DNA of 64,000 nucleotides from a virus: positions 62,001-126,000 of IMG/VR virus record IMGVR_UViG_3300021963_000021; one strand, given 5' to 3'. The position numbers were made by a program, and so were the translations under genes. Below the pieces are notes generated by a model. It ran no database searches. It was given only the letters and a program-made list of their open reading frames with translations, and was not told the DNA's origin. Positions 1 through 64,000 of this stretch are shown here, in pieces. The first letter of the stretch is position 1. Each line of letters opens with the position of its first letter.

Positions 1-482
1 GTACCGCAGAAGCTGCCTGCTATAAAGCAGCAATAAGGAGCAGTACCTGTAGTACAATAACTTGTACCACCGCGGCCACCTTGAGCACACATACAACCGT
101 TAGTTGTACTGCTAAACCAACAGGCCTGTGTAGGATCCGAACAACCACGGAAACATAATCCGTCTGTGTTACCGCAGCTAAATCCCACTGTTCCACAGAT
201 TTTACAGCCAGTGGCCACGGCGAAAGAACGTTTAGCATAAGCGCCAGGATTACCCGGAAGTCCAGCGCCGCAGCAGCACATACGAGCACCACTACCACCA
301 GCACCCCATAATTCTAATGTTACACAACCTGCGCTAGGCGCTGTCCAGCAAAATCCTGTACAGAAATTTGTTCTTACGTTACCTGGGCTCCATGCCCAAA
401 CACGACCTTGTTCGAGGTTTTCCTCTTCATCTGCGATGAAGTTTAATTTTGTTCTTATTAATCCTCTAAAACTTGTAGGCAT
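1..482 (-). CDS. Cysteine/glycine-rich structural protein (partial, C-terminus off window)
   Basis: The reading frame opens with ATG at 482 (GAGGGA-type Shine-Dalgarno about 8 nt upstream) and stays open to base 1, so only the first ~160 residues are visible. The N-terminus reads MPTSFRGLIRTKLNF and is followed by a TAPSAGCVTLELWGAGGSG segment typical of glycine-rich phage adhesin domains, then by a CCC triplet and many isolated Cys. It is a tandem paralogue of the next gene, which starts MPTSFKSLIG and shares the same Cys spacing. The two genes share a 43-nt exact DNA repeat (268-310 and 1241-1283). Because it sits at the fibre end of the genome, a fibre tip or other surface adhesin role is inferred. 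No enzymatic motif is seen. Confidence 0.75.
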   Translation of the reverse strand, partial: MPTSFRGLIRTKLNFIADEEENLEQGRVWAWSPGNVRTNFCTGFCWTAPSAGCVTLELWGAGGSGARMCCCGAGLPGNPGAYAKRSFAVATGCKICGTVGFSCGNTDGLCFRGCSDPTQACWFSSTTNGCMCAQGGRGGTSYCTTGTAPYCCFIAGSFCG

Positions 483-483
483 C

Positions 484-1458
484 TTAGAATCCCTCGATAA
501 ATTTAATTCTGATCATACCGTGTCCGCCTCGGCGTCCTTGATCTCTAACACCTGGACACGGAGCTCCTGCTGATCCTGGATGTCCTGGAGGTATATGTCC
601 AGAACAACCTTCGTTTTCATAACAGCCGCAACCACCACCGAAGCCCCAGTTATATGCGAACGGAATACCTGAGTTTGGTTTTTTACTTGCTGCTGACAGC
701 GCAGAAACGTGTTGGTGTGCGCCTTGACCGGACCAGTTTGAGAATTCGTTACCATCTTCTGTGGTAAACACAGCAACACCACCGCATTTAGCATATTGTC
801 CCGGTGGAATGGCTACATGATAGTGGAAGGAACATGGACATTGTGGTAAGCACCCAGCAAATAGCGTACAGCTAAAACCACCGCAGCGATTAACGTCACC
901 GCCAAAACCACAGCCAATCCAAGCACCGCCGAAGTAGTTACAGATCAAACCACAGTTATCGTTGTATGGACCACTGAAACAGAACCCTTGGTTGACAAAG
1001 CAACAGAACAAGGATGTGCCTGTAGAACACATCTGTCTACCGCCCAAACCACCTTGAGCACACATACAACCGCTTGCTCCGCAGTTTCCGTACCAATATA
1101 ACCCTGAGGCATCCGAACAGCCTTTAAAACATAGTCCTTCGTTACCACAGGCATAACCCACTGAACCGCAGATAAAGCAACCTGCGTTCATTCTTATTGT
1201 TTTCTTAGCATAGCCGCCTGCGTTACCTGGCAATCCGCCACCGCAGCAGCACATACGAGCACCACTACCACCAGCACCCCATAGCTCAATCACAGCAGTA
1301 CCGCAGGTAGGGGCAATCCAGCACATGGTAAACTGTGAAAAGTCGTTGCCTGGTGTATAAACCCAAACTCTTCCTCTTTCTAAATTTTCTTCAGCGCCTG
1401 CTGAGGTATAGAAAGAGTTAGTCTTGGTTCCTATCAGGCTTTTAAATGATGTTGGCAT
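484..1458 (-). CDS. Cysteine/glycine-rich structural protein (putative adhesin)
   Basis: This 324-aa protein contains about 30 cysteines (roughly 9 percent) and abundant glycine. Residues ~48-75 carry an IELWGAGGSGARMCCCGGG segment resembling the glycine-rich domains of phage tail-fibre tips. The middle is a series of C-x-x-C-like and GC/CG steps, and the C-terminus (GHGMIRIKFIEGF) looks like a closing beta strand. There is no signal peptide or transmembrane segment, so it is probably a virion component assembled in the cytoplasm. That makes disulphides surprising and suggests metal binding or post-lysis oxidation (inference). It is one base upstream of its tandem paralogue and downstream of small fibre-associated genes. 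The fold and role are not certain. Confidence 0.8.
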   Translation of the reverse strand: MPTSFKSLIGTKTNSFYTSAGAEENLERGRVWVYTPGNDFSQFTMCWIAPTCGTAVIELWGAGGSGARMCCCGGGLPGNAGGYAKKTIRMNAGCFICGSVGYACGNEGLCFKGCSDASGLYWYGNCGASGCMCAQGGLGGRQMCSTGTSLFCCFVNQGFCFSGPYNDNCGLICNYFGGAWIGCGFGGDVNRCGGFSCTLFAGCLPQCPCSFHYHVAIPPGQYAKCGGVAVFTTEDGNEFSNWSGQGAHQHVSALSAASKKPNSGIPFAYNWGFGGGCGCYENEGCSGHIPPGHPGSAGAPCPGVRDQGRRGGHGMIRIKFIEGF

Positions 1459-1500
1459 ATTGTTCTCGCTTCCTGTAAGTTGTGAATATCGCTCGCATCA

Positions 1501-1833
1501 TTAAGCCGATGATACAATCCATCCGTAGTTTGATCCTGTGTACACTAGTGTGATAATAGATCCGTTAATGTCTATTGTTAGATCGTCAGCAATATTCTGT
1601 ATCTTAGCACCATTTCTAGCAACAGTGATGTTGTTAGTAGCTGCTGATGCGCCAATATCAATGATCTGAATAGTGTCATTCAAAAACAGTGTGTTTGATG
1701 CCGGCAGCGTTATGGTAAATGCTGTGCTTGAAGAATTTGCTAAAATTCTGTCGTTTACTGAAGCGTTGAAGGTATTACTAACTTCACGTATAGTAGTACC
1801 TGCTGTTCCAGTTGTTGTGATATATCTTCCCAT
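1501..1833 (-). CDS. Small beta-rich fibre-associated protein (110 aa)
   Basis: The protein is all beta-like: residues ~25-60 read DRILANSSSTAFTITLPAS and then a DTIQIIDIGASAATNNITV segment, followed by VARNGAKIQN and a C-terminal TLVYTGSNYGWIV. This pattern (ITLPAS, V-x-RNG, LVYTG-x-x-YGW) occurs in short trimeric modules at the ends of T4-like cyanophage fibres, and I recognise it only as that kind of module. A late-promoter-like box (AATAAATA on the minus strand, 1851-1858) lies 17 nt before the ATG, so it can head its own late transcript together with the cysteine-rich genes. No catalytic residues are evident. Confidence 0.75.
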   Translation of the reverse strand: MGRYITTTGTAGTTIREVSNTFNASVNDRILANSSSTAFTITLPASNTLFLNDTIQIIDIGASAATNNITVARNGAKIQNIADDLTIDINGSIITLVYTGSNYGWIVSSA

Positions 1834-1850
1834 TTAAGTCCCCTATGGAA

Positions 1851-1858
1851 TATTTATT
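1851..1858 (-). promoter_or_regulatory. T4-type late promoter box (AATAAATA)
   Basis: The minus strand reads AATAAATA, one mismatch from the T4 late -10 consensus TATAAATA. It is 17 nt upstream of the 110-aa gene starting at 1833. A gp55 homologue is encoded in the window. Similar boxes precede most operons here. Confidence 0.6.
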
Positions 1859-2179
1859 TTATAACGTAGATGTTTCAAGTCCGAACGCTACGGCACTTAT
1901 GTTTGCTTGGTTACTGTAAACCACCAAAACTTTGCCTGCGTCCATGACTATACCAGTTCTTTCAAGCACACCTTTACCTAAAAGTTCTGTGTCGTATTCT
2001 ATCCATTCAGCGTTTCCTGGTGTTGCTGTAGTAGCAATCGCCATCCTGATGTTTGTAGCTTGGTTAGCTCTGTTACAGAGCGATACCGAAACCACCGCAA
2101 AAGTATCTGCCGGGCAGGTATACAACGTTGTGTTTGTTGCTGCTGCTAGGTCTTGAGCTCCTAATCTTCCTGTTGCCAT
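1859..2179 (-). CDS. Small beta-sandwich virion protein (106 aa), MATGRLGAQDLAA family
   Basis: The sequence starts MATGRLGAQDLAAATNTTLY and then has a beta-rich core: VVSVSLCNRANQATNIRMAI, an EWIEYDTELLGKGVLERTG segment and V-x-AGKVLVVYS near the C-terminus. Proteins of this type are common beside structural genes in marine T4-like phages and remain functionally unassigned. Two other small proteins here, at 14987-15316 and 27036-27398, share the same strand order (a CN motif near residue 35-40, a GE/AGK/GPG turn, then a final V-x-V-S strand), which suggests one family. A Shine-Dalgarno (TGGAG) precedes the ATG, and the gene follows giant fibre A1 with an 11-nt gap. Confidence 0.75.
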   Translation of the reverse strand: MATGRLGAQDLAAATNTTLYTCPADTFAVVSVSLCNRANQATNIRMAIATTATPGNAEWIEYDTELLGKGVLERTGIVMDAGKVLVVYSNQANISAVAFGLETSTL

Positions 2180-2190
2180 TTAAATCTCCA

Positions 2191-5100
2191 TTATCCTTGT
2201 AAGAACAAATTCATTGCTACTGGGTAGCCATCAATACCACGAGTAAATTCAAGTTTTGTGTTAACCGTAATTTTGAACCCAGTAGTTGTTGTGATCGTAG
2301 ACCCCGATACAAATACCGAACCTGCGGTAAGTGTATTTACGTTCAAAGTACTCGAACCAGAACCAATTTGTGAAGCAATATACGCTTTAATAGCTCTCTG
2401 TGTCGGGATCACTGTATCCGAATCAGCTGTAAAGAACGGATCTGTACTGAATTCAGTGATTGTCGCACCACCTGTGCCCAATTCTACCGATCCTAGCTGC
2501 AGTTCCTGTAGACCAGCTAGGTTAAACGCACTGGCATTCAAGCTAGCTGTACCAGTTGCCTGTTCAATGGTAAACAGATCGCCAACACGGAAATTACCGT
2601 CTTGGTCGGTTGATGTAAAGAACACACGTCCACCGCCACTTTCCACTGTTTCTGAGTCTTGATCTGGGTCAGTGTATGGTAGCCCCGGATAGTTTGTGCT
2701 GGTAAAGTTCCCAGTACCAATGTCCAAAAAGTCGTGTCCAGTTAAACGACACTGTGAATATCTGATTCTAGTTTCAAAACTTTCTTCATGTGCTGGTGCT
2801 TCGCTGATCGTCAACGCCGGGCTAATTTGTAATCTAGCAGTATATGGGCCTGTTCCAGCTAGGTTAGTAACTGTAACCAGCTTGTAATAGTTATTAGGCA
2901 AGCTGGAAAATACTACGTTAGACCCTGCTACAGGCACGCTGTAAAGATCTTTAACATCAACATAACCACCAGGTTGGTAGAAATCAGCATATCCGTCGCC
3001 GGCTACTGTTGATGTAGCAGTAACCCATAGTGTACCTCTGTTGTTGAATGTCGGATTACCCAACGCACCTCTGCCTGTTCTAACAGTATGCGGTGCTTCA
3101 ACGGTGTTGTTAGGATCTGTGATTGTCATTGTTGGAGCACTTGCATAACCGCTACCTGGCTCTACAATTCTAATCTGTGTGATTTTTCCATCAGTTATAG
3201 AACATCTTGCCTGTGTAGTAGCACCGGCTACTACATATCTTCCTGTTGTTCCTGTTGTATTGCTGATCAGTGCCCAACGAGGTGTCCAGTTTGTGTTTCC
3301 TAGAGCAGGTTTAGCGTAACGTCCACTGGTTACAGTTCTAGTAGACCAAACTATACCGTCTGGTGAAGTCCAAATTGAAGTACCTGCGGAATCTATACGT
3401 GTTCCCAAGAACACACCTTGACCATAAGAAACTCTGTTTGCGCCCGGAGGGCTAGAAACTGTGGTCCAAGTAGTACCATTAATACTATAAGCAGCCGCAG
3501 TACCTGTTGAGTTTACCGCAACAAATCTATTATTTCCAAATGTCACGCTAGACCATGTTGTGCTTGCTGGCATAGTAGCAGTGACCCAAGTAATACCGTC
3601 TAAACTGTAACCTGCTCCGTTTGTACCAGTAGCTACAGCAACAAACTTGCCTGCGCCATAAGTGATAGAAGTCCATGTAGTCACAGAGTTTGGCAACGGA
3701 TTAGCACCGTTTGCCCATGTAGTTCCGTTTGTAGAAATCACCGGAGTAGCAGAATCGCCCCTGACCCCAATAAATCTACCATTACCAAACGCCACAGCAT
3801 TGTAGGTTCCAGTCTGTGGCAACGAAGCAGTTGTCCATGTTTCACCACCGTTTGTTGAGTATGCTGCTGTCGTTGAACCTGTATTTGGCAATGCTACTGT
3901 ATACACAGTAGTTGATATCGTTCCACTAGCTACACTGGACCATGCCTGAGCAGCTGGCAATGTGGCGCTGGTCCATGTCACAGCATCTCGACTGTACATA
4001 CCCGAGCTTCCGCTTACTGGTACAGCAACATAGTTGCCACCACGGCCGTAGCCAGTATAGGTAAATCCTGTAATCACTCCGGCAGGCGATGTGACATTTG
4101 TAACTTTAATAGTTAGATTGTTAGTTGTAGCAGTACCATTTAAGCTGGTACCTGCGATTGTTAAAGTATTTCCGACGGCATAACCAGTACCACCGGCATT
4201 TAATGTAACAGTATATACTAGCCCAACCCTAACAACATCAAAAGTCGCCAGTGTGCCTGCACCGCCGGTGGCTGCTACTGCGCTATGACTAGATCTTGTC
4301 TGTACATACGCTACTTCGTTTACCCCAACAGTCACAGGTAGTGTTCCGGTTACAGTGTCAGTTAATGTAGGAGCAGTAAATGTTAATCTTGGCTCTATTA
4401 CATATTGTGTAGAAGCGTCAGGTGCTGTAATTGTTGTGCCAGGGACACTGTGATCCCAGCCTGCTGTACCTGTCGATTCTTTGTAGACCTGTGCTACTTT
4501 GGTACCACTGTTATAAGAGTTAATATATCCAAACTGTGATTGACCAGTACCTGATGTTAGGAATATTCTCATTCCAACATATGCTGAACTGGTATTTCCA
4601 TCTGTGGCTGCTAGTGTGATTGAAGTAGAAGATCCAGTTTGTGCTACGTTTTCAACGCTGATATAATCTGCGCCACCGTAGTTATCTGCTGGGTCGGTTA
4701 GTCTTACTTCAAATACAGCATTGTCACGTACTTCGTTGCCTGTAGTATCAGCATTGATACCAGCACCGTTGAACGTGTACGTTGCGCTGGTATAGTCACT
4801 GCCAGCATTCAAGAACTCAACACGCTGTATTGCGCTGTTATTGGTGATAACTTTTGCGATTGCTGCTTCTTCAAATCTGTTGTTTACTGTGCCTGTGACT
4901 GCTGTTTCTGTAGGATCAACGCCTTCGGACACACAACCAAATGTACCATAAGAACTGTTACCATTGGTAGCACGTATCTTACCACCGTTTTCAGCTAGGT
5001 AACCAATGTGTCCATAATATGAGAACACAGAAACAAGCTCTGTTCTTGCTAGGTTGGTACACCATACACCAATACCATCACTTAGTACCTGTGTAAAGTC

Positions 5101-8100
5101 GTTGGCAACTACTGATTTATTACCGCCACCATGTAGATTTCCATCGATCATTAGACCAACGCAGGCAGTACCAAAAGTCGTAACGTTCTGTACATAACAA
5201 GATCTTGTGGTAATCCATGCTCTAGTGTCGCCTGTGCCCCATCCTGGGTCAAGAGATACATAAGCACCTGCGGTAGGACGTTTTGTACCATACGCATTAA
5301 CCGCACCTAGTGTGCCTGTTAATCCCTGTACTGTGCAGTTACGTAAGCCAGTGCTGTTTCTAACCAAGAACATGTTCTGTAATAGAGAACCAGTTACACC
5401 GTTGACATACAATTTTGCTGCTGTCAGTGTTGCGTAATTGCCTGTGTATATCAAATCATATTTGAGAGCGTCGATATACTCACTGACATCACGAGCGCAG
5501 GCTGCTAGAGTATATGTGTAACTAGGATACGCATTCGCGATGTAAGCGTGTATTTCAGCTATGATAAATGATCTATTCAATTCTAACTGTCTTACCGCAG
5601 CATAGACATCGTAAGCCGACACAGGAGCAACTGTTCCTGACATACTAGGAGCAGAACCAGAAGAATTAACATAGTAATTGATGTAGTCGTATGCGTTCTG
5701 TACTAATCCCTGTGCTAATGTGCCTTGTGTGGCTGTGGCAAACGGTTTAGTTTGACTCTGTGTCAACGTATTAGGATTAGAACCTGTGGTTGTTTTGGTT
5801 ACTGTCGAACCTTGTATTATTGTTGTAACTATTGCTTTCAGTCTTGTTAACGCATCAAGACTCTTGGCAACATCACCTACTCCAATTTGACTCGGCGCTG
5901 GTCTAATATTTGTAGATCTTAATTCGTCTCCGACTACTGCTGTATTGATAGGTACAACAATAGGCAGTGTTTCGTAGAATACACCAGTCTTAACCAGTAT
6001 TGTTCTTTGAGGTAATACTTCAACTGGAATATTTGTAGAAGTTCCGGCCAGTACGTTTACATATACTATGTCTTTTAAATCAGCTAACTGATCTAACGCA
6101 TCTTGTTCGGCAGTATAGCTAATATCTTGTATTTGTAATATTCTATTGCCAACAGTTATACCATTCAATGTTTGATAGTTTGCTGCCGGAGGAGTATTAG
6201 TCAACACCGCAGCAATAGCCACTGTGTTAATCGCATATTGTAATGCCGCTACAGTTTCCTGTTCTTGGCCTAGAGAATAAACGTTAGGAGCATTATTAAT
6301 GTATTCTAATGTAGCTCTTCTTGTGTTTGCGTTGCCGCCTTGACGAACGTCTTTGATCAACGCATCAATGATATATCCTACATCTCGTTCGCATTTAGTT
6401 TTGTCATAGGTAAATCCAGACACGAACGGTGAGATATTATTTGTTCTTTGGTAATCGATCCATTCAACAGTTTCACGTTGTATAAATTGTCTATTGATTT
6501 CTAATAGATATGCTGCCTGTGGATTTCTAGCACCTTTTTCTATTTGCTGGCAGGCGTATTGTATGGTATTCCATGGCTTGTCTAAGGTTATGCCCCAAGT
6601 TGGAGCAGGACTGTCAGTGCCAGCAGTATCAACATAGTACAGCTGATCAATTAATCCCCAATACTTCCACTGCGGAGCACTGGCGTTACTGACTACTAGT
6701 ACCTGACCATCAGATCCGATTGGCAGTCTTGTTGGTCCTGCGCCACCATAATAAACGATATCGCCTTGTGTAGTTAAAACGTTAACTTCACTACCGACTG
6801 ATAATACATTCCAATAAGTGCCAGTAACATCAACATCTGGTCTTGTTACTAGAGTTCCTACAGTTAATGTCGAACCATCATCACCCTCTGAATGGTGAGC
6901 ATTTACACAGATATAGCTGTTAGGACCGTATCTAACAGCATCTCCTAGCATGTAATCGTAGTCATCTCTCCATTGTCCTAACCAACGGATACCGCTGTTT
7001 AGTCTTGACCAGTAGCTTGGATTCGCTGGGTGGGCAGTAACTGTTACAGTCATTGACCCTGATGATGTCTGTACATCAACTGGTGTAGACCCATTTTCTA
7101 AAACACGAACGGTAAATTGCGTACTGCTAGGTACACTGTTTACATAATAGGTAACGTTATTTTGTATGTTACCAAATGTTGTGCCACCGAAGCGCACACT
7201 CATTCCTACTACAAAACCAGTAGTATCGCCTACAGTTATTCTTTTTGTAGCAACATCTGTGGCTGTAGCAGTTGCGGTAATATTAGGTACATCAACAACA
7301 GCGATGTAGGTATATCCGTTTAGTCTTACTACATCTCCGACTTTATAGTCTAATGTGTAATCCCAATCGTTTTGTAATTTGAAACCAGTAGTAAACAGAT
7401 CCCAATTCTGTGATCCTGTCACTGCTGTTGTAGGTTTAATATTGCTGTGGTTAGTCTTTGCTATGTAAGCATAGCCACCGTAGGTAATGACGTCACCTGG
7501 TTGATAAATTGTTGCCGAATTCCATGAGCTCTCAAACTCAAGACCTTCAACAAATCTAGCCCAGTATCCAGAATCTTCGTCATCTTCGAATGTAGTTGTC
7601 TGAGATGATGTGTGCTTTGCTGTACAGATCCACAAACTAGCACCGTATTTGACAACATCGTTGATTTTGTAGTCGACGTTATAGTCATCCCAGTCACCAA
7701 GATATTCGATACCTTGGTTAAAATAATCCCATTTTCCTTGATCATCTTCAAGACCTAGAGTAAATGTAGCTGCTGATGTATGACCTTCGTTACAGACATA
7801 TGTTGTACCACCAAACTTAACTACGTCATTGATTTTATATCGATAGCTAGTAGTCCAATCAGTTTTCCAATCAAACGCCTCTGAATAGATATCCCATTTA
7901 GCTAAATCTTCTGCTATTCCAGGAGTTACTCTGCCTAGCCCCTCTAGACCTTGTGTGATAGTAGAAGCTGATGAATGTCCTAGATTACATAGGTAAAGAT
8001 TACCGCCGTATTTGACGATATCGTTTAATTTGTATCTCGTTGAAGTAGTCCAGTCGCCCTTCCAGTCAAATGACTCGGCAAATTGATCCCACTTTGAAAG

Positions 8101-8451
8101 TGTGCTATCGCCTAGATCTAGATCTGCTTCAAGCCCAAGTGCTAGCGTGGCAGCGGAGGTGTGCCCAACTGTACAAAGATAGACTTGCCCACCGTATTTT
8201 ACTATGTCATTTTTATAGTAAACTTCTCCAGTGACCCAATCGCCTCTCCACTTTGTTCCGTCCGAGATTTGATTCCATCTTGCTGGTACGTTTTCAGCGT
8301 CTACATAAAAGTCCGTATCTGCTACGTGACCGATAACGCAGATGAAAACTTTACCGTTGACTCGTACTACGTCATCTTTGACGTAGGTGGTCCCGGCAAC
8401 CCATTCGCCTTTCCAAATAAAGCGTATTCTACCTAATTTAAACTCAGCCAT
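2191..8451 (-). CDS. Giant tail-fibre-like protein A1 (2086 aa): CBM repeats, beta-helix, Asp-box propeller
   Basis: I place the start at ATG 8451 (MAEFKLGRIRF), matching the paralogue A2 and giving good spacing from CGGAG; a TTG at 8454 is also possible. Residues ~1-530 hold eight repeats of the form W-x-GDW...Y-x-x-NDIVKYGG-x-x-Y-x-C...HTS, resembling CBM5/12 chitin-binding-type modules. Residues ~600-1160 form a pectin-lyase-like beta-helix (VSLDPGW, SCYVQNVTTFG, DGIGVWC) interrupted by two related helical insertions (~640-810 and ~850-1020). Residues ~1470-1715 carry about six Asp-box units (YSTNGGETW, WTSITYGAG). The C-terminus has RLTGHDFLDIGTGNF and DGNFRVGD modules shared with the other giant fibres. 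Probable role: long receptor-binding fibre with glycan-binding capacity (inference). Paralogue of 8504-14590. Confidence 0.85.
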   Translation of the reverse strand: MAEFKLGRIRFIWKGEWVAGTTYVKDDVVRVNGKVFICVIGHVADTDFYVDAENVPARWNQISDGTKWRGDWVTGEVYYKNDIVKYGGQVYLCTVGHTSAATLALGLEADLDLGDSTLSKWDQFAESFDWKGDWTTSTRYKLNDIVKYGGNLYLCNLGHSSASTITQGLEGLGRVTPGIAEDLAKWDIYSEAFDWKTDWTTSYRYKINDVVKFGGTTYVCNEGHTSAATFTLGLEDDQGKWDYFNQGIEYLGDWDDYNVDYKINDVVKYGASLWICTAKHTSSQTTTFEDDEDSGYWARFVEGLEFESSWNSATIYQPGDVITYGGYAYIAKTNHSNIKPTTAVTGSQNWDLFTTGFKLQNDWDYTLDYKVGDVVRLNGYTYIAVVDVPNITATATATDVATKRITVGDTTGFVVGMSVRFGGTTFGNIQNNVTYYVNSVPSSTQFTVRVLENGSTPVDVQTSSGSMTVTVTAHPANPSYWSRLNSGIRWLGQWRDDYDYMLGDAVRYGPNSYICVNAHHSEGDDGSTLTVGTLVTRPDVDVTGTYWNVLSVGSEVNVLTTQGDIVYYGGAGPTRLPIGSDGQVLVVSNASAPQWKYWGLIDQLYYVDTAGTDSPAPTWGITLDKPWNTIQYACQQIEKGARNPQAAYLLEINRQFIQRETVEWIDYQRTNNISPFVSGFTYDKTKCERDVGYIIDALIKDVRQGGNANTRRATLEYINNAPNVYSLGQEQETVAALQYAINTVAIAAVLTNTPPAANYQTLNGITVGNRILQIQDISYTAEQDALDQLADLKDIVYVNVLAGTSTNIPVEVLPQRTILVKTGVFYETLPIVVPINTAVVGDELRSTNIRPAPSQIGVGDVAKSLDALTRLKAIVTTIIQGSTVTKTTTGSNPNTLTQSQTKPFATATQGTLAQGLVQNAYDYINYYVNSSGSAPSMSGTVAPVSAYDVYAAVRQLELNRSFIIAEIHAYIANAYPSYTYTLAACARDVSEYIDALKYDLIYTGNYATLTAAKLYVNGVTGSLLQNMFLVRNSTGLRNCTVQGLTGTLGAVNAYGTKRPTAGAYVSLDPGWGTGDTRAWITTRSCYVQNVTTFGTACVGLMIDGNLHGGGNKSVVANDFTQVLSDGIGVWCTNLARTELVSVFSYYGHIGYLAENGGKIRATNGNSSYGTFGCVSEGVDPTETAVTGTVNNRFEEAAIAKVITNNSAIQRVEFLNAGSDYTSATYTFNGAGINADTTGNEVRDNAVFEVRLTDPADNYGGADYISVENVAQTGSSTSITLAATDGNTSSAYVGMRIFLTSGTGQSQFGYINSYNSGTKVAQVYKESTGTAGWDHSVPGTTITAPDASTQYVIEPRLTFTAPTLTDTVTGTLPVTVGVNEVAYVQTRSSHSAVAATGGAGTLATFDVVRVGLVYTVTLNAGGTGYAVGNTLTIAGTSLNGTATTNNLTIKVTNVTSPAGVITGFTYTGYGRGGNYVAVPVSGSSGMYSRDAVTWTSATLPAAQAWSSVASGTISTTVYTVALPNTGSTTAAYSTNGGETWTTASLPQTGTYNAVAFGNGRFIGVRGDSATPVISTNGTTWANGANPLPNSVTTWTSITYGAGKFVAVATGTNGAGYSLDGITWVTATMPASTTWSSVTFGNNRFVAVNSTGTAAAYSINGTTWTTVSSPPGANRVSYGQGVFLGTRIDSAGTSIWTSPDGIVWSTRTVTSGRYAKPALGNTNWTPRWALISNTTGTTGRYVVAGATTQARCSITDGKITQIRIVEPGSGYASAPTMTITDPNNTVEAPHTVRTGRGALGNPTFNNRGTLWVTATSTVAGDGYADFYQPGGYVDVKDLYSVPVAGSNVVFSSLPNNYYKLVTVTNLAGTGPYTARLQISPALTISEAPAHEESFETRIRYSQCRLTGHDFLDIGTGNFTSTNYPGLPYTDPDQDSETVESGGGRVFFTSTDQDGNFRVGDLFTIEQATGTASLNASAFNLAGLQELQLGSVELGTGGATITEFSTDPFFTADSDTVIPTQRAIKAYIASQIGSGSSTLNVNTLTAGSVFVSGSTITTTTGFKITVNTKLEFTRGIDGYPVAMNLFLQG

Positions 8452-8477
8452 CAATCACTCCGCATATGATGTTAGTA

Positions 8478-8485
8478 TATTTATC
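8478..8485 (-). promoter_or_regulatory. T4-type late promoter box (GATAAATA)
   Basis: The minus strand reads GATAAATA, 26 nt upstream of the A1 fibre ATG, in the short gap after the A2 fibre gene. It matches TATAAATA at 7 of 8 positions. Confidence 0.55.
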
Positions 8486-8503
8486 CATACCCAAAAACTG
8501 TCC

Positions 8504-11500
8504 TTAACCCAAATCTCTACCAGTTTCTTGCCAATCTAGCTGCGAATTAAAGCTATCTGCAAACATACTCCATGCTGTCATATATCCACCCGCACCCTTT
8601 TTAAACAATACTGGCACTGTAATTTGATCCCTAATACCTGTGGTATTTCCGATACTGTCTGGCCCTATTGATACTGTACCAGCTATCAAACGACCTGTAG
8701 CAGCATCAGATCCACCTCCCGAAATACGTCTACCAATATAGGCTTTGATCGCTTTCTGCGTCGGCACTATATTGTTTGAATCTGCGGTAAATGTAGCATC
8801 TGTAGAAAATTCTCGGATAACTACACCAGTACCGCCCACTCTAATACCACCTAATCTAATTTCTGATAAACCGCTTAGGTCAAAATAATCAGCACTAATA
8901 GTAATAACACCCGTGGCCTGTTCAACCGCAAACAATTCTCCTACTCGGAAATTACCATCTTGGTCGGTCGATGTATAGAAACAGCGACCACCGCCTCTGT
9001 AATAAATTTCTTTGTCTGGTTGGAAATTGTTAACAGCAGTGTAAGGATAATTTGTATCTATAAAATTACCAGTACCAATTTCCAAAAAGTCGTGTCCAGT
9101 TAATCGAACTTGACTGTATTTTTCACGTATCAATACCTCAGTGCCGTTTACAGGCGCATTGGTTCTTGTAAATGCTGGACTTACTGTAACTGCTATTCTA
9201 GCATTTGGAACTGAACCGCTCACAAGGGCAACAGTTAACACCCTGTAAACAGTGTCGGTGGATCCGTCTGGGGCTACAATTGAAGTTGTTCCGGTGCCAA
9301 CTGACACATAAACGTTAGCACCACCTATAATGCTAGTGCCAGCCGTTAACGGATAAGGTCTTTCTTTCCATATTAGACCGTCCGTTGATGTAACAAATTC
9401 ATCAACGTTATTGCCAACTACAATAAATTTTTTGTTGGCAAATGTAGCAGATCTCCAATCACCAACAATAGGCAATGTACCTTCAGTCCAGGTAGTTCCA
9501 GCATCGTCAGTCCACGCATAGGTATCACTACCAGATGCAAAGACTACAAACAAATTTTTACCATATGTAACTGCGGTCCATGATTGTGTTGATGACAGTG
9601 CTATGCCGTTCCAATTTATACCGTCGTTTGATGTAGCTCCGACTGTGCCTCCTGATGCTACGGCCATAAACAGACCGCTGCCATAAGTTACTGCTTCCCA
9701 GTTTGCTGACGAAGGCATAGAAGATTCTAGCCAGGTTGCGCCACCGTCGATAGAATATGCTGCTTTGTTAGATCCAGAAGCAACAGCAACAAATGTACCG
9801 CCGCCAAATGCTAAAGAAGTCCATGTTCTTCCTGCTGGTAATGTTGAAGACGACCAAGTAATTCCAGTTGTACTGTAGGCTGCGTTAGTTGATGATTTAG
9901 CTATTGCCGCATAGTATCCGTTGCCGTAGGCCACGCTAGTCCATGCTGCCGATGTTGGCATTGTAGCTGATGACCATGAAGTACCGTCTGTAGAATATGC
10001 TGCCTGTGTAGTTGGTGCTCCGGTAGTGCCTGCTACTGCAACAAATCTAGTACCATAGGTTACTCCTGACCAATTATTGTTAGACGGCATATTGTTTTCC
10101 ACCCAACTGATTAAATCTAATGTAAGGTTAGCACCTGTTCTTGGCAGTCTTGTTACGTTATCTAATATCAAAGCCTTTCCTACAGGATATATGTCAGCGT
10201 AACCATCACCGCTGACTGTTACAATAGTTGTAGAAGTTTTATATCCAAGACCTCTATTGGTAAATGTTGGGTTTCCTAACACACCTACACCGACACGACA
10301 TTCTATATTCACCTCTGAGGTGTTGTTTGGGTCTGTGAGGACCGCTGTGGGCGTTGTTAGATATCCGCTACCTGGCTCCCATAGTTTTATTCTAGATACT
10401 CTACCGCCATTAATTTCCACACGGCCTTTGGCTGTAGCACCATAGTTAATGAGATTACCATTGGTTCCTGTGCTAGGTATAGTAATCCAAGCACCATTAT
10501 TATTTGGATTACCAAATGCTGCCGATACTCGTCCTAAATTACCAGTAACTGTTTTTGCTACCCAATAATTACCATCATCGGAAAATGCCACCGTAGCTGT
10601 TGTAGATGTTGATACTGCTAAAAACTGTCCCTGTCCGTAGGATACATGATTCCAGTTGCTTGATACCGGCATCACTGTAGCATACCAATTAATACCGTTG
10701 GTACTTACTGCTGCTGCGCCAGTTCCTGAAGCTACGGCTACAAATGCTCCGTTACCAAATGTTATAGATGTCCATGTTGCTGTTGCTGGCAGTGTTGTTG
10801 CTGTCCATGTCTGGCCGCCATCTGTTGAATAGGCCGCAGCGTTGCTGGTAGTTCTTATAGCTACAAATTTTCCGGCACCGTAGGCTACTGATGCCCATAT
10901 TCCGGTACTTGACAGCGTCGATGAATTCCAACTTAATCCGTCTGCGCTGTATGCTGCTGTTGTTCCTGAAGATGCTGATATAGCAACATAAGCGCCGCCA
11001 CCATAGGCCACCGAAGACCAGTTAGTGGTTGTGCCAGGCATCGATCCTGTACTCCAAGAAGTTCCGTTAGCACTCACTGATACCTGTGCTGGACTTCCTA
11101 CGTTTGTTGCGTTTGTAGCTACTGCTACAAAGTTTCCACCGCCATATGTTATAGAACTGTATGCGCCACCAGCAGGAACTGGCAGAGTTGCTGTTAATAG
11201 CGATGACCCGTTATAGACTGACGCAGTACCAGATGCTCCTAACAGCACCCATACTCCTGCCCCAAACGCTGAGTCTACCCAAGTTTGACTAGGTACTGTC
11301 AACACTGTGTTAGAATAATCTGGTGTGGTAAATGTTATTCTAGGTTCAATACGATATACAGATGTAGTATCTAGTAATGCTATATTTTGTGTGGCACCGT
11401 TAACATGCTGGAATCCTGCCTTGTGGACGTACATTAACCCTAAGCTGGTTGTTATGGATTCCGCAGAACCCCCTGGTAGTGTACTCACAGCAAACTGTGT

Positions 11501-14500
11501 GCTTGAAAAATTAGCAGCAATAACGTAATATAGTTGTCCTGTAGATACACCGCCAAACACACCACCAGCAGTTCCGTTAACTGTGATATTAGCCGTAGTC
11601 AGTGAATATGTAGATCCAGTTGGAGTTTGTCTTAATTTGATTTTTGTTTGACTAACAATCTCGTCAACATAATAGGTAGTAGCACCTGAAATATTACCAA
11701 TCGACACTTCAAACTGTATAGGCATACCTACAGCCAAGCCAGTTGTGCTGTATAATGTCACAGTGTTAGCACCGACTAATGAACCGGTAGCAGTTACAAC
11801 AATCGTTTCATAACTGAAATAAACTGGCATACCAACATATAGACTTGATGTGTCAGCTACTGTAATTAGATTATTTGTAGAACTAGAAACTGTGGCATTT
11901 AATCTTGTAAAATTTTCACAGGCTATAGCTACTTCTTTTGATACTGTATTATAAGCGACTATCTGTCCATACTGACCAGTTCCTGTACCACTTTGTATAA
12001 TCAATCTTAGACCATAATAAATGTCTATGTCGTTTTGATCACCTGTGGCAATAGTGATAGAATAAGGATTTCCTGCTTGAGCATTGTTACCAGTTGATAT
12101 GTAACTACCACCGCCAATACTGCCTGTGGAATCAGCAGGATCTAAAACTCGAGCTTCAAAAATAGCGTTGTCTCGGAATTCGTCACCGATTACTGCTGCG
12201 TTAACACCTGATCCTGAAAACGCATAAGAAGCTGTTGTATAATTTTCGCCAGCATTTGAAAATTCTAGTTTTAAAATTTCATCATTGGCTTCGCCGGAGA
12301 ATGCGCTAACTACCTGTGCTTCTCTAGTTCGGTTATTAATAGTTCCAGGCACTGGTAATTCGTCGTCATCAACACCTTCTGCTACACAACCGTATGTACC
12401 ATAAGAACTGTTACCGTTAGTAGCACGTATCTTGCCACCATTCTCAGCTAGATAACCAATGTGTCCATAGTATGAGAACACTGAAACAAGTTCTGTTAGA
12501 CCTTTATTAGTACACCATACACCAATGCCGTCTGATAAGACCTGTGTAAAGTCGTTGGCAACGATAGATCTATTGCCCCCATTATGTCTAGCACCGTCAA
12601 TTTTAAGACCAGTACAGCCGTTACCAAAAGTTGTAACGTTCTGTACATAACAGGATTTTGTATTAATCCATACAGATGTATCGTCAGGACCATACCCAGG
12701 ATCTAGAGATACATAGGCACCTGCGGTAGGACGTTGAGTTAGGTACTCATTGAACGGGCCCAACGTACCATTGAGACCTCGCAATGTCATGTTACGAATA
12801 CCTGTTCCGTTGTTTACATGGAACATGTCTTCAGTTTGTGTGCTGATAGTTGGTTGTATAATAGTACTGCGTAGTTCTTCACCTACTAGAGCAACATCTC
12901 TAGGAACTTTGATAGGTAATATTTCTGTATAAACACCTACCTTAATAAAAATAGTAGCAGGACCAGATATACTGCCACAGGCATATTTTACAGTTCTCCA
13001 AGGAGCATTAATAGTTGTTCCGTTTCCGGGCTGATCAACACCATCTGGACCTACATAATATATTTTTTCAATGAACTGGAAAGTGTCCCAATCAATTGAA
13101 TTAGATGAATTAATTTTTAAAGCCTGGCCTTCTGTACCAATAGGCAACCGTGTGTTACCTATAGAACTACCATCTTCTTTGATTCCAAATAGTTTTATAT
13201 CGCCTTGCTCTCTCAATGATCCCCATTGATCGCCTAGAGCAACTAGTGTCCAAATTCCGCCGGCACTGGTATCTGGTCTAGTTGACGGTGAAGAAAGATG
13301 CTGAGTTAAGCAACGATAGGTGTTACTTTCAAATGTCAGCATATCACCGATGGCATATTCAAAATTATCTTGCCAACGCCCCTGCCATTTTTCTCCAGGA
13401 ACTAAGAGTTCCCAATTAATAGAATCAATGTTAGGATCGCTGGCTACATCGGCTGTAGCTACATATAATTGACCCTGACGTCTTAGTACATCGCCTACCT
13501 GATAAGAAGTCGCGGCGGTCCATTCGCCTTGTATCTTAAATCCCTTAGTCAACAGTTCCCAAGAATCAACGGAACTATCGCCTAACGCAGTTGACGGAAT
13601 AACATTTATGTTATTGATTAACGCATAGTATGAATAGCCGCCGTACTTGACTACATCACCTTTTTGATATATTGTAGTGCTGTTCCATGTATTTTCATAT
13701 TCAAACCCTGGAACATAAATGATCCATTTTGTAAGATCAAAATCAACAGCAGAAGTATGATGCTGCGAGCAGATCCATATACCTGCTCCCCATTTCACAA
13801 CATCGTTTACTTTGTATCGATAGCCGTCAATAGGTGTAGGTGAGGTTACTTCAGGTACCCAATTGCCTTTGTAATCTATACCATCATTTACAATTTCCCA
13901 ACTGCTTTGATCGTCTTCTAATCCTGCTTCGGCATCAGGTGCTGAAGTATGTGCTACTATACAACGATAAACAATTCCACCGTACTTGACAATGTCATTT
14001 AATTTATATTTTGTATCAGTGGTCCAATCACCTTTCCACTTTTCAGATAATACTACAGTTTCCCAAGAACCAAAGTTGCCTTCGAGACCAGCAGTTGACG
14101 CAGCACTGGTATGAGCAATTATACAGCGATAGACAATACCTCCCCACTTGACTACATCATTTTCAGAGTATTTGGTATTTTGTGTCCAATTACCTTTCCA
14201 TTCTTGACCTCTAGCATAAGATGCCCATTTAGGTTGGTCAGATTCTAGTCCGGAAAGAGCGTTATTCGATGTGTGTCTTAGCACACAGATATAAACAATG
14301 CCGTTGTATTTTACAAGATCACCAGTGTTATAAAAAGTAGTCGGTTGCCAATCACCTTTCCACTCGTAGCCGTCGAACATCAATTCCCACTGAGGGTCTG
14401 CTGTAATAGGTACTGTGGTAAGATCCTGTTTTTCTAAATCGGTATAAAAATTAACATCCGATGTATGACCGTGTAGACAAACATAGCTTTTACCGCCATA

Positions 14501-14590
14501 TCTAACTATGTCGTCTTTTACATAATTGTGACCAGCAGCCCAGTCACCTAACCATGTAAATTTTATTCTACTTAATTTAAATTCAGCCAT
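8504..14590 (-). CDS. Giant tail-fibre-like protein A2 (2028 aa): CBM repeats, beta-helix, two Asp-box propellers
   Basis: Paralogue of A1, with the same N-terminus (MAEFKLSRIKFTWLGDW) and eight CBM5/12-like repeats over residues ~1-435. The beta-helix (~530-760) is uninterrupted and lacks the helical insertions of A1. A first Asp-box block (~1130-1365, about six units such as YSADGLSW, YSTDGGQTW) corresponds to the one in A1. A second block (~1495-1770, about seven units) is inserted in a linker that is continuous in A1. The C-terminal region carries VRLTGHDFLEIGTGNF and DGNFRVGE modules. A perfect late box lies 24 nt upstream of the ATG. It is likely a virion fibre. Whether A1 and A2 hetero-assemble or are alternative fibres cannot be told from sequence. 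Confidence 0.85.
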   Translation of the reverse strand: MAEFKLSRIKFTWLGDWAAGHNYVKDDIVRYGGKSYVCLHGHTSDVNFYTDLEKQDLTTVPITADPQWELMFDGYEWKGDWQPTTFYNTGDLVKYNGIVYICVLRHTSNNALSGLESDQPKWASYARGQEWKGNWTQNTKYSENDVVKWGGIVYRCIIAHTSAASTAGLEGNFGSWETVVLSEKWKGDWTTDTKYKLNDIVKYGGIVYRCIVAHTSAPDAEAGLEDDQSSWEIVNDGIDYKGNWVPEVTSPTPIDGYRYKVNDVVKWGAGIWICSQHHTSAVDFDLTKWIIYVPGFEYENTWNSTTIYQKGDVVKYGGYSYYALINNINVIPSTALGDSSVDSWELLTKGFKIQGEWTAATSYQVGDVLRRQGQLYVATADVASDPNIDSINWELLVPGEKWQGRWQDNFEYAIGDMLTFESNTYRCLTQHLSSPSTRPDTSAGGIWTLVALGDQWGSLREQGDIKLFGIKEDGSSIGNTRLPIGTEGQALKINSSNSIDWDTFQFIEKIYYVGPDGVDQPGNGTTINAPWRTVKYACGSISGPATIFIKVGVYTEILPIKVPRDVALVGEELRSTIIQPTISTQTEDMFHVNNGTGIRNMTLRGLNGTLGPFNEYLTQRPTAGAYVSLDPGYGPDDTSVWINTKSCYVQNVTTFGNGCTGLKIDGARHNGGNRSIVANDFTQVLSDGIGVWCTNKGLTELVSVFSYYGHIGYLAENGGKIRATNGNSSYGTYGCVAEGVDDDELPVPGTINNRTREAQVVSAFSGEANDEILKLEFSNAGENYTTASYAFSGSGVNAAVIGDEFRDNAIFEARVLDPADSTGSIGGGSYISTGNNAQAGNPYSITIATGDQNDIDIYYGLRLIIQSGTGTGQYGQIVAYNTVSKEVAIACENFTRLNATVSSSTNNLITVADTSSLYVGMPVYFSYETIVVTATGSLVGANTVTLYSTTGLAVGMPIQFEVSIGNISGATTYYVDEIVSQTKIKLRQTPTGSTYSLTTANITVNGTAGGVFGGVSTGQLYYVIAANFSSTQFAVSTLPGGSAESITTSLGLMYVHKAGFQHVNGATQNIALLDTTSVYRIEPRITFTTPDYSNTVLTVPSQTWVDSAFGAGVWVLLGASGTASVYNGSSLLTATLPVPAGGAYSSITYGGGNFVAVATNATNVGSPAQVSVSANGTSWSTGSMPGTTTNWSSVAYGGGAYVAISASSGTTAAYSADGLSWNSSTLSSTGIWASVAYGAGKFVAIRTTSNAAAYSTDGGQTWTATTLPATATWTSITFGNGAFVAVASGTGAAAVSTNGINWYATVMPVSSNWNHVSYGQGQFLAVSTSTTATVAFSDDGNYWVAKTVTGNLGRVSAAFGNPNNNGAWITIPSTGTNGNLINYGATAKGRVEINGGRVSRIKLWEPGSGYLTTPTAVLTDPNNTSEVNIECRVGVGVLGNPTFTNRGLGYKTSTTIVTVSGDGYADIYPVGKALILDNVTRLPRTGANLTLDLISWVENNMPSNNNWSGVTYGTRFVAVAGTTGAPTTQAAYSTDGTSWSSATMPTSAAWTSVAYGNGYYAAIAKSSTNAAYSTTGITWSSSTLPAGRTWTSLAFGGGTFVAVASGSNKAAYSIDGGATWLESSMPSSANWEAVTYGSGLFMAVASGGTVGATSNDGINWNGIALSSTQSWTAVTYGKNLFVVFASGSDTYAWTDDAGTTWTEGTLPIVGDWRSATFANKKFIVVGNNVDEFVTSTDGLIWKERPYPLTAGTSIIGGANVYVSVGTGTTSIVAPDGSTDTVYRVLTVALVSGSVPNARIAVTVSPAFTRTNAPVNGTEVLIREKYSQVRLTGHDFLEIGTGNFIDTNYPYTAVNNFQPDKEIYYRGGGRCFYTSTDQDGNFRVGELFAVEQATGVITISADYFDLSGLSEIRLGGIRVGGTGVVIREFSTDATFTADSNNIVPTQKAIKAYIGRRISGGGSDAATGRLIAGTVSIGPDSIGNTTGIRDQITVPVLFKKGAGGYMTAWSMFADSFNSQLDWQETGRDLG

Positions 14591-14613
14591 TGTTTATCTC
14601 TTAAATTCCAAAA

Positions 14614-14621
14614 TATTTATA
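14614..14621 (-). promoter_or_regulatory. T4-type late promoter, perfect TATAAATA
   Basis: The minus strand reads exactly TATAAATA, 24 nt before the A2 fibre ATG. It overlaps the stop codon of the upstream 119-aa gene (14617-14619). Confidence 0.75.
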
Positions 14622-14976
14622 TACCAGTTGGATAGTTATAGTTTTCGTTGATCCTAACAACCAACTGTCCGTCATCGTCTATGTAATAAAATAGATCTCT
14701 GCCATCCCATCTGTATTGCTCGTACTTGATATTAGCATACACTAACTCGTGTTGTACGCTACGGCCTTCTGTGAAATCTATCCCAGTTTCAAAATCATTA
14801 TAATTGTCTTCAGATGCTCCTGGGTTATTAACGGTTATAGCATCATCAGCTCTTAACTGATCTAATTTACCCATGTAGATCTCGCCGTTGTCTGTTCTTC
14901 TCAGGCCATAGAAATATCTAGGAGTTCCTTGTCCTAACAAATTTTGTAAATCTACATCACCAACATAATAGGTCAT
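14617..14976 (-). CDS. Conserved T4-like phage protein, function unknown (119 aa)
   Basis: The acidic protein reads MTYYVGDVDLQNLLGQGTPR, then FYGLRRTDNGEIYMGKLDQL, and has an aromatic C-terminal half (YEQYRWDGRDLFYYIDDDGQ). No catalytic or membrane signature is visible. Its place between the 109-aa beta protein and giant fibre A2 points to an accessory virion or fibre-assembly role, which is inference from context only. The ATG at 14976 is preceded by AAGGAA with suitable spacing. Its terminal codons contain the late promoter box for A2. Confidence 0.7.
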   Translation of the reverse strand: MTYYVGDVDLQNLLGQGTPRYFYGLRRTDNGEIYMGKLDQLRADDAITVNNPGASEDNYNDFETGIDFTEGRSVQHELVYANIKYEQYRWDGRDLFYYIDDDGQLVVRINENYNYPTGI

Positions 14977-14986
14977 GATATTTTCC

Positions 14987-15316
14987 TTATACTAACTCGA
15001 CATAACTGACAACAACATCTACAGAAGAAGCAGTATCTGCTTGTGCGTATATGGCATTGTTTTCTGCCAATACTAATTTTTCTCCGCCGTTGACTATTCG
15101 TGCGCTCTGAAAAGGCGGCAGTGTGATATCTTTGATATAATATCCCATAGTAGAACTAGCATCTTCTATCAAAACACTAACACGAACTGTAGCAGTAGTT
15201 AGATTACATAAACTAAAACCAATTACAGTAATGCGACTGGTAGGAGTAGTTTCTATAACCTGCGTTCTAGTTGTGCCTAGCTCATTAATAATCTTATTTC
15301 TAAAAAACGTTGCCAT
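14987..15316 (-). CDS. Small beta-rich virion protein (109 aa)
   Basis: The protein begins MATFFRNKIINELGTTRTQV and continues with alternating beta strands: SRITVIGFSLCNLTTATVRV, DITLPPFQSARIV, EKLVLAENNAIYAQA and a C-terminal VDVVVSYVELV. The strand order and the CN motif align by eye with the 106-aa protein at 1859-2179 and the 120-aa protein at 27036-27398. A compact decoration or fibre-attachment beta-sandwich is a reasonable inference, unproven. It follows giant fibre B1 with a 5-nt gap, so it is probably co-transcribed with it. Confidence 0.7.
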   Translation of the reverse strand: MATFFRNKIINELGTTRTQVIETTPTSRITVIGFSLCNLTTATVRVSVLIEDASSTMGYYIKDITLPPFQSARIVNGGEKLVLAENNAIYAQADTASSVDVVVSYVELV

Positions 15317-15321
15317 ATCTT

Positions 15322-18300
15322 TTATCCAAATATAAGTGCGTTTCTAATAGCGATATCTTCCGCTTCAGTTATAGTTACGCCGCCTCCGGAGCCCGCCGCC
15401 GATATCCACTGTGTGCCGTCATATATTTCAACACGATTATCTGTGGTGTTGAAACGGATCATTCCAGTTTCTAAAAATGCGCCGCGCTGTGTGTCTAAAC
15501 CTGTAGGTATTACAAAACCCGTAGTACCTGAAATTTTAAAATAGCCGCTACCTGTTTGATTAAAATAGGTAATACTATCATTTACTATATTAGTTATCGT
15601 ATTTTGTTTGAAGGCAAAATTACCAATAACTGTAGATCCTGTGCCGTTTGGACTGAATACTAAATTAGTATCTGGAGTAGTAGTCGATATAGTGTTTCCG
15701 CTGATGTTTATATCGTCAACTTGTACTTCTGCGATATCCAATCGGCTAGCAGTCAAAGACCCAGTTAGTGCCCCGTTATTATAAAATCTAATAGTGTTGT
15801 CGTTAGCACCAGGAGTTAGCTCTGCTGTTATATAGGTATTCTGATCAATATCCCAAACACCATCAAGCCTTCGCCAGTTAGTTCCGTCAAATCCTTCATA
15901 CCCAACTATGTCAGTGTTAAACCGAATCATACCAGCTTGGCCAGTTGGACGTTGTACATTTGTACCTACAGGTATTCTCAAACTTTGGGTAGAATTGATA
16001 CTTACTATACCTGTGCCGTTGGGCTGTATAACGATGTCATCATTGTTCTGTGTGCTAATTGTATTTTGATTTACATAAATCTGCTCAATCTCAATAGCAC
16101 CTGTGCCGTTAGCACGTAATTCTAAGTTGGCATTAGAAACCGTAGTTTCTATTAAATTGCCATTGATTCTTATTGCGCTGGTTCTTATAGTCGGCGCTGT
16201 TACTTCTGCTGACGCAGTTAGGTTTGAAGTTGTAGTATTTCCTGTAACATATAGATCGTTGGTTACTTCTAGATCATTGTTTGGTACATAGACTCTTCCT
16301 GACCCAGTAGCCTGTAATGTTAAATCATTGTTGCCTACAGTAGTGGTAATAACATTACCGTCAATTCTAATATCAGAGAATTGAGCAGCGCCGTTTACTG
16401 TTAATATACCGGTTAAGTTGTAAGCACCTGTTTGATTCACAGTGCCTGTTTGTGTAGTGTTGCCAGTTTGTGTTAATGTTCCTACAAGATTAGTAGCTGC
16501 TAGTGTTGTAGAATTTGTAACAGTTAAGTTTTGTCCCAGTGTAACATTGTTGCTGGGAATTAATACTTTGCCTGCGCCATGTGCTCTAAGTTCTAGATTG
16601 CTGTTGCTTAGAGTAGTCTGTATTAAATTACCTTCAATGACTATATCACCGTCACTGAACGCATCTGTGTTCAATGTTTGATTTACAGTCAGTGTACTGG
16701 CAGTTATGTTTCCAGTAACTGTTAGATTTTGCTCAACAACGACGTTGTCATTTGGAACATAGATCCTACCTGTGCCTGCTGCTTCTAGTATGAGATCATT
16801 GTTACCAATTGTAGTAGTGATAACGTTGTTGTCTATGTTTATGTCATAGAATTGTGTTTCACCTGTTACTGATAAATTTCCGTTAAGTGTAACGTTACCA
16901 GTCTGTGTAAATGTGCCAGTCTGGTTGAAATTACCAACCTGTGTAATCGTTCCGGTTACTGTGGCGTTATTAAGGTTAGTAGTTCCGTTTACTGTAAGGT
17001 CGTTATCAATCTGTACATTGTTTGTTGGAACTAATACTTTTCCTGTACCGTTAGCACGTAGTTCTAAATTACTGTTGCTCAGTGTAGTTCTAATTAAGTT
17101 ACCAGCTAGCTCTATATCGCCATTGCTCAACACAGGAGCAGTCATGGTACCTATGGTATTGATATTATAAGCTGTGAGATCACCTAGCACAGTAAGATTT
17201 TGATCTATCTGTACATTGTTGTTTGGTATCGAAATTTTACCAGACCCGCTGGCATCTAATACTAGGTCAGTTCCTAGCGTAGTGCTGACTGTGTTGTCAT
17301 TGATTCGAACGTCTTTGAACTGCGCCACTTCACTGATGTCAATTGACCCAGTTAGGGTATAGTTACCAGTCTGATTCGTATCACCGGTTTGATTTAAAGT
17401 TCCGGTATGTGTTAAGGTACCATCAATCTGCGTATCGTCTAATGTAGTAGTTCCTAACACTGTGAGATTGTTAGCTACCTGTAGATTGTTTGATGGTATG
17501 TTAACAACGCCAGTGCCATTAGCAGACAGTTCTAAATCACTGTTGCTCAGTGTTGTTTTTATTAGGTTTCCGGAGACAACAATGTCACCTGTACCAAATT
17601 CCGGAGCAGTGATAGAACCAGTTAACTGTAATTGATTTAATGTAGTAACTCCAAGCACAGTCAAGTCTTGCGACATAACAACATCATTGGTAGGAATAAC
17701 AATATTACCAGTGCCGCTGGCCTGTAACTGTAGATCGCTGTTAGAATTTGTAGTTCTAATATTATTGTCTTGTACAGCAATGCCTTCTAGCAATAGACTG
17801 TTAACAGTTAGTAAACCATTTAATGTATAATTGCCAGTCTGTGTAGTGTTACCAGTCTGCGTTAGGTCGCCTGTTTGTGTGACATTACCAGTTATGGTCG
17901 TGCCTTTGAGATTTGTAGCACCTAGCACTGTTAGATTTTGATCTAACAAAACATTATCTTCAGGAACGTACACACGGCCTGTACCGTTGGCAGCAAGCTC
18001 TAAGTCTGAATTTGATACAGTCGTGGAAATTCTGTTGTCATCGATTACAATATTATCTAGTGTAACCTTAGTTGTGAACAGTTCTTTCCAACGTAGGCTA
18101 TTGGATCCTAGATTATATGTGTCAGTGATTTTAGGAACGATGTCACTGTCGACTCTAGCAGAAATCGTCACAGTGTCGGTGGTCTGATCACCGATAGTTA
18201 TGTTTCCGCCAATAGTTACATTGCCTGTGACATCAAGATTACCTGTGATAAATGTATCACTTTGTAGATTAATCTGATTGTTGAAAGCAGTTATGTTGAC

Positions 18301-21177
18301 TTCACCCGATAGGCTTTCGATAGTATTGCCGGATATTCTTAAATTACCAGTGTCGATACCTGTAGCCTGTATCGTTGTAGTGTTTACGCCATCTGTTAAA
18401 ACGATAGATCCAGTAACACTTAGATTACTGTTTGAAAATTCTACTTCACCGGTGTCTTGATTGATGTAAAAATATTCACCTACACGGAAATTACCACGAG
18501 CATCTACAGATGAGTAGTAAAGTTTTGCTCGATTAAGTTGTACAATTTCGTTAGCCTGTATAACTGACGAAGCATCATTGTCAGTGCGTTTACCTAAACC
18601 AATGTAGGCTAAATTCTGTCCGATAAGATACGCGATAACACCGTCACCATCGCCGTATGCGCCATAGTTACCATAGACACAAGCAGAACCGATGCTGCGC
18701 ACCTCGGCACCAAAGTCTGAATAATCAGCAAAATCTATGGCTGTAGCTGCTCCGCCCGATGTGGTCCTAATATCTTGTGTAGTTATTCCATCGTCTAAAA
18801 TAATAGTCGAATTGTTTGCGCCATTAAAATGTAACAACAATACAGTGTCAATGTCGCTGGTAAATGCTGATGTTGGAGGAACAAAGTTTGATGAGTACCT
18901 CGATAGGCCTTTAGATATCCTTACATCATCTAAGTAACCGTTTAAGAATTGAGTTGCACCAGTATAAGATGCTCCAATAGTTAACGGTGATTGAATGTAG
19001 TTAGTAGTATCGGTCCAAGTTGAACCAACTTGACTACCATTTACAAACATTTTAGTATTAGTACCTGATCGAGAAACAGCAATGTGATACCATTGACTAA
19101 TATTTGGTACTACTGCTGCAACGTTTATTGTTGCAACTCCTGCTACATAATAAACTAAATTAGTACCGTTAAAATATAACCAAGGAGCATCTGTTGGTGT
19201 TGTTGATCTAAAATCAAATATTGTTTGTACGCCAGTAGTATTGTTTCGATATACCCAAGTTTCTATTGTAAAGTCGCCTGTTCCAAACGCAAAATCTGGC
19301 TGGCTGGCATACACGATATAATCGCCAGTGCCATCTAATGCTAAACTAGCTGTACCAAATTTCTTTTGAGCTGTTGATAATTTTGCGTCACCTGACAGCG
19401 AAGCCGTTTTGCCGGCACGATCGCCCAGTGTTTCAAATCCTATTATTTTGCCATCGATTGTGAAATTATCACCACTGGCGCTGTCAATCACACCGGATGC
19501 TATAACTGTTGAGCCGTCAGTGTCGTAGTAAGTTAATGTATCACCGACATTAAATGCGCCGGTTCTTGAGCTGATCTTAAGTCTTGTTTTACCGTTGCCA
19601 GCAAACCCGTCATTGCTGCTGAATAGGTACATGCCTTTGTTGGCATAATATGTAAATGAGTTAAGCCACTCAATCCGTACGCCGTTGGTTGCTGTTAAAG
19701 CATCAACACCGGGAGTGATAAAAGTCACTGAGTGGAACAACATACTAGCTTCATTTGAGCTAGCAGTGGCATACGCACCGTCTACATAAGCACCTTTACC
19801 AGCGTCACCTTGATCAAATCCCAATGGATCTGTTGGTGAAGTTACACTGCCTCTGGTTATTACAGAGATATTTCTTACATATGGCGAGCGTGTAGTTACT
19901 TCAAAATCTGTAGTAAAACGGAAAGCATAACCGTTGTCAGGAAATACTCGTGTACCTCCATTACAGCTAAATGTTAGACTTTTAACAAATACTGTGTCGC
20001 CTAAACTAGCAGTACCACCAGTGTGTGTTAACACAAGCTCGCCATTAGCATAATTGTAAACAGCATTGGTTACAACATAATCAGTACCACTGATATTAAC
20101 AACACCACCACTTACATACGTATGAGCAAATGTTGTTGTGCCTACGTTAACTGTGGTAGATCCAGCAGAAGCTGCTGTTACTTCAAAAAAGTTTCCGCCG
20201 CTGAAAAAATCTTTAACTGTTAGATCTTCAACAGTAGTTTCACCGTTGAGTAAGAAAGCATCGTTGTATCGAGTAGCTGTTGTAGGACTTATAGATACTG
20301 ATCGTATACCTGTACCTCTAACAGTTACTCCAACCGGTACAGTTAATGGAAACGCTTCTTGATAGTCACCCGGATATATGTATACAGTATCGCCACTCAC
20401 TGCCTGTGAAAGAGCCTGTGTTATTGTTCTTACAGGATCAGATGGATGTGTACCAGTGTAGGTGTCATCTCCGTTCTCTGACACATAGATAATATTAACT
20501 GGGCGGAATGATAAATTGATGCCATCAATGATAACGTTGGCTGTGTAAACAGCGTCCGCATACAGATCTCTAACCCATGTATCTGCCCAACGTTTGCCGC
20601 CTAGCGCAGGATTGCTACCTAGCGTATATGTTTCATTGAAATTAGGTATAATGTCGCTGGCAATGTCTGCGTTGAATACAACATTATCAGTGTTAGCATC
20701 GCCTAGCTGGATGTCGCCATCAGCAGTAATGTTTCCAGTTACATGTAGATTACCGTCGATCAGCGCATCAGAATATATTTCTACTTGACCAGTACCGTTT
20801 GGTCTTAATTCTATGTTTGCGTTTGAGGAATTTGTCTGTATGACATTGTCAAATATATTGAAATCGCCCACCAAAAACTTTGGTGCTACAAATGCTGATT
20901 CAGTATTTGTTACAATGTTTATATCACCAGTTGAACTGGTAATAGTATTGTTTTCTATTGTGATGTTGCCAACGTCTAATCTGTTTTCTAGTTCTAGATT
21001 AGTTGTTCTTGTTGTGCCGTTGACATGTAGATCGTGCGTAGGAGAAGCTGTTTTTATCCCAACTCGGAGATTGTTAACATCAAGATAAAGTAGGTCGGTC
21101 TCAAAGGCCAGATCTACCCCGTTACGAAGCAGGTTTGCCTTTAAGAGCGGACCGCTAATACGACCAAGCTGGCTCAT
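15322..21177 (-). CDS. Giant fibre-like protein B1 (1951 aa): beta-helix, LamG-like insert, T/N/G-rich repeats
   Basis: It starts MSQLGRISGPLLKANLLRNG from an ATG with AAGGAGAG upstream. Residues ~230-420 are a DUF1565/pectin-lyase-like beta-helix (YVSENGDDTYTGTHPSDPV, TVYIYPGDYQE). Residues ~530-815 are an insertion containing a LamG/concanavalin-like jelly roll (SLALDGTGDYIVY, FTIETWVYRN, QWYHIAVSRSG, YLDDVRIS). An ARGNFRVGEYF module follows at ~890. Residues ~910-1690 hold eight repeats containing QNLTV-type strands, NGTGRVYVP turns and runs of TQTGN, typical of trimeric fibre shafts. The C-terminus has two 'TGMIRFNT' fibre modules and ends TEAEDIAIRNALIFG. It is a paralogue of B2 (21315-26156), with a structured 120-nt leader after its late box. 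Fibre shaft/receptor-binding protein inferred. Confidence 0.85.
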   Translation of the reverse strand: MSQLGRISGPLLKANLLRNGVDLAFETDLLYLDVNNLRVGIKTASPTHDLHVNGTTRTTNLELENRLDVGNITIENNTITSSTGDINIVTNTESAFVAPKFLVGDFNIFDNVIQTNSSNANIELRPNGTGQVEIYSDALIDGNLHVTGNITADGDIQLGDANTDNVVFNADIASDIIPNFNETYTLGSNPALGGKRWADTWVRDLYADAVYTANVIIDGINLSFRPVNIIYVSENGDDTYTGTHPSDPVRTITQALSQAVSGDTVYIYPGDYQEAFPLTVPVGVTVRGTGIRSVSISPTTATRYNDAFLLNGETTVEDLTVKDFFSGGNFFEVTAASAGSTTVNVGTTTFAHTYVSGGVVNISGTDYVVTNAVYNYANGELVLTHTGGTASLGDTVFVKSLTFSCNGGTRVFPDNGYAFRFTTDFEVTTRSPYVRNISVITRGSVTSPTDPLGFDQGDAGKGAYVDGAYATASSNEASMLFHSVTFITPGVDALTATNGVRIEWLNSFTYYANKGMYLFSSNDGFAGNGKTRLKISSRTGAFNVGDTLTYYDTDGSTVIASGVIDSASGDNFTIDGKIIGFETLGDRAGKTASLSGDAKLSTAQKKFGTASLALDGTGDYIVYASQPDFAFGTGDFTIETWVYRNNTTGVQTIFDFRSTTPTDAPWLYFNGTNLVYYVAGVATINVAAVVPNISQWYHIAVSRSGTNTKMFVNGSQVGSTWTDTTNYIQSPLTIGASYTGATQFLNGYLDDVRISKGLSRYSSNFVPPTSAFTSDIDTVLLLHFNGANNSTIILDDGITTQDIRTTSGGAATAIDFADYSDFGAEVRSIGSACVYGNYGAYGDGDGVIAYLIGQNLAYIGLGKRTDNDASSVIQANEIVQLNRAKLYYSSVDARGNFRVGEYFYINQDTGEVEFSNSNLSVTGSIVLTDGVNTTTIQATGIDTGNLRISGNTIESLSGEVNITAFNNQINLQSDTFITGNLDVTGNVTIGGNITIGDQTTDTVTISARVDSDIVPKITDTYNLGSNSLRWKELFTTKVTLDNIVIDDNRISTTVSNSDLELAANGTGRVYVPEDNVLLDQNLTVLGATNLKGTTITGNVTQTGDLTQTGNTTQTGNYTLNGLLTVNSLLLEGIAVQDNNIRTTNSNSDLQLQASGTGNIVIPTNDVVMSQDLTVLGVTTLNQLQLTGSITAPEFGTGDIVVSGNLIKTTLSNSDLELSANGTGVVNIPSNNLQVANNLTVLGTTTLDDTQIDGTLTHTGTLNQTGDTNQTGNYTLTGSIDISEVAQFKDVRINDNTVSTTLGTDLVLDASGSGKISIPNNNVQIDQNLTVLGDLTAYNINTIGTMTAPVLSNGDIELAGNLIRTTLSNSNLELRANGTGKVLVPTNNVQIDNDLTVNGTTNLNNATVTGTITQVGNFNQTGTFTQTGNVTLNGNLSVTGETQFYDINIDNNVITTTIGNNDLILEAAGTGRIYVPNDNVVVEQNLTVTGNITASTLTVNQTLNTDAFSDGDIVIEGNLIQTTLSNSNLELRAHGAGKVLIPSNNVTLGQNLTVTNSTTLAATNLVGTLTQTGNTTQTGTVNQTGAYNLTGILTVNGAAQFSDIRIDGNVITTTVGNNDLTLQATGSGRVYVPNNDLEVTNDLYVTGNTTTSNLTASAEVTAPTIRTSAIRINGNLIETTVSNANLELRANGTGAIEIEQIYVNQNTISTQNNDDIVIQPNGTGIVSINSTQSLRIPVGTNVQRPTGQAGMIRFNTDIVGYEGFDGTNWRRLDGVWDIDQNTYITAELTPGANDNTIRFYNNGALTGSLTASRLDIAEVQVDDINISGNTISTTTPDTNLVFSPNGTGSTVIGNFAFKQNTITNIVNDSITYFNQTGSGYFKISGTTGFVIPTGLDTQRGAFLETGMIRFNTTDNRVEIYDGTQWISAAGSGGGVTITEAEDIAIRNALIFG

Positions 21178-21193
21178 TCGCTCTCCTTATACC

Positions 21194-21287
21194 CCGTGTT
21201 TCACGGTTAACCACTTTCTCAGCCGCTTTTACGGCTCTTTGCGGGTTTACCACAGTTTAACCATACAGAGAATTGGTCGTTCTCTGT
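21194..21287 (-). promoter_or_regulatory. Structured 5' leader of giant fibre B1 (three hairpins)
   Basis: Between the late box at 21297-21304 and the B1 start at 21177 lie three perfect inverted repeats: CCGTG/CACGG (21194-21206, 3-nt loop, just upstream of the ribosome-binding site), AGCCG/CGGCT (21221-21236) and ACAGAGAA/TTCTCTGT (21265-21287, 7-nt loop). No T run follows any of them on the minus strand, so they are not classic terminators. They would form in the 5' untranslated RNA and could affect stability or translation (inference). Confidence 0.5.
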
Positions 21288-21296
21288 AATCATTAG

Positions 21297-21304
21297 TATT
21301 TATC
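21297..21304 (-). promoter_or_regulatory. T4-type late promoter box (GATAAATA)
   Basis: The minus strand reads GATAAATA, about 120 nt upstream of the B1 fibre ATG, which gives an unusually long leader for this genome. It lies just before the B2 stop codon region at 21315. Confidence 0.6.
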
Positions 21305-21314
21305 GTTTGGGCTT

Positions 21315-24300
21315 TTATCCGAGCAGTATGCTAAACAGCTGACCTAGGTCATCTATTTCTGCTTCTGTGGCTGTGACAGACTGTCCAGCTAAAGATGTGT
21401 ATTCTATTCCATTAAAAATTTCAGGAACAGAAAGTTGAGTGTTGTATCTAAGATCACCGGTTTCTGGATTCAAAGGTCTTGACGCAGTATTACCGCTAGG
21501 GATTACTAGTGCTGTAGTTGAATTAAATTTAACATAACCAAAGCCTGTGCTGTCAAAACTCATAGGCAAACTGTTGCTTAGATTTATAAACGCATTGTCT
21601 ACAACTGTGGTTTGATCTAAAACAGGAATACCTGCGCCGTTTGGTGTAATATTGATATTTCCGTTTGACTGTGTGGTAAACTGATTGTTGTTTAAATCTA
21701 TATTATTGCCCAAACGTAATCCGTTAGCTCTTAACCCTGCGGAAGTTATTTCCATTGCGGCTGTTCCGCCCGCAACAAAGTTTAATATGTTTGAGCTGTT
21801 AGTAGCAGTTACTGAGGTGAGTTTGTTGGCTGAATAAACTCCATTGAAAGGTTTAGTTGCGGCTGCTGACCAGCCTTCTACCCTAGCTGTAGTAGAATTG
21901 TATCTAAGGTCACCATTTAATCCAACAATGCGCTGTGCTGTAGTGCCGTTGGGCAATTTTACAGCATTTGTTTTATCGACGATTAAATTTTTTCCACTAG
22001 CAGGAGTTATCGTGATATTAGCATTAGTAGTGTTTGCTATAATACTATTATTTCTAAACAGTATTTCTTCAGCTAGTACACCGCCTGTACCATCACCTTT
22101 TAGATTTAGATTACTGTTTGATAGCGTAGTAGAGATAAAATTATCCCGAACTCTGATATCTCCGTCAAAGAAAACATCTGCTGTCAGCGTGTTATTAACA
22201 GTCAATCGACCAGTGACTATATCTCCGTAGACATTTAAATTCTGTAGAATATCTGCTCTATCATTGAACTTAACTCGGCCAGTGCCTGCTGCTCTAAGCT
22301 CAACATCGCTGCTTGATAATGTAGTAAAAATTCTATTGTCAGTGAAATTGTAGTTTTCAAATCTAGCTTCAGAGCTGGCAGTAAGTGTTCCAGTTAGATC
22401 ATAGGAACCTGTGGCCGTGTAGTTGCCAGTTCTGTTTATAGTACCTGTAACAGACAACAATCCGTTAACTGCTGTTGCTTTAAGAGCAGTAGTTCCTTGT
22501 ACTGTTAGATCATATGTTTCAAAATTATTAACAGGTACAGAAATAATTCCGGCACCGTTGGCTCTAAGTTCTAGATCAGCATTTGAAATAGTTGTTGTGA
22601 TAAAATTATCGTCAACTAAAACAGTGCCTGTGCTGATAGCATTGAAATTAACTCTGCCGACTGTGATATCCTGTGTAGTTAATGTACCAGTTACTGATAA
22701 ATTTTGACCAAACACCACAGGGTTAGTGGCCATTACTATGTTGCCGCTGCCAGCAGCACGTAGTTCTAGATCGCTGTTGCTGTCAACTGTGGTTATCCTA
22801 TTGGCCCGTAATCTAACGTTGGCTAGATCCACTGGCTGAGTGATACCATTACTCTGTGTTAATGTTCCTGTGAGATCAAAATCTCCAGTTTGTGTTCTAT
22901 TACCAGTTTGTGTTATCAACGCATTGGCTAGATTTTGTACAGTTACATCGCCATTTATATTTGTATTAAGAAGGTCAGTGGTATCGTTTACAGTTAAATT
23001 ATTAGAAATTGTTACGCTGTCAGCGATTAATATTTTACCAGTGCCATGCGCAGCAAGTTCTAGGTCAGCATTTGAAGTAGTAGTGTAAATGCTGTTGTCG
23101 TCTACTAATATTTCACCGTTAGTTAGGCGGTCCATTGATAAACGATTAACAATGGTTATGTCATCTACAGTCAGCGTGTTAGCGACTGTTAGATTTTTTG
23201 TTATTTGAACATTGTCGATCATCTCAACAATGTTGCCTGTGCCAGCAACTAGTTCTAAATCTGCGTTTGATGTAGTTGTACGTACAACGTTATCTGTAAT
23301 ATTGATTTCTGTAAATTGAGCAACTTCTGTAACTGTTAGATCCCCAACAAGATTTAGATTACCAGTCTGGAATGTGTTGCCAGTGCGTGTTGTTAACCCG
23401 TTATCTGTTATTGTTCCGTTGACTACCGTTGACTCGAGATCAGTGAATCCATCTACATTTAGATCTTGTCCAGATTGTAGAGAATCCTGTACTACTATCT
23501 TACCTGTGGCCGCAGCCGCAAGATCTAAATCACTGTTAGATAAAGTAGTCTTAACCTGATTACCTTGGATCTGTATATTGCCATCATATAAAGAATCTGC
23601 GCTGACTTGATTATCTACTGTTAGTGTTGGCGTTGAAAACTGGCCACCAATGAACAGATCGTTTGTGATAACAACATTGTTAGTTGGTACTGCTACTAGG
23701 CCTGCGCCCGCAGCGATAAAGTTTAAATCACTGTTAGAAGTAGTAGTCGAAAGTGTGTTACCAACTATAGATATATCGCCTAGATTTATACTTAGGTTGT
23801 TGAGATAAAAATCTCCGTTAAGATCAACATCGCCGGTCTGTGTTTTATTTCCAGTCTGTGTGATATTTCCAGTAATTGATAAGGCACCAACATTGTTAAC
23901 TGACGTTACGTTGCTAGATCCATTAACTGTTAGATTGTTATCAATTGCCAATGGACTTATAGCATGTACAGTGCCTGCTCCGGCTGAAGTTAACTCTATA
24001 TCAGAATTTGATACGGTTGTAGTGATTCTATTTCCGCTGACCTTGACATTATCTAATGTAAGATCAACCGCTGATAGATTCAACCATTTTAATAAGTTTG
24101 ATCCAAGACTGCTAGTGTCAGTTACTTTAGGAAGTAGGTCGCTGCTGATCTCGGCATCAAACTGAACTTGATCTATGGTTTGATTTCCAACTGCTAGTGT
24201 TCCTTCGATATTAAAATCACCAGTCATTGATAGATTAGCATTAACTGTTATGTCTTGATCTAGATTTAAAATATTATTAATAGCATTGATGTTTACACTA

Positions 24301-26156
24301 CCGCTGATACTTGATATGGTATTATCTTTGAATTTAATATTGTTAGCATCGACTTCTGTAGGTAATATTTTAATAATGTTAGTACCGTCAGAAATTATTA
24401 TTTGATTAATGCCACCAACGTTTTGACCAATACCGTTCAATGTAACAAAACCTGTGGCTTGATCGACAAAGAATGCTTCTCCTACACGGAAGTTACCCTG
24501 TGCGTCATCGCTTTGATAATATATTTTTGCGGAGTTTAAAGGAACAACTTCATTATCTTGTATAGTTAATGTGGGATCGTTGGTTTTGATTAATCCCGAT
24601 CCTATGTAACCAAAGTTGTGCTGTATCAAATACATGATAACAGCATCACCGTTGCCTTCTGCGCCTACATCTCCGTACACAGAAGCAGATCCGATACTTC
24701 TTAGTTCAGCACCAAATTTTACACCTTGGCTGGCAAACCCTAATGTTCCATTGGTAGCATATAGACCTTTGCTGGCAAAATATGTAAATGAGTTTAACCA
24801 TTCAACTCGAACACCATTGGTCATGAACAATGCTATCGAACCTGGTACTATAAAAGTCACAGAGTGGAACAGCATTGTCGCTTGATTAGATGTTGACAGG
24901 ACAACAGCCCCATCTACTAAGGCGCCGCGGCCCGCTTCTATCAAAGGAAGATTAGGTTCTGTTATTACTGTGATATTTTGCACATATGGCGATCTTGAAA
25001 CTACATTAAACCCGGGAGCAAATCTAAAAGCATATCCTGTGCCTGTGCCGCTGTTGTAATAAAATCCAGAGACTGTTAAATCTGTAACTGTAGTTTCACC
25101 ATTGAGCAAGAAAGCATCTTTGTCATTAGTTGCGGGCGTTGGGGTTATTTTTACAGCTCGTAAGCCTGTGCCTTTTACGGTTACACCCTGTGGCACAGTC
25201 ATTGGGAATATTTCTTGATACTCGCCTGGTAAAATATAAACAGTATCGCCGCTGACACACTGTGACAGCGCATATTTTACAGAAGCAAATGGTCCACTAG
25301 GATGATCACCAACGTTGCTATTGTCTCCATTTTCAGCAACATAATATGTGTTACCTGGACGTGTGGCAATATTTGTAATACCGGGAAACGATAACGTAGG
25401 TGATGTTAGATAAAGACTGTTAACAAATTTAGTATGTAACTCTTTCCATTTTTTAGCCTGCGATTCGCTGGAGCCGCCGTCTACAAGTCCAGTGAATGTT
25501 ATAGTAGATGCGCTGCCGGCATCTACGAAAGTCACAGGTGGAGAGTTGGCATATTCTCCATCTAATACCAGTGTATTGAAATTTGAACCAAGATTGTATG
25601 CGTCAGAAACATCTGGGATCAGGTCACTGTTGACATCAACATTAAATGACACAGAATCAGTATTTTGATTTCCAAATGTTATAGTTCCGTCAAAGGTTAC
25701 ATCGCCAGTTGAATGTAAATTTCCTCTAACATCAAAATTAGAAACAGTTGTAACTATTCCTGTACCATGAGGTCTAAGTTCTATACTAGCGTTTGAAACT
25801 ACTGTGGATATAGAATTATCGTTGAACTGTAAACCGCTGGTTGTTTTTAAAGTGTCTGTGTTAATAACACTATTTGTAAAAACATCGCTGGGTAGATATG
25901 TAAACGTGTTAGCTACACCATCTATAACCCAATCATCTATTTGGAAGTAATTGTCAACTATGAGGTTTATAGTCCTCATAGAATTATTAACCGTGAGCTC
26001 ACGTGTTACAGCATCGGTATTGACACCGAGTTTTCCTGTAATTACATCAAGATAAAGATTATTATCGCCTAGCTCGTTTTCAAAAACAAGATCAACCCCG
26101 TCTCTGACGAGATTGTCTTTGAGCATTGGCCCGGATATTCTACCTAGTTCTGACAA
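21315..26156 (-). CDS. Giant fibre-like protein B2 (1613 aa): beta-helix and T/N/G-rich repeats, TTG start
   Basis: Paralogue of B1, starting MSELGRISGPMLKDNLVRDG. The first codon is TTG (minus strand, 26154-26156) with AAGGAG 7 nt upstream, and no nearer ATG preserves the shared N-terminus. Residues ~260-470 form the beta-helix (YVAENGDNSNVGDHPSGPF, TVYILPGEYQE). AQGNFRVGEAFFVDQATG follows at ~555. Residues ~590-1380 hold eight repeats with NLTV-type strands and TQTG runs. The C-terminus has a RPLNPETGDLRYNT module and ends TEAEIDDLGQLFSILLG, like B1. It lacks the ~300-residue LamG-containing insertion of B1. Likely a trimeric fibre component. Confidence 0.85.
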   Translation of the reverse strand: MSELGRISGPMLKDNLVRDGVDLVFENELGDNNLYLDVITGKLGVNTDAVTRELTVNNSMRTINLIVDNYFQIDDWVIDGVANTFTYLPSDVFTNSVINTDTLKTTSGLQFNDNSISTVVSNASIELRPHGTGIVTTVSNFDVRGNLHSTGDVTFDGTITFGNQNTDSVSFNVDVNSDLIPDVSDAYNLGSNFNTLVLDGEYANSPPVTFVDAGSASTITFTGLVDGGSSESQAKKWKELHTKFVNSLYLTSPTLSFPGITNIATRPGNTYYVAENGDNSNVGDHPSGPFASVKYALSQCVSGDTVYILPGEYQEIFPMTVPQGVTVKGTGLRAVKITPTPATNDKDAFLLNGETTVTDLTVSGFYYNSGTGTGYAFRFAPGFNVVSRSPYVQNITVITEPNLPLIEAGRGALVDGAVVLSTSNQATMLFHSVTFIVPGSIALFMTNGVRVEWLNSFTYFASKGLYATNGTLGFASQGVKFGAELRSIGSASVYGDVGAEGNGDAVIMYLIQHNFGYIGSGLIKTNDPTLTIQDNEVVPLNSAKIYYQSDDAQGNFRVGEAFFVDQATGFVTLNGIGQNVGGINQIIISDGTNIIKILPTEVDANNIKFKDNTISSISGSVNINAINNILNLDQDITVNANLSMTGDFNIEGTLAVGNQTIDQVQFDAEISSDLLPKVTDTSSLGSNLLKWLNLSAVDLTLDNVKVSGNRITTTVSNSDIELTSAGAGTVHAISPLAIDNNLTVNGSSNVTSVNNVGALSITGNITQTGNKTQTGDVDLNGDFYLNNLSINLGDISIVGNTLSTTTSNSDLNFIAAGAGLVAVPTNNVVITNDLFIGGQFSTPTLTVDNQVSADSLYDGNIQIQGNQVKTTLSNSDLDLAAAATGKIVVQDSLQSGQDLNVDGFTDLESTVVNGTITDNGLTTRTGNTFQTGNLNLVGDLTVTEVAQFTEINITDNVVRTTTSNADLELVAGTGNIVEMIDNVQITKNLTVANTLTVDDITIVNRLSMDRLTNGEILVDDNSIYTTTSNADLELAAHGTGKILIADSVTISNNLTVNDTTDLLNTNINGDVTVQNLANALITQTGNRTQTGDFDLTGTLTQSNGITQPVDLANVRLRANRITTVDSNSDLELRAAGSGNIVMATNPVVFGQNLSVTGTLTTQDITVGRVNFNAISTGTVLVDDNFITTTISNADLELRANGAGIISVPVNNFETYDLTVQGTTALKATAVNGLLSVTGTINRTGNYTATGSYDLTGTLTASSEARFENYNFTDNRIFTTLSSSDVELRAAGTGRVKFNDRADILQNLNVYGDIVTGRLTVNNTLTADVFFDGDIRVRDNFISTTLSNSNLNLKGDGTGGVLAEEILFRNNSIIANTTNANITITPASGKNLIVDKTNAVKLPNGTTAQRIVGLNGDLRYNSTTARVEGWSAAATKPFNGVYSANKLTSVTATNSSNILNFVAGGTAAMEITSAGLRANGLRLGNNIDLNNNQFTTQSNGNINITPNGAGIPVLDQTTVVDNAFINLSNSLPMSFDSTGFGYVKFNSTTALVIPSGNTASRPLNPETGDLRYNTQLSVPEIFNGIEYTSLAGQSVTATEAEIDDLGQLFSILLG

Positions 26157-26174
26157 GATGCGCTCCTTACAACG

Positions 26175-26182
26175 TATTTATT
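26175..26182 (-). promoter_or_regulatory. T4-type late promoter box inside an inverted repeat
   Basis: The minus strand reads AATAAATA, 18 nt upstream of the TTG start of B2. The box is flanked by a perfect 7-bp inverted repeat, CTTACAA/TTGTAAG (26166-26187). Confidence 0.6.
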
Positions 26183-26196
26183 GTAAGGGCTGATGC

Positions 26197-27039
26197 TTAT
26201 TGATCGTAGCCCGTGTATACGGTTACTGGTTTTGTGTTTGGAACAGCTGAAAGGAATTTCAAATGCCATCCTGGTTTAGCGATCTTAACAGTGTAAGATC
26301 CGCCTGTTGCTCCTGGTACTGTTACAGTATAAGATTCTGAACCATCATACCCAGAACCCGGAGTGTTTATAGAAATGTAAGTCACTACGCCGCCACCATC
26401 TACTGTAGCTGTGCCTGTAGCTGCTACACCTCCCGAAGGAGTGGTAAATGTTACAGCAACGGGTGTCGATGGAGTTAGCCCTGTACCACCCGAATTAACC
26501 TGTACACCAACTACTATACCGGCCGATTCTATTAGATCAAAGTTAGTTCCGGAAATTTGTACTACATTTTCTACTAGAACCATCATGTTATCTACATAGT
26601 CTAAAGGATTTAGCCCTTGTGCTAGCCCAGGAACATAAGTTAATGGTTCACCGCTGATTGGAAAATATTTGCTGATGTCTTGATTAGTTTGTGTAATAGC
26701 ATCCCAGTTGCCAACACCAAGGTCGTCCTTAATGACTTTCGCAGGACCTTGTAATCTTATTGGAAACCATTGTCCTTCAAAGAATGCTTCTAGACCAACA
26801 GCACGATTTGGCCAGTACACTGGAGTATCGGCAAACTCGTGATCAGCAGTATCGTTGGTAGTAAAACGCAACATCCCAGTCTCTTCGCTGCCTGTAAATG
26901 GTCTATTATCTATATCCCCTTTAGGCAAACGCACACTGTCCTGCGATGAAAATATCGCACGACCTGTTGGATATTTGACAATAAATTTAGAATCAGTGAT
27001 GCTAAACTTACTAAGATTTTGTGTTTTAAGAAATTTCAT
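26197..27039 (-). CDS. Fibre-like/virion protein (280 aa)
   Basis: The start is the ATG at 27039 (MKFLKTQNLSKFSITDSKFI), which overlaps the stop of the preceding 120-aa gene as ATGA; an upstream in-frame start would run into that gene. Residues ~20-75 carry a fibre module, RAIFSSQDSVRLPKGDIDNR and TGMLRFTTND, like the 'TGMIRFNT' modules of B1 and B2. Residues ~175-260 are glycine/threonine-rich with a NTPGSGYDG repeat resembling the LWEPGSGY segments of the giant fibres. It may be a short fibre or a connector for the giant fibres. No catalytic motif is seen. Confidence 0.75.
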   Translation of the reverse strand: MKFLKTQNLSKFSITDSKFIVKYPTGRAIFSSQDSVRLPKGDIDNRPFTGSEETGMLRFTTNDTADHEFADTPVYWPNRAVGLEAFFEGQWFPIRLQGPAKVIKDDLGVGNWDAITQTNQDISKYFPISGEPLTYVPGLAQGLNPLDYVDNMMVLVENVVQISGTNFDLIESAGIVVGVQVNSGGTGLTPSTPVAVTFTTPSGGVAATGTATVDGGGVVTYISINTPGSGYDGSESYTVTVPGATGGSYTVKIAKPGWHLKFLSAVPNTKPVTVYTGYDQ

Positions 27040-27398
27040 ACTGGTAATACGCTCACTGTACACACGATAGCACTATTCTGAGATGCTGATGCTTGTATAC
27101 TATCGCCTGGGCCTAATACAACTCGTTCTGTATCAAAAAATACTGTTTCTCCACCTGGAATTGATAATTCTTTTATAATTGCGTTAACGCCAGCCGATGG
27201 AGAATCTCCAGCTTTTACTAGGTATACGTTTATAGAAACAGAATTTGTAGTTTCGTCAATAGGCGGTGTTGAATCTGGGCTCAGTATGTTACAGAAAATC
27301 ATAGTAGTAATTGCGCTCTGTACGTTTAAATCGCCGGCATTGCCTGGGGCAGTAAACACCACTCCGTCACTTGTTGTTAATGTATAATTCTCAATCAT
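27036..27398 (-). CDS. Small beta-rich virion protein (120 aa)
   Basis: The protein reads MIENYTLTTSDGVVFTAPGN, then TTMIFCNILSPDSTPPIDET, a SVSINVYLVKAG strand, ELSIPGGETVFFDTERVVLG and a closing VCTVSVLPV. It shares the strand order and CN motif of the 106-aa and 109-aa proteins elsewhere in the window. Its stop codon overlaps the start of the 280-aa gene (ATGA), so the two are translationally coupled and probably work together. A minor structural or decoration protein is likely; the function is not established. Confidence 0.7.
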   Translation of the reverse strand: MIENYTLTTSDGVVFTAPGNAGDLNVQSAITTMIFCNILSPDSTPPIDETTNSVSINVYLVKAGDSPSAGVNAIIKELSIPGGETVFFDTERVVLGPGDSIQASASQNSAIVCTVSVLPV

Positions 27399-27407
27399 TG
27401 CTGTTCC

Positions 27408-28973
27408 TTAAAATAAAATACTGTAGACCAGTGCTTTATGTTTACTTATTAGTTCATTTTTTACAGGATATGAAACAAGATCACCTGCGTTAAATTGAGT
27501 ATTGTTAACTACCCATTGCTCCCACGCTATAGTCTGTGACTCACTGTTATAATATAAACCTGTTCCACCAGGAGTTAGCACGTCTACATTAGATGTTAAC
27601 TCTCCTGCTGGGTTTTTGTATTCTATAGTTTCATCGTTACCAAAAATTATCGAACTGCCAGGTATGGCCGCCACTGGATCTAACGTACCAGTAGCATTAA
27701 AAATAGCAGCACGACTAAACTCAACACCTGCTGTGCCAAAAGTTCTTAGCTGTATATTTCCGTTAGTGTTGTTATTGGTAATTGCGTTATTTTGTACTTC
27801 AAGATCACCTAGTTCTATTCTATTGCTATAGAATGTTGTGATATCTTGATTGTCAATTACTACACGAACACGGCTTTCAGTTAATGCTAGGCTTCCGCCA
27901 GCTATCAACGAAACTGTAGGAATGCTGCTGTAAGCAGAACCAGCATCGACCATGTTAATGCCAGTGATCTGTTGGTAAGTATCATTCAGCGGATCAAGGT
28001 CAACTACTGCTACTGCTGAAGCAGTTATAGATCCTAATACAGAACCAAATGCCACTGACGCAGATTCGTAGTCATTACCAGAATTTAATACTTCAACTCC
28101 GTAGACACTCCATAGGATGTCAAAGGTTGCGTTTTCACCTAGTGCGTTTGCAGCTGTAGAGATATTGTTATTAGAGAGCGGCAATGTAACAAACTGTCCG
28201 CTGTTTATAACAGTGAAATCATCTATACCACCACCCGGCAATATAGCTTCAACTCGTATCACAGCATCGACCGCAGTTACGCCATCAGTGATAACCAACA
28301 GTTCACCAACAGCATAATCATTACCAGCTTGATTAATCTGAATATCTTGTATCTGCATCACAGCACGGCCAGTTGCGCCACCTGCGGTATCTTGTACGAT
28401 CACAAACGTGTCGTCACGTCTAATTTCGTTGTCTGGTTCTCTGTTTCTAATAGCAAGGTCTACATAACGTTTGTTTGGAATATCGTCATCTGCGTTTACC
28501 TGTGCTTCGTAGTCTGTGGTACCTAGCACTTTAACTACGCCGGTGCCTGTACCAATAAGTGTTAAGTCGCCACCGTCAGTGGTTGCGTTTGTTGTTATCT
28601 GTCTAATTCTTAACGAACTGTTGTTATAGGAAATGTTTGTTCCTATACGTTCGATAATTTCCCAACCGTTTGAAAGCTCGTCAAATCTAATGCTTGGGTA
28701 CGGATTCTCAAGACCAGGGGCATAGAAGCCCCTGTCTATTTCGATACCGGAGTAACCTTCAGTTACTCCGTCACCAGTTTCACCTTTGTTTAAAAGTATG
28801 ATATTGTCTTCGATTTCAAGATTTGTGGCCTGTATATAAACTGTTTCACCTTCGACTACTAGGTCGCCAGTGACACGAACTGCCCCAATGCCAGCACCAG
28901 TGTCTAAAACAACTGTGCCGCCTCGGGAAGTTTTAATCTTATAATCACCACTGGTCTGTAGGACTTGACTCAT
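27408..28973 (-). CDS. Fibre/shaft structural protein (521 aa)
   Basis: The N-terminus, GDYKIKTSRGGTVVLDTG, and the following VRVTGDLVVEGETVYIQATN and NLEIEDNIILLNKGE are typical of trimeric fibre proteins of T4-like marine phages. Further on come NKRYVDLAIRNREPD and several glycine-rich beta segments (QAGNDYAVGELLVI, VLNSGNDYESASV, DAGSAYSSIP), which echo the 'GSGY' modules of the giant fibres. The C-terminal TTFYSNRIELGDLEVQNNAI resembles the repeat units of B1/B2. It is followed after 9 nt by the 120-aa gene. A fibre segment is the best call, without knowing which part of the tail it joins. Confidence 0.75.
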   Translation of the reverse strand: MSQVLQTSGDYKIKTSRGGTVVLDTGAGIGAVRVTGDLVVEGETVYIQATNLEIEDNIILLNKGETGDGVTEGYSGIEIDRGFYAPGLENPYPSIRFDELSNGWEIIERIGTNISYNNSSLRIRQITTNATTDGGDLTLIGTGTGVVKVLGTTDYEAQVNADDDIPNKRYVDLAIRNREPDNEIRRDDTFVIVQDTAGGATGRAVMQIQDIQINQAGNDYAVGELLVITDGVTAVDAVIRVEAILPGGGIDDFTVINSGQFVTLPLSNNNISTAANALGENATFDILWSVYGVEVLNSGNDYESASVAFGSVLGSITASAVAVVDLDPLNDTYQQITGINMVDAGSAYSSIPTVSLIAGGSLALTESRVRVVIDNQDITTFYSNRIELGDLEVQNNAITNNNTNGNIQLRTFGTAGVEFSRAAIFNATGTLDPVAAIPGSSIIFGNDETIEYKNPAGELTSNVDVLTPGGTGLYYNSESQTIAWEQWVVNNTQFNAGDLVSYPVKNELISKHKALVYSILF

Positions 28974-28987
28974 ACTTTAATTCCAAA

Positions 28988-29518
28988 TTAGATAGCTGTT
29001 AGGATGATTTGATCACCTGATGAATCGTTGTCTAAGAACCAAGTGTATCTGTTACCACTGAAGTCGATAGCAGTACGCTTGTTTAAGTGAGCGATTCTTG
29101 TAGCAGAAGCATCTGGACCACCTGCTGTGTAACCTGTTAGTCTCATTTCGCCTGCTGCTGCTGGTGTGCCGCTTACTAGTTTAGCAACTTGAACAAGTCT
29201 CACAGTTCCGTCTGTTGTTAGACCCGATCCTGATACTGTAGCTTTGAATATTTTGCCAACATAGGCATTGTCAACACCAAGTGCTGCCCAATTTGTTGTG
29301 CCTAATGAAAGTATAACGTATGTTGAACCTACCGCGATATTTTCGTCTGCTACTGTTGATACATCAGCAACTAGATAACGGTGAGCACCTTTTTGTTTGA
29401 TAATATATACATCGGTTTGATTTGAAGCAAAATATGCTTCGCAGCGGATGCCTGCTGCACTTACGTAAGTACCGAATACTTCAGTACCACGTACATCTCT
29501 TCGTACTGGACGTCCCAT
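28988..29518 (-). CDS. Virion-associated protein of unknown function (176 aa)
   Basis: The start is the ATG at 29518 (MGRPVRRDVRGTEVFGTYVS) because AAGGAG lies 7 nt upstream; a longer in-frame ORF would extend back into the leader. The sequence has beta-rich stretches: IRCEAYFASNQTDVYIIKQK, RYLVADVS, VGSTYVILSLGTTNWAALG, a GKIFKATVSG-SG segment and a C-terminal RYTWFLDNDSSGDQIILTAI. A late box (29584-29591) and a small hairpin GCGGT/ACCGC lie in the 66-nt leader. It is the first late gene after the capsid operon, so a neck, decoration or fibre-attachment role is possible. I do not recognise the family firmly. Confidence 0.75.
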   Translation of the reverse strand: MGRPVRRDVRGTEVFGTYVSAAGIRCEAYFASNQTDVYIIKQKGAHRYLVADVSTVADENIAVGSTYVILSLGTTNWAALGVDNAYVGKIFKATVSGSGLTTDGTVRLVQVAKLVSGTPAAAGEMRLTGYTAGGPDASATRIAHLNKRTAIDFSGNRYTWFLDNDSSGDQIILTAI

Positions 29519-29583
29519 TGTTTTCTCCTTAATTGACGTTCTAGGTCTACGCGGTGGGTACCGCATAATTAACTTAGATACTT

Positions 29584-29591
29584 TATTTATC
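29584..29591 (-). promoter_or_regulatory. T4-type late promoter box (GATAAATA)
   Basis: The minus strand reads GATAAATA, 66 nt upstream of the 176-aa gene, and overlaps the stop region of the 89-aa gene that ends at 29587. It probably starts the fibre operon downstream of the capsid cluster. Confidence 0.6.
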
Positions 29592-29856
29592 CGCGGCTTA
29601 ACAATGACATTAGCTCAATCTTTTCCACAGTCTTTATAACTCTGTTTATTTCATCTAGCTCGTGTTGTGCCTTTTCAATATACCTACGCTGTTTGGTTTG
29701 TCTGTAGAATATTCCAGCTATTGAATAATTTTGAATATGTGTTTCTATGATGTTTTCTATTTGATTAACATCGTGTGAAAACATAGGAAAGCGTTTGCGC
29801 CATTCGCTGAATTTTTTTCTAAGTTCTGGAAAATCTTTATCGCTGGTTACTTCCAT
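29587..29856 (-). CDS. Small protein of unknown function (about 89 aa)
   Basis: The most plausible start is the ATG at 29856 (MEVTSDKDFPELRKKFSEWR). An upstream in-frame ATG at 29904 would add 16 residues, but that extension lies in the gp23 terminator hairpin. The protein is mostly helical and basic (ENIIETHIQNYSIAGIFYRQ, RRYIEKAQHELDEINRVIKT). No Shine-Dalgarno is obvious before either start, so expression is uncertain. It is located directly after gp23. The function is not recognised. Confidence 0.55.
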   Translation of the reverse strand: MEVTSDKDFPELRKKFSEWRKRFPMFSHDVNQIENIIETHIQNYSIAGIFYRQTKQRRYIEKAQHELDEINRVIKTVEKIELMSLLSRG

Positions 29857-29875
29857 AGCGATATTTAAGTCAAAC

Positions 29876-29899
29876 AAAAAGGCTCCGAAGAGCCTTTTT
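29876..29899 (-). terminator. Rho-independent terminator after gp23 (UUCG tetraloop)
   Basis: On the minus strand the sequence is AAAAAGGCTC-TTCG-GAGCCTTTTT, a perfect 10-bp stem closed by C(UUCG)G and ending in a T run. It lies about 20 nt after the gp23 stop codon and would end the capsid transcript. Confidence 0.9.
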
Positions 29900-29916
29900 G
29901 CCAATCAACTAAATGA

Positions 29917-31095
29917 TTACTTGAATGATACGCTAGTATCAGTGATCTCAACACGAGCCAAGTAGTCAGCAGCATTGCCAAGAGATGATGCAGTGTTTGT
30001 TAACTCTACATAACCGTATCTTGTCATGAAGCTTACGACTGGTTCGAATGTTGCTGGATCTAGCACAACACCGCTTGACATCAATGGGATGTATGGGCAG
30101 TAGAATGCTGGAGCATCGCTTTCGCTTGAGCCTTTGTAGCCAATTAGCACTGGGGCATCGTTTGTTGCGTATGCGTCAACATATACCTTCATTGCGCTGT
30201 TCAATGTACCAACAAACTTAGTGTTTGTAGGTGCTTCGAATGTACCTTCTGTTGTTCTTGCGAACGCAGAAGTTGTAGCACTTTGTAGGATTGTTAGGGC
30301 GAATGGGCTAACTACAGCGTAGTTACCTGCGCCACGACGTGTACGCTGAGCGATTAGGTTAGACTGACGATTGATTAGAACAGCTAGAGCAGCGTGTTCG
30401 TCACCAACGAAAGTAGCAGTACCTGAAACAGCAGTTTGATCATAAGTTTCAGTTCCTGTACCAGCTAGGGTACGTAGGGAACCAAGAACTTCTTGGTCAA
30501 TTTCAGCTGTAATTTCTTGAGCTAAAGCAGCCATAATTTCTGCTTCAATGTCAATGCCTTGTTGAGCTTGAGCATCCTGAGCAGCTTCGAATGTCCAGCG
30601 AGCTGATAGCTTTCTGGTCTTAGCTTCTACAGTTTGTTTCAAGATTTGGATTGACATACGCTTACCAGCTACACCTTCTAGAGCAGCAGTTGTAGCCGCA
30701 GCAGCTAGAGTAGATGAGCTACCTGGAGCATTACCAGAGTAAGCAGAAGCGATCTTGAATGGGCTGAATGCCTCATCACCAGCTGTCACACCAGCAGCAG
30801 TGTCAGCATAGCGAACACGTAGGGTGTGGATCTGTCCAACTGGGCCTGTCATTGGTTGTACACCAACTAGTTCATTAGCAATGACTGTTGGCATTACACG
30901 TCTGATCACAGGGAGGATCACACGATTTAGGGTTGCAACGTTACCGGCAGAAGTAGCACCAGCAGTGGCACTCTCCGAAAGATACTTGCGGGTATTTTCA
31001 AGAGTTGTGGCCATCACTGTACGACGAGTTCCATTTAGGCCTTCTAAAAGTGCCTCTTTGGTTTCCTGCCAGCGTGACTCGAGTAGTTCTGACAT
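29917..31095 (-). CDS. 23: Major capsid protein gp23
   Basis: This 392-aa T4-type major capsid protein starts MSELLESRWQETKEALLEGL with AAGGAG upstream of the ATG. The hallmark stretch after residue ~55, LPVIRRVMPTVIANELVGVQ followed by PMTGPVGQIHTLRVRYA, identifies gp23. The C-terminus (MTRYGYVELTNTASSLGNAA) also matches the family. It is shorter than T4 gp23 (521 aa). Family knowledge says the gp21 protease removes an N-terminal peptide at I/L-x-E sites; LSE at residues 39-41 is a candidate. It is preceded by scaffold gp22 and followed by a strong terminator, as expected for the most abundant virion protein. Confidence 0.95.
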   Translation of the reverse strand: MSELLESRWQETKEALLEGLNGTRRTVMATTLENTRKYLSESATAGATSAGNVATLNRVILPVIRRVMPTVIANELVGVQPMTGPVGQIHTLRVRYADTAAGVTAGDEAFSPFKIASAYSGNAPGSSSTLAAAATTAALEGVAGKRMSIQILKQTVEAKTRKLSARWTFEAAQDAQAQQGIDIEAEIMAALAQEITAEIDQEVLGSLRTLAGTGTETYDQTAVSGTATFVGDEHAALAVLINRQSNLIAQRTRRGAGNYAVVSPFALTILQSATTSAFARTTEGTFEAPTNTKFVGTLNSAMKVYVDAYATNDAPVLIGYKGSSESDAPAFYCPYIPLMSSGVVLDPATFEPVVSFMTRYGYVELTNTASSLGNAADYLARVEITDTSVSFK

Positions 31096-31106
31096 ATTAG
31101 TTCTCC

Positions 31107-32198
31107 TTAAACTTTAAGTCCCGCGAGCTTGCGGATTGTAAAAATCTCAGCGGTTTTTTCCTCTCCGCTGGGTTGTTGGGCCTGCTTGTTGCCTGTAATT
31201 TCTGTGCCTTCTGTTAGTGCCTTCTTTTTAGGAGCCTCGCCGGCCATTACGGCAGGCAAATATTTGTCGAATGAACCACGTAGTTTATCTGTTGAAACGG
31301 ATTCCAACAAATCACTCATAACTGTTTTCTTATCTCCAGTTAGTGGGTTCAACAATTCGCTCATAATTTCTTTGCGTTCCATCACATCTTTAGCGATGCG
31401 GATTTCGCGCTCTTTGCTTTCAACAATGCGATCTTTTTGCTCTAGAGCTTTAGCAGCTTCTTCGAGTTCAGCTTCTTTGATCTTAACTACTTTTAATAGT
31501 TTAGATGTTTCGCTTTTTTCATTGAGCAAGCTGGATGCATATTCGCTAGCGAAAGATTCAAAAATTCTACGACCAAAGTCATTCTTGCGAGCCTGTTCAA
31601 TGTCTTCTTTAAGCTGTGTCATTTCTGTTGTTAGCTTGTTGATAACAACACCTTCGATTAGCTTAGAAGCTTTTGTGATGAACTGTGCTTTTACTGCTTC
31701 GAATTTCGCTTTGCTTTCACGAACAAGTTTAACTTTTGTATCTACTAGGTCTTTCTTGTCAGTGTGGAATTCTGCGATTTCTTTAGCTAGAGCGCCTACA
31801 ATGAAGCTCTCTAGTTTACCGAAATTCTCAGCAACTTTCTTGCGGTCTTCGTGTAGTTCTGAAAGTTCTGATGCTAGTTGACTTAGAACGAATTCTTCCA
31901 TCTTCTTAGCGTCGCCTTTCATTTTCTTAGCGTATTTGGCTTTAGCTTCAACAAGCTGATTGCGATCTTCTGCTAGTTCAGCTAATTCAGCTGACAGGCG
32001 ATCAGAAACCATTTTATCAAGAGCTTCTACCATTACGTTTTTGTCATGCTCATATTTCTGAGCAAATTCTTCACGAAGTTCAGCAGTAACTAGGTCACGG
32101 TTTTCTTGAATTCTGCTTTGCCAAGCGGATTCAATTTCCGATTTGATTTCTTCGGAAATCACATTGTTTTCAAATAGTTGTTTAACGATATCTAGCAT
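31107..32198 (-). CDS. 22: Prohead scaffold/core protein gp22
   Basis: The 363-aa protein is highly charged and almost entirely predicted helix/coiled coil (for example LAELAEDRNQLVEAKAKYAK and KEAELEEAAKALEQKDRIVE). This composition and its place between gp21 and gp23 match the T4 major scaffolding core. The C-terminus TAEIFTIRKLAGLKV is the conserved short motif that contacts the capsid in the family. Several L/I-x-E triplets are potential gp21 cleavage sites. The ATG at 32198 has AGGAG upstream. Confidence 0.9.
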   Translation of the reverse strand: MLDIVKQLFENNVISEEIKSEIESAWQSRIQENRDLVTAELREEFAQKYEHDKNVMVEALDKMVSDRLSAELAELAEDRNQLVEAKAKYAKKMKGDAKKMEEFVLSQLASELSELHEDRKKVAENFGKLESFIVGALAKEIAEFHTDKKDLVDTKVKLVRESKAKFEAVKAQFITKASKLIEGVVINKLTTEMTQLKEDIEQARKNDFGRRIFESFASEYASSLLNEKSETSKLLKVVKIKEAELEEAAKALEQKDRIVESKEREIRIAKDVMERKEIMSELLNPLTGDKKTVMSDLLESVSTDKLRGSFDKYLPAVMAGEAPKKKALTEGTEITGNKQAQQPSGEEKTAEIFTIRKLAGLKV

Positions 32199-32213
32199 GT
32201 GATTCTCCTACTG

Positions 32214-32846
32214 TTAATTGAGACCCTTGATGATTCTCATCAAGCCCTCTGCTATGTATTTCTGTGCCTTTGGATCGCCTTGGACTTCCCTTGCTATATT
32301 AAATGCCTTGTATCCACCTACTGTATTCATTAGATGTTCATAAACTGGTGTAGGATATGCTCCCGGGGCTGATGGTTGGGCAACGATATCCACTGTGATA
32401 ATTTCAAAGTCGGAAACTTTACCGCTTCCGTCTTCGGCCACGTTACCGGAACCCCTGCTTGATACGCCTAATTTTACTCCGCTCTCCAACATGGTTTGTA
32501 TTAACTGTCCCATAGGAGTTGGAAGTACTTTTAATTTTCCATATCCATTTGGACCTTCCATCCACATTTTTGTTATCATGTGGCTGACACGGTCCAAATT
32601 AATGCGTAAGTCAGCAGGATGATCAACCTCTCCCAGACATGAGTAGCCGCCGCCGATCTGTTCATTGATGGTTTTGACAGCCTTAGCAATTTCGGAGGAA
32701 GGATAGATTCTCTGATTAGCATTACGAATGTCACCTTGGATACAGATGCCATTCAAATGCAGAGTCTTCTTATCCCCTTCTTCTGTGCTTTCAAGGACTA
32801 GACCTGCTTGGTCAAAACTCAAGTGTTCACTGAGATAGTTTTTCAC
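32214..32846 (-). CDS. 21: Prohead core protease gp21
   Basis: The 210-aa protein carries the T4 gp21 serine-protease signature: NANQRIYPSSEI, then GEVDHPAD with the likely catalytic His76, and GVSSRGSG with the likely nucleophile at Ser129 or Ser130. D-FEIITVDIVAQPSAPGA follows, the conserved closing segment of the protease domain. It processes the core proteins and gp23 at I/L-x-E sites during head maturation. It lies between the acidic core protein and gp22, the T4 order. All the key residues appear present. Confidence 0.93.
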   Translation of the reverse strand: MKNYLSEHLSFDQAGLVLESTEEGDKKTLHLNGICIQGDIRNANQRIYPSSEIAKAVKTINEQIGGGYSCLGEVDHPADLRINLDRVSHMITKMWMEGPNGYGKLKVLPTPMGQLIQTMLESGVKLGVSSRGSGNVAEDGSGKVSDFEIITVDIVAQPSAPGAYPTPVYEHLMNTVGGYKAFNIAREVQGDPKAQKYIAEGLMRIIKGLN

Positions 32847-32859
32847 CTAAGGGCTCCGA

Positions 32860-33741
32860 TTACTTGCCGCGGAATAAACTGGCTGTATTAGTTCCAGTTT
32901 CACCTGCGCCTTTCTTCTCTGCGCCATGTCCAGGTACTTTAGCTTTGAAAGCGCCTTTAGCAGCTTCCTTTGGACCGTTTACGCCGAGATCTTTTGTAGC
33001 TTTGTTTAATAGACCTTTGTCTGAACCGCCACCTTCGCCACCTTTAGCGATGTTAGCAGTTGTGCCGCCCATGTCGTTCTTGCCAGCTACGATTGACTTG
33101 GTGTTTTGACCATTGTCGCCGCCTTTAGCAAACTTGTCGTATGTTGCGCCACCGACTTTTTCTGTGTATTCACGTACTGTTGATAGGTCTTGGATTTGGT
33201 CAACGCCAGCATCTAGACTGTCGCCCATGCCCATTTCGTCGCCCATGTCGCCCATGTCATCGTGTTCTGGCTCGCCAGCTTCGTCTGACATAAATGCGTC
33301 AAATGCTGCTTGTAGTGATTGGATTTCTTGGCTTAGGTCTTGTACGTCGCCTTTAGTAGCAGGCTCATCGTTGTCGCCTTCTTCTTCGCCGTCTTCTACA
33401 TCACCCATGAAGTCGTCTGTTGCGTCACCGCCTTCGTCTTCTTCACCTTCTTCTTCTTCACCTTCTTCTTCTTCACCTTCTTCTTCAGCTTCTTCGTCGA
33501 TGTCTACGAAGCTTTCATCCATTTCTTCGTCATCTTCTTCTTCACTTTTAGAAGCTTCGTCTAACTCTTCGTCATCTTCTTCTTCTTCTTTAGAAGCTTC
33601 GTCGATTTCTGAGTCGATTAGGTTTTCGTAAATTTCACGTGATTTTTCTACCACGTAATCATGGAAAAGCTCTTCAGCTTTTGCTTGTTCGTTGTTGAGC
33701 AAAGACTCTAACATCTCTGCAATCTTGTTCTTGTCTGACAT
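32860..33741 (-). CDS. Acidic prohead core protein (gp67/gp68 position)
   Basis: The start is ATG 33741 (MSDKNKIAEMLESLLNNEQA) because AGGAGGG lies just upstream; an upstream extension would run through the intergenic region. Residues ~25-130 are extremely acidic, with repeated EEEEDDEELDEASK and EEEGEEEEGEE tracts, and the C-terminal third is Gly/Lys/Ala-rich (GGEGGGSDKGLLNKATKDLG). Its position between gp20 and gp21 and its composition match the T4 gp67/gp68 internal core proteins. It is larger than T4 gp67 (80 aa). A role in prohead core assembly with processing by gp21 is inferred. Confidence 0.75.
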   Translation of the reverse strand: MSDKNKIAEMLESLLNNEQAKAEELFHDYVVEKSREIYENLIDSEIDEASKEEEEDDEELDEASKSEEEDDEEMDESFVDIDEEAEEEGEEEEGEEEEGEEDEGGDATDDFMGDVEDGEEEGDNDEPATKGDVQDLSQEIQSLQAAFDAFMSDEAGEPEHDDMGDMGDEMGMGDSLDAGVDQIQDLSTVREYTEKVGGATYDKFAKGGDNGQNTKSIVAGKNDMGGTTANIAKGGEGGGSDKGLLNKATKDLGVNGPKEAAKGAFKAKVPGHGAEKKGAGETGTNTASLFRGK

Positions 33742-33778
33742 AATTAACCCTCCTAAATTGTATACAGGCTGTCGAATA

Positions 33779-33786
33779 TATTTACT
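33779..33786 (-). promoter_or_regulatory. Possible weak late promoter box (AGTAAATA)
   Basis: The minus strand reads AGTAAATA, two mismatches from TATAAATA, 38 nt upstream of the acidic core protein. It lies in a 94-nt gap that has no other visible signal. Confidence 0.35.
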
Positions 33787-33835
33787 GCTAAGATAATATT
33801 TCGGTATTAAATGGTAGTTTTTTGAAGGTTTTTGA

Positions 33836-34471
33836 TCAAATAAGTATCGACCCTGGAAATTCCTCTTGAATTTCCTCAAAAACCTTATGCTGAAAGTTCT
33901 GCGTTAAATTTCTTATATTATCAGGTACAAATGTATTTTTTTCTATTACTCTATGATAGTTAATATGCGGGAACTCTCTAATTACTTTTTCTGTTTGATT
34001 AGCCCAATTTCCATAGTAGGTAGCTGGTTCGCTGCTGCGTCTATAGTTTGGTGTGTCAGCGTAGACATTGTTAAATTTTCCTTCTACACCCGCATAATCA
34101 AAGCCAAAAATATAGATATCTGTGTATTGATGTGTGCTGGCTAACCAAAGTGCTGTGGGGCCAGAACTCCAGCCTTTATGTGGATTAAAGAATCTAAATC
34201 CCTGGAATTTTAACACTCCTTTATTAGGATTTGTCCACACCTCATGCTGCATCTGCCAGTGTGTTTTTTCTATTTCTTTGACCATTTTTTCGTCTACAGC
34301 GACCAAATAGTCAGGATCAAATTCTCTATACAGCGCATTACAGCCGTAGATTTTGCCAAACTTTCTTAGCTCATGTAGATTCAATCGCTGTCTTGTGCGA
34401 CCGTTTCCTAATACAAATGCTACGGATTTAGGCTGCTGGAGCTGCTTCTTGGCCGGCTGGTGGTTGTCCAT
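33836..34471 (-). CDS. DUF115/glycosyltransferase-like protein in head cluster (211 aa)
   Basis: The N-terminal half has SVAFVLGNGRTRQRLNLHEL and then KIYGCNALYREFDPDYLVAV, the pattern of DUF115/MptE-like and GT42-like Rossmann proteins: a glycine-rich GNG loop, a GCNALY segment and PDYLVAVD. WSSGPTALWLAS and DIYIFGFDYAG continue the alpha/beta fold. These families bind nucleotide-type substrates or transfer sugars, but the substrate is unknown. It overlaps the upstream 84-aa gene by 44 nt, so the exact start is uncertain; I kept the ATG at 34471. Its presence between the portal and core genes suggests a virion or assembly-linked modification role (inference). Confidence 0.7.
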   Translation of the reverse strand: MDNHQPAKKQLQQPKSVAFVLGNGRTRQRLNLHELRKFGKIYGCNALYREFDPDYLVAVDEKMVKEIEKTHWQMQHEVWTNPNKGVLKFQGFRFFNPHKGWSSGPTALWLASTHQYTDIYIFGFDYAGVEGKFNNVYADTPNYRRSSEPATYYGNWANQTEKVIREFPHINYHRVIEKNTFVPDNIRNLTQNFQHKVFEEIQEEFPGSILI

Positions 34472-34682
34472 ACATCAACTGTATAAATTCACGTTCAGCA
34501 GCCTGCTCGAACTCATGTGCTTCGGTTTGTTTGCGAAGCTGATTGATTTGACGCAGTGTTAGACGTACTTTTCTTGTGTCATCTTTTTCTAGGACCGACG
34601 TGTCTTTACGAGCATCATAACGTTTGTTATCTGTGTACTCGTTGTGTTGGTCGCTAAAATAAAAGAATTCTAAAAGTTTCAT
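34428..34682 (-). CDS. Conserved small protein between portal and protease (84 aa)
   Basis: The start is ATG 34682 (MKLLEFFYFSDQHNEYTDNK), 13 nt after the gp20 stop; an upstream in-frame start would overlap gp20. The rest is charged and helical: RKDTSVLEKDDTRKVRLTLR, QINQLRKQTEAHEFEQAAER and a terminal PPAGQEAAPAA. I recognise this pattern as a conserved unassigned protein next to gene 20 in T4-like cyanophages, possibly a core/portal accessory protein. A perfect late box ends just 5 nt before the ATG, so late transcripts would be leaderless for this start. Confidence 0.7.
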   Translation of the reverse strand: MKLLEFFYFSDQHNEYTDNKRYDARKDTSVLEKDDTRKVRLTLRQINQLRKQTEAHEFEQAAEREFIQLMYGQPPAGQEAAPAA

Positions 34683-34686
34683 CTTG

Positions 34687-34694
34687 TATTTATA
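34687..34694 (-). promoter_or_regulatory. T4-type late promoter, perfect TATAAATA
   Basis: The minus strand reads exactly TATAAATA between the gp20 stop and the 84-aa gene start. It probably drives the core/protease/capsid genes. Confidence 0.7.
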
Positions 34695-34695
34695 T

Positions 34696-36414
34696 TTAGG
34701 CTGCTGGGCCAGCTGGTGCTGGTGCTGCTGCGTCAATGGCTCCTTCTTCTGGAGCAGCCGGAGCCTGTGCTGCTAGATCGTCCGGTGCCTCGGCATCCTG
34801 TGATGCTGCTTCTGCTGAGATATCGTTAGGTGTAACTCCCACTGAACGCATTTCTGTAGAAGCGTTCATAGCGATGCCTACAGCTGAACCATTTTCTTCT
34901 TTCCACATACGTTCGTTTTCTGTGATTTCTTCTTGGCTTAGTCCTAGGAATCGTTTTAGAGCAAAACGTTTGCTCATATAAGGAACTTCTTGTAGTGCTG
35001 CGAATGTCTGTACACGAGCGTTATCAAGTTCACTTTGACGATATGCTGCGAAGTTTTGTGGAGGATTAAATTTCAACTCAAACAACGAGTTATCAATGCT
35101 CACACCTGATTTAATTAACCAACGCTTGAATTCTAGATCAAACTCTGTAATTAAGTTAGTCTGTAAACGCTTACAGTATTCGTTAAATCTAAGTTCTTGT
35201 ATGTAAGCAGTGCCTACTTTTCCGTCCGAGAAAGCTGCTTGACTATCATCAGGCATAGTAGGAAGGTAACTGCTTGGAATACGCAGAGCACGGAATAATT
35301 TGTTGGTAAAGTAACGTAGATCATCAATCTCGCCTAGATTTGTACCGCCTGGCAGTGTGTCAACTTTAGATCCACGACCTTCTGCTGTCTGCGGGAAGAA
35401 GTAGTCTTCTGATATGCTGAGAGGATTATAACTAGCGTCAATGACGTTTGCCCCGCCGCCTGTTGAGCTAGGAATACGTCTTTGATTTATTTCGTTTTTA
35501 ACACGTTCAACAAAGCTCATGGCCATGTGTGCGGGCATGTTGCCAACGTCTACATAAAACACTCTGCGCTCTGGAGCACGTTGTACACGGTAGATAATAA
35601 TAGCATCTTCAAGCAGTTCTTTCTGCTTGTAGACTTTGAATACTGATTCTAATAAACTGTTACCAAATGGATAGTTGTTGTCTAAACCTTCTGATAAACT
35701 TAGGTGTAAAACATGTTCTGCGTCTACAGCTAATTCATTTTGCTGTGTGCCAAATCTGCTGCCTGTCTGTTGCGGAGCAGATCCAACCATACCTCGTCCA
35801 AGTGATCCACCACTAACATAAGAAGCAGTGCCTGCCGGTGTGTTATGTGTATTAGGGTGCATGGTTGTTGCCACAAGATGCTGGAAGTTGATGTTTAAAT
35901 CACGAATAACATACTGCTCGGGCTTTTTACCTTCGCTTTCGTTTACAATAATTTTAACTAACTTAGCGGTATCTATGTAAAACAATTTCTGTGTTTCTGG
36001 ATCACGTATAAAGAAACAGTCACCGTATTTGAAGGCATTTCTAACTATACGGAACATTCTAGTTTCAAATTTTTGGAATCTAGACCATTTTTGTAGACCG
36101 TCTTTTAACAGCTTGACTTCTGTAGCTGTTGGCTGTCCTTTGAAATTAATTTGAAAAGATGTGTTGTTTTCTCTGTTGGCCTGTGTACAGAATTCGGCTA
36201 GAATATCTAACGCAGCATTAACTTCACTGTCCATGTCCATTGTGTCGTACTGCATGTAGCGTTCAACACGATTTGGTGTCCCTGCGTATACATCAGGCAA
36301 GAAACTTGAGTAGTTAGACTTAGCTGGGCCGGGACGAGAACCGTTGCCTAGAGGGCTAAAACTGCCGCCTTGTTTTCCAGTTGGTACCGGTGTAAAATAT
36401 TTTTTCCAGCTCAA
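34696..36414 (-). CDS. 20: Portal protein gp20 (TTG start)
   Basis: The 572-aa protein is the T4-type portal: SNYSSFLPDVYAGTPNRVER, MDSEVNAALDILAEFC, RIVRNAFKYGDCFFIRDP and FRALRIPSSYLPTMPDDSQA are family landmarks. The dodecameric portal forms the DNA entry/exit vertex and initiates prohead assembly. The initiator is TTG at 36412-36414 with AGGAG about 8 nt upstream; the N-terminus MSWKKYFTPVPTGKQGG would be lost with a later start. The C-terminal ~50 residues are alanine/proline-rich. It is transcribed upstream of the core genes, as in T4. Confidence 0.95.
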   Translation of the reverse strand: MSWKKYFTPVPTGKQGGSFSPLGNGSRPGPAKSNYSSFLPDVYAGTPNRVERYMQYDTMDMDSEVNAALDILAEFCTQANRENNTSFQINFKGQPTATEVKLLKDGLQKWSRFQKFETRMFRIVRNAFKYGDCFFIRDPETQKLFYIDTAKLVKIIVNESEGKKPEQYVIRDLNINFQHLVATTMHPNTHNTPAGTASYVSGGSLGRGMVGSAPQQTGSRFGTQQNELAVDAEHVLHLSLSEGLDNNYPFGNSLLESVFKVYKQKELLEDAIIIYRVQRAPERRVFYVDVGNMPAHMAMSFVERVKNEINQRRIPSSTGGGANVIDASYNPLSISEDYFFPQTAEGRGSKVDTLPGGTNLGEIDDLRYFTNKLFRALRIPSSYLPTMPDDSQAAFSDGKVGTAYIQELRFNEYCKRLQTNLITEFDLEFKRWLIKSGVSIDNSLFELKFNPPQNFAAYRQSELDNARVQTFAALQEVPYMSKRFALKRFLGLSQEEITENERMWKEENGSAVGIAMNASTEMRSVGVTPNDISAEAASQDAEAPDDLAAQAPAAPEEGAIDAAAPAPAGPAA

Positions 36415-36430
36415 AATCTATCTCCTGTCC

Positions 36431-38968
36431 TTAGACACGGGCGGATGCCAGTGCTCTGACCTTAGCTCTTTCAAGATCTAATTCATCTTTGGTCAGAGAT
36501 ATAAGGGTCTTTACATTACTATTTAAGTTAACTACAAATTCTGCTGCGATAAATTGACCCGCTTTCATCATTAAACTGCTCTGTTGGGCAGGTGTTGTAA
36601 CAGCTTCTTCGTTGTGTAGAACAGCAAGGGTTCCTGAACCAAATTGACGGAATAGATTTCCATATTCGCCCAGTGTACCTTTACTAAACGATTCACCGTT
36701 TATATCAAGAACTGGTCTAGTAGGCGGTAATGGTATTCTTGCGCCTTCTAGCCATGTGTCTGCGTAGGCACCGATTAGATCACCAGTCATAACTTTACTA
36801 TCTTTAAGAGTTTCCATCAGTTGACGATTAGACTGTGGAGGGTTAGTTCCTGAAGCGATAGCATTTCCTGGACCCATAATACGATACACTGCTTTTACTG
36901 TGCCATCTTCATTTTCAATTTCAGCAGAGATATAATCATACGGATAAGCGCCATGGGATTTGTATCTGATTATACCGCTTATAGCAGCACGAATAGGATC
37001 ACCTTGTTTTACATTAGGTTGATTATATTGCCCAGTCCTTGTCATCCTGTCAACAATACCAGGTTTTTTCCTCATACTGATAGTAAGTAGTCCATCAACT
37101 ACAACAATACTGTCAATTTCCATACCATCTTTGTCAGCAGCCCGTAGATTTTTATAAAGATCTCCTCTGGCAATAGTTTTTCTTCCACCATTTATGTCTA
37201 TCATTTCTACAAGATTTGATTTAGCTGGATCAGCGTTGCTTAACGCAGCCATACTTGGTAGTGCTTCTCTACGTCTTTCTAACGCATTAATATCTCTATT
37301 AATTCTGTCTGCCCAAACATTCCCCATAACACTATCGCCAAACGCTAATCTCACACCAGCTAATTTCACATATAGATACAATCGTTGGGCTAACATTTCC
37401 ATTTGTCTTTTCATTATACTATTAGTGCTGTCATCGGAGAATACACTTAATATTGTGCTTATAGTATTGAAAACATTTAGAAAAAGTTTATTAAGACCTT
37501 TGCTGTAAGTTTCAATTTTTTCGTTAAATTTATATTTTGAAAGCATTACTCCTATCTGCTCAAAGTACGGAGTTAGGCGAATCATTACTTCGTCTTTGAA
37601 TTTCCTAATAGTCACAGTCATTTCATTCATTGCTGCTGTAAATGCTTCTTGTTTATTCATTTCTGCGAGTATTTTTGCTATGCGATCTTTAACCTGTTGA
37701 GAGGTCATCCCGTTTACTGCGCCAAAATTATTAAGGAATGCTCTAACTCCTTCTGTCGATTTGACCATATCGTCTAGACCTTCATAATTTGTCGACGTAG
37801 CGTTAAGCTGATTTTTTAATGCTTCAATGTCTTTGTTGATTCCCGGTATATATTTTGCCATTATAACTTCAGAAGCCTTAGAAAACTCTGCTGGCGGTGT
37901 AGATGAATCTGCTAGAGCTAACAGCTCTTCTAACATCGCTTTACTGTTTGGAGAAAAAGTGCCCAGCTGGCGACCCAACACAGACATTTCTTTTTGTCCC
38001 AGACCAGCAGATACTACATAGTCTCTACCAGCTTCGCCAAAGACTGCGTCGGCTAGTGTTAATGCTTTTAACATTTTATTACGTCTGCTTTCGCTGCCTT
38101 GTTCCAGGCTCAATCTAAACGCATCATTTTTCATAGATTCCATGACGCCCTGTTGTTGCTGCTCATTGTTTTTACCGGTCATCATGGTTATCATTTGCTG
38201 ATACTTTGTGTACTCAGCAAATGATTCTGTTTGTTTTTTATAAGCCATCTTGCTGCTGTCAGTGCTTCTAATGACATTAGTGTAATAGAACATGAATCGT
38301 TGACCAACATCGTCTACTGATAGTCCTAGATTTAATAAGTCCGATGCTAATGAATTTTTTCCTTCCCAGAGTACTTTGGTATATCTATTAAAGATTTTAG
38401 CACCTTGTGTTACAGTTCCTCCAACTTCGGCAAGTTTACGACTGTTTTGTGCTAACAGCGCAGCATAAGAATCTAAATCCATATGTGCTTCAGCTGCTGA
38501 CCTTCTTAGTTCTGTTATGCTATTTCCAAAAGAAGCACCCACTTTAGAAGTCTGCTGTAGTACATCGTTCCATCCTTCAAATACCTGTACAGCAGTTATC
38601 AGTGCGCCAGCAAGTTCGCCCATAGTTTCTCCAACTATAGGTACTTTTTTTACAAAATTATTATTAAGTGCCGATGCCCATTCTGAAGTCTTGTTAGACC
38701 CTTTTTCCATCAAGTTCGCAAAGTCTCTGGCTGTGGTCCTTCCCCACTTTTCAACTTTGTTAGAAAGATTTTTTATCTTGTTGGATTCTTTTTTAATACC
38801 AGAAACAAAAGAATTTCCTGGACCAGCTCCGCCTCCACCATCATTTATTTCGTCTTCTAGATCACTAAATGCGTTCATTAGATCACGCATTGTAGATTCG
38901 CTAGCAGCGTTGGCAAAAATCATTTTGCCATATTGATCTGAAATAAATTCTACGGTTCTATTAGCCAT
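36431..38968 (-). CDS. Tape-measure-like protein with decayed M23 fold (845 aa)
   Basis: Paralogue of the 870-aa gene immediately upstream. The two share MAN-x-x-VE starts, a hydrophobic/amphipathic segment at ~120-150 ending in FEGWNDVLQQ (FESWNESLKK in the partner), GGTVTQGA and the C-terminal TLISLTKDELDLER. Residues ~650-740 (DPIRAAISGIIRY, AEIENEDGTVKAVYRIMGP, MTGDLIGAYADTW) follow the course of the M23 domain in the paralogue but lack the HxxxD and HxH zinc ligands. The length, helical character and virion context suggest a tape-measure/internal tail protein. That assignment is inference; a T4 gp29 relationship is not shown by sequence alone. Confidence 0.65.
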   Translation of the reverse strand: MANRTVEFISDQYGKMIFANAASESTMRDLMNAFSDLEDEINDGGGGAGPGNSFVSGIKKESNKIKNLSNKVEKWGRTTARDFANLMEKGSNKTSEWASALNNNFVKKVPIVGETMGELAGALITAVQVFEGWNDVLQQTSKVGASFGNSITELRRSAAEAHMDLDSYAALLAQNSRKLAEVGGTVTQGAKIFNRYTKVLWEGKNSLASDLLNLGLSVDDVGQRFMFYYTNVIRSTDSSKMAYKKQTESFAEYTKYQQMITMMTGKNNEQQQQGVMESMKNDAFRLSLEQGSESRRNKMLKALTLADAVFGEAGRDYVVSAGLGQKEMSVLGRQLGTFSPNSKAMLEELLALADSSTPPAEFSKASEVIMAKYIPGINKDIEALKNQLNATSTNYEGLDDMVKSTEGVRAFLNNFGAVNGMTSQQVKDRIAKILAEMNKQEAFTAAMNEMTVTIRKFKDEVMIRLTPYFEQIGVMLSKYKFNEKIETYSKGLNKLFLNVFNTISTILSVFSDDSTNSIMKRQMEMLAQRLYLYVKLAGVRLAFGDSVMGNVWADRINRDINALERRREALPSMAALSNADPAKSNLVEMIDINGGRKTIARGDLYKNLRAADKDGMEIDSIVVVDGLLTISMRKKPGIVDRMTRTGQYNQPNVKQGDPIRAAISGIIRYKSHGAYPYDYISAEIENEDGTVKAVYRIMGPGNAIASGTNPPQSNRQLMETLKDSKVMTGDLIGAYADTWLEGARIPLPPTRPVLDINGESFSKGTLGEYGNLFRQFGSGTLAVLHNEEAVTTPAQQSSLMMKAGQFIAAEFVVNLNSNVKTLISLTKDELDLERAKVRALASARV

Positions 38969-38971
38969 GTA

Positions 38972-41584
38972 TTACCCTATTAGATTACCTGAAAGTTTTC
39001 TAGTATAGTCTATTTGTTCTCTATGTAAAGATTGACGGTCTTGGGTCAGTTGTATTAGTGTTGCCATGTTAGTGTTAAATTCAGAAATCAAATCTTGTAG
39101 ATTTACATTAGCGCCATTTTTAGCAATATTTTCCATTTGACTGATATCTAACTGAGCAGTGTCAGAAGGTGCTGCTCCCATGGTTCCTTTATTATATTTG
39201 TATATTTGTCTAGGATCTAAAACATTTTCATTAAATTCAAAACCTTTTGCTCTATAATCACCTTTGGTCATTTGGAAATGAAGATGTTTAGGAATAGCAG
39301 ATCCGTCTTTGTTAGTTCCAGTGTTACCCATGAAACCAATCATTTGATCTTTTGTTACCTTCTGTCCATTGATAGCTTCCATGGTATCTTTGCCTCGATC
39401 AGAAAGATGCATATAGATCGAAGTTAGATCAGCGTCGGGGTGATATATCTTAACCATATTTCCCTGAGGTTTACCTGTATCATAGCTGGAAGATGCTATA
39501 CCTGCAGCAATCGACCTAATAGGAATATCTGTGTCAGATTTATCTTTTGGTACTATGTCATTGCCATAGTGGTAATTGCCATTAGGGCCGTTTCTAGGTC
39601 CTACTCCGGATGTCATAACATAGTTTTCCATGTTAGCCATTGGAGTGCTTAGTCCTTCAAGTTTGCCTGAGCTGACTACTGTTGCTGTATCAGTTGTGAC
39701 ATTTCTACCCGAAGGAGTTACTACATTTCCTCCCGGCGCAGGAGCTGCCTGGGGTTTGCCTCCCGGTCCTGATACTATTCCGCCTTGAATCGGCAAGGCT
39801 TTTGCTCCTAGGAAATTAGAATCGCCTGTTATGCCTGTGACACCTAATGATTCTGCCCGTTGGACTCGTCTTGCTTTTGCCTGATTAACTTCAGCTCTTT
39901 CATCTTCAGGAGTTATTTTTCTGTCTTTATACTCACCTTCTTTGCTAAATGCTCTCATAAAAGCATATTTTGAAGTTATCATCATTCGTTCAAAAAAGTA
40001 TTCTATCTCACTTTTAATAAACTCTGTGCCTTTTTCTGATTGTAGATTAGTGAAAAAAGAATCTATAGTTGGTAGTGTTATAGCTGCTAGTTTAACTAAT
40101 GATTCGCCAAATTTTCCTAGCATTCCGGGAATATCGTATTTGCCTATCGCATCACTGAGTTTTCTAAAATAAGGAAGTAGTGCTATAATAAATTCTTTCT
40201 TAAACTCATCAAAGGCCAACGCCATGTCATTCAACAATTTTGTCAATGGACTTCGTTTCTTTGCTTCAGCATCTGCTGCGTCATAGGCATCAAGAGCATT
40301 GGCCACAGATGTTTTTCCATCTCTAGTAAATCTTATAAAACTTCCTGTAGCACCCGATAACGCTCTATTCAGTTCGTTGTTGCCGCCATCCATTTGAGAA
40401 TAGACCTTTAGAATCCTGTCATTGGCCTTGACAAAATCTATAATCCCTGCTGCGTTATCTCCGTAGGCTTTTCTTAGTATAGGTTCAAATTGTTCTACAG
40501 TCACAGTAGCATCTTTGGCTTTTGCCAGAATCTCTTGCATAGATATACCTGACTTGGCGATGCTTTGTTTTAGTATTTGAGCCTCCATGCCAAACGGTTC
40601 CATGCCTAGTGCGTTGGCTTTATAGAGTTCTGCTCCTGCTTTTCCGTACAAACCTGTGAACATAGCCAACGCTGCGTCCATTTTAGCTGCTCCAAGTGGA
40701 CCTTGTTTGATTTTTTCTCGTTGGTACTGTAGATCCTGTGTAGCCACAGCCATTTGTTCTTCAAGCTGAGCTGCTGTTACACCAGTGATCTTTGTTAATC
40801 TTTCTAGATTTAATTGATAAAATCCAAACTGTTTATTAAAATCAGCGTCAGATAATTTTTTTCTATCGGCTCCTCTCATAGTATTCTTCATGAAATTCAT
40901 TTGAGCTTCAGAAACGTCCTTGGCACTGTAACCAATCTGTCTAAAGATTTCTCGACCAACACCGCCTTGCTTGTTTATAACTTCATTGTAGTGCGCAAAG
41001 TCTTCAGCACCTTGTGTAACTGTGCCGCCAAATCCTGCTAGAAATTCTGAGTTTTTGTTTATAATGCCTACAAAATCATCCAACGACAAGTAAGTCCTTG
41101 CCGCTGCTAATCTCATTTCTAAAATGCTGTTGTTAAATGTTGCGCCCGATCTGCTGGATTTTTTAAGACTTTCGTTCCAAGATTCAAATTGCTCTATGGT
41201 GTAAGATATCGTATCGCCAAATATGCCCAGCACTCTACCAAATATTGGTATTTCTTTTAAAACTTGATTGCTTAGTACACTGGTATACGAACTGATTTTA
41301 TCATTACCCGCAGCCATAAGCCCAGCAAATGAACCCATAGCACCTACAACGTTACCTATCTGATCTGCTACAGCACCTGCGGCTTTGCCTAGTACCGAAG
41401 CCGGACTTACTGAGCTGCCCGGAGCTTCGGCGGGTCCGGAACTTGAAGAAGCATTAGACCTCTTCATTCCTTTGTTCATATTGTTTACACTACGAACTAT
41501 TTCCTGTAAGGTAGCCTCACTGGCAGCATTCATGATTGTGCCGGATAATTGATTACCTAATATTTCAACTTTTGTATTAGCCAT
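38972..41584 (-). CDS. Tape-measure-like protein with M23 endopeptidase domain (870 aa)
   Basis: The N-terminal half is helical with hydrophobic stretches (GRVLGIFGDTISYTIEQFES). Residues ~645-790 form an M23 peptidase domain with the expected zinc ligands: YHYGNDIVP (H-x-x-x-D), GNMVKIYHPDADLTSIYMHL and HLHFQMTKG (H-x-H). M23 enzymes cut peptidoglycan cross-bridges, so this protein could open the host wall during DNA injection, as some tape-measure proteins do. The baseplate hub gp5 here lacks a lysozyme domain, which makes such a division of labour plausible (inference). A perfect late promoter lies ~60 nt upstream. It is separated by 3 nt from its M23-dead paralogue. Confidence 0.75.
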   Translation of the reverse strand: MANTKVEILGNQLSGTIMNAASEATLQEIVRSVNNMNKGMKRSNASSSSGPAEAPGSSVSPASVLGKAAGAVADQIGNVVGAMGSFAGLMAAGNDKISSYTSVLSNQVLKEIPIFGRVLGIFGDTISYTIEQFESWNESLKKSSRSGATFNNSILEMRLAAARTYLSLDDFVGIINKNSEFLAGFGGTVTQGAEDFAHYNEVINKQGGVGREIFRQIGYSAKDVSEAQMNFMKNTMRGADRKKLSDADFNKQFGFYQLNLERLTKITGVTAAQLEEQMAVATQDLQYQREKIKQGPLGAAKMDAALAMFTGLYGKAGAELYKANALGMEPFGMEAQILKQSIAKSGISMQEILAKAKDATVTVEQFEPILRKAYGDNAAGIIDFVKANDRILKVYSQMDGGNNELNRALSGATGSFIRFTRDGKTSVANALDAYDAADAEAKKRSPLTKLLNDMALAFDEFKKEFIIALLPYFRKLSDAIGKYDIPGMLGKFGESLVKLAAITLPTIDSFFTNLQSEKGTEFIKSEIEYFFERMMITSKYAFMRAFSKEGEYKDRKITPEDERAEVNQAKARRVQRAESLGVTGITGDSNFLGAKALPIQGGIVSGPGGKPQAAPAPGGNVVTPSGRNVTTDTATVVSSGKLEGLSTPMANMENYVMTSGVGPRNGPNGNYHYGNDIVPKDKSDTDIPIRSIAAGIASSSYDTGKPQGNMVKIYHPDADLTSIYMHLSDRGKDTMEAINGQKVTKDQMIGFMGNTGTNKDGSAIPKHLHFQMTKGDYRAKGFEFNENVLDPRQIYKYNKGTMGAAPSDTAQLDISQMENIAKNGANVNLQDLISEFNTNMATLIQLTQDRQSLHREQIDYTRKLSGNLIG

Positions 41585-41623
41585 TGTGCTCTACCAATAT
41601 TAAAAACACCAGAAATCTGCGTA

Positions 41624-41631
41624 CATAAATA
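41624..41631 (+). promoter_or_regulatory. T4-type late promoter box for gene 26 (CATAAATA)
   Basis: The plus strand reads CATAAATA, 32 nt upstream of the gene 26 ATG at 41664. It faces a minus-strand TATAAATA box only 13 nt away, so the two predicted start sites nearly coincide. Confidence 0.55.
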
Positions 41632-41644
41632 ATTCTGATACTAC

Positions 41645-41652
41645 TATTTATA
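41645..41652 (-). promoter_or_regulatory. T4-type late promoter, perfect TATAAATA, for the tape-measure pair
   Basis: The minus strand reads exactly TATAAATA, about 60 nt upstream of the 870-aa gene start at 41584. It is arranged head-to-head with the plus-strand box at 41624-41631. Confidence 0.7.
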
Positions 41653-41663
41653 GGTGTAAAAAC

Positions 41664-42584
41664 ATGCCAGATTTTGATCCAACTAATTCAGGAATTAGAC
41701 AGAAGCTAGGAGAGGCCGTGCCCACGCAAGCTGCTGCCACTAATCCGTTGGCTTCGTTTTTTAGACAGCCAAAACTTTTTATTTCGTTGCCTAGCAAAGG
41801 CAGATACTACCCAGCAGGTTCTCTAGACACTACAGAAACAGGAGAACATGCGGTATTTGCTATGACAGCCAGAGACGAGTTAATTTTTAAAACTCCAGAT
41901 GCTCTAATGAACGGTCAAGCTACTATAGAAGTAATCAAAAGTTGTATTCCAACTATCAAAAATCCATGGGTAATACCTAGCATTGACGTTGACGCTATTC
42001 TAGTAGCTATCAGAATGGCTACCTACGGCACAGAAATGGATGTAACCACAGGCTGTCCCAAGTGCGGAAACAGCAACGATTTTGCTGTGGACCTTAGAAC
42101 AGTTTTAGATAAGCTAAATCAAATCACTATCACAGAACAGGTAGAGATTGGCACAGACATGCTGATTCATCTAAGACCGTTAGACTACAGTCAAATGACA
42201 AAGACAGCTTTAAAAACTTTTGAACATCAAAGAATTTTTAACATCGTCAATGACGAATCCATGACTGAGGAAGATAAACTTAAGATGTTCCAAGAAAGTT
42301 TTATCAAACTCACAGACATCACTATCGATTCGGCTGTAAACTGTATCAGTAAAATTGAAAGCTCAGCTGGCAGCACAGACAATCCAGTTTACATCAAAGA
42401 GTTTTTACAGAAAGCTGATAAGTCAGTGTTCCAAAAAATCAATGAAGCTATCAACAAGTCCGCTGAAAAAGGTACAATGAGCTCGTTTTCAGCTACCTGT
42501 CAAAATGCCGAATGTAAACATGAGTGGAATGTGAACCTTACTATGGATCAATCGGATTTTTTCGGTCAAGGCTTTCGCAACTAA
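41664..42584 (+). CDS. 26: gp26-type baseplate hub/tail assembly protein
   Basis: The 306-aa protein resembles gp26 of T4-like marine phages: SLPSKGRYYPAGSLD, ELIFKTPDALMNGQATIEVI, SCIPTIKNPWVIPSIDVDAI, and two Cys pairs, CPKCGNSND (~131-134) and CQNAECKHEW (~280-285), that could bind one zinc. It lies on the opposite strand from the neighbouring tape-measure pair. Near its 3' end, codons 299-300 contain the heptamer T-TTT-TTC, after which a -1 shift would bypass the TAA at 42582 and add 76 residues. The short form is 306 aa and the shifted form would be 376 aa. T4 gp26 is shorter (208 aa). A tape-measure chaperone role, like the lambda G/GT pair, is my inference. Confidence 0.8.
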   Translation: MPDFDPTNSGIRQKLGEAVPTQAAATNPLASFFRQPKLFISLPSKGRYYPAGSLDTTETGEHAVFAMTARDELIFKTPDALMNGQATIEVIKSCIPTIKNPWVIPSIDVDAILVAIRMATYGTEMDVTTGCPKCGNSNDFAVDLRTVLDKLNQITITEQVEIGTDMLIHLRPLDYSQMTKTALKTFEHQRIFNIVNDESMTEEDKLKMFQESFIKLTDITIDSAVNCISKIESSAGSTDNPVYIKEFLQKADKSVFQKINEAINKSAEKGTMSSFSATCQNAECKHEWNVNLTMDQSDFFGQGFRN

Positions 42585-42793
42585 CAATCCCCGAAGTCCT
42601 AGCGGAGACGAAAGCCCTTGATGATCAAGCTAGGTCGATCAAACTTGAAGCTATGAGAACTGTTTGGTATATGCGTGGCGGTATTAGTTTTGCTGAAAGC
42701 ATGAACCTCAGCCACGATGAACGTCAGTTAGTCAGTGATATAGTCAAAGACAACATGGACATAACCAAGCAAAGTGGCTTGCCCTTCTTCTAA
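42524..42793 (+). CDS. -1-frame extension of gene 26 (gp51 position), probably made by frameshifting
   Basis: This frame is open from a GTG at 42524 to the stop at 42793 and overlaps gene 26 by 61 nt. The GTG lacks a Shine-Dalgarno and the next ATG is only at ~42651, so independent initiation looks poor. The downstream part, RSRLSQLTIPEVLAETKALD, IKLEAMRTVWYMRGGISFAE and SLNLSHDERQLVSDIV-like residues, is a credible helical protein that ends by abutting the convergent gene at 42794. The simplest reading is that translation reaches it by a -1 slip at 42557-42563, appending 76 residues to gp26. The genomic position corresponds to T4 gene 51. Confidence 0.7.
   Translation: MECEPYYGSIGFFRSRLSQLTIPEVLAETKALDDQARSIKLEAMRTVWYMRGGISFAESMNLSHDERQLVSDIVKDNMDITKQSGLPFF
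42557..42634 (+). promoter_or_regulatory. Candidate programmed -1 ribosomal frameshift signal in gene 26
   Basis: The heptamer TTTTTTC (42557-42563) is in the X-XXY-YYZ register of gene 26. Two nucleotides later, arm 42566-42577 (TCAAGG CTTTCG) pairs with 42609-42621 (CGAAAG C CCTTGA), giving a 12-bp stem with one bulged C and a 31-nt loop. The loop hexamer CCTAGC (42598-42603) is complementary to GCTAGG (42629-42634) and could form a pseudoknot. The shifted frame is exactly the downstream open frame. The spacer is shorter than usual. Confidence 0.75.
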
Positions 42794-44047
42794 TTATCCA
42801 GCAGCGCCTGGAGCAGAAACCTTCTTCAGCATGTTCATGACCTTAGTTGTTGTCTGAGGATCAGCTTTTATCAATGCTGTGAACGCAGTTGCCAATGCCT
42901 GCTGTTGTTTCATAGATAGATTGCCACCGGTCATAACAGCTTTAACAGAAGTCTGTAGTAGACTTGGATCAACACCTGGTAACAGTTGAGCCATTTGTCT
43001 AGCATTTAGAGAACCTTCAACATCGCCACTGCCACCATCAGCTCCGCCGAGGCTTCCTGTGTTACCGCCAGCTGCCTGTGAAAAGCCCTGAGCAAATTTG
43101 CCCATCATGCCTTGTTTTGGTTTGTCTTGATCTAGACCCGGAGTTGTGCCTGAAGCACCTGTGTTGATGTTCTGACCTGCGCCTAGCTTGTAACTATCTT
43201 GTACAGCACGTAACAGTGCTTGGTCAATGATAGAACTTGGTAATACTTTTACATCGCCTTCTTCATCTAGTTCCATGTTTTCTAGATCTAGATTTTCAAA
43301 TGCTTTACCAAACTTGGCTTTAGCTGCTTTAAACCCACCACCTGTGGTTGCGCCTACGCCCTGTTTGGCTTTGAGTTTAGCTTTAAGATCAGCTTGTGGA
43401 TTTGCCGGCGCAGCAGCAGCTGGCTCAGCAGCAGTAGCGGCAGTTGAACCGCCAACACCTGCCAGTGATTTGATCCTTGCCAATGGATCAGTTGTTGTGC
43501 TTGGTACACCTGTTGGCACTGGATTTCCACTAGGATCAGTAACGCTGACATTGGCTTTGGGCGCAAATCCAGCAGGAGTATCTGCGGCTCCGCCGCCCGC
43601 GGCAGGAGTTTCTCCACCTGGTGGTACTTCGATATTACCAGTAGGTTCGATTTTTTGTTGAGCATCGCCACCGGCAGCAGCTTTTTTCTGTGCCATCCTG
43701 TCGCGGAATGCTGAAATGTTTGAAGAACCTTTGCCTAGAACTCCTGTTGGAGCACCAGCGTCATGACCTGCTATAATCTTTTCTACGCCCTGTGTAGGAT
43801 ATCCACTTTGTTGTAAGAACATCATCAACGCTTCGGAATTAGGTTGTTGTCCTGTTTTACCTAGGTACCTATTAAACTCTTTTCTAAGAGCAATAGCATC
43901 GTTACCAGCATCTAATACACCAGTTGATTTACTGTGTCCTAGCTTAGACGCTATTTTGCGTCCAGCACGACCAAATACTCCCATACCTGCGGGTGCTTCG
44001 TCAAGTTGTTGTAATTCAGATTCTGTTATAACGTCGTGGATTTTCAT
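42794..44047 (-). CDS. Putative head-core/internal protein, low-complexity (417 aa)
   Basis: The N-terminus MKIHDVITESELQQLDEAPA contains I-T-E and L-D-E triplets that fit the gp21 cleavage rule (I/L-x-E). Residues ~115-270 are Ala/Gly/Pro-rich linker (AAAAPANPQADLKAKLKAKQ), followed by LPSSIIDQALLRAVQDSYKLG and a C-terminal helical segment (SLLQTSVKAVMTGGNLSMKQ). Short 'MKI-x-D-x-x-x-E' leaders are common on T4-like marine phage proteins that I suspect are packaged and processed. No enzyme domain is visible. It converges on and abuts the gene 26 extension. A late box lies 26 nt upstream. An internal virion protein is my inference. Confidence 0.6.
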   Translation of the reverse strand: MKIHDVITESELQQLDEAPAGMGVFGRAGRKIASKLGHSKSTGVLDAGNDAIALRKEFNRYLGKTGQQPNSEALMMFLQQSGYPTQGVEKIIAGHDAGAPTGVLGKGSSNISAFRDRMAQKKAAAGGDAQQKIEPTGNIEVPPGGETPAAGGGAADTPAGFAPKANVSVTDPSGNPVPTGVPSTTTDPLARIKSLAGVGGSTAATAAEPAAAAPANPQADLKAKLKAKQGVGATTGGGFKAAKAKFGKAFENLDLENMELDEEGDVKVLPSSIIDQALLRAVQDSYKLGAGQNINTGASGTTPGLDQDKPKQGMMGKFAQGFSQAAGGNTGSLGGADGGSGDVEGSLNARQMAQLLPGVDPSLLQTSVKAVMTGGNLSMKQQQALATAFTALIKADPQTTTKVMNMLKKVSAPGAAG

Positions 44048-44072
44048 TTGTCAATTCCTAAAAGCGATATCT

Positions 44073-44080
44073 TATTTATT
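44073..44080 (-). promoter_or_regulatory. T4-type late promoter box (AATAAATA)
   Basis: The minus strand reads AATAAATA, 26 nt upstream of the 417-aa gene starting at 44047. Confidence 0.6.
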
Positions 44081-44087
44081 CTTATAA

Positions 44088-44114
44088 GAGCGAGACAAGC
44101 TCGCTCGTGTTTTT
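44088..44114 (+). terminator. Plus-strand terminator-like hairpin 1
   Basis: A perfect 7-bp stem GAGCGAG/CTCGCTC with a 5-nt loop is followed by GTGTTTTT on the plus strand. No plus-strand gene ends nearby except the gene 26 extension 1.3 kb upstream, so it would stop antisense transcription across the 417-aa gene. Confidence 0.5.
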
Positions 44115-44137
44115 CGCTTTCGCTCAAACACTTTTTT
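44107..44137 (+). terminator. Plus-strand terminator-like hairpin 2
   Basis: GTGTTT pairs with AAACAC (44107-44112 and 44126-44131) and is followed directly by six T on the plus strand. It overlaps the tail of hairpin 1, giving two terminator candidates in tandem. Confidence 0.5.
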
Positions 44138-44543
44138 ATTTCTTAATATTATTTAATCTTAGATGCGAAGCATTAAGTATTATCTAGATTGTTCAGTCAC
44201 ACTTAGCCCGTTGCCGGGCTAAAAAAACTGAGCATTATCTGAGTTGCACAGTCACACAGCAGTAGAGCATTACAGAGGCGGTTGTCCGGTACCTCGAGCT
44301 CCGTCTTATCACAACGGCGGTATACGCAAATCTGCTATCACTAGCGTATACGTAGGGTTTTTCTCCCTTCTTTTTGCCTATATTAACTCCGTTCAAACAG
44401 CAAAACCGCAGGCGAATTTGCGATCGTGGTCCTGTTAAGGATACTTGCTGAGCACTTTTAGCGGCGAAAAGATTTCCGTCCCTCTTGTTATCGAGTTGTC
44501 ACTGGGCGCACGATGTTAGCCTGCGCTAGCTAAAAATCCGCTT

Positions 44544-44978
44544 TTATTTTGCCTTTTTATGTTCTTCTAGACGCTGTCTAAGTATGTTTGAGCCGCCAAC
44601 TCTGACGTTTATAATGCCATTATAATAGTCATCTGTTTCTAAAACTCTGCGCTCGAACTGCTCTCTAGCTTCAAGATAGCTCATTTCTGCCTTGGATTTA
44701 CAAAGATAAAGTATTTCTCTAGTGAAGTTTTCCGGACCTAATGCTTGGACGTCTGCGTTTAACCTATCAGATGAGCCGAAATAGTCGCGCCAATCGCTTT
44801 CTACTACAGATCTTCTTTTAAGTTTTTTGCCTTTGAGTGGAGGTTTAGTACGTTTGAATTGTGCTAGTTTCTTGCCTATGTACTTTTGCCCGGATTTAAG
44901 ATTCGTGATGAGATAAACAAAGCCAATGTAGCCTTCGGGTATTTCTTCTACGGGTTGATTTTGATATGTCCAAAGCAC
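44544..44978 (-). CDS. GIY-YIG-like endonuclease (144 aa, GTG start)
   Basis: Residues 19-40, GFVYLITNLKSGQKYIGKK, match the GIY-YIG nuclease core in the variant VYLI...YIG form, and the following KRTKPPLKGKKLKRRSVVES, WRDYFGSSDRLNADVQ and ENFTREILYLC continue the pattern of T4-like phage GIY-YIG proteins. Free-standing enzymes of this kind are often homing-type nucleases, but a role in recombination or host DNA attack is also possible. The start is GTG at 44978, immediately after the TGA of the 76-aa gene (TGAGTG), which implies translational coupling. A structured non-coding region follows its 3' end. Confidence 0.8.
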   Translation of the reverse strand: MLWTYQNQPVEEIPEGYIGFVYLITNLKSGQKYIGKKLAQFKRTKPPLKGKKLKRRSVVESDWRDYFGSSDRLNADVQALGPENFTREILYLCKSKAEMSYLEAREQFERRVLETDDYYNGIINVRVGGSNILRQRLEEHKKAK

Positions 44979-45209
44979 TCACTTAGTTATTTTTGGTGGT
45001 CTGCCTAGTTTGCCTTTTCTGGCTGCTTTACGTTCTTGCCTTTTGTTTTGTATCTCTACTCGCCTTGTGCTTGCCTCATTGCGTATTTCTGAAAGCCAAT
45101 ATCGTGCCTTAATAGCTGCTTCGTCTGAGCCTCTGTATTCAAAGCGTTCCTGCCACTTAAAGTATTCTTGGAACGCTTTGATCATTCGATCGTGTGTTTC
45201 TGTGGTCAT
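44979..45209 (-). CDS. Small basic protein with AT-hook-like tail (76 aa)
   Basis: The N-terminal part is helical (MTTETHDRMIKAFQEYFKWQ, RYWLSEIRNEASTRRVEIQ) and the C-terminus is a lysine/arginine-rich run ending KGKLGRPPKITK, with the GRP core of an AT-hook minor-groove binding motif. Its ATG overlaps the gp46 stop (ATGA, 45206-45209) and its stop touches the GTG of the GIY-YIG gene, so all three genes are coupled. An accessory DNA-binding role in recombination is inferred from the motif and neighbourhood; no specific family name is claimed. Confidence 0.7.
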   Translation of the reverse strand: MTTETHDRMIKAFQEYFKWQERFEYRGSDEAAIKARYWLSEIRNEASTRRVEIQNKRQERKAARKGKLGRPPKITK

Positions 45210-46984
45210 CCTACGATATCAATGTCATTACTGTAACTAGTAAAGCCATTTTCCTTGATAACTTTAAGAACTTGATTTACACGGCTGGTCAAATCATCTC
45301 TATGTGAAATCAAGAACACATTCTTATCACGCTCACGTGTCATTTTCTTAAGAACCGCAATAGAACTTTCAACACCGCTGGCATCCATGCCTGAATCAAC
45401 AAGCTCGTCGATAAACAACAGATTAATACTTTGGTATAGATTCTCCCAAACATCGCGGAATGCCCAGCTCATGCTTAGGATCAATCTATTGCGCTCACCT
45501 CTTGACAGATTATCAAAGTCTAGATCTTGTCCTAGCTGTGTGATTATCACAGTTAGATCGTTTTGGAACTCTACAGTATGTGGCAATCCGATGCGATCTA
45601 GATAGTAGGTTAATCTAGTATTGAGATAATTTAAGTTTTGATCAATAATACGTTTACGAACAAAACTGTCTTTACTGGTTAACAGCTTATGAAGGAACTC
45701 TTGGTGATCCTTAACACGGGTTAACTCATTGATTCTACCCCAATCAAGTTCCTGTACTGCTGTGTTTTTAAGTTCTTCTATCTGATCTTCGTAGGGATCA
45801 GCTTCAGCTATCTTGTTTGCCAGTTCTTTTTCAAGACCGCTAAGAGTATTCTTGTGATTATAAGCATCATCGATGCTGTCATAATGTACAACTGGCTGAT
45901 CTCCTACTTCGCCTAATAGGTCTAGTGCTTCTTTAAACGCAGTAATTTCGTCTTGATGCTCAGTAATACTTTCAGCGCAGTCACTGACCTGCTTGTTTTT
46001 AACAGTCAGCATCTCTTCGTGCTTGGTATCGTGTATGTCTTGACCGCAGCTATGGCACTTGTGTTCGGCCAATAGTGCTAGTTCTTTGTTAAGCTTCTCA
46101 AAGTTCTTTTGATCTTTATCTAACACAGCATTGCTCTTAGCGATTAATGCTAGAATGTTGTCTACTTCTTTCTTTTTCTTAGTCCATTCACTGAGATCTT
46201 TTTGTTTTGCGATCTCACTGTCAATATCAATAGTGCTTAGAACACGTATATTTTTTTCTAACTGTAGAATAACATCGCCTTTGGTAGATTGCCACAGGCG
46301 CTGTTTACGTTCTAGACTTTCGATGCTCTGTTGTACTTTTTCGTTTGATATCTTTACAGTTTCTAATCTAGTAGTTTCTGTTTGGATAAGATCTTTAGAA
46401 ATACGAATAGAATCTTTTAGCAGTTCTGCTTTTTCGCTTAGGATAGTTATACCTAGTAGCTGTTCTATGATAGCACGTTGATCGTTGGCTTTCATAGACA
46501 AAAACGGTTCAGTATACGTGTTTAGTGCCACAAGATGTTTAAACATTTCGTGACTCATACCAAACAGACGTTCTATTTCTTTTTGCGTTTCTCTGCTATC
46601 GCCCTGACTTTCGTCCTGATCGTCAGTTTCCATAGTTTCGCCGTTGACAGCAAACTTCAATAGGTTGGGCTTGCGTCCACGTTCGATATGATATTCTACA
46701 CCGTCCTTTTCAAAGGTCACGGTACACAGCATGCCTTTGCCGTTGATCTTGTTAACAAGATTATCTTTTTTGATGTTAGTTAACGCTGTGCCGTAGATAG
46801 CATAGCTCAACCCGTTAATGATAGTAGTTTTACCTGTGCCATTACGAGCTCCGCTGTCATCTCCGCCTAGATCTAGGTTTTCGCCTAGCACTAACGTTAG
46901 TTGCCCCTTGTCAAAGTCTATGGCTTGGGTCTGATTGCCCACACTCATAAAGTTTTTAACTGTTAGATTTTTAATTTTTATCAT
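45206..46984 (-). CDS. 46: Recombination endonuclease subunit gp46 (SbcC/Rad50-like)
   Basis: The 592-aa ABC-type ATPase has a Walker A (GARNGTGKT, residues 45-53) in an expanded N-terminal loop, long coiled coils flanking a zinc hook CHSCGQ at ~307-312, the ABC signature LSRGERNRL at ~490 and Walker B INLLFIDELVD at ~520. With gp47 it resects DNA ends for recombination-dependent replication in the cytoplasm. Its start overlaps the gp47 stop by 4 nt (ATGA, 46981-46984), ensuring balanced synthesis. The key motifs are intact. Confidence 0.95.
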   Translation of the reverse strand: MIKIKNLTVKNFMSVGNQTQAIDFDKGQLTLVLGENLDLGGDDSGARNGTGKTTIINGLSYAIYGTALTNIKKDNLVNKINGKGMLCTVTFEKDGVEYHIERGRKPNLLKFAVNGETMETDDQDESQGDSRETQKEIERLFGMSHEMFKHLVALNTYTEPFLSMKANDQRAIIEQLLGITILSEKAELLKDSIRISKDLIQTETTRLETVKISNEKVQQSIESLERKQRLWQSTKGDVILQLEKNIRVLSTIDIDSEIAKQKDLSEWTKKKKEVDNILALIAKSNAVLDKDQKNFEKLNKELALLAEHKCHSCGQDIHDTKHEEMLTVKNKQVSDCAESITEHQDEITAFKEALDLLGEVGDQPVVHYDSIDDAYNHKNTLSGLEKELANKIAEADPYEDQIEELKNTAVQELDWGRINELTRVKDHQEFLHKLLTSKDSFVRKRIIDQNLNYLNTRLTYYLDRIGLPHTVEFQNDLTVIITQLGQDLDFDNLSRGERNRLILSMSWAFRDVWENLYQSINLLFIDELVDSGMDASGVESSIAVLKKMTRERDKNVFLISHRDDLTSRVNQVLKVIKENGFTSYSNDIDIVG

Positions 46985-47994
46985 AGATGATTATAGATCT
47001 CCAACAATAGATTCTTGTCGTAGGTTTCTGAGTCAATAGATGTGATTTGATTGACTACGATAGTGTCAACACTTTCAAATTTAATATCTATAGGCTGTGC
47101 TGTAGTTGCGTCAATCTCTGCTTTCTCTGGGATTAACATCAATTCTCGCAGATTATACTGCGGCATAAATGTTTCTTTGATGAAGTTTGCTTCTTCAAAT
47201 GTAATGGGCAGGTCGATCGTAACACGACAATGCATCTTTTCACGTAACAATTGATCCGGCTTGTCGATGATTTGACTGAGTCTATAGGTTCTATAAACAG
47301 GCTGACCTGGCCATGTCTTGTATTCTGGAGTACCGCCCCATTCTAAAATCATCATACCTCGATCATCATCGCTGGCATCTGCGTAGTTGTGCGGAAACGC
47401 ATTACCGATATAGGTAATGTTGCCTTTGGTTTGGCGCTTATGGAAATGACCGCTGAACACATACTCTTGATTTACAAAGTGTTCTGATTGTAATTGTCCA
47501 TGATCGGGCATCTGTACCATTGCGTTCATATAGAACAACGGTAGTTCTAAGTGTGCGAACACATAGCGACTTTTAATCTTAGGTACAGTTTTCCACTCAT
47601 CACCTACTAGCCAAGGCATGATAGTAACATCGCCTTCTGTAAGCGTTTCTTTGATAGGAACCACGTTTGGAAACAGGCGCATAAACTCGACAGAGTTGAT
47701 TTCACGTTTGTCTTTATAGAACAAATCGTGATTGCCTAGTATAAAATATACTTTTTCAAAGCTCTGACTTAACCGTTCTAGATTTGAAACAGTATAGTTC
47801 ATAGTACTAACATCGGTGGTCGCACGATTATGATGCCAATCTCCTAGGAAAATGGCAGTTTCGCAACCTTCTGCTTTGGCTGTGTCACAGAACCAATTTA
47901 CAAAATCTTCACAGTCCTGATTGTGTGTTCGGCTTCCTGACTTAAGACCAAAGTGTATATCTGTAAAACACGCAACTTTTTTGAATAACGGCAT
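46981..47994 (-). CDS. 47: Recombination endonuclease subunit gp47 (SbcD/Mre11-like)
   Basis: The 337-aa metallophosphoesterase carries the Mre11 motifs in order: FTDIHFG (Asp12, His14), FLGDWHHN (51-56), ILGNHD (87-90), a FAHLELP segment and FSGHFHKRQ. It is the nuclease partner of gp46. The ATG has GGAGA upstream and is preceded by a near-perfect sigma70 promoter (48012-48041), consistent with early expression before gp55-dependent late transcription. The downstream gene overlaps it by 4 nt. Confidence 0.95.
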   Translation of the reverse strand: MPLFKKVACFTDIHFGLKSGSRTHNQDCEDFVNWFCDTAKAEGCETAIFLGDWHHNRATTDVSTMNYTVSNLERLSQSFEKVYFILGNHDLFYKDKREINSVEFMRLFPNVVPIKETLTEGDVTIMPWLVGDEWKTVPKIKSRYVFAHLELPLFYMNAMVQMPDHGQLQSEHFVNQEYVFSGHFHKRQTKGNITYIGNAFPHNYADASDDDRGMMILEWGGTPEYKTWPGQPVYRTYRLSQIIDKPDQLLREKMHCRVTIDLPITFEEANFIKETFMPQYNLRELMLIPEKAEIDATTAQPIDIKFESVDTIVVNQITSIDSETYDKNLLLEIYNHL

Positions 47995-48011
47995 TATGAG
48001 TCTCCATGATT

Positions 48012-48041
48012 ATTATAGGCATATTTCATATGCTGTGTCAA
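48012..48041 (-). promoter_or_regulatory. Consensus sigma70-type early promoter for genes 47/46
   Basis: On the minus strand, TTGACA (48036-48041) and TATAAT (48012-48017) are both exact and are separated by 18 bp. The spacer contains a perfect palindrome, GCATAT-gaa-ATATGC (48019-48033). The -35 box overlaps the gp55 stop codon. Confidence 0.85.
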
Positions 48042-48895
48042 TCATCAGTTCCCCATTCTGTAGCAGCTGGCAGCGTTGTTATTACTGCGGTTGCGTTAGG
48101 ATCCTTGCCACTGTTCTGACGAGTCCAACTTGGATTCATACCGTTCATTTCAAGGATATCGTCTCGAATGTTTTGATTGCGTTTTTCGATGTTGATGATG
48201 CGAACAAAACTATTGGTAACAGCAGCGGTATAGTAGGCAAAAGGATTATTAGATTTGCTTTCATCAAACTGTAGACCAATTTGTGTCAGCTGTAGAATAG
48301 CCTGCCCCTTCATCTCGTCGTTATAGGTGTAGCCACGGACGTTGCCACGAGTGGCATATCGTTCGCACAGCTTGATAAACATCCTAGCTAGGTTATCGGT
48401 CATTCGCCCGTGATCCTTGCTAAAGTGTCCATTTTGTAATCCGCCCTTCCAATGACTCTTTCCTACACAGATCAAGTTGTCATTCTCGTCAAACTTCCAA
48501 TGCTGGAATGGAGGAAAGTTAACTTTCTCGTGACTGTCAGCTGTGCTTTTGACAGTCTTCTTGCGCCCAGGTGCTAATGGAATATGTTCCCAACTGATAA
48601 TTCTAAAAACTAAATCAGTTTTGGCAACTTTTTTATAATCAACTTCGTAGTCTTTAGCAGAAGGTTTCTTTTCAGTTAGCTGTGCTCTTTGGTGTGCTTC
48701 TTTGCTGAGTTTGGCAGCTTTGTTACGTTTAGCTTCTGCCACAGTCCTGATGTTAATTTTTTCTAAACTAGGCAGAATTATGTCATAATCAGCGTATTCT
48801 GGCTGTGTATAAGAACAATAAGTGTTCTTGCTGCGGTGTATTTCTAGTAATAAATCTTTGTTAGTTAGGTACTTTATTTTCGGTTGTATGGTCAT
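48038..48895 (-). CDS. 55: Late-transcription sigma factor gp55 (with internal insertion)
   Basis: The start is ATG 48895 (MTIQPKIKYLTNKDLLLEIH) with TGAGGA at good spacing; an upstream in-frame ATG at 48928 is less likely. The N-terminal YLTNKDLLLEI matches the T4 gp55 N-terminal helix, and YNDEMKGQAILQLTQIGLQF then NPFAYYTAAVTNSFVRIINI match its sigma2-like core. Between them (residues ~30-160) is a ~130-residue charged insertion absent from T4 gp55 (185 aa). gp55 redirects host RNA polymerase to TATAAATA late promoters, many of which are visible in this window. It lies 43 nt upstream of gp47 on the same strand. Confidence 0.88.
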   Translation of the reverse strand: MTIQPKIKYLTNKDLLLEIHRSKNTYCSYTQPEYADYDIILPSLEKINIRTVAEAKRNKAAKLSKEAHQRAQLTEKKPSAKDYEVDYKKVAKTDLVFRIISWEHIPLAPGRKKTVKSTADSHEKVNFPPFQHWKFDENDNLICVGKSHWKGGLQNGHFSKDHGRMTDNLARMFIKLCERYATRGNVRGYTYNDEMKGQAILQLTQIGLQFDESKSNNPFAYYTAAVTNSFVRIINIEKRNQNIRDDILEMNGMNPSWTRQNSGKDPNATAVITTLPAATEWGTDD

Positions 48896-48939
48896 TAATG
48901 GTTCCTCAGAATACTTATATAATAGCACATTTTTAAGGA

Positions 48940-48947
48940 AATAAATA
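48940..48947 (+). promoter_or_regulatory. T4-type late promoter box (AATAAATA)
   Basis: The plus strand reads AATAAATA, 20 nt upstream of the tail-tube cap gene at 48967, in the divergent gap with gp55. It would start the baseplate operon. Confidence 0.6.
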
Positions 48948-48966
48948 GACTAAAGGATACCAAAAT

Positions 48967-50049
48967 ATGCCATTACCGACCAGTGCGCCGTCAGCGGCAG
49001 GCACAACAACAGTGATAAACAATGTTCCTGGAACCTCAGGTTACACGGGTTCCTATACCTTTATTGATCCGGGAGGCAATTATCCTCAAGCAGCTCTTGA
49101 AGCACAGGTCAATAAAACTGCCGGAGGTATCGGCAGTAATAATTTGCAAAAACCAAAGAAAGGCAGTGGCTTTGGAGTTAATTTACCAGACTTTTCTGGA
49201 TTAGATAGAGCACTAGGTGCGCTCGGTGCGGCTATCGCTATTGGACAGACAATAATGAGTATTCCATCTATTGTCATGGGTACCATTAATAATTTTAAAG
49301 CAATAGGAAATAATCTTTATAGAACACTTGAGGGTGTTTTATCGATACCTAGTCAGCTAGGACAATCAGCTAAAAACGCATTTAACCCAGAGTATTATAC
49401 ATTTTCTGATAAAAATAATCAAGATTGGCGTGTGAGAATTAACACGAACTTTAGTATATTGTCAGGTGGCAGACTGGACCATCCTTTCGAACTGCTGAAA
49501 AAAACAAATGGTATGGTATTTCCACTAACACCGAATATCACAGTAACACATAAGGCATCTTATACAACAGTTGAACCAGTTCACAACAATTTTGCTTTTC
49601 AAGGATATAAATCCAGTAACGTAGATGACATCACAATCAGCTGCGACTTTCCAGTTAACTCGTATTATGATGGACGATATTGGATAGCTGCTACAAACTT
49701 TTTAAAAAGCGCAACAAAAATGTTCTACGGCCAAAGTTCTCCTCAGGGTAATCCGCCTATAGTCTGCCAACTGAGCGGATACGGAGCACACGTTTTCAAT
49801 GACATCCCCGTAGTGATAAAAAGCTATCAAGTTGAACTCAAAGATAATGTTCAATATAAGATGATCGGAGCAACAGAAGCTATGGGACTTTCAAAGGACA
49901 TGGGAAATTTTGTAGCAGATAAGAATGTCACATGGGTTCCTATGAACAGCACAATAACTGTAGTTGTTTCTCCAGTTTACAATAGAGAAAAACTAAGACA
50001 GTTTAGTTTACAAGATTATTCCGCTGGCGGCACCAAAGGAGTTCTATAA
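48967..50049 (+). CDS. 48: Baseplate tail-tube cap protein (gp48/gp54-like)
   Basis: The 360-aa protein has a Gly/Pro-rich N-terminus, a hydrophobic stretch at ~83-105 (ALGALGAAIAIGQTIMSIPS) and a beta-rich C-terminal half (VFPLTPNITVTHKASYTTVE, HNNFAFQGYKSSNVDDITIS, WIAATNFLKSATKMFYG). This C-terminal pattern is found in the tube-cap proteins of T4-like marine phages, located just before gp53. T4 gp48 is similar in length (364 aa). It would sit on the gp27/gp5 hub and start tube polymerisation. Its stop overlaps the gp53 start (TAATG). Confidence is moderate because gp48 and gp54 are related. Confidence 0.7.
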   Translation: MPLPTSAPSAAGTTTVINNVPGTSGYTGSYTFIDPGGNYPQAALEAQVNKTAGGIGSNNLQKPKKGSGFGVNLPDFSGLDRALGALGAAIAIGQTIMSIPSIVMGTINNFKAIGNNLYRTLEGVLSIPSQLGQSAKNAFNPEYYTFSDKNNQDWRVRINTNFSILSGGRLDHPFELLKKTNGMVFPLTPNITVTHKASYTTVEPVHNNFAFQGYKSSNVDDITISCDFPVNSYYDGRYWIAATNFLKSATKMFYGQSSPQGNPPIVCQLSGYGAHVFNDIPVVIKSYQVELKDNVQYKMIGATEAMGLSKDMGNFVADKNVTWVPMNSTITVVVSPVYNREKLRQFSLQDYSAGGTKGVL

Positions 50050-50357
50050 TGGCAATAACTGAGTACGGAGTATTATCACCTTGGTACACTACTAAGATGA
50101 ACAGAAATTATCTAGAAGAATTAAATGTACGCTCTATACCTTTCTATGAATCAGATGAGGACTATGTTATAGAACCTCAGTATAAACATCGTCCGGATCT
50201 AGTTTCTTTTGATGCCTATGGTGATACCAAACTATGGTGGGTCATAGTTCAACGCAACATAGATATTTTAAAAGACCCTATCTATGATTTTGAGCCAGGA
50301 GTTACTATAAAAATCCCTAGGAAAGAAAATGTTCTACTAGCGTTAGGATTAACATAA
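50049..50357 (+). CDS. 53: Baseplate wedge protein gp53
   Basis: The 102-aa protein matches the conserved part of gp53: RPDLVSFDAYGDTKLWWVIV, then DIYDFEPGVTIKIP-like residues near the C-terminus, a LysM-like pattern. T4 gp53 is longer (196 aa), so this is a compact version. It helps join wedges around the hub during baseplate assembly. The ATG at 50049 overlaps the preceding stop codon, so it is translationally coupled to the tube-cap gene. The next gene follows after 1 nt. Confidence 0.8.
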   Translation: MAITEYGVLSPWYTTKMNRNYLEELNVRSIPFYESDEDYVIEPQYKHRPDLVSFDAYGDTKLWWVIVQRNIDILKDPIYDFEPGVTIKIPRKENVLLALGLT

Positions 50358-50358
50358 T

Positions 50359-52554
50359 ATGCCAGTAATATCTTCTACCCCAAATGTTCTTTACGACAAC
50401 GCATTGTTAGCACAGGCAAAAAGCCTTAATGCTCAAATCCAGGGAAAATTTCCTAACGTCAAGGAAAATGTATTAAAGAAGTCCCCGTCGTATACACCAT
50501 TATTTTCTATATCGGCATTGACCAAAGCGCAGGCTTCTAGTCAACAATACAATTCTGCGACAGAAAACATAGTACTAGGTGAAGCAGGGTATGTAGGAGC
50601 AAAAGATCCTAGGGGTAGAGGAAATCGAGTATCCACTGCCTATGGCATACCCGAATATTACATCAACAATTTTGAAATGACTTCCTTCGGCACTGTAAGC
50701 CAAGGGTCGGGTCCGCAGACCGCAGCAATTTTTAAATTCGAAGTTTTCGAACCATACAGCATGGGATTATTTTTACAGAGTCTACAAAAGGCTGCTCTTA
50801 AAGCTGGCTGGGCCCAGTATCTAGACTGTGTATTCCTTTTGAGAATCGACTTTGTTGGCTGGACAGAATCTACCGATGGAGCAACTCTTGGAAGGTTTGG
50901 TAGTAACTTGCCGTTCTCGTCTGGTCTATTGGCACAACGAGTTTTTCCGTTCAAGCTGAGTTTTGCGAAATTTAAAACCAACGAGTCAGGAACAACCTAT
51001 CAAGTAGAAGCTTACCCAAGCGGCCTTACTGCCAGCACAGACAACGTAAAAGCACTAGTTAGTTCGGCGTCACTATCTGGAAGAACAGTTGGCGAAGTGT
51101 TAAAAACTGGCGAACACTCTTTAGAAAAATGGTTAAAAACACAACAAAAAACAATAGAGACACAGGGGCAAGAAGCCAAACCCGACGAATTTATAATCGA
51201 GTTTACTGATGGTCGAGGACCAAGCACAGACTTAGCAAATTCGTTTTTTCCTAAAGGTAATCGAGACACGTCTACATTTACTCCAGTACAGATACGTAAT
51301 CAAAGTTTTCAAAATGATCCTATAGCAATAACTCCGCTTTCATTTAATTTTCCATACAAAGAAAAAAATCCTCATGATATTATTAAAGTAATAGAAGAGG
51401 TGATGTTAAATTCTGACTATTGTATAAACAATCTAACCAAACCAGATGCGGATGGATTTATAAACTGGTTTAAAGTTAATCTTGAAACTAGGTATGGAGA
51501 TCTCGATCCAGTTAGAAACACACATAAAAAAACTTTCGTCTATTGGATTACAGAATACAGAGTTCACTCAGATCACTTCCGGCCAGCAAACGCAACTCCG
51601 CCGAGTACAACGGAGTTATGTAAAAAAATTGTCAAGAAGTATGATTTTTATTACACCGGACAGAACGATGATGTATTGAAATGGGATTTAGATTTCAACA
51701 TGGCATTTTTTAAAGCAGTGCTAACAAAACCTGCTGAGGCTACAATAGCCAGTGATCCTGCTAAGGCTTCTGCTGCTGATACTGTTGAAGTATATAGAAA
51801 CGTTCCTGGTGAAAATTTTGATCAACTGTTTAGAGTGACAGGCGCAGCAAGAGTTATGAGATCAAAAGACGCTTACAAATCCTCAGGTAGCGGAGTAGGA
51901 GCAGATATTGAATCTGTTAAAATAGCCAAGAGTTTCCAGGAGTCTTGGAAAGACAGTACAGATCAAAATATGATCAAGTTAGACATAGAAATAATAGGCG
52001 ATCCTTATTGGTTAGCATATTCTGGAGTTAGAAATCAAAATTCTATACCCACTGAAAAAGGATCAATGATCAACATTGACGGAACTATGGCGGTGGATAG
52101 TTCAGAGATTTTAACATTTGTGGGATTTAGAACACCTATAGATGCTCCTGCTAACGGTAGTTTATTTGAATTTCCTAACAGCAGCTATAGTCCCTTTAGT
52201 GGAATCTATAGAATAGTCAAAGTAGTTAACACTATTAAGGACGGTCATTTTACACAAAAACTAACAGGATTTAGATTAATGACGCAGGAAGCATTGACTG
52301 ATCCGGTGATAAACTCTCTTACATCAGATCAAAATCTTTCAATGTATAAAGATACAGGCGATGCTAAAGCTAAAACTGACGAAGTCGACAAATCAAATGC
52401 ATCTACTCCTACTGCTACAGTTACATTGAATCCTGTACCGGCACCGACCGTGATAACAGGAACTCCTATAGAGCCAATGAATGGTCCGCAAAATTCTAAC
52501 TTTAAAGTCCAACCAGTACCAACAGCAAAGGTAGTCCCAACGACTCCGAATTGA
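50359..52554 (+). CDS. Baseplate hub protein, gp27-like position (731 aa)
   Basis: It lies between gp53 and gp5, where a hub protein is expected. Landmarks are YSMGLFLQSLQKAALKAGWA, CVFLLRIDFVGW, FPYKEKNPHDIIKVIEEVML, WFKVNLETRYGDLD and, near the end, IEIIGDPYWLAYSG and SPFSGIYRIVKVVNTIKDGH. The second half resembles tail hub/gp27-type beta-barrel domains, including a DPYWL motif. T4 gp27 is 391 aa, so this protein is much larger, with extra N-terminal domains. I assign hub function by location and pattern, not by a confident family match. The ~70 C-terminal residues are Pro/Thr-rich and likely disordered. Confidence 0.6.
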   Translation: MPVISSTPNVLYDNALLAQAKSLNAQIQGKFPNVKENVLKKSPSYTPLFSISALTKAQASSQQYNSATENIVLGEAGYVGAKDPRGRGNRVSTAYGIPEYYINNFEMTSFGTVSQGSGPQTAAIFKFEVFEPYSMGLFLQSLQKAALKAGWAQYLDCVFLLRIDFVGWTESTDGATLGRFGSNLPFSSGLLAQRVFPFKLSFAKFKTNESGTTYQVEAYPSGLTASTDNVKALVSSASLSGRTVGEVLKTGEHSLEKWLKTQQKTIETQGQEAKPDEFIIEFTDGRGPSTDLANSFFPKGNRDTSTFTPVQIRNQSFQNDPIAITPLSFNFPYKEKNPHDIIKVIEEVMLNSDYCINNLTKPDADGFINWFKVNLETRYGDLDPVRNTHKKTFVYWITEYRVHSDHFRPANATPPSTTELCKKIVKKYDFYYTGQNDDVLKWDLDFNMAFFKAVLTKPAEATIASDPAKASAADTVEVYRNVPGENFDQLFRVTGAARVMRSKDAYKSSGSGVGADIESVKIAKSFQESWKDSTDQNMIKLDIEIIGDPYWLAYSGVRNQNSIPTEKGSMINIDGTMAVDSSEILTFVGFRTPIDAPANGSLFEFPNSSYSPFSGIYRIVKVVNTIKDGHFTQKLTGFRLMTQEALTDPVINSLTSDQNLSMYKDTGDAKAKTDEVDKSNASTPTATVTLNPVPAPTVITGTPIEPMNGPQNSNFKVQPVPTAKVVPTTPN

Positions 52555-52563
52555 GAATAACAC

Positions 52564-54171
52564 ATGTCAATTGAAAAAATATCTAGACGACAAGACAGCG
52601 ATACTAAAGTTTCCGGGCTTAAACTGGCTAAGGTTGTTGGCCACGGTGACAACAACTATATGGGGACTTTGTTTGTTTCTTTAAAAGGAAACGTCAACGA
52701 CGACTTTGGTCAGCAATCTCAGGCTATACCTGCTTACTATTGTCCTCCATTCTTTGGAGCAACTAACATTGCCTATAATGGAAACAATACAGGCAATGAT
52801 GCTGCGTTTAACGACACACAAAAATCTTATGGAATGTCTTTTGTTCCTCCTGATGTAGGAGTAACTGTACTAGTGGGATTTTTAGAAGACACTGGACAAT
52901 GTTTTTGGCTGGGGTGTGTGCCTGATATTAACACTAACCATATGGTTCCTGCTATCGGTCTATCGGAAGCAGTTGACGCTTCGTCGAAGGTAAGAAGCGA
53001 GTACGGTGCTGGTTTACCTTTACCAACCGCAGAATATAATAAGAATATCAATGCGGCAAAAACCACAGGCGTCAAAGATAATATTAAAAAACCTGTCCAT
53101 CCTATCGCTGGATTTATGTTGGCACAGGGACTGATAAGAGACTACGTTAGAGGTCCAGTTACGTCTAGTATGCGTAGAAATTTTATTTCTAATGTCTATG
53201 GAATTTTAACCCCTGGCCCGTTAGACAAAAGAGCAAACGCTACAAAAAAACCCGCAGGCAGTGCTGAAAATCCCACAGAACCTGTAGCAGTAAGTAGAGT
53301 AGGCGGAACACAGTTTGTCATGGACGATGGCGATGATCGATTCGTTAGAAAAACTCCCGCTGGAGATGGCCCCCCAGAATATGTACCCGCCGGTTCTGGA
53401 GATTCTAGAATTCCAATCAGTGAATACTTCCGTGTTCGTACAAGAACAGGACATCAAATTCTTTTACATAATACAGAAGATCTAATCTATATAGGTAACA
53501 GCAAAGGCACTGCGTGGATCGAATTAACCAGTAATGGTAAAATAGATATCTATGCCGCAGACAGTGTTAGCATACATTCAGAAGGCGATTTTAATTTACG
53601 TGCTGATAGAGATTTTAATATTGAAGCTGGAAGAAATGTTAATATTCGATCAGAGAAAAGTCTGTATGTAGAGTCGGGAGAAGACTATTCTTTGTTGATA
53701 GAAAAAGACAGCAAACTAAATTACAAAGGAAAGTTAGATCAAATAATAGCCAAAGATATTACCATGTCTTATCAGGGAAATTATGCGGTCAAGGTCACTG
53801 GAGATCACAAAATAATTGCCACTGGTGATATCCACACCAAGGGTAAAAATACTTTTATACAGTCCACAAACGACAGCAGTATGTTAACAGGTGCTAACCA
53901 TAAAACCACAGCAGCTAAGATATACATGAACAGTAGCATGGCAGCGGAACCTGCGAATTCCGCAGTGTCTGACCCAGATGAACCAACAAAACTAGAGCTT
54001 AGAGAGAATGATGTTGTTGATGCTACTCAGTCGTGGTCCGGGTCTGGATATCAAGCAACGGCACCTTTAAAGAGTATAATGAAACGCATACCTATGCACG
54101 AGCCATGGTATGGTCACGAAAACACAGATCCTGAAAAAGCAGGTCTGGAATCTACAGACAGAGATGTCTAA
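52564..54171 (+). CDS. 5: Baseplate hub/spike protein gp5 without lysozyme domain
   Basis: The N-terminal ~125 residues (GLKLAKVVGHGDNNYMGTLF, YGMSFVPPDVGVTVLVGFLE) form the gp5/VgrG-type OB-fold. Residues ~270-440 form a triple beta-helix with repeated short strands (GDFNLRADRDFNIEAGRNVN, RSEKSLYVESGEDYSL, KVTGDHKIIATGDIHTKG), the needle. In T4 a lysozyme domain lies between these; here that segment (~150-265) is linker without the lysozyme Glu/Asp pattern. Membrane puncture without hydrolysis at this step is implied. The adjacent gp25 gene follows after 10 nt. Confidence 0.85.
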   Translation: MSIEKISRRQDSDTKVSGLKLAKVVGHGDNNYMGTLFVSLKGNVNDDFGQQSQAIPAYYCPPFFGATNIAYNGNNTGNDAAFNDTQKSYGMSFVPPDVGVTVLVGFLEDTGQCFWLGCVPDINTNHMVPAIGLSEAVDASSKVRSEYGAGLPLPTAEYNKNINAAKTTGVKDNIKKPVHPIAGFMLAQGLIRDYVRGPVTSSMRRNFISNVYGILTPGPLDKRANATKKPAGSAENPTEPVAVSRVGGTQFVMDDGDDRFVRKTPAGDGPPEYVPAGSGDSRIPISEYFRVRTRTGHQILLHNTEDLIYIGNSKGTAWIELTSNGKIDIYAADSVSIHSEGDFNLRADRDFNIEAGRNVNIRSEKSLYVESGEDYSLLIEKDSKLNYKGKLDQIIAKDITMSYQGNYAVKVTGDHKIIATGDIHTKGKNTFIQSTNDSSMLTGANHKTTAAKIYMNSSMAAEPANSAVSDPDEPTKLELRENDVVDATQSWSGSGYQATAPLKSIMKRIPMHEPWYGHENTDPEKAGLESTDRDV

Positions 54172-54181
54172 GGAGTAATAA

Positions 54182-54622
54182 ATGGCTAATAGAATCTATA
54201 ACATAAAACAAGTCGACACAATAAAAAATTCTGAAGGGCAGTCAAATGTTGGACCTTTTCTTTATAAAGGATTTAACTCTAGACGAATCAAAAGCAAGTT
54301 CAAAGAATACGATGTAGACCTAGTCAAGCAAGATCTTCTAAATCATTTCAACATCAAGCGAGGAGAAAAATTAGAAAATCCTTCCTTTGGTACTTCGATA
54401 TGGAACCTGTTGTATGAGCCAATGAACGATGACAATTTAAGGTTAATTAGGGAAGATGTTGAAGCAGTATTAAACAGAGATCCTAGAATCTCTATAAACA
54501 ACATCAAGGTTGATCCTTTAGAAAATGGGGTCCGAGTTGAAGCTGATCTAGTTTACAAATCAATAAACCTACGAGAGAAAATAGCGTTTGATTTTGACAA
54601 CAAACAGCTACCGCAGAAATAA
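54182..54622 (+). CDS. 25: Baseplate wedge protein gp25
   Basis: The 146-aa protein has the gp25/phage lysozyme-like wedge signature: ENPSFGTSIWNLLYEPMNDD, a LRLIREDVEAVLNRDPRISI helix and a final VEADLVYKSINLREKIAFDF strand. gp25 forms the inner baseplate ring that nucleates sheath assembly; the fold resembles T6SS TssE. The ATG at 54182 has AAGGAG upstream. The length agrees with the family (T4: 132 aa). It is followed by a late promoter box and gp6. Confidence 0.93.
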   Translation: MANRIYNIKQVDTIKNSEGQSNVGPFLYKGFNSRRIKSKFKEYDVDLVKQDLLNHFNIKRGEKLENPSFGTSIWNLLYEPMNDDNLRLIREDVEAVLNRDPRISINNIKVDPLENGVRVEADLVYKSINLREKIAFDFDNKQLPQK

Positions 54623-54642
54623 ATGCGCACATTATAAAACCA

Positions 54643-54650
54643 AATAAATA
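54643..54650 (+). promoter_or_regulatory. T4-type late promoter box (AATAAATA)
   Basis: The plus strand reads AATAAATA, 17 nt upstream of the gp6 ATG at 54667, in the 44-nt gap after gp25. Confidence 0.6.
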
Positions 54651-54666
54651 GTGTACAGGAAAGAAA

Positions 54667-57600
54667 ATGACCACAACGACTAGACAAAATAATTTAATAT
54701 TAGCAGAAGATTGGACTAGGATCTATCAGACTTTTAAGAATGCTGATTTCAAATCCTACGACTTTGAGAATCTTCGCCGTGTAATGATTGAGTATCTAAA
54801 GGAAAACTATCCTGAAGATTTCAACGATTATATTGAAAGTTCTGAGTATGTGGCTCTAATCGATCTGATAGCTTTCTTAGGTCAGAGTTTAGCTTTCCGC
54901 ATTGATCTTAACAGTCGCGAAAATTTTATAGAACTTGCTAGCAGAAAAGAATCTGTGCTAAGACTAGCACGTATGCTCAGCTACAATTCTAAAAGAAACA
55001 TTGCTGCGTCTGGACTTTTAAAATTTGATTCTGTTAGCACTACTGAAAATCTCTATGACAGTAACGGAATAAACCTAGCCAAGCAGACTATTCAATGGAA
55101 CGACCCTACAAACACTAATTGGTACGAGCAATTTATTGCGGTGTTAAATTCTGCTATGGTTCCATCAGTGGAGTTTGGAAAAAATCAAGGCGAAAACACA
55201 GTTGATGGAATAAACACAGAGCAGTACAGATTTAATTCTCTTACAACAGTAACTCCGGTATTTTCTATATCGAAAACAGTAGCTGCTAGGGGAATGAAGT
55301 TTGAAGTAGTTAGCACTTCTATCATTGGTTCGGAGGATATCTATGAAGAATCGCCGATACCTGGAAATCAACTAGGGTTTTTATACAGACAAGATGGTAA
55401 GGGAAATTCTAGTAATAATACAGGGTTTTTCTTGATGTTCAAGCAAGGCTCGTTAGAATCTGCTGAATTTACTATGACTCAGCCAACTACTAATGAAATC
55501 ATTGGTATTTCAACACTTAACATTAACAACGATGATTTTTGGTTGTACACATTAGATGGTAATTCTTCACCTTCTATTGAATGGAAAAAAGTTAGTTCGG
55601 TGTATGGTAACAATATCATATACAACAGTATTTCTAGCAACGACAGAAATGTCTACTCAGTGATAACAAAAGCCAACGATGCGGTTGATCTTTTATTCTC
55701 TGATGGAGTTTATGGAAATCTTCCTCAAGGTTCATTTAGAGCATATTACAGAGTTTCTAATGGTCTAGACTATACTATAAACCCTACAGAAATGAAAGGA
55801 GTAACCATTGAAATTCCTTATACAAATTCTGTAGGAGCACAGCATACTCTGTTTGTGACGTTGAGTTTGAATTATACAATTGATAATTCGTCTCCATCGG
55901 AAACTGTCGAATCAATAAGAGCAAAAGCACCGGCGCTGTATTATACACAGAATCGTATGATCACTGGAGAAGATTATAATCTTGCTCCGCTTGGCAGCAG
56001 TCAAGATATATTAAAAGTCAAAGCAGTGAATAGAACTTCTAGCGGAATTAGTCGCAACTTTGACATTGTGGATGCCAGTGGAAAATATTCTAAAGTAAAT
56101 GTTTTTGCTGACGACGGGTATGTCTACAGAACAGATAAAGAAAATGTCTTTACATTTAGATACACTAACAAAAATACAGTATTAAATTTTATTAGAAAAG
56201 TTGTTGAGCCAGCACTAGAAAGTTTTTCTACCTATAATTTTTACGTAACTAATTTTGACAAAATTGTCACGTCAGATGTTAACGTAAAGTGGTTACAGGC
56301 CACAAAGGATGTTAACGCTTCGACTGGATATTTTGGAAACTTCTTTGATAGCTTTCCTATTAAGGTAGGTAGCTCATACACTACCAGCAACTTAAAATAT
56401 GCCGAAGTTGGAGCACTAGTTAAATTTGTTACAGACCCTAATCTATCTCTAGCATTTAAGAATGGAGAGATAGTAGATTATGATCCTGCTGATCTAGAAC
56501 AAACACGATATATTTGGTCTAAGATAGTTAATATTGTTGGCGATGGTACTAATGCGGGTAAAGGAAATTTATCATCAGGTGTAGGACCAATTACATTCAG
56601 CGATGTTATTCCAACAGGATCTAGACCTTCTCAGGTAATTCCTAAATTTACTACAAATTTAAACTCTGACATTGAAGCAGAAATATTAAATCTAACATTT
56701 GCTTCTGAGACGTTTGGTCTAAGATACGACGTGTTATCTAGAGATTGGAAGATTGTAACATCTACAAATATTGATCTAAACAATGATTTCAGCTTGGGAC
56801 AAGCAGGAAGTACCACAAACAAGGCTCTTGATGCTTCGTGGATGATAGCATTTGTTTTTGACGGCACTGACTATGACGTAAGAGTCCGTATCACAGATTA
56901 TATTTTTAGCAGTGTAAGTCAAAATAGATTTTATTTTGACAGCAACGAAAAAATATACGACAGCAAAAATAGAACGGTGATCAAAGATCAAATAAAGATC
57001 TTAGGTATCAACACAACACCTGTAGGACGTGACAAGGGCTATATTGATGTAGCCAAAGAAATCATGGCACTAAAAGCTAGTAACATTGATTTTACTCTTG
57101 CGGATGTGCTTGATATTGTTGATCAGAAACAGGTACTCAAACAGGATATTCCTTTTGAAGTAGCAGACTCTGTTAGATTCGATGACGGATATCAAAGTTA
57201 TGAAAGTATTAAGGTAGCATTCTTTGACAGTGACGACGATGGTACTGTGGATAACCCTGATGCTTTTGACGAAGTTGTGGGCACAGATATCAATGACAAA
57301 TATTTGTTTTTTAGAAAAACAGTAGATGAATTTGGCTTCCAAAAATTAGAATATATCCCAAATGTCAACGGTAAAATTTTAATTAAAGACAAAGAAGTCA
57401 ACACCAGTGTTAACGATTATGATCATAATCAGTTGATATTCTTTTACGATCAGGAAGAAAATTTTATCAAGCGAGTTGACCTTGTAACAAGAACATTTAT
57501 ACTTGAGCCTAGCTATTCTGCCTTTATTGGTCGAGACAATCTCAAATTCCAATATATACACAATGCTAGTGCTGATAGAAGAATTGATCCTAGTGTAAGC

Positions 57601-58182
57601 AATATCATAGATGTGTATCTTTTAGAAAGACAATATGATATCAGTTACAGAAATTGGTTGTTGGGTTACAGCGCCACGGCTCCTGAAGTTCCAACACCAG
57701 AAGCATTAAGAATATCTTATGGGGCAGCATTGACAGAAATCAAAGCTATCAGCGATGAAATTGTATATCATCCTGTGAGATACTTTCCATTGTTTGGTGA
57801 CAGAGCACCTGTTGAATTCCAAGCAACATTTAAGGTTGTAAAAAATCCTTCAGAAACAATCAATGACAATGATCTCAAAGTCAAAATAATTAATTCCATT
57901 AATGAATTTTTTACCATAGACAATTGGGACTTTGGTGACAAATTTTATGCCAGCGAATTAATCACATACATCATAAAACAAAATGCTCCAGATATTAGTA
58001 ATATAGCATTGGTTCCGAAGCAACAAAATCAAGCGTATGGTAGCTTGATAGAAATCCAAGCAAGGCCGGATGAGATATTGGTTAGCGCAGCAACAGTTGA
58101 CAACATTTTGATATTATCAAACATCACAGCAGGTGAGTTAAATCTTTTAACTTCGCAGGTTGTTAGTAAAACAAGTGAATAA
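54667..58182 (+). CDS. 6: Baseplate wedge protein gp6
   Basis: The 1171-aa protein starts TTTTRQNNLILAEDWTRIYQ, and the family core EYVALIDLIAFLGQSLAFRI, DLNSRENFIELASRKESVLR and LARMLSYNSKRNI lies at residues ~60-115. The C-terminal part has RYFPLFGDRAPVEFQATFKV and LITYIIKQNAPDISNIALVP, typical of gp6/GpJ-like baseplate proteins. gp6 dimers link wedges into the inner ring around gp25 and gp53. It is nearly twice T4 gp6 (660 aa), the extra length falling mainly in the middle (~400-950). It is followed 2 nt later by the giant wedge gene. Confidence 0.9.
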   Translation: MTTTTRQNNLILAEDWTRIYQTFKNADFKSYDFENLRRVMIEYLKENYPEDFNDYIESSEYVALIDLIAFLGQSLAFRIDLNSRENFIELASRKESVLRLARMLSYNSKRNIAASGLLKFDSVSTTENLYDSNGINLAKQTIQWNDPTNTNWYEQFIAVLNSAMVPSVEFGKNQGENTVDGINTEQYRFNSLTTVTPVFSISKTVAARGMKFEVVSTSIIGSEDIYEESPIPGNQLGFLYRQDGKGNSSNNTGFFLMFKQGSLESAEFTMTQPTTNEIIGISTLNINNDDFWLYTLDGNSSPSIEWKKVSSVYGNNIIYNSISSNDRNVYSVITKANDAVDLLFSDGVYGNLPQGSFRAYYRVSNGLDYTINPTEMKGVTIEIPYTNSVGAQHTLFVTLSLNYTIDNSSPSETVESIRAKAPALYYTQNRMITGEDYNLAPLGSSQDILKVKAVNRTSSGISRNFDIVDASGKYSKVNVFADDGYVYRTDKENVFTFRYTNKNTVLNFIRKVVEPALESFSTYNFYVTNFDKIVTSDVNVKWLQATKDVNASTGYFGNFFDSFPIKVGSSYTTSNLKYAEVGALVKFVTDPNLSLAFKNGEIVDYDPADLEQTRYIWSKIVNIVGDGTNAGKGNLSSGVGPITFSDVIPTGSRPSQVIPKFTTNLNSDIEAEILNLTFASETFGLRYDVLSRDWKIVTSTNIDLNNDFSLGQAGSTTNKALDASWMIAFVFDGTDYDVRVRITDYIFSSVSQNRFYFDSNEKIYDSKNRTVIKDQIKILGINTTPVGRDKGYIDVAKEIMALKASNIDFTLADVLDIVDQKQVLKQDIPFEVADSVRFDDGYQSYESIKVAFFDSDDDGTVDNPDAFDEVVGTDINDKYLFFRKTVDEFGFQKLEYIPNVNGKILIKDKEVNTSVNDYDHNQLIFFYDQEENFIKRVDLVTRTFILEPSYSAFIGRDNLKFQYIHNASADRRIDPSVSNIIDVYLLERQYDISYRNWLLGYSATAPEVPTPEALRISYGAALTEIKAISDEIVYHPVRYFPLFGDRAPVEFQATFKVVKNPSETINDNDLKVKIINSINEFFTIDNWDFGDKFYASELITYIIKQNAPDISNIALVPKQQNQAYGSLIEIQARPDEILVSAATVDNILILSNITAGELNLLTSQVVSKTSE

Positions 58183-58184
58183 CA

Positions 58185-61100
58185 ATGGATAAAAAAGTTT
58201 TCAAACAAAGTGGATTACCAGTTAGAAAAACCGTAGATCTCTTACCAGAGATTTTTAAATCGCCTTCAAACGATAAATTTTTAGGTGCTACTTTAGATGC
58301 TTTGGTACAACCAGGATCACTGGAAAGATTAACTGGCTACATAGGACGAACCTATGGCAAGACATATAATTCTAAAGATGTTTATCTAGATATCACTCCG
58401 TCTTTAAGACATTCCTATCAACTTGAACCTGGCGTAACTGTTGATAAAAATAATAGAACTAATAGATTCTATGATTATATTGATTTTAAAAATCAACAAA
58501 AATATTTTGGCAGTAAACAAGAAAGAGATGATTTAGTCACAGGTCAAGAACACTACACTTGGAATCCTCCTATCGATTGGGATAAGTTTGTTAACTATCG
58601 AGAATACTATTGGTTGCCTCAAGGTCCTGATGCTGTACAAGTTCTGGGACAAGGCCAAGAAGTTGTAAGTTCTTACAGAGTTAGATCAGATGGCCAAAAC
58701 GAATGGCTGTTTATTCCGGACGGGTTATCAAGAAATCCTAACATTATATTATATAGAGGACAAACCTACGAGTTCAATGTAAATGCTCCTGGGGATCCTT
58801 TTTATATTAGAACAAGCAATGTATTAGGTGGTCAGTCAGACTTTAATAGAGGTGTGACTAACAATGGTGCTGAAGTTGGAAAAATTATTTTTACAGTGCC
58901 AAACGATGCTCCAGACCTGCTCTATTATCAAAGCTCAAATAACATTAATAGAGTCGGCACTTTTAGAATTTTTAATGTCACTGACAACACATACCTTGAT
59001 GTTGAAAAAGAAATTCTAGGCAAAGACAAATATACCAGCACCAACGGTGTTGTGTTTTCTAATGGTCTAAAGGTAGAATTTACTGGAAAAACAACTCCTG
59101 AAAAATATGCTAACGGCTATTGGATAGTTGAGGGTGTTGGCACAGATATTAGGCTAGTTAAATTCTCTGATCTAGAATTGCCGCCGATTTCTAATCCAAA
59201 TCAAATAATTGTTTTTGACGACGGCGGGTTTGACGAACAACCTTTTGATGATGCTACATCATATCCTTCGACTAAGGACTACATAACCATTAATAGATCA
59301 AGTAAAGATAAAAATCCTTGGTCTAGATATAATCGTTGGTTCCACAGATCTGTAGTTGAGTATGCTGCTCAGTTAAATGACAGTGTTGCTCAGGTATCAG
59401 AGAGTAATCGAGCAAAGAGACCTATTATTGAATTTTCGTCTGGACTCCAGATGTTTAATCATGGTACAGTTGCCAAAGATTCTGTTGATCTAATAGATGA
59501 CTTTACAACAGATGTATTTTCAAATATCGAAGGAACTGCGGGTTACAATATTGACGGTATTGATCTTGCTGACGGTATGCGTGTGTTGTTTACTGCTGAC
59601 ACAGATTCTTTAGTAAAAAATAAAATATATGTGGTCAATTTTATTACAGTACAAACTAGCACAAACGTCACGAATAGAAAACAAATAAGTTTAGTTGAAG
59701 CAGAGGATTCTAACACACAACCTGGCGAAGGTCTAATAGTTAGACTAGGTAAAACCAATGCTGGCCGCATGTACCACTTTGATGGGTCTGACTGGAATAA
59801 GAGTCAAACAAAAACAGCCATCAACCAATCACCTCTATTTGATGTTTATGACAGCGATGGAATTTCTTTATCAGATAGTTCTAAGTATGGAACATCTAGC
59901 TTTGAAGGAACAAAAATAGTCAACTATAAAGTTGGCACAGGTGTAGTTGACAGTGAATTAGGGTTCCCTATCAGTTATTTGAATATCGAAAACTCTGGAG
60001 ATATCGTATTTGAGGTGTCTTGGGAAACTGATAAATTTGTTAGCCGAATTGGTACAACGTCGACTTCTTACGAAATTGCCGCAAACTTTTATAGAGTAAA
60101 CAAAAGTCTTTCGGACTATTCATATGGCAACGGCTGGGCACTGTTTGACAACGAATACTATCAGCCTATCGTACAGGTAAAAACTATATCTGAATCTACA
60201 GATAGAATTGTTTTTGAAACCTGTTTCTGGAAAACAGCAACTAGAGAAGAAATCTTTTTTTACCTTAATGGTAAAAAAATAAACGATGCGTGGACTTCTG
60301 AAATTAATACAACACGAACTTTTGTTTTTAATAAAACTTTCGCTGTTGGTGATGTGTTAACAATTAAGGTATACACAGACGCAGAACCAGATCAAGGATT
60401 CTACGAGTTTCCAGTTGGTTTAGAAAAAAATCCTTTGAACCAAGATGTAAAAGAATTTTCTCTAGGTCAAGTTAATGATCATCTTGGTTCTATGGTTGAG
60501 CTGTCAAAAGAATTTAACGGTATATTTCCTGGTTCAAGTAATTTGCGAGATATCTCGGACTATAGAAATTACGGTAGAAGATTTTTTAAACATTCGGGAA
60601 TATCGAGCATAGCATTACCGATGCTATGTGACAAGACATTTAACATTGTTAAGGCATTGAGATTTGCCTCTTACGAATACGAAAAATTTAAAAATACTTT
60701 GTTAATCAAAGTTTTAGATCTCCCGTATGACGATGGTAGTGTTGTGGATCTCATAGAAGCTGCTATTTCTAAATTAACTTCTGTTAAAACCAAAAATGCT
60801 CCGTTCGCTAATTCGGACATGATTGGTAGTGGAGCATTTAAATCTATAAAGTACACAGTAGAAGATGAAGGTATTACTACATTTGCTCTATCATCTAAGT
60901 TTGATTTAACAGTTCCATCTGACAAAGCGGTCTATGTTTATATCAATGATAATCAACTTTTACACGAAGTAGACTACGAGTTTGACTCGACTTTTGGTTT
61001 TATAAAAATTAAAAAACCGTTAGTTGAAGATGACGTAATTGAGATACGTGAGTACTATTCGACGTCATTTAACTTTATTCCTCAAACACCAACAAAGTTG

Positions 61101-64000
61101 GGACTGGCTAAAAAATATGTTCCTAGAATCTACATAGACGACACCTATGTCACTCCTACGAAAGTGATACAAGGCCATGACGGTAGTATCACTGTAGCCT
61201 ATGATGATTATAGAGATGATGTTCTTTTAGAACTTGAAAAAAGAATTTACAATAATATTAAAGAAGAATACAATCCTCAGATTTTAGATACGGATAAAAT
61301 CTATGGAGGGTATTATAGAAATTCTGTCTTTACAAAGAAAGATCTTGATAGTATTTTAGCTTCAGAGTTTTTAAAATGGTCTGCTGGTTTAACCAAAGAC
61401 ATATATGTCAACGACTACTTTGACCAAGACAATCCTTTCACATATACATATTCAAGAGCATCAGACGTAACAAGAACAGAGCAGCTACCTAAGCATTGGA
61501 GAGGTATTTACAAATACATCTACGAAACCGACAGACCCCATATCTGTCCTTGGGAAATGTTAGGCTTCAGCGAAAAACCTCTATGGTGGGAAGATGAATA
61601 CGGTCCTGCTCCTTACACCAGCGGAAATCTGTTGTTATGGGAAGATCTAAGAGATGGGGTTATACGAAAAGGTGCCAGCGCAGGCACACATCCAAGATAT
61701 GCTAGGCCCAACCTCTTACAGATAATACCAGTTGATGAAAATGGCCAACTAAAAGATCCTACAACTATTGGATGTATTGTTGACTATTCTAATAATAAAA
61801 TATCTGAAAGTTTTACATTTGGTGATATAGCACCTGTAGAAAACGCATGGAGGAAAAGCAGTTCTTATCCGTTTGCTGTACTAATCGCCCTTTGCGTACA
61901 ACGTCCAATGGAAGTAATTTCTACAAACTTTGATAGAAACAAAGTTAAAAGAAATATTATTAATCAATTAGTATCTACAGATACAAACCAGTTTATTGAT
62001 CTAGAAACGATTAAATCGTCAGTGGTTGACGGGTATACACCTGTTGGCCTATTCAGTTATGTTTTAGATTACATTAGATCTAATGCTGTTAACACAGAAT
62101 CATTATATGATTTCTTTAGTAACTATAATGTTAAGTTGTCTAGTCGCATTGGCGGGTTTGTTGATAAATCACAACAGAAATATCTATTAGACAGCAAGAG
62201 TCCGCAGAGTAAAACATCTGGAGTGTTTATTCCTCAAGAAGATTACGAGATATTTTTTAATGTAAGTTCACCATCTTCCGTGGTAACATATTCTGGTGTT
62301 ATCATAGAAAAAGTTCCTACAGGATTTAAACTATCAGGGTATGATAAGCTAGATGCTAGTTTTGTATATTATGATTATTTTGCCAGATTAGATGACCCTG
62401 CGATATCCGTTGGAGGCGTCAGCGAAAACTACTCTGATTGGACTACTGAAAAATTTTATAGCAAAGGGGCACTTGTAAAATACAATTCTAAATTTTACAG
62501 AGTCTCTCAAACACATACTAGTGGTCAAACATTTGACAGTAATCAATTTGTTGAAATTTCTACACTTCCACTTGTAGGCGCTGTTACAGCAGTTAAGAGA
62601 ACTTCTTTTGACAAGCAGACTGTGTTAACAACGCCCTATGGAACTGTTATTGAAAATATACAAGGGGTAGTCGATTTCTTGTTAGGCTATCAAGCATACA
62701 TGAAAGATCAAGGACTTGTATTTGATGATTATAATACAGATCTACAAGTTTCAAACGATTGGGAAACCAGTTGTAAAGAATTCATGTTCTGGACAACCCA
62801 TAACTGGGCCACTGGTGCTATCATATCGTTGAGCCCTGCTGCTCTAAAGATAAAAATAACAGCAGTTGGTAGCGTAGCAGATAACATATTAGATACATTC
62901 TACGACTACTCCATATTCAAAGCCGACGGAACAAAGTTATCTCCAGATGAAGTTGATGTATATAGAACCTATAATGAAATTATACTAGCACCTAGTAGTG
63001 TGACTACTGGTATCTATTATGCTAAGATTAGTTTTGTCTTAAAAGAACATGTGGTACTATTCAACGACAGAACTATATTCAATGATGTTATCTATGACAA
63101 AGGTCCTGGTTATAGACAGGAAAGAATTAAAGTTCTAGGTTTTAGAACCAGCGACTGGGACGGTGATTATACAAGTCCGGGATTTATCTATGATGTTGCT
63201 GATATTAATCCTTGGGAAAAATATACTGATTACAGACTAGGCGACATTGTACAATTTAAACAATTTAATTACGTCAGCAAGTATTTCCAGAAAGGTACTG
63301 CTGAGTTTGATAGGGCTGGATGGGAAAAACTTGATTCAGAACCGACGTCTGGTTTAGTAGCAAACTTTGATTATAAAATTAATCAAATTGAAGATTTCTA
63401 CGAAGTTGATTATCAAGGTATCAATAACGAGCAAAAAGTAATGGCTCGACATTCTATTGGTTATCAGAAACGAGAATTTTTACAAGACATGGCAGAAGAT
63501 GAAGTCAGTCAGTTTAGACTTTATCAAGGCTACATCAAAGAAAAAGGCACATACAACGCCATAACTAAGGTGTTTGATAAACTTAGTAGAATCCCCGAAG
63601 ACTCTGTAGAGCTTAAAGAAGAGTGGGCATTCTTGTTAGGAAGCATGGGCGGCACAGAGCAGTATAATGAAATAGAATTTTCTTTGAAACAAAATGCTCT
63701 TAAATTAAATCCTCAACCAGTGCTTTTAAATGAAAGAAACACATCAAAATCTGAATATCAAAATTATATTATTGTAAAGCAGAACGATTATACTGTAGGC
63801 AATAACTCTTATAAATTCCCAGTCAAGGATTATCCTGTAGGCAATTGGACTGCTGGATATGTTTACGCAGATGATGTTGATTATGTAGTTTCTTCATTCG
63901 CAGACATTTATCTACAAGATGTGACCACCTATAAAAACGGTCAAACAACTTGGGTGACATTTACAGATACTGGGTGGAATGTTTTAAGATATAGAATCAG
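58185..64000 (+). CDS. 7: Very large gp7-type baseplate wedge protein (partial, >1938 aa)
   Basis: The frame opens at ATG 58185 (MDKKVFKQSGLPVRKTVDLL) and stays open to the window end. Early landmarks are FLGATLDALVQPGSLERLTG, YIGRTYGKTYNSKDVYLDIT and YYWLPQGP, as in the large wedge protein that follows gp6 in marine T4-like phages. T4 gp7 is 1032 aa, so this is much larger. At ~1418-1460 (DWTTEKFYSKGALVKYNSKF, then YRVSQTHTSG) and ~1674-1720 (WEKYTDYRLGDIVQF) it carries CBM5/12-like modules related to the repeats of the giant fibres. gp7 versus gp8/10-type identity is not settled from the visible part. Confidence 0.7.
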   Translation, partial: MDKKVFKQSGLPVRKTVDLLPEIFKSPSNDKFLGATLDALVQPGSLERLTGYIGRTYGKTYNSKDVYLDITPSLRHSYQLEPGVTVDKNNRTNRFYDYIDFKNQQKYFGSKQERDDLVTGQEHYTWNPPIDWDKFVNYREYYWLPQGPDAVQVLGQGQEVVSSYRVRSDGQNEWLFIPDGLSRNPNIILYRGQTYEFNVNAPGDPFYIRTSNVLGGQSDFNRGVTNNGAEVGKIIFTVPNDAPDLLYYQSSNNINRVGTFRIFNVTDNTYLDVEKEILGKDKYTSTNGVVFSNGLKVEFTGKTTPEKYANGYWIVEGVGTDIRLVKFSDLELPPISNPNQIIVFDDGGFDEQPFDDATSYPSTKDYITINRSSKDKNPWSRYNRWFHRSVVEYAAQLNDSVAQVSESNRAKRPIIEFSSGLQMFNHGTVAKDSVDLIDDFTTDVFSNIEGTAGYNIDGIDLADGMRVLFTADTDSLVKNKIYVVNFITVQTSTNVTNRKQISLVEAEDSNTQPGEGLIVRLGKTNAGRMYHFDGSDWNKSQTKTAINQSPLFDVYDSDGISLSDSSKYGTSSFEGTKIVNYKVGTGVVDSELGFPISYLNIENSGDIVFEVSWETDKFVSRIGTTSTSYEIAANFYRVNKSLSDYSYGNGWALFDNEYYQPIVQVKTISESTDRIVFETCFWKTATREEIFFYLNGKKINDAWTSEINTTRTFVFNKTFAVGDVLTIKVYTDAEPDQGFYEFPVGLEKNPLNQDVKEFSLGQVNDHLGSMVELSKEFNGIFPGSSNLRDISDYRNYGRRFFKHSGISSIALPMLCDKTFNIVKALRFASYEYEKFKNTLLIKVLDLPYDDGSVVDLIEAAISKLTSVKTKNAPFANSDMIGSGAFKSIKYTVEDEGITTFALSSKFDLTVPSDKAVYVYINDNQLLHEVDYEFDSTFGFIKIKKPLVEDDVIEIREYYSTSFNFIPQTPTKLGLAKKYVPRIYIDDTYVTPTKVIQGHDGSITVAYDDYRDDVLLELEKRIYNNIKEEYNPQILDTDKIYGGYYRNSVFTKKDLDSILASEFLKWSAGLTKDIYVNDYFDQDNPFTYTYSRASDVTRTEQLPKHWRGIYKYIYETDRPHICPWEMLGFSEKPLWWEDEYGPAPYTSGNLLLWEDLRDGVIRKGASAGTHPRYARPNLLQIIPVDENGQLKDPTTIGCIVDYSNNKISESFTFGDIAPVENAWRKSSSYPFAVLIALCVQRPMEVISTNFDRNKVKRNIINQLVSTDTNQFIDLETIKSSVVDGYTPVGLFSYVLDYIRSNAVNTESLYDFFSNYNVKLSSRIGGFVDKSQQKYLLDSKSPQSKTSGVFIPQEDYEIFFNVSSPSSVVTYSGVIIEKVPTGFKLSGYDKLDASFVYYDYFARLDDPAISVGGVSENYSDWTTEKFYSKGALVKYNSKFYRVSQTHTSGQTFDSNQFVEISTLPLVGAVTAVKRTSFDKQTVLTTPYGTVIENIQGVVDFLLGYQAYMKDQGLVFDDYNTDLQVSNDWETSCKEFMFWTTHNWATGAIISLSPAALKIKITAVGSVADNILDTFYDYSIFKADGTKLSPDEVDVYRTYNEIILAPSSVTTGIYYAKISFVLKEHVVLFNDRTIFNDVIYDKGPGYRQERIKVLGFRTSDWDGDYTSPGFIYDVADINPWEKYTDYRLGDIVQFKQFNYVSKYFQKGTAEFDRAGWEKLDSEPTSGLVANFDYKINQIEDFYEVDYQGINNEQKVMARHSIGYQKREFLQDMAEDEVSQFRLYQGYIKEKGTYNAITKVFDKLSRIPEDSVELKEEWAFLLGSMGGTEQYNEIEFSLKQNALKLNPQPVLLNERNTSKSEYQNYIIVKQNDYTVGNNSYKFPVKDYPVGNWTAGYVYADDVDYVVSSFADIYLQDVTTYKNGQTTWVTFTDTGWNVLRYRI

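Follow-up and report, generated by a model that had tools for sequence, protein, structure and literature searches.

The degenerate LytM-domain regulators EnvC, NlpD and ActS, and SpoIIQ of B. subtilis, use an M23 fold without catalysis for protein contacts; none is a virion protein, their roles being to activate amidases or to form part of a channel. In Helicobacter pylori, Csd1–Csd2 is a heterodimer of an active and a degenerate M23 (LytM) domain protein encoded as adjacent paralogues. These are cell-shape enzymes that pair via their own helical domains (PMC5053510). Phage tape measures with peptidoglycan-hydrolase domains include the Tmp of mycobacteriophage TM4 (PMC1796659) and gp95 of phiCbK, with a CHAP domain (PMC3556154); in both, the tail protein is long and helical and includes a module that cuts the cell wall. 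Each of these phages is described with a single tape-measure gene rather than a tandem pair having a catalytically dead second copy, and no such pair was found described in the open-access full texts searched. The "two tape measure proteins" of SuMu (PMC3447690) were rejected as a precedent, being database homologues of peptides rather than a tandem pair. Because tape-measure chains are normally identical, their number and arrangement, and the restraint of a hydrolase before delivery, are hard to study. With two distinguishable tape-measure-like chains, only one of them bearing an enzyme, both stoichiometry and enzyme control would become open to direct measurement, and the pairing of active enzyme and pseudoenzyme seen in cellular M23 proteins would gain a counterpart in a virion.

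The DNA analysed here (the window, 64,000 nucleotides) comprises bases 62001–126000 of a 363,943-base (364-kb) virus record. It encodes two adjacent tape-measure-like proteins, B870 and A845, with the following features:

41664..42584, plus strand: gp26/gp51-type baseplate-hub gene, divergent, a flanking landmark (Pfam T4_baseplate, 1e-14; phrog_150 baseplate hub, 2.5e-20)
38972..41584, minus strand: B870, upstream paralogue, tape-measure-like with an M23 cassette, 870 aa (ORF; M23 match, E 8e-13; tree)
39905..41584, minus strand: shared N-terminal core of B870, residues 1–560 (z = 61 against A845; weak TMP_3 match, placed as in A845)
39260..39574, minus strand: M23 peptidase domain of B870, residues 671–775 (Pfam PF01551, 48.9 bits against a cut-off of 28.7, E 8e-13)
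39557..39571, minus strand: HxxxD zinc motif, HYGND, H672/D676 (sequence)
39404..39415, minus strand: third M23 histidine, YMHL, H726 (sequence)
39275..39286, minus strand: HxH motif, HLHF, H767/H769 (sequence)
38975..39214, minus strand: shared C-terminal tail of B870, residues 791–870 (z = 9 against A845; second-domain match of the family profile)
38966..38974, minus strand: B870–A845 junction, TAA TAC ATG, with AGGG directly 5' (sequence)
36431..38968, minus strand: A845, portal-proximal paralogue with a degenerate M23 cassette, 845 aa (ORF; BLASTP against B870, E 1e-46; tree)
37289..38968, minus strand: shared N-terminal core of A845, residues 1–560 (z = 61; all-helical in AlphaFold2; weak TMP_3 match)
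36758..37009, minus strand: degenerate M23 domain of A845, aligned part residues ~654–737, without zinc ligands (hhalign 94.7–95.7%; HMM E 2.4e-5)
36434..36688, minus strand: shared C-terminal tail of A845, residues 761–845, GTLG...LHNEEAV... (48% identity to the upstream copy of contig L003)
34696..36414, minus strand: T4-type portal (gp20), a flanking landmark (Pfam Portal_T4, 3e-109)

The order on the minus strand is B870, A845, portal, and the divergent hub gene lies upstream of B870. Both paralogues are open throughout, as in the original prediction, and the spacer between the TAA of B870 and the ATG of A845 is TAC alone, preceded by the SD-like AGGG. The phage is a T4-superfamily jumbo phage with Rak2-like relatives, having a T4-type portal, capsid, prohead protease, gp55-like late sigma factor and SbcCD; baseplate hub and wedge genes also lie around the locus. 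Its nearest relatives in GenBank are Phosso, Atu_ph07 and PA5oct (portal 50–54% identity). The 417-aa ORF beside the hub gene (42794–44047, minus strand) has no Pfam or PHROG match.

Residues 1–837 of A845 align with residues 1–858 of B870 at 23% identity (BLASTP, E 1e-46). Smith-Waterman comparisons against shuffles place this similarity in the N-terminal 560 residues (z = 61) and the last ~85 residues (z = 9). A family profile of 45 members matches B870 and A845 and no third protein in the 364-kb record. The prediction that the two are tandem paralogues is thus confirmed by sequence comparison over their full lengths. B870 also keeps the M23 zinc ligands ascribed to it, and with the middle histidine, H726, its PF01551 zinc/catalytic set is complete. 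This is the sole M23 domain of the record. Its best PDB match is the Csd1 chain of the Csd1–Csd2 heterodimer (5j1l), a suggestive pointer to a partnership and not proof of one.

Relatives of the pair were gathered through the portal and through alignments, rather than through single-protein scans. Direct tblastn of B870 or A845 against GenBank phages gave no match at 1e-3, and single-protein scans of viral contigs returned nothing or the query itself alone. Because peptide patterns were used to gather relatives, the frequencies given here are not unbiased. Among 73 loci showing a hub gene, one or more family members and a portal (63 after dereplication, as the set includes near-duplicates), 72 have one copy. 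A second survey, with alignments of the upstream copy, found tandem pairs in contigs L136–L142 and L144, besides L093 and L003. The pair, which the original prediction had proposed looking for in related phages, is therefore present in 10 other contigs, making a tandem clade of 11 with the window. All are metagenome contigs, and L137 and L142 are close relatives. Identity to the window is 63–70% for the hub and 82–91% for the portal in the tandem contigs, against below 60% and below 77% in the single-copy loci met in that second survey. Throughout the family the tape-measure-like proteins diverge far faster than the adjoining portal; in L093 the portal is 91% identical and the A845 orthologue 30%.

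In a tree of the core, all duplicated copies form one clade (support 100/99) with the single-copy relatives outside it. Within the clade the portal-proximal copies, including A845, group together (94/92), as do the upstream copies, including B870, with modest support (80/61). An earlier tree left the L003 copies unplaced; they were placed once more pairs had been added. Since upstream and portal-proximal copies group separately, with single-copy relatives outside, the tree shows a single tandem duplication after which the gene order was kept.

The two positions differ in their cassettes throughout the clade. The M23 residue set is intact in the upstream copies of 8 of the 11 contigs, and the upstream copy of L003 has a GH73 domain (2e-21), giving a recognisable hydrolase in nine. 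The other two, L140 (8953–11571) and L141 (1745–4336), have an enzyme-like but unconfirmed M15/VanY-like stretch, RHDxGxAADLDV...HMG, with no match in Pfam, PHROGs or the PDB. No recognisable hydrolase was found in the portal-proximal copy of any of the 11 contigs. A degenerate M23 domain is present in at least three of these copies (A845, L093 and L003), with a weak hint in L144. In L136–L142 the portal-proximal cassettes have no M23 similarity where examined (0.1% probability for L136–L139). Lengths of the upstream and portal-proximal copies are close (870/845, 865/839, 850/840, 845/839, 861/833 and 869/836 aa). The portal-proximal orthologues are open frames of 833–925 aa in nine of the 10 other contigs, the exception being L144, where the copy (11530–14110) is split over three successive ORFs; this may come from frameshifts, from faulty assembly or from genuine decay.

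The cassette of A845 had been read, from a by-eye alignment with B870, as an M23 domain that has lost its ligands. None of the HxxxD, middle histidine or HxH residues is present in A845, as predicted; PF01551 has no match in the protein up to E 10, and no Pfam family matches the cassette stretch. The alignment did not hold pairwise – the two cassettes alone are not significantly similar (z = 1.3, p ~ 0.1) – so the motif match cannot stand alone, and this comparison was dropped as evidence. It was recovered through the orthologues. The A845 cassette is significantly similar to the active copy of L093 (p ~ 4e-4), and A845 alone matches an M23 HMM at E 2.4e-5, a score that none of 416 scored shuffles or 470 natural controls reached. 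A profile of A845 with its L093 and L003 orthologues matches an M23 profile from which B870 and its orthologue were left out with 94.7% probability (hhalign, E 6e-8), and reaches 95.7% in the other M23 profile comparison. The best of 100 column-shuffled controls reached 0.8%, none exceeding the real profile, and the GH73 cassette of L003, a negative control, reached 0.1%. The columns aligned by this profile are those picked out by eye (GDPIRAAISGI..., MTGDLIGAYAD). M23 is also the best Pfam match of the L093 (E 0.0023) and L003 (E 0.015) portal-proximal cassettes, searched as the domain alone, and both of these lack all of the zinc ligands. The orthologue profile matches settle the relationship: as far as sequence profiles can show it, the A845 cassette is a domain of M23 ancestry stripped of its zinc ligands. 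Csd2 keeps three of the five key residues (PMC5053510), and A845 none. Structure prediction, one of the checks originally suggested, was carried out on A845 with AlphaFold2 and was uninformative on the fold of the C-terminal domain. Residues 560–845 gave a pLDDT of 31.5, and in the full-length model (45 sequences) the domain had a pLDDT of about 30–47, with no confident fold. Residues 131–440 were modelled as an all-helical core (pLDDT about 76–96), and Foldseek of the full-length model against the PDB gave no E below 0.001.

It is very unlikely that the A845 cassette is instead an unrelated domain inserted at the same slot. The insignificant pairwise comparison, the frequent cassette swaps across the family, the lack of M23 similarity in L136–L139 and the uninformative structure model would all allow it, but shuffles never approach the profile match, M23 tops the Pfam matches of two orthologues, and the negative controls (GH73 and L136–L139) fail where A845 and its orthologues succeed. 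That A845 is a decaying pseudogene copy, as the word "decayed" in the original prediction might imply, is hardly credible: its ligands are lost, the portal-proximal copies have longer branches and that of L144 is broken up, but A845 is open for 845 codons behind an SD-like AGGG, its shared core and tail are maintained, and nine other contigs have open orthologues. Decay was rejected on account of these conserved full-length orthologues, the portal-proximal copy being kept in all 10 other contigs. The degenerate M23 domain appears instead to belong to a stable division of labour, since related phages keep the same split. Of the predicted duplication followed by conversion to a pseudoenzyme, the duplication and the ligand-less M23-related domain stand, but the conversion is not general. 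As the portal-proximal cassettes of L136–L142 are not M23-like where examined, the pseudoenzyme is a particular case of a wider catalytic/non-catalytic split, and the non-catalytic copy itself is probably the general feature, with pseudo-M23 as one solution.

The single-copy family includes PA5oct gp335, GAP32_244, Atu_ph07 gp197 and a Phosso protein (profile E 4e-73 to 1e-97). PA5oct gp335 is annotated as structural by ESI-MS/MS and the GAP32 homologue as a virion structural protein, which places a single-copy homologue in the virion. As in the window, the PA5oct and GAP32 genes have a gp26-like hub gene on one side and the portal on the other; in Atu_ph07, unlike these, the gp26-like gene is elsewhere in the genome. 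Unlike the window, the Rak2-like and other T4-superfamily jumbo homologues are single-copy and annotated as structural or hypothetical. Their cassettes, near the C-terminus, are GH19, VanY, SLT, GH46, VgrG3-like, others or none, and no M23 domain was found among 63 single-copy relatives scanned. Seven single-copy members, among them the one at 2368–5844 of L007, have a T6SS VgrG3-like domain at the C-terminal end (best E 1.7e-63). This is a lysozyme domain of effector type, which phage tails share with the spikes of type VI secretion systems.

The pair are most probably tape measures, because their homologues belong to the virion, carry hydrolase cassettes that can be swapped and are of a length that fits the tail. 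The Atu_ph07 homologue, of 845 aa, would span about 127 nm at 0.15 nm per residue (PMC3556154), a consistency check against the measured tail of 136 nm (PMC6102473). The paper on that phage names gp701 as tape measure (PMC6102473); gp701, which seems to be 205 aa (by CDS count back from the record end), was not used, being too short for a 136-nm tail. B870 and A845 are long proteins, with a helical model, that adjoin the hub gene in a tail cluster. They are the only TMP_3 matches in the record, at 17.4 and 14.7 bits against a cut-off of 41; no curated tape-measure cut-off was passed, and PhageMin_Tail and TMP_2 have no match to the pair. It is quite unlikely that they are other virion proteins, such as injected (pilot) or portal/neck-associated ones. 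The adjacent portal gene, the sub-threshold tape-measure models and a modelled core that is compact and helical rather than one long helix favour such a role. Against it, in relatives the gene lies directly beside the gp26-like hub gene, the weak TMP_3 match recurs at the same place in several family members, other long window ORFs that were scanned fall into tail-fibre, baseplate or structural families, and the Atu_ph07 length fits its tail. A845 could also be the only tape measure of the pair, and B870 a virion lysin, derived and packaged on its own, whose retained tape-measure core acts as an address tag. A845 does occupy the site of the single copy in single-copy relatives, and the recognisable hydrolases of the pair are all in B870 and its orthologues, but this seems unlikely given that both proteins keep the entire ~560-residue core and the tail at near-equal lengths, which would be superfluous in a lysin carrier, and that single-copy relatives join core and cassette in one protein.

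The joint explanation that is somewhat favoured is one duplication, a mixed tail bundle, catalysis upstream only, and a dead M23 domain with a structural or accessory role. A tape-measure-type inner-tail gene would have duplicated once in tandem in an ancestor of this T4-superfamily jumbo clade, with helical core and C-terminal tail preserved in both copies. Upstream, the gene would have retained a peptidoglycan-hydrolase cassette (M23 here) able to cut the wall at DNA delivery, and the portal-proximal copy would have abandoned catalysis, here keeping a zinc-less M23 as a structural or accessory domain. As cores and tails are kept equal, both proteins probably enter the tail alike; most likely they would be packed in one tail tube, with the enzyme on only some strands of the bundle (B870). 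The dead M23 domain may be a partner of the live one or hold it in place, in the way that degenerate Csd2 pairs with active Csd1. Tape-measure function, co-packing in one tail and the M23–M23 partnership are what we infer for this phage. That the clade as a whole builds a hetero-oligomeric tape measure of catalytic and non-catalytic chains, in which a pseudo-M23 domain serves the live M23 at the tail tip as a fixed partner or as its regulator, is a tentative reading, held with a little less than even confidence. A partnership of live and dead M23 domains cannot be general, because the portal-proximal cassettes of L136–L142 are not M23-like where examined.

Elsewhere in the window, two adjacent tail-fibre proteins of ~2000 aa (phrog_9851; 2191–8454 and 8504–14590, minus strand) each have 5–6 CBM_5_12 modules, which are of a chitin/cellulose-binding type. 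The second (8504–14590) also has a weak EPTP-repeat match. These two proteins are probably another tandem paralogue pair.
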